Shown here one piece after another: positions 1 through 23,523 of a DNA stretch of 23,523 nucleotides. The notes below the pieces were generated by a model. The model ran no database searches and had not been told where the DNA came from. It saw only the letters and a program-made list of their open reading frames with translations. Every line of letters begins with the position of its first letter. Within the stretch, counting starts at the first letter, position 1. Both the position numbers and the translations under genes were made by a program. The DNA is taken from positions 1 to 23,523 of IMG/VR virus record IMGVR_UViG_3300029267_002679; one strand, given 5' to 3'. Source of the DNA: a virus.

Positions 1-4
1 GGGG

Positions 5-514
5 ATGTTGGGGGACAGGGCGATATTAAGGTGGGACCCTGCGACGAGATGCGACGATAGGTGTTGTGTTTACGATGACTGTCCCTACGAGAAGGGTGGG
101 AAGTGTCGCTTGGAAGTCAAATATATGAATAATATTTTCGATAACTTGATTAGCTGCGACCCAGAGCGTGGTATTGGGGATTTGTGCAATGATGTTGAGT
201 TGCAGCGGGTTGGTCTTCACTTGATTCCGTTGTACCACCAGTTGATTCGAATGAAGAAGGAGGCGTACTCGGTCCAAAGGATATCGCATGTGAATAAGCA
301 GGGGAGCATTAAGATTCACCCGGTATTTGCTGAGATACGGGAGATTCTTCGTTGTATTGGCAAGGAGATACGGGATTTAGGGGTAAATGATAAGTGGAAG
401 AAGAAGTACGGTGGGGTGGCGCCTGTGGGTGGGCAGGGGCAGTCCATGGAGGAATTGTTAGAGCGAGGTGATCCTGGGTATTATGAGAGCATGTCCCAGG
501 ATGAAGAGAGTTAA
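5..514 (+). CDS. terS: Probable terminase small subunit (start may lie upstream)
   Basis: Probably the DNA-recognition subunit of the packaging terminase. The 169-residue protein has a helical C-terminal half containing 'KIHPVFAEIREILRCIGKEI' (about residues 102-121), which resembles the P27-type small terminase region. Position supports this: the large subunit follows after one intervening gene. The N-terminus is odd, with five cysteines at residues 16, 20, 21, 26 and 34 that look like a zinc or Fe-S site and are not expected in a standard small terminase. The ATG lies four bases from the window edge and the frame is open to the edge, so the true start and a ribosome-binding site could be outside. 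Role is inferred mainly from position and the C-terminal pattern. Confidence 0.6.
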   Translation: MLGDRAILRWDPATRCDDRCCVYDDCPYEKGGKCRLEVKYMNNIFDNLISCDPERGIGDLCNDVELQRVGLHLIPLYHQLIRMKKEAYSVQRISHVNKQGSIKIHPVFAEIREILRCIGKEIRDLGVNDKWKKKYGGVAPVGGQGQSMEELLERGDPGYYESMSQDEES

Positions 515-537
515 TTTAACTCAAGGAGTTTAAATTA
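512..537 (+). other. AT-rich inverted repeat after the small terminase gene
   Basis: TAATTTAACTC and GAGTTTAAATTA flank a three-base AAG spacer, forming an imperfect hairpin with one bulged T. The left arm begins at the TAA stop of the small terminase gene. There is no T-run, so this is not a standard terminator. The centre contains AAGGAG, a good Shine-Dalgarno sequence about 35 bases from the next start at 563, too far to serve it. It may be a relic of the site that served the large terminase before the GIY-YIG gene was inserted (inference). Confidence 0.35.
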
Positions 538-562
538 GCAGGGACGGGAGTATCACGGGTTT

Positions 563-1072
563 ATGCGCAAAGTCAATATCAGGAAAATTACGGAAAGGTT
601 TCGCTTGAGTGACCACGATGCCTTTTCAGCAATTTTAGCCTACGGCAACAAAACGAACCAGAAGGTCCTCTGCGATGAGGACGATGCTGTTTATATCCCT
701 TTATGGCTATGGAATGAAATTGAAAGTGTTGAGTCTAGGAACAAAGGTTACGTCTACGAAGAAGCCGATGTATTAAAGCTGCGTGTTCCGTTGGATCAAG
801 CGACGACGCCGGCAGTGTATTTTTTATATGACGGGGACGAGATTGTTTATATTGGCCAATCGAAAGAGGTCTTTGGCAGAATTGCATCGCATGTCAGGGA
901 TGGCGAAAAGCAGTTTGACAGCTTTGCGATAATCCACGTCAGTGCTGTCGAGCTTGACGCTGTTGAAAAAGCGAATATTGAGGCGTATCGTCCGAGGTAC
1001 AACTCTCTGTGTAACTTTGATAAGAGGCAACATCTTTCATATATTTTAAACCAGTGCATGGAAAAAATTTAA
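563..1072 (+). CDS. GIY-YIG family endonuclease between terminase genes
   Basis: Predicted DNA endonuclease of 169 residues. The C-terminal half carries the GIY-YIG domain in order: VYF and then YIGQS (about residues 93-107), the conserved arginine in 'VFGRIASHV', and the metal-binding glutamate in 'EKANIEAYRPRYN'. All expected active-site elements are visible. The N-terminal 80 residues are not recognised and may bind DNA. The stop overlaps the terminase ATG (TAATG), so translation is probably coupled. A weak GGGAG lies about 12 bases upstream of the ATG. Freestanding GIY-YIG genes are often homing endonucleases; alternatively it may assist packaging, as the HNH protein does next to terminase in HK97-like phages. 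The sequence cannot separate these roles. Confidence 0.85.
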   Translation: MRKVNIRKITERFRLSDHDAFSAILAYGNKTNQKVLCDEDDAVYIPLWLWNEIESVESRNKGYVYEEADVLKLRVPLDQATTPAVYFLYDGDEIVYIGQSKEVFGRIASHVRDGEKQFDSFAIIHVSAVELDAVEKANIEAYRPRYNSLCNFDKRQHLSYILNQCMEKI

Positions 1073-2949
1073 TGGCCTACGACGCGGATAAATACAGGAA
1101 CGGTGGAGAAGGGATGATTGCCTGGTGCAACGATAATGTCCGGGTATCCATCCATCCGATTGGTGAGAACATTCCCAAGTGGGTTCTGATGGGCAAGTTA
1201 CCGGATACGAAGCACCCCGACACCGGGAGGTCCTACCGGGATATGTGGGAAGGGCAGCAGGAGATCCTGAAGGAAGCGCTTCGCATGGAAGACCATCGGT
1301 TTATCCATAAGCTGATTGTTCTGTGCTGGCAGCGTGGAGACGGCAAGAGCCTTCTGGTGTGTCTGATCATCATGTGGAAGTTCTTCAACTGGCCACGGCA
1401 ACAGATCGTGCTGGGAGCGAATTCGGCGTCCCAGGTGAAGTTTGTCCACTACGATATTATTCGAGACATTATTTTGAACTCCCCGAGGCTCTTGGCAATG
1501 ATTGGCCGGAAGAACATCAAGGAGAAAGAGATTACCCTGGTGGACCGAAACCGGAAGCGTCAGTCCATCATACGGGCCATATCGTCATTTAGCGGGATCA
1601 TGTCCAATATCTCAGCGTACAGCTTCTCAGAGATGTTTGATATGAAGAACCCGAAGTTTTTTGTTCAGATTGACGGTTCCACACGAAATATCCCGAACGC
1701 ATTGGGATTGATCGACTCTACGGTATCGGAAAAAAGCCACGTCCTTTTCAGGCTGTACGAGACCTACCGCAAACAAAAAGACCCCGCGTTGTTTTTTTCT
1801 TATCGGAGCAGTCCGAAGGGATCGTACAAGGACTTTTTCAACCCGAACATGACCCAGCAGCAGCTTGATTCTTATAAGGAGAAGTTTCCGTTCGGGGAAT
1901 TTGAGCGATATTTTAAGAATCTGTGGTCTGCCGGCGCCGAACGGGTATTCACGGATGAGTTGATTGAAGCCAGTAATTACATCGGTGTTGATAAACAGGT
2001 GAACGTCCACCCGGCGCTGATGGAAATTATCACGTCCAAGAATAAATTGATTCAGCAGGAGCAGAAGATTATTCGCCGCAACGGTGATCCGGAGTTGGAC
2101 GAAGTCAAGAACCCCGAGATTGTAAGTCAGTTGGAGCAGCAGCATTCTCATATTTTTGAAGGGATGGATAAAAGACTGTGGCCGGTGTCGAGTGTTTATG
2201 AATTAAGGGATAAGGTGAGTGGGAAGCCGGCCATGGCGACCCTTGATGATTTGAATAACTTGAGCGAACTGTACGACACGGACTGGGCGATCTTGACCGG
2301 GATGGACCGTGCCGACCCCATGAAAACCAGAACGGCGGCTCGAACCATTGTGATTGCTCTGGCGAAGGGGTTGATGGGAAGCCGCACGAACCCGTACCCG
2401 GTGGATGAAGCTGAAGCGCCGAGATACCTGTATTGCCTGCTGCACCTGGCGGTGATCGAGGATCATTCCATAGAAGTGATCCAGGACACGCTGATTGCCA
2501 TAAAAGACGAGTTCGACGGGATTGACAGTTTCGGGACGGAACGGTGGGGCGCGGTGGATCTGGTGAACTGGTGTAAGGAGAATAATATTTCGGATCATAT
2601 TTACTATCCGACGTATTCCATTCAGAGGACCATGTTCACGGAACTGTTCCTGGCGTACAAGAACGGTCGGTTCAAGACGCCGAGGGTGTGGGTACGGGGC
2701 CATAAAGATGACGACCTGTTAAAAGAGGAGTTGACAGTGTTCGACCACAACCCCTCCTCGACCCAGGGTAAGTTCGGAAGTCCTGAGAAGAGGGAGAAGT
2801 ATGGCCGACAGGATGACTGCATGTTCGCCTTCGGCAGTGCCATCTACGGTGGGTTGAGCTTGGGGGTTGACAGCTTCAGGGAGCGGAAGGGGATGAAGAG
2901 TTTCGGGTTTTTTTACCCGAACCGCAGCTTGGTTGCGAGTTACCAGTGA
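1072..2949 (+). CDS. terL: Terminase large subunit (packaging ATPase/nuclease)
   Basis: DNA packaging motor and headful or cos nuclease, docking on the portal vertex. With the ATG at 1072 it is 625 residues. The N-terminal ATPase has a Walker A-like 'CWQRGDGKS' at about residues 85-93 and a Walker B/acidic region near 'AYSFSEMFDM' (about 183-192). The C-terminal RNase H-like nuclease shows three acidic positions: 'LTGMDRAD' (about 409-416), 'GAVDLVNW' (about 493-500) and 'GRQDDCMFAF' (about 578-587). An in-frame GTG at 1054 would add six residues, but the ATG at 1072 overlaps the preceding stop and has GGAAAA a few bases upstream, so it is preferred. The stop at 2949 directly abuts the convergent gene at 2950. 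Confidence 0.93.
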   Translation: MAYDADKYRNGGEGMIAWCNDNVRVSIHPIGENIPKWVLMGKLPDTKHPDTGRSYRDMWEGQQEILKEALRMEDHRFIHKLIVLCWQRGDGKSLLVCLIIMWKFFNWPRQQIVLGANSASQVKFVHYDIIRDIILNSPRLLAMIGRKNIKEKEITLVDRNRKRQSIIRAISSFSGIMSNISAYSFSEMFDMKNPKFFVQIDGSTRNIPNALGLIDSTVSEKSHVLFRLYETYRKQKDPALFFSYRSSPKGSYKDFFNPNMTQQQLDSYKEKFPFGEFERYFKNLWSAGAERVFTDELIEASNYIGVDKQVNVHPALMEIITSKNKLIQQEQKIIRRNGDPELDEVKNPEIVSQLEQQHSHIFEGMDKRLWPVSSVYELRDKVSGKPAMATLDDLNNLSELYDTDWAILTGMDRADPMKTRTAARTIVIALAKGLMGSRTNPYPVDEAEAPRYLYCLLHLAVIEDHSIEVIQDTLIAIKDEFDGIDSFGTERWGAVDLVNWCKENNISDHIYYPTYSIQRTMFTELFLAYKNGRFKTPRVWVRGHKDDDLLKEELTVFDHNPSSTQGKFGSPEKREKYGRQDDCMFAFGSAIYGGLSLGVDSFRERKGMKSFGFFYPNRSLVASYQ

Positions 2950-3117
2950 TTACCGGCTCTTTAAGACCCATTCTTCCACTTCTTCCCATACGAAGCGAAG
3001 GTACTTGCCGACGCGGATGAAGGGCATGGGGTTTTCTTTATCTCGGACTTTGATGTAAATCCAGCTTTTGTTGACGCTTAACTTTTCAGCCACTTGTTCG
3101 ACGCTTAGGAATTCCAT
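2950..3117 (-). CDS. Small helix-turn-helix protein (AlpA/excisionase-like)
   Basis: A 55-residue DNA-binding protein and the only convincing - strand gene here. It begins 'MEFLSVEQVAEKLSVNKSWI', a standard helix-turn-helix start of the AlpA, excisionase and MerR-like 'HTH_17' type, followed by the wing 'PFIRVGKYLRF' and the helix 'WEEVEEWV'. On its own strand AGGAGA lies seven bases before the ATG. A good promoter lies upstream (TTGACA, 17 bases, TTTAAA). Its stop touches the terminase stop, so the two genes converge with no room for a terminator. Likely roles are repressor or activator of the divergent promoter region, or excisionase. No integrase is in the window to decide. Confidence 0.85.
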   Translation of the reverse strand: MEFLSVEQVAEKLSVNKSWIYIKVRDKENPMPFIRVGKYLRFVWEEVEEWVLKSR

Positions 3118-3155
3118 GTTGTTTCTCCTTGTATGGTTGTACTTATATTGCGGTT

Positions 3156-3184
3156 TTTAAACCATTTTTATGCCTTTTTGTCAA
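3156..3184 (-). promoter_or_regulatory. Promoter for the helix-turn-helix gene
   Basis: On the - strand, TTGACA (3179-3184) and TTTAAA (3156-3161) are separated by exactly 17 bases, a near-consensus sigma-70 promoter for the gene starting at 3117. A second TTGACA lies just upstream (3192-3197). The surrounding DNA is very AT-rich. Confidence 0.6.
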
Positions 3185-3211
3185 TGTTTATTGTCAAAAA
3201 GAAGAAAAAAT

Positions 3212-3240
3212 TTGAAAAAAAAGTGTCTCAAGTGTATTAA
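3212..3240 (+). promoter_or_regulatory. Candidate divergent promoter for the Com-like gene
   Basis: TTGAAA (3212-3217) and TATTAA (3235-3240) are spaced by 17 bases on the + strand, placing transcription start near 3247. Initiation there would put the TGTTAA palindromes in the 5' leader. Another TTGACA at 3247-3252 has no good -10 at the right distance. Confidence 0.45.
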
Positions 3241-3253
3241 ATTAGCTTGACAG

Positions 3254-3287
3254 TGTTAATTAACATGTGTTAAGGGATTGTTAACAT
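3254..3287. promoter_or_regulatory. Operator-like TGTTAA/TTAACA palindromes
   Basis: A perfect 12-base palindrome TGTTAATTAACA (3254-3265) is followed by TGTTAA (3268-3273), seven bases, then TTAACA (3281-3286). This gives four half-sites of one motif in 33 bases. They lie just downstream of the candidate + promoter and reach the ATG of the Com-like gene. The arrangement looks like an operator for a dimeric regulator. The nearby helix-turn-helix protein is the obvious candidate (inference). Confidence 0.55.
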
Positions 3288-3465
3288 GGTAGCACGAACG
3301 CGGCCTTATGAGAAATTTTTAAGAGATAGACCCGACAAGGAATCGGCTAAGGTGTGTTGCGTGAGGTGTTCGGGGTTTTTGTTTATCGCTGGCGTATCTT
3401 TTAAAGAGAGAAAACATGGAATAGAGATTAAATGCCGCAAATGCGGCTACATTAATAAACTATAG
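3286..3465 (+). CDS. Com-like zinc-ribbon regulator
   Basis: A 59-residue protein with the pattern of the phage Mu Com family: 'CVRCSGFLF' near residues 25-33, then 'IEIKCRKCGYIN' near 46-57, so two CxxC knuckles separated by a hydrophobic stretch. Mu Com is a small zinc protein that binds a stem-loop in mom mRNA and frees its start site. No mom-like gene is seen here. The gene has its own AAGGGA ribosome-binding site eight bases before the ATG and is followed by a strong hairpin terminator directly before the portal start. The family call rests on the cysteine pattern and size. Whether it binds RNA is unknown. Confidence 0.75.
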   Translation: MVARTRPYEKFLRDRPDKESAKVCCVRCSGFLFIAGVSFKERKHGIEIKCRKCGYINKL

Positions 3466-3520
3466 GTAGTTTGAGCGCCATCGAGCGCCGCATAAAATCT
3501 TCCACTAAGTGAGCTTCACG

Positions 3521-3579
3521 AAAGCCTGGATAGGAAACAGTTCCACCTCCACTGTTTCCTGTGCAGGCTTTTTTATTTT
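3521..3579 (+). terminator. Strong rho-independent terminator before the portal gene
   Basis: A stem of about 21 pairs with a single mismatch joins 3521-3541 to 3551-3571; the arms include AAAGCCTG/CAGGCTTT and GGAAACAGT/ACTGTTTCC. The nine-base loop is TCCACCTCC. The T-rich tract TTTTTTATTTT follows. It ends eight bases before the portal ATG, so it should stop Com-like transcripts. Head genes would then need read-through, antitermination, or transcription arriving from upstream in a modified complex. A GTG-started extension of the portal frame at 3509 runs through this hairpin and is not believed. Confidence 0.85.
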
Positions 3580-3586
3580 GGGGACC

Positions 3587-5329
3587 ATGACTGAAAAGAA
3601 ACAAATAAGCGTTGACGATATTCCGGATGAATACCTGGAAGCCATGATGCGGGAGTATCCCGGCATCAGCATGAGTACCCCGTGGCAGTACGATCCTGAC
3701 ACAGGGGATCGCCGTGGGACAGGTGCGTATTTGTCTGACACGGACGGGTTTTCCGTATCCGGTTCAAATAAAGACGATTCGTCTCTAACCCGAGAAGTTC
3801 TCCAGGAACAATGCTGGTTGAAATATCATCGGACGCCCCAGGTGAACACGGCGCTCCGTGGCTTGGCTGGGCGATTGGTCGGCGCTGGGTTTGAAGTCAG
3901 TTCTGATATTCAAAAGATTCAGGCGGCCATTGAAGAAACCGAGCTGGACCCCAGGAACCGCCTTTACAACTTCTGGCCGAAGTACGTGCTCAGGAGCCTG
4001 ATCGAAGGTGAACTGCGGTTGTGTCTGACGGTTCATGAGGACGGGTTCGTCGAGGTGGACTTTATTGACCCGGCTTGCGTGAAGTCCGGCCAGGTCGATA
4101 GCGGGATTCTTTACCATCCGAAGAAAACCACCATGCCGTTGATCTATTGCGTGGAGGACGGTGACGTTAAAGAGCAGATCCCTTCCATCTTCATTGCCCG
4201 ATACCCTGAGTTGATCGGCGTTGCTAAAACCCAGCGGGGGTTTTCATCCGATGCGTTGAACGGCAGTCGGAATTCAAAACAGAAGTTTAAAAGCATCGGT
4301 GGGTTTAACCGCTTCATTGTCGAGTGGGATAAATCGACCATCACCAAACGGAACATCAGTTACGTCAGAACCATCCTTGAATGGTTGACCCATTGGGAAA
4401 CCCTAAAAAAATACGAGATCGATCATAAAAAGTCCGCCGGTGCTTACCTGTGGACTTTTCAGTTCACGGACGTTCGGGCCTGGATGACCTGGATGAGTAT
4501 GTCCGACGCGGACAAGCAAAAGACCGGCATTGCGGCGCCCAAAACTCCGGGTGGCTCTCTGATTCTTCCGCCGAACATGGAGATCAAGGTCGTTAATCCC
4601 AACCTGCCCAACATTTCGGACTCTGATACGGACATCATGCAGCAGGTGACGAGCGGATTGAACGAACCGGAGGACGTGTCGAGCGGCCAGTCCAAGGGGA
4701 CGTTCGCCTCGGTGAAGGAAAGCCGGGGTCCCATGAGCGACCGGACCAGTGACGAAACCAACTACTTTGAAAAGTTCCTCCGCTACGACTTCTGGAGCGC
4801 GGTCTTCTTTCTGAAAAGCAAAGTGAGTGCGTTCCCTGAGAAGTTCAAGGTGGAGGAAGCCACGACTTTTAAAAATCAGGAACCGAAGTTCGCTAAGGTG
4901 GATAAAAAACCCGAAGCGCTGGTGGACATCGCCTTTCCCATGAGCGAAGTGAACGACGCCGAGGCCAGAAGCCGAGCGTTCTTTGGTTCGAAGCACGCCT
5001 CCCTGCACGACACTGCCGGCATTCCGTTGAGCGAACTGACAAGGAAGATGGGGTTCGGGAACTTCCGGAAACTGCGGCTCAAGTACGAGACGGAAAAGAA
5101 GAAGTATCCGGAACTCCCACTGGCCATGGACGCCGAAGGTCTCCAGGAGCGGTTGCAGGCGGAACCGGCCAAAGGCAGCCAGCCCGGTGTCCCGAAGAAG
5201 GACGGTAGCGGTAACGGTGAAAGGGACAACCAGGGACGCGGCGGCACACCTCCCGAGGAGCAGGAGAAGGACGGGAAGGGTAAACCTATCAAGAAGGAGA
5301 ACCAGAACAATGCCAAAACTAAACCTTAG
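3587..5329 (+). CDS. Portal protein
   Basis: Forms the dodecameric ring at the capsid vertex through which DNA passes. The 580-residue protein follows the large terminase and precedes the S49 protease, the lambda-type order. It has the usual N-terminal stretch with 'VNTALRGLAGRLVGAGFEV' (about residues 86-104), a central acidic region and a Lys/Gly-rich hydrophilic tail after about residue 530. The ATG at 3587 has GGGGA just upstream and lies after the terminator; the longer frame from GTG 3509 is rejected because it would translate the hairpin. The 3' end overlaps the protease gene by 20 bases. The family call rests on order, size and general pattern more than on a single motif. Confidence 0.85.
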   Translation: MTEKKQISVDDIPDEYLEAMMREYPGISMSTPWQYDPDTGDRRGTGAYLSDTDGFSVSGSNKDDSSLTREVLQEQCWLKYHRTPQVNTALRGLAGRLVGAGFEVSSDIQKIQAAIEETELDPRNRLYNFWPKYVLRSLIEGELRLCLTVHEDGFVEVDFIDPACVKSGQVDSGILYHPKKTTMPLIYCVEDGDVKEQIPSIFIARYPELIGVAKTQRGFSSDALNGSRNSKQKFKSIGGFNRFIVEWDKSTITKRNISYVRTILEWLTHWETLKKYEIDHKKSAGAYLWTFQFTDVRAWMTWMSMSDADKQKTGIAAPKTPGGSLILPPNMEIKVVNPNLPNISDSDTDIMQQVTSGLNEPEDVSSGQSKGTFASVKESRGPMSDRTSDETNYFEKFLRYDFWSAVFFLKSKVSAFPEKFKVEEATTFKNQEPKFAKVDKKPEALVDIAFPMSEVNDAEARSRAFFGSKHASLHDTAGIPLSELTRKMGFGNFRKLRLKYETEKKKYPELPLAMDAEGLQERLQAEPAKGSQPGVPKKDGSGNGERDNQGRGGTPPEEQEKDGKGKPIKKENQNNAKTKP

Positions 5330-6734
5330 CCGACTGGCCAGCAAAGTCATTAACACGCCGCTGATGATCCTGCCGGATAAGCTGGATGTGATCCTGGGAG
5401 TGATTGGAGAGCGGATTGGCGTGGAGGACGTGGAGCTTGCGACTCTCGGGTACGAAGCGACCGGGCGCAAGGAACTGGACGTTCCGAAGGCGATCAGTGT
5501 GGTGAAAGTCCATGGGTCGTTGGTGAACCGGACCCACGGGTTGGATGCCATGAGCGGGCTTCAGTCTTACGATGACATCCGGAACGAGTTTAGAGCCGCA
5601 CTTGCTGCGGACACCGATGCCATTCTGTTGGACATTGATTCTCCCGGTGGGGAAGCGTCTGGTGTGATGGACTTGTCGGATGAGATTTATGAAGCGCGAG
5701 GGGAAAAGCCCATCTACGCCAGTGCCAATGAGAGTGCGTTCTCGGCGGCCTACGCCATTGCGTCAGCGGCAGACAAAATCTTTCTCTCCAGAACCGGTCA
5801 TGTGGGGTCCATCGGCGTGATTGCCGTTCACAGGGACCAGAGTGAAGCGGATGCCAAAGCCGGGATGAAATACACCACGATCTACAAAGGGGAGAGAAAA
5901 GCCGACCTGAGTCCCCATGGGCCGTTGTCCGATGAAGCGAAGATGATGCTGGAAGAGGAAGTGGCGGATCATTACGACCTGTTCACGAAAACCGTTGCCC
6001 GGAACCGGGGTTTGAAGGTGGCCGAAGTTATAGCGACCCAAGCAGGTATGTTCATGGGCGAAAAGGCAATCCAACGGGGTCTTGCGGACGAAGTGGTTTC
6101 GTTCAGTGAGGTGCCGGGAAGAATATTGGAAGATTTAACCGCTAACTCGAATGAGGAGGACGTTGAAATGTCCACAAAACAAGTTGACACGAAATCCGAA
6201 GAAAAGGAGGTGAAAATCATGAATGCAGCGGAATTGCGAGAGAAGTATCCGGATCTGGTGGCGCAAATCGAAGGTTCTGTAACGGACCGGATGCGTGCTG
6301 AAATCAGTGAAAGAGAAGCTGTCATGGCTGAAAAAGAGGCCGAAACGACTGAGAAGATTCGCCGGTTGGAAAAAGCCGAAGCCATTCGTCAGGAAAAAGA
6401 CATCCTGGCCGATGCTGAGTCTATTTGGACCAAGACGCTCGCCAACAGCGACGTTCCGGTACGGCTTCACGACAAAGTGAAGACCATGGTGTCTCACGAA
6501 AAGTTTGTCCAGGAAGGAGTTCTGGATAAGACCGGGTTCTCCGATGCGGTGAAAGCCGAAGTGGAGGACTGGGAAAAACGTGGTGCCACATCGTCTGTGA
6601 TGGGGACCGGGTTTGCGTCCAGGGATGTTGAGGACGACGAAACCAAGAAAATGAAAGCTGACGCCGAGGCGGATGACGCCCTGGTTGACAGAATATTTGC
6701 CGCTTCCGGCGGTACGCGAAAGGAGGTGAAGTAA
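5310..6734 (+). CDS. S49-family capsid maturation protease with scaffold domain
   Basis: Cleaves prohead proteins; the C-terminal half acts as scaffold. Of 474 residues, about 60-270 are a ClpP/SppA-fold S49 peptidase: 'LLDIDSPGGEASGV' carries the oxyanion glycines, 'ESAFSAAYAIASAAD' carries the likely nucleophile Ser145, and 'GHVGSIGV' follows. Lys197 in 'GERKADLSPHG' is a candidate general base. Residues 290-474 are helical, charged and coiled-coil-like, as in lambda C/Nu3. The ATG at 5310 has AGGAGA upstream; an in-frame ATG at 5187 would add 41 Arg-rich residues inside portal coding sequence and is rejected. The stop precedes the next ATG by one base, and its last codons carry that gene's GGAGGTG. 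Confidence 0.9.
   Translation: MPKLNLSRLASKVINTPLMILPDKLDVILGVIGERIGVEDVELATLGYEATGRKELDVPKAISVVKVHGSLVNRTHGLDAMSGLQSYDDIRNEFRAALAADTDAILLDIDSPGGEASGVMDLSDEIYEARGEKPIYASANESAFSAAYAIASAADKIFLSRTGHVGSIGVIAVHRDQSEADAKAGMKYTTIYKGERKADLSPHGPLSDEAKMMLEEEVADHYDLFTKTVARNRGLKVAEVIATQAGMFMGEKAIQRGLADEVVSFSEVPGRILEDLTANSNEEDVEMSTKQVDTKSEEKEVKIMNAAELREKYPDLVAQIEGSVTDRMRAEISEREAVMAEKEAETTEKIRRLEKAEAIRQEKDILADAESIWTKTLANSDVPVRLHDKVKTMVSHEKFVQEGVLDKTGFSDAVKAEVEDWEKRGATSSVMGTGFASRDVEDDETKKMKADAEADDALVDRIFAASGGTRKEVK
6219..6734 (+). CDS. Nested in-frame scaffold protein (Nu3-like)
   Basis: An internal start at 6219 has the perfect Shine-Dalgarno GGAGGTG (6206-6212) six bases upstream and would give the C-terminal 171 residues of the protease frame as a separate helical, highly charged protein. 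A second in-frame ATG at 6168 with GAGGAGG (6153-6159) would give 188 residues. Two strong ribosome-binding sites inside an open frame are unlikely by chance. In lambda, gene Nu3 is made exactly this way inside gene C to supply excess scaffold. Scaffold function is inferred from that precedent; both starts may be used. Confidence 0.72.
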   Translation: MNAAELREKYPDLVAQIEGSVTDRMRAEISEREAVMAEKEAETTEKIRRLEKAEAIRQEKDILADAESIWTKTLANSDVPVRLHDKVKTMVSHEKFVQEGVLDKTGFSDAVKAEVEDWEKRGATSSVMGTGFASRDVEDDETKKMKADAEADDALVDRIFAASGGTRKEVK

Positions 6735-6735
6735 C

Positions 6736-7422
6736 ATGCCTTTAGGACAAACACCATATGTTTACCAGGGGGGTCAGGATGACCTGAAACGGTTGTTTTA
6801 CAGCGATCCTGACAAAGCCTTTGCGAGGGCGATTACCATCCCCGCAGGTTACGGCGTGATCAAAGCCGGTGCCATTATGGGGATCATCACGGAGAGTACG
6901 AACCGGGTGGGTCAGTATGTACCTTATACCGGGCTTGACGCGGTGGGGAATGTTGCTGCGGGTGTTGAGGACTTGTTCGGTGCCGCGTTTCTGGTGGCCG
7001 ATCCGTCCACAGGTTCAGACGGTTACGTGACCATGGACGACAGCTACAAGTTTGCGGTTGGCGACCACCTGGTTGCGGGCGACAGCGACCTGAGCAACAC
7101 GGACCTTGGTGCTATTACGGCCATTGACAGAACTACCTACACCCACATGGCGAAGATTACGGTAACGAATTCTTTTGGTTCGGAAACCATTGCCAAGGGT
7201 GCGGTCATTACCATCCAGAGCGCCACGGCATCGCCGTATGTGTGCGCTGCGGGTGTTTTGAAAGCGGCGGTTGATACCGGCGTGGGTGAGAACGCCAAAG
7301 GTGGTCAGGGTGTACTGGTGATCAAGAACGCCATGTTCTACTCGGACAATCTTTATAACTATAACGCGGATGTGGCGACAGACCTTGGTGGGACCGCCAG
7401 CACGCCGTACCTGATCATCTAA
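6736..7422 (+). CDS. Head decoration protein (gpD-like)
   Basis: Probably the capsid-stabilising trimeric decoration protein: 228 residues, immediately before the major capsid gene, in the lambda D position. It contains 'ITIPAGYGVIKAGAIMGI' near residues 34-51, the usual start of the decoration fold, then beta-rich, Gly/Ala/Asp-rich sequence. It is longer than lambda gpD (about 110 residues) and has a middle segment (about residues 95-160: 'KFAVGDHLVAGD', 'IAKGAVITIQ') that looks like an added beta domain. GGAGGTG at 6722-6728 precedes the ATG by seven bases, suggesting high expression. Confidence 0.75.
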   Translation: MPLGQTPYVYQGGQDDLKRLFYSDPDKAFARAITIPAGYGVIKAGAIMGIITESTNRVGQYVPYTGLDAVGNVAAGVEDLFGAAFLVADPSTGSDGYVTMDDSYKFAVGDHLVAGDSDLSNTDLGAITAIDRTTYTHMAKITVTNSFGSETIAKGAVITIQSATASPYVCAAGVLKAAVDTGVGENAKGGQGVLVIKNAMFYSDNLYNYNADVATDLGGTASTPYLII

Positions 7423-7440
7423 GAAAGGAGGTGAAAGGTT

Positions 7441-8667
7441 ATGCCTATTGGAATTAATGACGTATCAGCATTGAGGCTTACAGTTCTCAATAAGCTGGTC
7501 ACGAAGTACATGACGCCTCCCAACTTGATTCTCAGCCAGTTCTTTCCGGCTGTTAATTATGAGTCGGACAACATCGAGTGGGAATCCCAGATCGGAAGCA
7601 GGGGTTTAACCCCGTTCGCGGCTGAAGACGCCGAGTCTCCCGCCGTGGCCATTCCCGGTGTTGGGCAGAATTCAGCGCAAGCTGCGTTCTGGAAAGAACG
7701 AACCTTTTTTGGTTCATCCTTTCTGAACAACATTCGACAGGTGGGAACCGACCGCAAGTACCAGAGTGCGGAAAGGACCCTTGGGAACCAGGTGAGGAAC
7801 CTGAGCAACCGCAGTTACCGCAGGGAAGAGTGGATGCGGGCGCAGATGCTCTGTAACGACGGGTTCACGTATAAGGACAAAAACGGGGTGTATATCACTC
7901 TGGATTACGGAATTCCGGACGACAACAAGGTGTCTCTGGCCACTGATTATAAGTGGGATGAAGGGACCAAGCGTGACATTGTGCAGGACATTTATGCGGC
8001 CAAACTGGCAGTCAGTAACGCCAACGCCGGTGTTTTGAACAACGCCATCTTCACCAGTGAAGTGCTGAAGTACATGGTGTTTGACGATACCATTCAGACG
8101 CTTCTGCAAAAATCTTCGTTCGGTCAAGGCGACTTGTTCGCAAACCCAACGAGCGTTATTGGGAACCTGATTGGTATCGGGAATATGCACCTGTACGACG
8201 AGGCTTACCAGATTCGCGCATGGTTGACCACGGCTCTCAGTTCCGGTGCCGGACCCCATACTGTGTATGTGGATTCCACGGTTGACTTTGAAGTGGGTGG
8301 CACTCTGACGGTGTTGGATGTGTCCGCGAAAACAACCGAAACCTTAACCATTACAGCAGTCAACACCAATTCCGGAACCTTGACGGCGACCGGGACTCTT
8401 TCGTCCAGCTACAAGGCGACTGAGGATTATGTCTACATGACCAAGAAGTTTATACCCACCAATAAGTTCGTGATGTGGGCGGATAATGTTGACGGTGAAC
8501 CGATTGCTGAATTCATGAAAGCACCTCATGAGCTTGACAGGCGATGGGGCCAGCAGGTTGACCGTTGGGAAAAACGCGATCCTGATGGAATTTTTGTGCG
8601 GGTAGAGGATAAGGGCCTTCCGGTTCTGTATCATGAGGACGCGGTTTATCAACTGACGGTAGCCTAA
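7441..8667 (+). CDS. Major capsid protein (lambda gpE type)
   Basis: Main shell subunit, 408 residues, expected to adopt the HK97 fold. Position after the protease-scaffold and decoration genes, and elements such as 'LYDEAYQIR' (about 251-259) and 'KKFIPTNKFVMW' (about 335-346), fit the gpE family. Between these two, residues 262-335 form an extra Thr/Val/Gly-rich beta segment ('TVYVDSTVDFEVGG', 'TETLTITAV', 'SGTLTATGTL') that looks like an inserted domain. GGAGGTG at 7427-7433 lies seven bases before the ATG, as expected for the most abundant virion protein. Downstream genes are closely spaced. Confidence 0.9.
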   Translation: MPIGINDVSALRLTVLNKLVTKYMTPPNLILSQFFPAVNYESDNIEWESQIGSRGLTPFAAEDAESPAVAIPGVGQNSAQAAFWKERTFFGSSFLNNIRQVGTDRKYQSAERTLGNQVRNLSNRSYRREEWMRAQMLCNDGFTYKDKNGVYITLDYGIPDDNKVSLATDYKWDEGTKRDIVQDIYAAKLAVSNANAGVLNNAIFTSEVLKYMVFDDTIQTLLQKSSFGQGDLFANPTSVIGNLIGIGNMHLYDEAYQIRAWLTTALSSGAGPHTVYVDSTVDFEVGGTLTVLDVSAKTTETLTITAVNTNSGTLTATGTLSSSYKATEDYVYMTKKFIPTNKFVMWADNVDGEPIAEFMKAPHELDRRWGQQVDRWEKRDPDGIFVRVEDKGLPVLYHEDAVYQLTVA

Positions 8668-8682
8668 AAGGGGGTGATCTGA

Positions 8683-9153
8683 ATGGAACAGAGACGTGGA
8701 CCATACCCCAGCATCGGCGCCCGTAAGCAGTGGGCGGCCAATAACTCGGTTGCGATGATGGCGGTGATTTCAGGTGAGTTTTCCGCCAGTCGTCCGGGTA
8801 TGCCGCTCGGTGCGGCAAATGTGGCCGGTAAGATTTCCAATGTGTGGTTGTCGGTCGGAGCCAGTGGGAAGGATGATACCAACACCTTGTCAGTGACCGC
8901 CGACGTGCTGATTAACGGCACAACTTGCCTGACGACTGCGCCGATTATCGCGCATGTGAGCGGAGAAGCCAGCACCAACAAGACAACCAAGGTTGACGAT
9001 GATACCGGCGTTACACAAGCGGTTGTTGATCCTGATGCGAATGACGTGTCCTACGGGGACGTAATTACCTATGACATGACGCTCACCAGGACCGCTTCAC
9101 CTACAACGGAGATGGGTACCTTCGCTATCGCCGTGGAGTTTGAACCCGCTTAA
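8683..9153 (+). CDS. Small beta-rich head-module protein
   Basis: Not firmly recognised. The 156-residue protein is rich in Thr, Val, Ala and Asp with alternating hydrophobic stretches ('KISNVWLSVGASG', 'LSVTADVLING', 'DVITYDMTLTR', 'GTFAIAVEFEP'), suggesting a beta-sandwich, and has no signal peptide or membrane segment. It sits directly after the major capsid gene with a good GGGGGTGA ribosome-binding site, so a capsid decoration or minor head protein is likely. Its start is the first ATG after the capsid stop. Function is inferred only from position and composition. Confidence 0.7.
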   Translation: MEQRRGPYPSIGARKQWAANNSVAMMAVISGEFSASRPGMPLGAANVAGKISNVWLSVGASGKDDTNTLSVTADVLINGTTCLTTAPIIAHVSGEASTNKTTKVDDDTGVTQAVVDPDANDVSYGDVITYDMTLTRTASPTTEMGTFAIAVEFEPA

Positions 9154-9168
9154 CCTGGAGGACAATCG

Positions 9169-9528
9169 ATGAGGATCGAAGTTCTAGTGACATTGAAAGG
9201 ATCTAGCATCTGGCGAAAGGGGACAGTGTTTGACGACGCTGTTTCCCCGATCCCAGGTGATATTCTGAAAGAGGTTGGAGGTAGTGCCGTCAAAGTCATG
9301 GCCGAGAACCCATTTGCCGTGACGGAAACGAAAATCGAGACTGAAGAACCCGTTGTGGAAGAATCGCCATGGGGAGATTACCCATCGGATGAAGTACCGC
9401 AACAAGAGAAAACGTCTACCCGTCAACCCGAGGTGGTTGATGCAAAACAAAGTGTTTGTCAGGAATGCGGTTGGACCGGAAAAACGGAAGCCGCTTTGAA
9501 ACGTCATATGACGATTAAGCACAGGTAA
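9169..9528 (+). CDS. Head-module protein with C-terminal C2H2 zinc finger
   Basis: A 119-residue protein in three parts. Residues 1-45 ('MRIEVLVTLKGSSIWRKGTV...') look like a short beta-barrel found in small phage head-tail proteins. Residues 46-92 are acidic and Pro/Thr-rich, likely a flexible linker. Residues 96-118 carry a classic C2H2 finger: CxxC, twelve residues, H, four residues, H ('CQECGWTG...LKRHMTIKH'). Such fingers are rare in phage structural modules. GGAGG precedes the ATG. It lies between capsid and connector genes, so it could contact DNA at the neck or bind nucleic acid during packaging (inference). Confidence 0.8.
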   Translation: MRIEVLVTLKGSSIWRKGTVFDDAVSPIPGDILKEVGGSAVKVMAENPFAVTETKIETEEPVVEESPWGDYPSDEVPQQEKTSTRQPEVVDAKQSVCQECGWTGKTEAALKRHMTIKHR

Positions 9529-9533
9529 GAGCA

Positions 9534-9989
9534 ATGACACGGGACGAAATGATCGCGCAGGTTCAAGCGGAAGTGAAGGGATTGTCCTCCAGCTTGGATT
9601 CGGATGATTATGAAAATGCCATATCCGCTGCCGAACGGGACACGGGATGGAGTCTTCCCCAATCAACGGACTTCAAAGTGAAGTGGTTGATGGAACGGGC
9701 CAAACGGCATTTGTTTTTTTTCCTGATGTCGGAATCCGCTGCAAAGTTCAGATTTAAGAATATCCATCTCCAACATCGGTTTGATCACTATACCAAAGTC
9801 ATTGAAATGTTGGATAAGAGTTTTGTGGAAGCGCAAAATGAATTTGCGTTCGAGTTTGCGGATGTTAGTGCTTATGCCATCGCCGGAACGAAAATAGACG
9901 CGGGCTTTTCATACGAACCTCAAACGGGTCGGGAGACCACATATAATAGCGAGAACCAGACGGTCATTACGCCGAATGAGAATTCATAA
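9534..9989 (+). CDS. Head-tail connector-like protein
   Basis: A 151-residue mostly helical protein. The region 'DTGWSLPQSTDFKVKWLMER' (about residues 36-55), with following helices rich in aromatic residues ('HLFFFLMSESAAKFRF', 'LQHRFDHYTKVIEML'), resembles gp6-type connectors that sit below the portal. Its position between capsid and neck genes fits. It starts five bases after the previous stop and its own stop abuts the next ATG (TAAATG). The specific family was not established by search. Confidence 0.6.
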   Translation: MTRDEMIAQVQAEVKGLSSSLDSDDYENAISAAERDTGWSLPQSTDFKVKWLMERAKRHLFFFLMSESAAKFRFKNIHLQHRFDHYTKVIEMLDKSFVEAQNEFAFEFADVSAYAIAGTKIDAGFSYEPQTGRETTYNSENQTVITPNENS

Positions 9990-10616
9990 ATGAGTGTCGG
10001 TGACGATATAAAAGAAGCCATTGCTGACGTTGGATCAACTTATACCATTGTCAGGGATGCGGGAAACATATCGGGTGAGTACGGACTCTTGGAGTTTTCT
10101 TCCCAGGTTACAAAGCCCCTTACAATAGAGAGCTTTCGTCGGAGCACTGTTGGATATGATACCCAGGCCGTTACCGGCGATGTGGTCGAGTTTGACATCA
10201 TTGGCGAACGGTTTCTTGTCACAAACATGCTACCGGAGTTGTTTGAAAACGCCGTGGTTCAAAAAGAGGCAGTTCTGTATAAATGCAATGTTTCAAGCGG
10301 TGAGCTGATGCGTCCCAGTGGCGAAACGTGGGACGATCCGATGAATCAGTACCATAAAGAAACTGCGTGGGAAGTGATCAAAGACAACTGTGATGCCATG
10401 CAGGTGGCGGCGCTTTATGGAAACGATCTTGAAACGGAAAACGAACTGGCGCTTTTGGGATTACAGAAAGATGAGGTGTTGCTGCCTCATTCGGTTGGCG
10501 CTCAGGTGATGGACAGATGGCAACCGTACTCAGGTGAATATTACATGGTTGCTACGATTGAAACCAGGCGATACCCGGACGTTGACGTCCTGATTGTAGA
10601 AGAAGATCGAAGATAA
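9990..10616 (+). CDS. Probable neck or head-closure protein
   Basis: Not firmly recognised. The 208-residue protein has a beta-rich N-terminal part ('GDVVEFDIIGERFLVTNMLP', about residues 63-82), a short helical middle and a second beta segment at the C-terminus ('YYMVATIETRRYPDVDVLIV'). This resembles head-closure/stopper proteins that follow gp6-like connectors. It starts immediately after the preceding stop. It is the last head-module gene before the carbohydrate cassette; in related layouts tail-completion genes would follow directly, but here they resume only at 19138. Confidence 0.55.
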   Translation: MSVGDDIKEAIADVGSTYTIVRDAGNISGEYGLLEFSSQVTKPLTIESFRRSTVGYDTQAVTGDVVEFDIIGERFLVTNMLPELFENAVVQKEAVLYKCNVSSGELMRPSGETWDDPMNQYHKETAWEVIKDNCDAMQVAALYGNDLETENELALLGLQKDEVLLPHSVGAQVMDRWQPYSGEYYMVATIETRRYPDVDVLIVEEDRR

Positions 10617-10621
10617 ACCAA

Positions 10622-10634
10622 TCCTCCTGGAGGA
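10622..10634 (+). promoter_or_regulatory. Hairpin overlapping the ribosome-binding site of the first cassette gene
   Basis: TCCTCCTGGAGGA is self-complementary: TCCTC can pair with GAGGA across a three-base loop. The 3' arm is the Shine-Dalgarno of the glycosyltransferase starting at 10639. Pairing would mask the site, so the cassette's first gene could be translationally controlled or need ribosomes arriving from the gene upstream. Confidence 0.45.
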
Positions 10635-10638
10635 AAGC

Positions 10639-12651
10639 ATGAAACGAGTATTATTCATTGGGGAAACCCCCATTGGCACAACTGGAAATTCGAACATGCT
10701 GGCAGCGATGCTGGATGACCTGGATCACGACAAATACCGGGCCTGCTGCTTTGTTGTCGGGAATGTGAACCCATCATCCGTGGCGTTTGATCCCTTGCCG
10801 TACACCTTGATCAACGGGTCGATTCCGGAGGATTACTGGGGCATGAACCGTCTTTTGTCTATCATTCAGGAAACCACCTTCGACTTCATGGTCATGGTCG
10901 GGATTGACTTTTGGCGGTATCTTCCCATCTGGCAGCATCTTCGGAACTTGCGGGACGCAAAGAAATTTAAATGGATTGCCATATTTCCATACGATCTCTG
11001 GTCTCTCGAAAAGTCTTGGTTGCCACACCTGAACGACCTGGACTTCCCGTGTGTGTACTCCCAGTACGGGTATGACATGCTCAAGGATCACGTTCCAAAA
11101 ATCCGTTATTACCGTCCCCGTCTGAACGGGTGGGAGCATTTCAAGCTTTTGGAGGGGGATGATCTGTTCAAGGCCCGTCAGGAGGTCTTCCCGAATGTCC
11201 CGATAGGCGCCAAGATATTTGGTTTTGTCGGGCAAAACCAGATTCGCAAGTCTCCCGAACGACTGGTTAAAGCGTTTTTTGAGGCGAAAAAGGACGTTCC
11301 GGAAGCCGTTCTCTACCTACACACCGACCTGAACGGGATTTACAACCTGAAGCAGATTGCCGGCATGTACGGTGCTCAGAGTGGTGATCTGGTGGCTAAA
11401 CAGCAGGGCGTGACCTATGCGAGGGATAAAATGCCGATGGTATACAATGCCATGGATTATTTGGTGAACTGTTCCATGCAGGAAGGGCTGTCATGGACAC
11501 CCATTGAAGCCATGCTCTGTGGAACGCCGGTGATCGGGTCTGATACAACGGCACAGACGGAACTGTTGAAAGACGCCGGGTATTTGGTCCCTTGTCGGGA
11601 TTTGGCTTTCGTCCCGATGTCGGGAAAGGGTGAAAACGTATCGGTTGAGTCAAAAGCATGTCGAGTGGAGGATATCCGAGACGCCATTATTCGGTGTGCT
11701 GAATCAGAAAAGCTGAACCAGGTAATGAGGCACAAGAGCGTTGAGTTCGCCAACGACTGGATCTCAAAGACGGATGATATCAACGACCTTTTAAACGACG
11801 CGTCCAAAAAAAGAAAGGTCAAAAAGATCGAAGCTGTTTTGTTCGCCCAGCACTCTTCAGCCGGTGACGTGCTCATGACAACCCAATGTTTTAAGGGAAT
11901 CAAAGAGCGTCACAAAGGGATGAAGCTGGTTTACATGACCCAGCGGCATTTTGCCGGGATCGTGGAAAACAACCCTTACCTGGATCAGGTGATCGAGTGG
12001 GATGAAAGCCTGATTAAGCAGTACCTTGTTCACTATAACCCGCACGGTGAAAAAATACTTCCGGGTGGATGGAACAACCTGGATGTGACCCTTTACAGCA
12101 TGTACCCGTATTTCTGTAATGTGGAATCGGATGAGCTGTTCATTGACCCGGTGGAACCGGAAGGGTTCTTGACGGACGGGAACTACCTTGTGGTTCATAC
12201 CACAGGCGGCAGCAAAGAGTACCGGGCCTACGCTCACATGAATCAGGTGATTAAGGGTTTGGATATCCCTGTGATTCAGCTGGGGGCCGCGTCTGACATT
12301 CGGTGCGGCGCGGATATTGACTTATGTGGAAAACTCTCATGGCGGGAGTCTGCCTGGGTGATGAAGCATGCAAAAGCAGCTGTTGTGGTTGACAGTTTTT
12401 TGAGCCACATGGCCGGTGCGGTGGGAACCGATGCAGTGGTGTTATACGGACCTGCACCTGCACGGGTAGTCCAACCCAGGATGCAGCACGGCGCCGAACT
12501 CATTAACCTGGAACCGGATATGTTGAAGGTGTGTGCGCCGTTGAGCCATTGCTGGAGCACACCGCAACGGGGAAAGGTGAAATGTCAGAGTCCGTGTATT
12601 AATTCAATCTCGCCTGTGACGGTGAGAAATGTTTTGGAGGGGTTGTTATGA
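10639..12651 (+). CDS. Two-domain glycosyltransferase (GT4-GT9 fusion)
   Basis: A 670-residue protein joining two GT-B fold transferases. Residues 1 to about 390 are GT4-like: 'EGLSWTPIEAMLCGTPVIG' has the E-x7-E signature (E282, E290) for binding the sugar nucleotide. After a Lys-rich linker ('KKRKVKKIE', 390-398), residues 399-670 are like GT9 heptosyltransferases: 'SSAGDVLMTTQ' near 406, 'VVHTTGGSKEYRA' near 518, and 'VVDSFLSHMAGAVG' (583-596). Four cysteines near the C-terminus (632, 638, 649, 653) may form a metal site. Two transferases in one chain suggest consecutive sugar additions. Donor and acceptor cannot be read. The 3' end overlaps the next gene by ATGA. Confidence 0.88.
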   Translation: MKRVLFIGETPIGTTGNSNMLAAMLDDLDHDKYRACCFVVGNVNPSSVAFDPLPYTLINGSIPEDYWGMNRLLSIIQETTFDFMVMVGIDFWRYLPIWQHLRNLRDAKKFKWIAIFPYDLWSLEKSWLPHLNDLDFPCVYSQYGYDMLKDHVPKIRYYRPRLNGWEHFKLLEGDDLFKARQEVFPNVPIGAKIFGFVGQNQIRKSPERLVKAFFEAKKDVPEAVLYLHTDLNGIYNLKQIAGMYGAQSGDLVAKQQGVTYARDKMPMVYNAMDYLVNCSMQEGLSWTPIEAMLCGTPVIGSDTTAQTELLKDAGYLVPCRDLAFVPMSGKGENVSVESKACRVEDIRDAIIRCAESEKLNQVMRHKSVEFANDWISKTDDINDLLNDASKKRKVKKIEAVLFAQHSSAGDVLMTTQCFKGIKERHKGMKLVYMTQRHFAGIVENNPYLDQVIEWDESLIKQYLVHYNPHGEKILPGGWNNLDVTLYSMYPYFCNVESDELFIDPVEPEGFLTDGNYLVVHTTGGSKEYRAYAHMNQVIKGLDIPVIQLGAASDIRCGADIDLCGKLSWRESAWVMKHAKAAVVVDSFLSHMAGAVGTDAVVLYGPAPARVVQPRMQHGAELINLEPDMLKVCAPLSHCWSTPQRGKVKCQSPCINSISPVTVRNVLEGLL

Positions 12652-13388
12652 TCATCGCAATGAAATGCCTCAATGAGGAGCGATCCGTCAAACCCGTGAT
12701 CGGTGACATCCACGACGAGCCCTGGGTGGATCGAATCATCGTCATAGACGGCTGTTCTTCGGACGATACGGTGATTGAGTTGAAAGAGTTCAAGAAAGTC
12801 GAAGTCTATCAGCACAAGTGGGAGAAATGGTTCCATGCTCAAGAAGTCATTCAGTCCAACATTCTGCTTCAGTATATTCCCATGGACGATATATTTTTTA
12901 TCCTGGACTTTGATGAACAATGCTCTCCTGAACTGAAATCCCTTCTGGCCGATATCGACAAAAACGGCATGGATGTGGACTGTGTGCATGTGTCTCGAAA
13001 GTCCTATGAACTGATGCGGTTCCCGGATTCACCCTTTGCCATTCCCGGAGAGGACGGGTTCTGGATTGTATCTCACCAGATCGGGCAATACCCGGATTAC
13101 CAGTTGCGGATCATTCGACGCAAGCTTGGTATGCACTGGGTCAATTCCCCGCACCACATTATGTTTGGGCTGAAAGAAGGCTTGTTCACCAGCAAAAACA
13201 TTCAGGCGGATATTATCCATTACCACGGCAAAGAGGATTCCCGATGTCGGGACAGTATTGAGCGACAGTGGCTCAGGAACCAGGCCAGGCGAAAGCACCT
13301 GGGGTTGGAAGCAGATGTGTTTGAGTGCGACCCGAAACCGGAAATCGCACATTACGCCATTCCGTCCTACTGGGAGGAGAACCGATGA
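12648..13388 (+). CDS. GT2-like glycosyltransferase
   Basis: A 246-residue GT-A fold enzyme. The N-terminus has 'KCLNEERSVKPVIGDI' and then 'VDRIIVIDGCSSDDTV' (about 27-42), the nucleotide-binding pattern of GT2. The metal-binding DxD is 'LDFDEQ' (D87, D89). The C-terminal part contains 'HHIMFG' and a His-rich 'IIHYHGKEDSR'. No membrane segment is seen, so it is likely soluble. The ATG overlaps the preceding stop (ATGA) with GGAGGGG upstream, and its own end overlaps the next gene in the same way, indicating coupled translation. Confidence 0.87.
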   Translation: MIIAMKCLNEERSVKPVIGDIHDEPWVDRIIVIDGCSSDDTVIELKEFKKVEVYQHKWEKWFHAQEVIQSNILLQYIPMDDIFFILDFDEQCSPELKSLLADIDKNGMDVDCVHVSRKSYELMRFPDSPFAIPGEDGFWIVSHQIGQYPDYQLRIIRRKLGMHWVNSPHHIMFGLKEGLFTSKNIQADIIHYHGKEDSRCRDSIERQWLRNQARRKHLGLEADVFECDPKPEIAHYAIPSYWEENR

Positions 13389-13999
13389 ACTACGTCATAG
13401 GTGACAGCCACGTTTCCATCTTCTCAGGGCAAGACCATATCTCGGAAGGGTTTCCCAATATCCACGGGGATCTGCTACCGAACTTCAGGACGGGAAACGT
13501 ATCTGCTTATCTGGCATACAACTTCGGTCAGCCTGAACACCCGGTTACGGTTACGGTGGACAAGTACCTTTCAAAAATACCGGAAGGTTCAACGGTTATT
13601 TTCAGCTTTGGTGAGATCGACTGCCGGTGTCATGTGATGAAACAACCTGGGCCTAAGTGTCAAGTGGTCCAAGATATCGTCAACAGGTACACGACTGGGC
13701 TTGAGACGTATATGGATCGATTTGAGGTGTACGCCTTGTTGCCGCACGTCATTAAGCTGAAACCGGATGACGATATCGATTCTGCCGTGGGAACATGGCT
13801 GGATATCACGGCGGCAGGCATGCTCTTTAACGCCTACATGAGATTCTGGAGTGATGACAGGTGCTTGTCGGTGTTCGACTGGGCATACAATTACGAGATT
13901 TTTGAGCAGCATGAGTATTACCAGGACGATACACACTTGAGTCAGAAGGCGCTGCCTTTTGTGCTTTCCGAATGCCAGAGTAGGGGGATTGAAATATGA
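13385..13999 (+). CDS. SGNH/GDSL-hydrolase-like protein
   Basis: A 204-residue protein with SGNH-fold signatures: block I 'YVIGDSHVS' (Ser8 as nucleophile), a block III-like 'FSFGEIDCR' (73-81), and block V 'DDTHLS' giving the Asp181-xx-His184 pair. Such enzymes commonly act as esterases; in sugar clusters some add or remove acetyl groups. The 'GEIDCR' form recurs in sugar-pathway relatives. The ATG at 13385 has GGAGGAGA upstream and overlaps the previous stop; a longer frame from 13325 would overlap the previous gene by 64 bases and is rejected. The substrate is unknown. Confidence 0.75.
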   Translation: MNYVIGDSHVSIFSGQDHISEGFPNIHGDLLPNFRTGNVSAYLAYNFGQPEHPVTVTVDKYLSKIPEGSTVIFSFGEIDCRCHVMKQPGPKCQVVQDIVNRYTTGLETYMDRFEVYALLPHVIKLKPDDDIDSAVGTWLDITAAGMLFNAYMRFWSDDRCLSVFDWAYNYEIFEQHEYYQDDTHLSQKALPFVLSECQSRGIEI

Positions 14000-14259
14000 C
14001 CATTTATTTTTGCAAACAATGTGGCCGAACGGGGCGGTTCAACGAAAAGCCGAACCACTGTTACTTTTGTCATATCGATCATATTGAAAATGTCAGCGAT
14101 GAGGATGCGGTGCGGATGGGTGTCAATATCCCCGATGGTTCACCCTATGAGTTCCCGGGGGATGTGCGGTTCCACCCGATGTCGGGAGAGCCGGTGTCGC
14201 CATTCGATGGGTATACACTGAGACAGTTTCAGAGGGACATGATGGAGAGGGTCCTATGA
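13996..14259 (+). CDS. Small zinc-ribbon protein
   Basis: An 87-residue protein beginning with a rubredoxin-like zinc knuckle pair: Cys6-x2-Cys9, twelve residues, Cys22-x2-Cys25, followed by His26 and His29. The remainder is acidic and ends in a short helix ('YTLRQFQRDMMERVL'). No enzyme motif is visible. It overlaps both neighbours by ATGA, so it is co-translated with the sugar enzymes and may act as a partner or adaptor for one of them (inference). Confidence 0.8.
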   Translation: MTIYFCKQCGRTGRFNEKPNHCYFCHIDHIENVSDEDAVRMGVNIPDGSPYEFPGDVRFHPMSGEPVSPFDGYTLRQFQRDMMERVL

Positions 14260-15107
14260 TCAGTCTCGTTATCAATCTCGATACCAGACCCGGTTTTATG
14301 GAAGAAGAAACCGTCCAAGGCACCATGATGAACGGCACCCGTTCTCTGGACTTCTTTACGGACGGGGTTCTGAATAAGATCCGGTTTTTTGAAGGCCATG
14401 ATCTGGAGACCACGGTCTTTATCGACGTTCACGAACGGCTGCCGAGGGATATCGAAACATGGCTACTGGATCGGCAGGCTGAAGGGACCATAGACAACCT
14501 GGTGCTCAACAAACATACGGAACAGTTCTTGGGGGAGCCGTTCCAGAAGTGGAATGATCTGAACTTTTTAAACGCCATGACCATTTCCAGGGGCGACATT
14601 CTGGTTCATTTTGACGGAGACATGAACGCCTTTATCAATGACCCGTCAGTGATCCATGAATGGCTGCAATGGTTGGATGAAGGCAAGTATCAGTATATCT
14701 CATACCCAAGCGCCTACTCACCCGCACCTGTTATTGACCCACGGTTCGAAAATTACTGGTGGGCCAGCACCCGTTTTTTTATGACAACCAGGGATATGTG
14801 CTCACCCGGCGTGTCAGACTGGCTGGAGATTGTAGCCTGTCTGAGGAGTTCAGAGTACCTGTACAAGCAATACGGCGATGACGACGATCCGAGGAACCCG
14901 TGGCTGGAGCATATTCTTGGTTTGATGTCAGCTGGAAAGCATGCGGTGTTTTACCCGCCTATGCAACCACAACGATACCTGATGTTCTCATGGTCCCATT
15001 ACTATTCAGGCGTCTTAAAGCAACTCAATTCATGGCCCTATAAGCGGGTCTTGGAGTATGTGGACCACATTTCATACCCATGCGATGTGGCCGGGAGAAA
15101 AATATGA
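14256..15107 (+). CDS. GT-A-like glycosyltransferase, family unclear
   Basis: A 283-residue protein with 'ISRGDILVHFDGDMNAF' (about 110-125), a DxD motif (D120, D122) placed as in GT-A transferases, preceded by a beta-alpha pattern ('TTVFIDVHERL'). The N-terminus 'MISLVINLDTRPGF' resembles the first strand of the fold but lacks the usual NE start of GT2. The C-terminal half is rich in Trp and Tyr, which often line sugar-binding surfaces. It overlaps the previous gene by ATGA and the HNH gene by ATGA. Glycosyltransferase activity is likely but not certain. Confidence 0.65.
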   Translation: MISLVINLDTRPGFMEEETVQGTMMNGTRSLDFFTDGVLNKIRFFEGHDLETTVFIDVHERLPRDIETWLLDRQAEGTIDNLVLNKHTEQFLGEPFQKWNDLNFLNAMTISRGDILVHFDGDMNAFINDPSVIHEWLQWLDEGKYQYISYPSAYSPAPVIDPRFENYWWASTRFFMTTRDMCSPGVSDWLEIVACLRSSEYLYKQYGDDDDPRNPWLEHILGLMSAGKHAVFYPPMQPQRYLMFSWSHYYSGVLKQLNSWPYKRVLEYVDHISYPCDVAGRKI

Positions 15108-15793
15108 AGATTTGCATCAAGTGTGGTGAGGAGAAACCCTTAACCGATTTTTATAAATCAAAACAAAACAAAGACGGCTATGTTGGGATGTGCAAGTCTT
15201 GCCACTCAGAAAAAACAAGAAGATACTACATGAGCCACAAGGACTCGATGAAAGTTAAGATGGCCGAATATAGGCGAAACAATCGAGAAACTATTTTGGC
15301 AAAAAAGAAGGAATATTACCAAAAAAATAAGTCCTCGCACTACGAGCGAGTAAAAATATTTGAGAAAAACAATCCAGAAAAAGTTGCCGAATATAGAAGG
15401 ATAAGCCGAAAGCGCAACAGGGAGCACAATAAAAACAATTTGAAGTGGAGGCTATCCCAGAGGATGGGGACAGCCTTGTGGAAGTCCTTGGCGATGAAGG
15501 GTGGGAGGTCATGGAAAAAACTGGTTGGCTATACGGTAGATGACCTTGCCAAACATTTAAAACGCACCATGCCTGAAGGTTTTACATGGGAAGACTTTTT
15601 AAATGGGGACCTACATATAGACCATAAAATACCAAATGCCGTTTTTAATTATGAAACACCTGAAGATATTGACTTTGCAAAATGTTGGTGCCTAAGCAAT
15701 TTACAGTTATTGCCTGCTCATGAAAATAGGGTGAAAAATGCCAAAATTGACTCACCATTTCAACCGTCATTAGCATTCGGAGGATCTTTATGA
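15104..15793 (+). CDS. HNH endonuclease, likely mobile insertion
   Basis: A 229-residue nuclease. The N-terminus holds a zinc site (Cys4, Cys7, Cys30, Cys33), followed by a long basic helical region and a C-terminal HNH domain: 'LHIDHKIP' (H171, D173, H174), 'LSNLQLLP' (N199) and 'HENRVKN' (N208). The gene is clearly AT-richer than its surroundings: positions 15301-15360 have 18 of 60 G+C, versus 33 of 60 at 14461-14520. This marks recent acquisition. It nevertheless overlaps both neighbours by ATGA, so the operon stays coupled. A freestanding homing endonuclease is the best reading. ATG 15104 is chosen for the overlap; an in-frame start at 15080 would only lengthen it. Confidence 0.88.
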   Translation: MKICIKCGEEKPLTDFYKSKQNKDGYVGMCKSCHSEKTRRYYMSHKDSMKVKMAEYRRNNRETILAKKKEYYQKNKSSHYERVKIFEKNNPEKVAEYRRISRKRNREHNKNNLKWRLSQRMGTALWKSLAMKGGRSWKKLVGYTVDDLAKHLKRTMPEGFTWEDFLNGDLHIDHKIPNAVFNYETPEDIDFAKCWCLSNLQLLPAHENRVKNAKIDSPFQPSLAFGGSL

Positions 15794-16872
15794 AGCGACT
15801 TACCATATTCATGACTAATAATGTATTCCCCGTATCAAAATCAATGAGCTACGGAGGAGAGCGCATCGTTCTATACTTGGTTGAGGAGTTAGCAAAACGG
15901 CATGATGTTTATTGTTTTATGCGAGATGGATCTGATTTTACCGGAATCCCCATCAAAGAATATATACCCGTTGAGCCTATGAATGACCAATATGATGTTC
16001 ATTTTAAAGCCGCAGTGAAATATTCTTTAACAACCGGCATCGAACCGGACGTTTATTTTTGTGGATACTTTGGGAAAGGAAATCCGGATGTTTTCGAGCT
16101 ATGGCCCTATGCCGAGCTTACATGGTGCAAATGGACGCATGCAAAATACGAGTTTCCGGTAAATCCGTTCAATATCATCTCCTATTCGAATTTACTTCAA
16201 GAGGACCTATTGGGTGACGGGGTTCCCAGCACCAAAATCTATTACGGTTTGCCTGAAAACCTGTATCAGTTCCAACCTGACAAGGAAAATTATGCCTGCT
16301 GGATCGGAAAGCTGGAAGGCGGCAAAGCCCCAAGGACTGGTATAGAGCTTGCGAAAGCCGCTGGATTGAAAATTGTTGTCATGGGACCGCCCTATAACTC
16401 TGGCACTTTCTGGAATGAAGTTGCCCCCTACATAGACGATAAGGATGTGTTCTGGGTTCGCGGTGTAGACGATGCCATGAAGTACGAAATAATGAGTAAG
16501 GCCAAGTGTTTGCTTTATACGAACAATTCAACGTGGCGCGAGCATGCGGGGATTATCATGCTTGAAGCAATGGCCATGGGGACCCCAGTCGTCGGGATGA
16601 GCATGACCCAAAAACCATGTTCCGTTGAAACGGATCAGTTTATTAAGGATGGAGTCAATGGTTTTGTGCTTCATTATTCCTCTGATAATTTGGATGAAAT
16701 CATTGACACAGGCGTTCCATTGATTAACCAGGTTCACACCATCGATCCAAAAGACTGTCGAGACCAGTTCGAAAGCCGTTTTACGGCGGAATTGATGGCC
16801 AGGCGGTATGAGTGGTTCTTTGACAAGATAAAGGACGGAAGCCGGTTCGGTTCCGTGGAGGTGCCGTTTTGA
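15790..16872 (+). CDS. GT4-like glycosyltransferase
   Basis: A 360-residue GT-B enzyme. The N-terminal 'FPVSKSMSYGGERIVLYLVE' (about 13-32) is the acceptor-side glycine region of GT4 enzymes; the C-terminal domain has 'EHAGIIMLEAMAMGTPVVG', the E-x7-E donor-binding signature. Length is normal for the family and no membrane segment is seen. GGAGG precedes the ATG, which overlaps the HNH stop. The 5' part is AT-richer than the cassette average (15961-16020 has 23 of 60 G+C), so part of it may have come in with the HNH gene or been converted with it. Sugar specificity is unknown. Confidence 0.85.
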   Translation: MKRLTIFMTNNVFPVSKSMSYGGERIVLYLVEELAKRHDVYCFMRDGSDFTGIPIKEYIPVEPMNDQYDVHFKAAVKYSLTTGIEPDVYFCGYFGKGNPDVFELWPYAELTWCKWTHAKYEFPVNPFNIISYSNLLQEDLLGDGVPSTKIYYGLPENLYQFQPDKENYACWIGKLEGGKAPRTGIELAKAAGLKIVVMGPPYNSGTFWNEVAPYIDDKDVFWVRGVDDAMKYEIMSKAKCLLYTNNSTWREHAGIIMLEAMAMGTPVVGMSMTQKPCSVETDQFIKDGVNGFVLHYSSDNLDEIIDTGVPLINQVHTIDPKDCRDQFESRFTAELMARRYEWFFDKIKDGSRFGSVEVPF

Positions 16873-17582
16873 TTTACAACCTGTATCTCAAGAACAGCAA
16901 AAACATTGGCGATGCGATGGCGTCTCCGCTGGATTACTTTAAGTTCCCATGCGAAGTCAAAAAGGTTGCCGTGGACGATTACGATCCGGATGAGCTGCGG
17001 GGAAAATTTATCATTTACGGCGGCGGCGGTCTGATCCACCTACCATCCCCGGATTACAACCACGGAGTCATGCAGTACCTTGAGGACTTATGTGAACTAT
17101 CCCCGTGGCTGGTATCCTGGGGTGTCGGGCATAACGTCCATGGCATGAACACAATTGCCTACCCTGAGTCGTTTATTAATAAGTTCCGGCTGCATGGGGT
17201 GCGAGATATGGGGACCGTTTTGCCGTGGGTGCCGTGCGCCAGTTGCATGAGTCCTTTGTTGAAAAGGCGAGGGGTTAAAAGGGATGAGTGCTTTGTTGGG
17301 CATGGCGATTCCATGGGGATGAACGGTATGCGCCACACAAGCGCTGATATTGTCTATCTAATAGACATGATCGCAAGCACAAAGGTTGTCCATACTGATT
17401 CCTATCATGGCGCTTATTGGGCCATGCTCCTGGGTCGGGAAGTCGTTTATCACAACAAAAAATCAAGCAAGTTCTTTGCCATGCCGAAACCGGCGAAAGG
17501 ACTTCTTGCCAAATGCCGAAAGGCCAATCGGGACCACCACAAGAAGGTCCTGAAACTTTTGGAGGTGTACCTTGAAGCCTGA
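16869..17582 (+). CDS. Polysaccharide pyruvyl transferase-like protein
   Basis: A 237-residue protein with the fold pattern of the CsaB/polysaccharide pyruvyl transferase family: N-terminal 'LKNSKNIGDAMAS', then 'IIYGGGGLIH' (about 48-57), 'WLVSWGVGHN' and a C-terminal 'VVHTDSYHGAYWAMLLG' (about 172-188) matching the conserved S-x-x-H-G region. Family members transfer pyruvate from PEP to a sugar, giving an acidic ketal. It is shorter than many members (often 300 or more residues), so activity is less sure. Start is TTG overlapping the previous stop (TTGA), with GGAGGTG five bases upstream. Confidence 0.7.
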   Translation: MIYNLYLKNSKNIGDAMASPLDYFKFPCEVKKVAVDDYDPDELRGKFIIYGGGGLIHLPSPDYNHGVMQYLEDLCELSPWLVSWGVGHNVHGMNTIAYPESFINKFRLHGVRDMGTVLPWVPCASCMSPLLKRRGVKRDECFVGHGDSMGMNGMRHTSADIVYLIDMIASTKVVHTDSYHGAYWAMLLGREVVYHNKKSSKFFAMPKPAKGLLAKCRKANRDHHKKVLKLLEVYLEA

Positions 17583-18777
17583 TATCACACTGATATTTCC
17601 GCAAAGCCCGTTCTTGTTGGACCAGGCCGTATTTCCACCGCTTGGGATATTGTACCTGTCTGCCTACCTGAAGCAACACGGGGTGTCGGTGCAATGCCTG
17701 GACCTGGGCATCGGTCATACACCGGACATGGCTGAAGCGGATATTATCGGGATATCCTTCACCACACCACAACGGGATGAAGCGTTCAAACTTGCGAAAC
17801 AGTTTAATATGGAAGGCCGAAAGGTCATTGCGGGGGGACCCCATGCCACCCACATGCCGCAAGAGTGCCTGCGCCGTGGGTTTACCCATGTCGCCTGTAA
17901 ATACGGTGAGAACCCGTTAATGAAGTTCATGGAGCAGTTGCTTGGGCGGAAGCTTGACTTCAATCTTCGGCCTGAGATTGATGATTACCCATTCCCGGAC
18001 AGGGACGCTCTGCCAATCCAACAGTATCATTACCTGGTGGACAATGAGCCGGCCACACCAATCATGACAAGCCGTGGCTGTCCGTATAATTGCTCGTTCT
18101 GCGGCAAGATAGACAATCAGTTCAAGATGCAGTCTGCCGAGAGAACGGTTGCGGAGATTGAGCATATCCATGAAACGTATGGCTATAAGGCGTTCATGAT
18201 ATTTGATGACGTGTTCGTGGCCAGCAAGAAACGGCTGGAAAAGATTGTCGAGCTAATTGGTGGGAAATACAAGTTCCGGTGCTTTGCCAGGAGCAACCTT
18301 TTAGATGATCGTACCTGTGAGTTGTTGAGACAGATGGGGGATGTTGAGGTGGGTATCGGGATCGAAAGCGGTTCCACGGAGATCCTTAAAAGGAATATGA
18401 AGGGTACCACAAGGGAGCAGAACACGAATGCCGTGAAACGGTTGCATGACCACGGGATTCGCGCCAAGGCGTTCTTAATTGTCGGGTTGCCGGGTGAACG
18501 GATAGATACCCTCATGGAAACGGTAGATTGGATATACGAGGCGGAACCGGATGATCTGGACATCTCAGTTTTTCAACCCATGCCTGGGTCTAAGATATTT
18601 GCTAATCCTGAAAAATGGGGGATTCAGTTTGAGTACAATGGAAAACCGGGGTGGTACAAGGGAACGCCTGGGGATTACAAACCCATGGCCAGAACGGAAC
18701 ATTTGTCCGGTATGGAAATATTACAATGGCGTGACGAGTTGGAAACGGAGTTTAAAAACCCGGAGTTGCTGCGATGA
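17572..18777 (+). CDS. B12-binding-domain radical SAM enzyme (BchE-like family)
   Basis: A 401-residue enzyme. Residues 1-120 form a cobalamin-binding Rossmann-like domain ('PPLGILYLSAYLKQHG', 'ADIIGISFTTPQ', 'KVIAGGPHATHMP'). Residues 160-380 form a radical SAM domain with Cys170-x3-Cys174-x2-Cys177 ('RGCPYNCSFCGK') for the 4Fe-4S cluster and the later 'EVGIGIESGS' and 'AFLIVGLPGE' motifs typical of this group. Members do methylations, cyclisations or other C-H chemistry, generally without oxygen. In this context it may methylate or rearrange a sugar or lipid (inference). Start is TTG with GGAGGTG four bases upstream; the gene overlaps its neighbours on both sides. Confidence 0.9.
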   Translation: MKPDITLIFPQSPFLLDQAVFPPLGILYLSAYLKQHGVSVQCLDLGIGHTPDMAEADIIGISFTTPQRDEAFKLAKQFNMEGRKVIAGGPHATHMPQECLRRGFTHVACKYGENPLMKFMEQLLGRKLDFNLRPEIDDYPFPDRDALPIQQYHYLVDNEPATPIMTSRGCPYNCSFCGKIDNQFKMQSAERTVAEIEHIHETYGYKAFMIFDDVFVASKKRLEKIVELIGGKYKFRCFARSNLLDDRTCELLRQMGDVEVGIGIESGSTEILKRNMKGTTREQNTNAVKRLHDHGIRAKAFLIVGLPGERIDTLMETVDWIYEAEPDDLDISVFQPMPGSKIFANPEKWGIQFEYNGKPGWYKGTPGDYKPMARTEHLSGMEILQWRDELETEFKNPELLR

Positions 18778-19151
18778 TGACGCTTTTTGTAGTGAACGGT
18801 TGTGCAGACCCAAAAGACGAACGGGAAACCGTCGATTCCTTCGGTGCTCTGGCCTCTGAGGTCCACCGTGTTGCGAGTTTAGACGAAATCAATAGTACGG
18901 ATAGGGGAGACTGGTACGGCGTTGTATACGACGATGAAATGATCGATGAGCGGTTGAAGGAAGGGTTAAAAGTTTTTTTGAAAGAGTCGAATGCGGATGT
19001 GCTGATTCTTTTTAAGACGGACGGCAAAACCGCTTCCCATTCGCCACGGATATTCAGGCGACATATTACGCTAAGAGACGGGTCTCTCATGCCGGAGCAG
19101 GAAGTGCGGTTCGAGAAGGTTTTAAACGGGTGGGTCCATGATAAAGCTTGA
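18774..19151 (+). CDS. Uncharacterised protein closing the carbohydrate cassette
   Basis: A 125-residue soluble protein, not recognised. The C-terminal half ('ADVLILFKTDGKT', 'SPRIFRRHITLRDGSL') vaguely recalls the end of GT-A glycosyltransferases, where an 'R-x-F-R' segment follows the metal site, so it could be a reduced or partial transferase, but no DxD is seen. It starts at ATG 18774 within the overlapping ATGATGA at the end of the radical SAM gene (18777 is an alternative) and overlaps the first tail gene by 14 bases. It thus forms the physical seam between sugar and tail genes. Confidence 0.65.
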   Translation: MMTLFVVNGCADPKDERETVDSFGALASEVHRVASLDEINSTDRGDWYGVVYDDEMIDERLKEGLKVFLKESNADVLILFKTDGKTASHSPRIFRRHITLRDGSLMPEQEVRFEKVLNGWVHDKA

Positions 19152-19653
19152 AGTGAAAGAGTCCGACAAAAAACGACTGTTCAATGCGTTGGCCAGGATT
19201 CGCCAAACCATTGAAACACAAGGGAAGGACACCATGCAGTTTAAGTGTGCCGTGGACTACTATCAGCTGGTCATGGAAAACATTCAGAAGCGAACTCACC
19301 CAAGCCCACCGTACAGCAAGCGGTATCGAAACTGGAAGTATGAGTATGGCTGGGTGGGGTATCCTTCTCCGTGGAAGCTCCGGGGTGATCTTGTGAAATC
19401 TCTGGGGGCACACCGCTTCGGTGATGGGTATCTGGGCGGCGTTCAGCCTGGAGCAATGGATTCAGGCGGGAAGAGTTGGTTCGGTAAAGGCAAGTCAGGC
19501 CCGAAGGGACCACCCAAGTCCATTGAGATGTACGGACGGGTTGAGGAACACCGCCGGCCTGTATTTGAACCCACCATGAAAGAGTACGCCAAGGACGGAT
19601 GGCAGAAGCGGGGCGAAGAAATGAAAAAACGCATAAAGGCGGACTGGCGATGA
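19138..19653 (+). CDS. Tail completion protein (HK97 gp10/minor tail Z-like)
   Basis: A 171-residue basic protein. The N-terminal helix is followed by 'WKLRGDLVKSLGAH' (about 79-92) and a C-terminal 'EEHRRPVFEPTMKEYAKDGW' (about 136-155). The 'RP-x-F-x-P' element near the end is characteristic of gp10-like proteins that complete the tail-head interface. Position just before the tail terminator and tube genes fits this. It begins inside the previous gene (14-base overlap), with TTTAAACGGG as a weak upstream sequence, so coupling to the cassette is likely. Confidence 0.6.
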   Translation: MIKLEVKESDKKRLFNALARIRQTIETQGKDTMQFKCAVDYYQLVMENIQKRTHPSPPYSKRYRNWKYEYGWVGYPSPWKLRGDLVKSLGAHRFGDGYLGGVQPGAMDSGGKSWFGKGKSGPKGPPKSIEMYGRVEEHRRPVFEPTMKEYAKDGWQKRGEEMKKRIKADWR

Positions 19654-19853
19654 GAGTTGTCAATATAGAACCCAAGGATATCCATGTGACGTTTGAGATG
19701 AGTGTAAAGGAAATCAACATGACGCTTGACGCCTTGGAAAACGCTGAGATTAAGTTTGACGGGGACGAACCGAAAGCGGTGGACTCTACGGAGTTCCTTA
19801 AAAATACGTTTTTCAAATTACTGAACGAGGTGTCCAATGACATCGGCAAATGA
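19650..19853 (+). CDS. Small tail-module protein, unknown
   Basis: A 67-residue acidic protein ('MRVVNIEPKDIHVTFEMSVK...') with predicted beta then helix. No family recognised. The ATG at 19650 overlaps the previous stop (ATGA); an in-frame start at 19599 would lie inside the previous gene and is less likely. It overlaps the next small gene by 17 bases. The location among tail completion and terminator genes suggests an assembly accessory role at most. Confidence 0.65.
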   Translation: MRVVNIEPKDIHVTFEMSVKEINMTLDALENAEIKFDGDEPKAVDSTEFLKNTFFKLLNEVSNDIGK

Positions 19854-20010
19854 AAAAGCGTCACACCTGGCGCACATGCTGTATCGAGAGATGTCACGAC
19901 TGGAACGGGAAACGGGTGTTCCGATTCGGGACGTAATCCTTAGCAGGATAGACGGACGGATGACCAGCGTTCAAATAAACCTGGATTCGAGGATGAAATA
20001 TGTCTCTTGA
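19837..20010 (+). CDS. Very small overlapping protein, unknown
   Basis: A 57-residue frame beginning 'MTSANEKASHLAHMLYREMS', largely helical and charged, with GAGGTG four bases before the ATG. It overlaps the previous gene by 17 bases and the next by 11, the same dense overlap style as its neighbours, and otherwise fills a 146-base gap between 19853 and 20000. No family is recognised. Confidence 0.6.
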   Translation: MTSANEKASHLAHMLYREMSRLERETGVPIRDVILSRIDGRMTSVQINLDSRMKYVS

Positions 20011-20473
20011 TGCCACAGCCAAGGAAAGCAACATTCGGGACTCCATTAAAAAATACTTTGTGGACACACTCTATAAAACCGAGGGTGTCCAGCTGTCTTT
20101 TGACAAGTATCTGAGTACACCCAACGTCCAAGGCCATTCCGTTGACCGATGGGTGAGTATCAACTTTGGTGATATGAGATTGAGCGATCTATCGACCCAC
20201 GTTCTGAATGTCTACTGCTGTACCCGGTCCGATGGAGAAGGTTTTAAGCTGGCGCAGCTGAGAGATAAGGCGTTTAGCTACCTTACGGACAATACGCAGA
20301 CGGACGGCATGGCCAGGTTCCCGCTATACCGCAGTCGCGCTTCCGGTGTATGGACGCAACAGCCTGGGGGCTTCCTGGTGCAGGACGTCATGGAGTCCAG
20401 GCAGTTCGAAACAGAGGACGGCACCAAGTTCAAAATTTTAACCGTTACTTTAAGATTCTCTTCCAAGGTATAG
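20000..20473 (+). CDS. Probable tail terminator protein
   Basis: A 157-residue alpha/beta protein. The N-terminal helix ('SNIRDSIKKYFVDTL') is followed by 'VDRWVSINFGDM', 'THVLNVYCCTRSDGEGF' and a final strand 'KFKILTVTLRFSSKV'. This order is typical of gpU-like tail terminators, small proteins that cap the tail tube. The position shortly before the tube gene supports it. The GAGGATG region just upstream provides a ribosome-binding site, and the start lies inside the previous small gene. Confidence 0.55.
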   Translation: MSLDATAKESNIRDSIKKYFVDTLYKTEGVQLSFDKYLSTPNVQGHSVDRWVSINFGDMRLSDLSTHVLNVYCCTRSDGEGFKLAQLRDKAFSYLTDNTQTDGMARFPLYRSRASGVWTQQPGGFLVQDVMESRQFETEDGTKFKILTVTLRFSSKV

Positions 20474-20475
20474 AT

Positions 20476-20712
20476 ATGAGTGAAAAAAACTTTATTGTTT
20501 GCGAAGAGTGTGGTAAGAGGCTGATAGAGAGACTTCCAAACGGTCTTTATCGTTTTGTCTTCGGCAGGAACCCTGGCGATCCGGGGAACCCACCCGTAGA
20601 CATTACAATCCACGGGAACCTGAAAATAAAGTGCCTTCGGCGCACCTGTGGCCACGTCAACATTTTAAACTACTTCCCGTTCGTGGAAGAACAGAAACGC
20701 TCAATCGGCTAA
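20476..20712 (+). CDS. Second Com-like zinc-ribbon protein
   Basis: A 78-residue protein with 'VCEECGKRL' (CxxC at 9 and 12), a long basic and hydrophobic middle, and 'LKIKCLRRTCGHVNILNYF' (cysteines 53 and 58, so CxxxxC). The 'IKC..CG..N' ending matches the Com-like protein at 3286, though the middle is longer. The ATG is two bases after the terminator-protein stop. An in-frame start at 20350 would overlap that gene by 124 bases and is rejected. It may be a nucleic-acid-binding regulator among tail genes or a structural zinc protein. Confidence 0.7.
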   Translation: MSEKNFIVCEECGKRLIERLPNGLYRFVFGRNPGDPGNPPVDITIHGNLKIKCLRRTCGHVNILNYFPFVEEQKRSIG

Positions 20713-20816
20713 TCCCGAAGCTTTTCAATCGGTCCTACCGAACACAATCAGTTCTTACTGAAATCCGGCTATTTGAAGATTTTTGACGCCGTTTACCGGC
20801 TGAAAGGAGAACGATT

Positions 20817-21401
20817 ATGGCTCGACAAGGACCCGTAACCAAAGACACTTCCACCGTTGCAATCGGTTTGATGCAGATTCGTGTTGGTACATCCAGTACC
20901 TACATTGCACAACCGGGTGCGGCACTCACCTCCAGTGACTCTATCGGGGCACTGGCAAACACCAAATTCGTGGGGAACACCGACTGGTACAAGCTGGAAT
21001 CCGGCTTTCCCCTGATCGAGGACTACACGGTTCCGATCCGTGAAGGCGCGGCCCTTGAATGTGCGTTCAGGGAGATCACCCCGTACAATATGGCGCTGGC
21101 CAACGGGATTGATCCCGCGAGCGATTACGACGAAGCCCATTCCGGAGAGATTGTGCTGGGTGGTCGTACCGCGCCGGATTACCTGCGGGTTGAAGGTGTT
21201 TACACCTACCCCAACGGCAGCAACACCATGACGTTCATTTTTCCGAGAGCGCAGGTGTCCGCAAATGTGGAAACGGACTTCACCACTGAGGATTCTGCGG
21301 CTGTGACCGTAACCTTTGAGTCCAAGAACGCTTCCAGCGACGTCTCCGGCGGAAACGCCATTTGGGACGATAAACCGCTGGGTCGTATTGCCTGGGCGTA
21401 A
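20817..21401 (+). CDS. Major tail tube protein
   Basis: Forms the hexameric rings of the tail tube. The 194-residue protein is beta-rich with 'GNTDWYKLESGFPLIEDYTV' (about 53-72), 'ALECAFREIT', and a strand-rich end ('TMTFIFPRAQVS', 'AAVTVTFES'), consistent with tail tube proteins. It precedes the frameshifted chaperones and tape measure gene, the standard order. GGAGA precedes the ATG. The 104 bases before it (20713-20816) hold only two short inverted repeats and no convincing promoter. A hairpin follows the gene. Confidence 0.82.
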   Translation: MARQGPVTKDTSTVAIGLMQIRVGTSSTYIAQPGAALTSSDSIGALANTKFVGNTDWYKLESGFPLIEDYTVPIREGAALECAFREITPYNMALANGIDPASDYDEAHSGEIVLGGRTAPDYLRVEGVYTYPNGSNTMTFIFPRAQVSANVETDFTTEDSAAVTVTFESKNASSDVSGGNAIWDDKPLGRIAWA

Positions 21402-21414
21402 ACCCTAGATAAAT

Positions 21415-21439
21415 CGTGCTGGGGACTGGCCCCGGCACG
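21415..21439 (+). terminator. Strong hairpin after the tail tube gene, no T-run
   Basis: CGTGCTGGGG (21415-21424) pairs with CCCCGGCACG (21430-21439) over a five-base loop, ten pairs including one G-T. It is followed by AAAATAAGG rather than Ts, so it is not a standard intrinsic terminator. It sits just after the tail tube stop and may reduce downstream transcription or protect the abundant upstream mRNA from 3' decay. Confidence 0.45.
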
Positions 21440-21457
21440 AAAATAAGGAGAAAGACT

Positions 21458-21919
21458 ATGCCGGAAGAACAAGCAAGGTTGAATCCACAAATTACGGATG
21501 TCGAGATCGGTATCCGTAATTTACGGAAAATCACGATTTACCCGCTTTCCATGGCGGACCAGTTGACGTTGACCGAGATGGTGACGAAATCGGCACAGGC
21601 CCAGATAGAGGCAGGCGGTGGTGATGTGGCCGTTGTCTCTTTCATTGTCAAGATGCTTCAGGAGAACCTGAGTAAAATCCTGACCATGGTTACGGAAGAA
21701 GACGAATCCGTACTGAACGATCTGAGTAACACGCAGGCCGTTGAAATTGCGGACGTCATTTTTGATGTGAACTATGGGTCGGTTGCAAAAAACTTCAAAA
21801 GCCTCTCCGAGAAAGTGAAGGAACTGTTTCAATCGGAGAGGCCGTCACAACCGTCTGCGAACGATACGCCTACCGCCTTGACGACTTCTACCGAAAGTCC
21901 TACCGAGACGGCGGCGTAA
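21458..21919 (+). CDS. Tail assembly chaperone (gpG-like)
   Basis: Helical 153-residue protein that should coat the tape measure protein before tube assembly. It has an acidic, hydrophobic core ('LTMVTEEDESVLNDLS', 'QAVEIADVIFDVNYG') and a low-complexity Ser/Thr/Pro tail. AAGGAG precedes the ATG; a longer frame from 21416 would start in the upstream hairpin and is rejected. A slippery A_AAA_AAC at 21787-21793 would shift ribosomes into the next frame and make the longer G-T product, as in lambda. Position before the tape measure gene is diagnostic. Confidence 0.82.
   Translation: MPEEQARLNPQITDVEIGIRNLRKITIYPLSMADQLTLTEMVTKSAQAQIEAGGGDVAVVSFIVKMLQENLSKILTMVTEEDESVLNDLSNTQAVEIADVIFDVNYGSVAKNFKSLSEKVKELFQSERPSQPSANDTPTALTTSTESPTETAA
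21787..21793 (+). promoter_or_regulatory. Slippery heptamer A_AAA_AAC for -1 frameshifting
   Basis: The chaperone codons GCA AAA AAC place the heptamer AAAAAAC exactly in X_XXY_YYZ register. A -1 slip moves into the frame that stays open from 21766 to 22200. It lies 41 codons before the gpG-like stop. No obvious stimulatory pseudoknot was worked out. Confidence 0.6.
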
Positions 21920-22200
21920 CATTCGGACAGATGCTCACGTTGTTTGAGCATACGGAAAAGCGGATGGTTGACAGGCTCAAAATGGAAGGAGCATTCCATG
22001 GGGTTAAGTTTGATGACGAACCTACAAAAACCGCAAAGCCGAAACAAGTCTCTGGTGGAACGCCTGGGGACCCGGATTCATACAACCATTTATCCATGGA
22101 AGAAAGACAACGACTGACGGAAGAAATGATGGGACGCCATAAGGCATGGGTTGAGGTGGATAGCCCATTGGGTGGCAAGGAAGCAATAGATAAGAGGTAA
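21793..22200 (+). CDS. Tail assembly chaperone frameshift extension (gpT-like)
   Basis: The -1 frame downstream of the slippery site encodes about 135 residues, giving a 247-residue G-T fusion if the shift occurs at 21787-21793. Before the first ATG of this frame (21931) the sequence already reads like protein ('VCERYAYRLDDFYRKSYRDG', then 'VTFGQMLTLFEHTEKRM'), which argues for frameshift entry rather than independent initiation; no good ribosome-binding site precedes 21931. The C-terminal part is charged and helical ('HLSMEERQRLTEEMMGRH'). In lambda the T domain binds tail tube subunits while G binds the tape measure protein. It ends two bases before the tape measure start. Confidence 0.72.
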   Translation, partial: LQKPLRESEGTVSIGEAVTTVCERYAYRLDDFYRKSYRDGGVTFGQMLTLFEHTEKRMVDRLKMEGAFHGVKFDDEPTKTAKPKQVSGGTPGDPDSYNHLSMEERQRLTEEMMGRHKAWVEVDSPLGGKEAIDKR

Positions 22201-22202
22201 TC

Positions 22203-23523
22203 ATGGATAAGCTGACGCTTGGGACACTGTTTAAGGGAGAACTGGATCAGTCATTTGAGACGGCGGTAAAGCGGCTTGAAACCCTCGTAGATGGGTTAAA
22301 CAAGTCGCTGGCCGGCATTAAGAAGTCCGGTGGCACCCAGGCGTTGGCGGATCTGTCTAAGCAGGCGAATAAGGCTGAAAAGGCGACTGGAACTGCCAGC
22401 GAATCTTTGTCCACTTATGCAAAAGCCATGGTGAAGGCGGAGTCAAACGGAAAACGGTTCACCACAACTTTATCTGAACTATCCAAGCATTACAAAGACA
22501 ACGCTCTAAAGGTCAAAGACACCGAACAGGCTATGTATAAAGCCGACAAGGTGATTCGTCAATTAACGAGGGAGGTCGGCAACCAATCATCTACTTTTGC
22601 AACAGCATCAAATGCACTTAATACAACTTCTGAAAAGGTAGGCATTGCGCAGCAAAAATGGGCGAAATTTAAAGAAGCAACAAATCTTGCGACGATCACT
22701 CAAAAAGTTTTGAATGGCCAGATCGATGCAACGCGGAACAGCATTGCGGATGAGATAAAAAGCGTAACCAACGGTACTGTTTCTTTTGATAAGTTTACGG
22801 CATCCAAGAAAAAAGGGTGGCCGGTTATCAACCAAGTCAATAAGGCATATGACGATGGCGCCATTTCCCTGCAAGAAATGATTAAACAGCAAGCCACTTA
22901 TCAAGCCAGTATGGGGAAGGCGGTATCTTCTCAAAAAGCCTTTACTGAAGCGTCTAAAAACACAGTGGGTTTCGTCTCCAAGCTCAACAAGCAATACGAC
23001 GAAGGGTCTATTTCCCTTTCTGAGATGGTTAAAAAGCAGGCCACATACCAATCTGCATTAAACAAAACACTCCCAGTACAGCAGAGTCTTACAAAAGAAA
23101 CTCAAGGTTTTACCTCTGCATCTAAGAAAGCGGGGGTGGTGGCGACATCCCTCAATAAACAATACGATGCCGGCAAGGTATCATTGCAGGACATGATCAA
23201 GGCGCATAGTACATATCAATCGTCCTTGGATGGGACCCTACCGAAGCAACAGGCGACGGTCAAAGCTCTTGGTGAATTCACGAACGCATCTAAAAAAGCC
23301 GCACCTTTCACAAACAATCTTAACAAAGCATACGATGCGGGCAATGCATCTCTTTCTGAGATGATAAAAAGGCACGCTACTTATCAGTCTGCGCTGAACG
23401 GGACGTTGCCTATACAGAAATCCAGCACCAAGGCAGTCAATAGTTTTACCGAAGCATCCAAGAAAGCGGGGACCATTGCATCATCCCTCAACAAACAATA
23501 CGACAGTGGAGCGATATCCCTAC
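22203..23523 (+). CDS. Tape measure protein, N-terminal part (runs off the window)
   Basis: Determines tail length and fills the tail tube. The frame is open from ATG 22203 to the window end, 440 residues so far, with no stop. The sequence is helical, Lys/Ala/Ser/Thr-rich and nearly free of cysteine, starting 'MDKLTLGTLFKGELDQSFET'. From about residue 198 it consists of tandem 56-residue repeats. Position directly after the frameshifted chaperones is diagnostic. A weak AGGTAA precedes the start, which lies two bases after the gpT-like stop. The C-terminal end and total length cannot be seen. Confidence 0.88.
   Translation, partial: MDKLTLGTLFKGELDQSFETAVKRLETLVDGLNKSLAGIKKSGGTQALADLSKQANKAEKATGTASESLSTYAKAMVKAESNGKRFTTTLSELSKHYKDNALKVKDTEQAMYKADKVIRQLTREVGNQSSTFATASNALNTTSEKVGIAQQKWAKFKEATNLATITQKVLNGQIDATRNSIADEIKSVTNGTVSFDKFTASKKKGWPVINQVNKAYDDGAISLQEMIKQQATYQASMGKAVSSQKAFTEASKNTVGFVSKLNKQYDEGSISLSEMVKKQATYQSALNKTLPVQQSLTKETQGFTSASKKAGVVATSLNKQYDAGKVSLQDMIKAHSTYQSSLDGTLPKQQATVKALGEFTNASKKAAPFTNNLNKAYDAGNASLSEMIKRHATYQSALNGTLPIQKSSTKAVNSFTEASKKAGTIASSLNKQYDSGAISL
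22794..23523 (+). repeat. Tandem 168-bp (56-residue) repeats in the tape measure gene
   Basis: Units start at 22794, 22941, 23109, 23277 and 23445. The first is diverged and 147 bp; the next three are exactly 168 bp; the last is cut by the window end. Each begins like 'FTEASKKAG', then 'LNKQYDAG', 'SLSEMIK', 'ATYQSALN' and 'TLP'. The third and fourth units share about 32 of 56 residues. Codons differ between units, so the repeats are old or under drift rather than newly duplicated. Confidence 0.9.

Follow-up and report, generated by a model that had tools for sequence, protein, structure and literature searches.

A putative virion-glycosylation locus, constant at its ends and swappable inside, in the structural operon of an uncultivated phage lineage

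INTRODUCTION

In bacterial O-antigen and capsule loci, conserved flanks enclose an exchangeable set of genes for sugar nucleotides, glycosyltransferases and tailoring enzymes. Among viruses, the glycosyltransferases and methyltransferases encoded by PBCV-1 and mimivirus build the virion glycan; the glycan variants of PBCV-1 are antigenic classes, and the mimivirus clusters are clade-specific (PMC9614988). Cluster O mycobacteriophages carry an O-methyltransferase and glycosyltransferases between their portal and protease genes (PMC4351075), and according to Freeman 2023, as cited in PMC12619734, mycobacteriophage capsid and tail-tube subunits bear glycans. Pelagimyophages have a hypervariable, glycosyltransferase-rich region beside the neck gene (PMC7029224).

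Here we describe a locus in an uncultivated phage lineage that probably serves to glycosylate the virion with phage-encoded enzymes; its frame is conserved, its interior polymorphic and swappable. An initial annotation of this DNA had noted the gene set and held that phage glycosyltransferases usually lie away from late genes, a view outdated by cluster O (PMC4351075), the pelagimyophages (PMC7029224) and Microcystis phage Mae-JY09.

RESULTS

Source and phage lineage

The window (the whole stretch of DNA analysed, 23,523 nucleotides) is IMGVR_UViG_3300029267_002679, a 23.5-kb uncultivated virus record. INPHARED (50,697 phage records) held no DNA near-identical to it. Searches of that collection by tblastn gave no matches for TerL, B or G, and the MCP had one partial match, at 25% identity. 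Since the terminase matches no isolated phage, culturing has essentially yet to sample this lineage. The relatives used below are metagenomic fragments, so that absences among them are incomplete. Streptomyces phage SF3 was considered as a relative of the system, having a B12 radical SAM gene at 30% identity, but was rejected because that gene lies beside thymidylate kinase, near an integrase gene and outside the structural operon.

Layout of the locus

Ten tightly packed, overlapping ORFs, A to J, occupy positions 10639-19151, all on the + strand, between a head-completion gene in the neck position (9990-10616, +), the constant upstream neighbour, and the first gene of the tail module (19138-19653, +), the constant downstream neighbour, whose order is kept in relatives. 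Neither flanking gene has a profile match, and the labels 'neck' and first 'tail' rest on position between the head and tail modules. The head genes of the window were recognised by profile (large terminase, protease and HK97-type major capsid), and the tail module was placed via relatives, which have the major tail protein and tape measure there. The capsid gene lies at 7441-8667, a decoration gene at 6736-7422 and the major tail gene at 20817-21401. The initial annotation's placement of the set inside the virion operon is borne out.

Overlaps of 4 bases join A/B, B/C, C/D, D/E, E/F, F/G and I/J. G and H also overlap by 4 bases, at a TTG start, H and I by 11 bases, and J and the tail gene by 14 (19138-19151). 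Both the overlapping junctions (at least 4 bases) and the 14-base overlap agree with the initial annotation. All of its ORFs were found where it had placed them, although there are ten rather than nine, the further one being the endonuclease VII/HNH-like gene at 15104-15793. Its GT4-GT9, GT2, GT4 and B12 radical SAM assignments exceed Pfam cut-offs, that of H falls just under, C and E are without profile match, and its 'unknown' gene, J, has a weak match to a small GT-A-like fold. Promoter-like sites were no commoner in the window than in shuffles; terminator-like sites were somewhat commoner (20 versus 11.5, sd 3.7), a weak excess spread over both strands.

Anchor genes

Gene A (10639-12651, +), the 5′ anchor, encodes a GT4-GT9 fusion glycosyltransferase. 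Its Pfam matches in both domains are over cut-off (PF13692, 1.4e-11; PF00534, 6.5e-11; PF01075, 6.3e-8). Conserved active-site motifs accompany them: across 12 relatives AGDVL and D-S-x3-H-x-A-G are invariant in the GT9 part, and EGLSWTP is conserved in the GT4 part. We therefore assign A to GT4/GT9 on profile and motifs together. Its profile matches in the PDB include the chlorovirus glycosyltransferase B736L and heptosyltransferases.

Gene J (18774-19151, +), the 3′ anchor, encodes a 125-aa protein that appears from its AF2 model (pLDDT 82) to have a small GT-A-like fold. The best fold matches are GT-A-type folds, including IspD and the PBCV-1 capsid glycosyltransferase, whose A064R domain 1 J resembles weakly; the matches as a whole are weak, with no Foldseek E below 0.001. 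The DxD-like motif varies (DDE, DNE or SDE), E alone being invariant, and a PDB sequence search with the J profile returned nothing meaningful.

Interior genes

Gene B (12648-13388, +) encodes a GT2 glycosyltransferase (PF00535, 3.7e-9, over cut-off) and is near-complete in 28 of the 34 lineages described below. The remaining interior genes belong to a variable cassette.

Gene C (13385-13999, +) is SGNH-hydrolase/acyltransferase-like by its motifs: GDSH, GEID and DDTHLS, of SGNH type, are invariant across three homologues, and C has neither a profile match, Pfam included, nor a PDB sequence match. Gene D (13996-14259, +), found in 9 lineages, encodes a small zinc-ribbon protein by its Cys motifs; its sole profile match is a weak one to HNH (0.035).

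Gene E (14256-15107, +), a predicted GT-A-like glycosyltransferase present in 11 lineages, is without profile match. H118, D120 and D122 (HxDxD) are invariant in its HFDGDM DxD motif, and Foldseek matched it to GT-A-type proteins of the PDB at 1e-5 from a model of pLDDT 58, which we used for fold class only. PDB sequence searches with the E and C profiles gave nothing meaningful.

Gene F (15104-15793, +), inserted in the cassette, encodes a free-standing HNH/endonuclease VII-like homing nuclease (phrog_1035, 6.8e-23) with an HNH-type sequence at 15614-15633. GC falls to 0.40 there, and one relative (L018) has a homologue in the same place. F is a mobile nuclease and stands outside the sugar pathway.

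Gene G (15790-16872, +) encodes a GT4 glycosyltransferase with an EX7E motif (PF00534, 5.8e-10) and is present in 9 lineages. Gene H (16869-17582, +), with its TTG start, is polysaccharide pyruvyl transferase-like, scoring just under the cut-off of PF04230 (5.4e-5; 23.7 bits against 25.3); an H-type gene occurs in 4 loci. Gene I (17572-18777, +) encodes a B12-binding radical SAM enzyme in which both domains exceed cut-off (PF04055, 3.3e-22; PF02310, 1.4e-14) and the CX3CX2C motif is present (GCPYNCSFC). The nearest NCBIfam models, PhpK, HpnJ, ApyD and AprD4, all score far under their cut-offs. I-type genes occur in 13 of 27 loci.

A conserved frame among relatives

Related phages were searched for the locus between neck and tail genes. 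Scanning with the capsid protein found 36 relatives, of which 19 extend at least 3.2 kb past the capsid gene; A was present in all 19. The A profile found 61 loci and the J profile 34; removal of near-duplicates at 95% identity left 34 A lineages. In 33 of these no recognised gene lies closer upstream of A than the neck gene, and the remaining piece starts at A. The distance from neck to A is mostly at most 100 bp, with 200-655 bp in three lineages. J lies downstream, adjoining the tail gene, in most loci that reach far enough.

What varies is the distance between the anchors, which hold up to 16 exchangeable genes. It is only 51 bp in L064 and L113 and 53 bp in L106, about 0.8-0.9 kb in L101-L104, 2.3-2.8 kb in L112, L097 and L013, and at its longest 11.7 kb (L045). 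Since the shortest spacing leaves no insert, A and J alone make up the minimal form. One contig with this form comes from a bacterial genome collection, where it is binned as Melioribacter roseus; the 19 kb examined beyond A and J look phage-like throughout, so that the name of the host is a binning hint only.

Recurring in 34 A lineages, with purifying selection in the closer pairs, the arrangement is more than chance. This contradicts the notion of a chance insertion from a host that no relative shares.

Exchange of the interior

We called 185 interior genes in 27 loci, counting L055 and L060 separately although these two phages are almost identical. They include 51 families of at least 120 aa, 20 of them private to one locus. 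Pfam matches of interior genes unrelated to those of the window include many SAM methyltransferases, GDP-mannose dehydratase/epimerase, GT8, DegT aminotransferase with GNAT acetyltransferase, further GT2, GT1-like proteins, hexapeptide acyltransferase, LicD, carbamoyltransferase, sulfotransferase-like proteins and SPASM radical SAM. The content is that of an O-antigen cluster minus the membrane parts.

Exchange is seen between L049 and L002, whose neck, A, J and tail genes are 82-90% identical while their interiors have hardly anything in common. That of L049 spans 2.8 kb and carries a GIY-YIG nuclease, B and a methyltransferase; that of L002 spans 6.4 kb and has genes of the epimerase, GT4, pyruvyl transferase-like and radical SAM types. 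Over 15 kb of about 100% identity, L055 and L060 differ by one 658-bp deletion, which takes out most of a GT2 gene and might also have arisen in assembly. The identity of the window with L008 is 92-96% in the head genes, 79% around the neck gene and 64-69% in A. HNH or GIY-YIG genes occur within or next to the cassette of the window, L016, L018, L030 and L049, and such free-standing nucleases are a plausible candidate for the driver of interior exchange.

Selection and co-divergence

The locus genes are kept by purifying selection. In closer pairs, where synonymous sites are unsaturated, A, B, D, E, I and J have omega values of about 0.05-0.25, similar to the neck and capsid genes; one divergent J pair gave 0.43, and for C and G only pairs with dS above 2 yielded values. 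Divergence of A tracks that of the neck gene (rho 0.75), J (0.75) and B (0.85), a signal to which close linkage alone could contribute. Distances in A and in the major tail protein showed no correlation, perhaps through the mixing of divergent tail proteins.

Searches bearing on the glycan target

No transmembrane-like stretch was found in any of the ten window proteins, and only 3 of 159 cassette proteins passed the hydropathy threshold for membrane proteins, none convincingly. Further genes were sought in 20 records of 26-92 kb, possibly incomplete, alongside 14 control genomes. GtrA (PF04138) was found in none of the 20 records and in 7 of the 14 controls, the Wzx flippase (PF01943) in none and 13, and thymidylate synthase/dCMP hydroxymethylase (PF00303) in none and 9. 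C5 DNA methylase was likewise absent from all 20 records, with control genomes positive; a Tet_JBP search had no match, nor was any control positive. Within these incomplete records, the missing flippase, GtrA, hydroxymethylase and C5 methylase argue against envelope export and classical DNA glucosylation.

Integrase genes occur in 4 of the 20 records, elsewhere than the locus, which sits between head and tail genes. Seroconversion modules of the gtrABC type are recognised by membrane proteins including GtrA and by a position at an integrase gene or attachment site; the locus has neither feature. There is no recognised tail fibre among the annotated interior genes, several interior genes having no match at all. 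A Ser/Thr-rich tail was seen only in the product of the gene at 21416-21919, in the position of the tail-assembly chaperone, and we did not take this protein as the acceptor.

DISCUSSION

Which molecule receives the sugars

The location of the locus and its constant anchors favour virion proteins as the target. Of the two outcomes that the initial annotation had put side by side, decoration of the virion is the simplest reading, while a changed host envelope loses its equal standing for lack of a flippase, GtrA or convincing membrane protein in the searches. We consider it unlikely, though still the foremost competitor, that, late in infection, the LPS core or lipid-linked O-chain units of the host serve as substrates for the soluble transferases, with export left to host flippases and polymerases, so that superinfection or renewed adsorption of progeny phage is blocked. 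LPS core is the classical substrate of GT9 enzymes, and peripheral, flippase-free action on host lipid-linked glycans is thereby possible. GT9, GT4, GT2, pyruvyl transferase, LicD, GDP-mannose dehydratase and DegT aminotransferase are typical of LPS and O-antigen synthesis, and the same reading has been proposed for pelagimyophage glycosyltransferases (PMC7029224). It accords poorly, however, with the place of the genes in the virion operon between constant anchors, and with a minimal form that holds A and J only.

Sugars might instead be placed on modified bases of the phage genome as a defence against restriction, as phage glycosyltransferases of other families do, and radical SAM, carbamoyltransferase and methyltransferase enzymes could act on bases. 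This we regard as very improbable: the genes for thymidylate synthase/dCMP hydroxymethylase and C5 DNA methylase did not appear in the 20 possibly incomplete records of up to 92 kb, and neither the late structural location nor sugar-nucleotide and O-antigen-type tailoring genes fit it. Only slightly better are the chances that the head-tail junction is a passive insertion hot spot for morons, held open by homing endonucleases and filled with enzymes of diverse, unrelated function. The nuclease genes of the five loci named above and the many genes private to one locus would suit such an island; yet most of the contents that can be named relate to glycans, A is present wherever the sequence reaches, the genes are under purifying selection, and A, B and J co-diverge.

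A possible course of virion glycosylation

For glycosylation of the virion, we infer the activities, the acceptor and the benefit from the architecture, conservation, exchange and selection observed. A would act in the cytoplasm late in infection, starting or extending a short glycan on one of the virion proteins with host sugar nucleotides, and B, E and G would add further sugars. C, H and I may modify the glycan, as may methyl-, acetyl-, carbamoyl- and sulfotransferases in relatives. J might assist as a partner or act as the last transferase, in either case linked to the acceptor. The interior would be replaced when phages recombine across the conserved anchors, perhaps aided by homing endonucleases in and around the locus, and the outcome would be surface glycans that differ among phages in a serotype-like manner. 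The likely benefit would be altered recognition, adsorption or stability of the particle.

More tentatively, and at somewhat less than even chances, the locus may be a phage 'serotype locus', in which A and J form a fixed core-assembly pair of glycosyltransferase-fold proteins and the strain-exchanged cassette determines which chemistry the virion glycan has, radical-SAM/B12 modification of sugars included.

If virion glycosylation is correct, surface-glycan polymorphism, familiar from bacterial O-serotypes and giant-virus clade glycans, would be a built-in exchangeable trait of a tailed-phage lineage. The locus would supply a defined gene set for probing the role of virion glycans in phage (adsorption, shielding, stability), and a source of enzymes for cytoplasmic, flippase-free protein glycosylation with unusual tailoring chemistry. 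It would also counsel caution against automatic annotation of such clusters as LPS- or DNA-modifying auxiliary genes.

Comparison with known systems

The sole sequence relation of the locus to the phage collection consists of partial GT4 matches at 25-34% identity. Like the window, cluster O mycobacteriophages (the Corndog group) have sugar genes in the virion structural operon, with capsid modification proposed (PMC4351075); they have few such genes, between portal and protease, whereas the window has its genes between neck and tail, with two constant brackets and up to 16 exchangeable genes in relatives. Glycosyltransferase genes lie inside the structural operon here as in mycobacteriophage-type modules. 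Microcystis phage Mae-JY09 offers a similar in-operon likeness, its GT4 gene RfaG lying between the major capsid and head-tail adaptor genes, but it belongs to another phage lineage and has a single annotated glycosyltransferase and no visible cassette.

The pelagimyophage host recognition cluster resembles the locus in being neck-adjacent and rich in glycosyltransferases, with radical SAM cassettes separating near relatives (PMC7029224). Those phages are T4-like, their region of about 45 kb holds tail fibres, and its authors read it as host O-chain modification (PMC7029224); our lineage, in contrast, has an HK97-type capsid, fixed A/J anchors and no recognised tail fibre in the locus. PBCV-1 and mimivirus are eukaryotic giant viruses, unlike the window with its phage capsid/tail operon.

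Bacterial O-antigen and capsule loci share with the locus their conserved flanks and swappable interior. The locus differs from them in that no flippase, polymerase or convincing membrane protein was found in it and in its place in a phage late operon. In the open-licence literature we found no description of an isolate-free phage lineage in which constant A and J genes frame an exchangeable set of tailoring genes, nor any of radical-SAM/B12 sugar modification in a virion. Virion glycosylation, glycosyltransferases in structural operons and hypervariable glycosyltransferase islands are all known already; what is new is the pair of obligate anchors, A and J, around an O-antigen-like swappable interior.

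Genes flanking the glycan locus

Genes for GIY-YIG/NUMOD3-type nucleases are placed directly upstream of the terminase gene in the window (563-1072) and, among related loci from other records (L016, 12570-13412; L030, 2602-3567; L049, 13366-14217), by the neck gene or following gene A, the GT4-GT9 fusion glycosyltransferase gene that anchors the glycan locus at its 5′ end. Judging from these sites, it is as if the locus were ringed by clustered homing nucleases. Within the head module, the product of window 9169-9528 ends C-terminally in a C2H2-type zinc finger (CQECGWTGKTEAALKRHMTIKH) conserved among relatives, and the portal (3509-5329) and protease (5187-6734) open frames share 143 bases, each reading them in a frame of its own; the real start of the protease gene may lie further downstream.

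Variant forms of the locus

In the related locus L109 (7497-9310), gene A is present as two overlapping pieces, owing to a frameshift or else because the gene is naturally divided inside the GT4 part. The minimal form, in which A and the small GT-A-like gene J are 51 bp apart with no insert (L064, L113), is found on a contig binned as Melioribacter roseus. The 19 kb examined beyond this pair is phage-like in appearance, so the link to M. roseus as host is based on binning.

A possible acceptor and comparison with an isolated phage

Between the major tail protein and tape measure genes sits a gene (window 21416-21919) whose product has a serine/threonine-rich C-terminal tail, with a TTSTES motif that recurs among relatives. 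This tail is a possible glycan acceptor, or only the linker of a tail-assembly chaperone.

The isolated Microcystis phage Mae-JY09, of a lineage distinct from that of the window, carries an RfaG-like glycosyltransferase gene (8446-9630) flanked by capsid and head-tail adaptor genes, and offers a cultivable test case.
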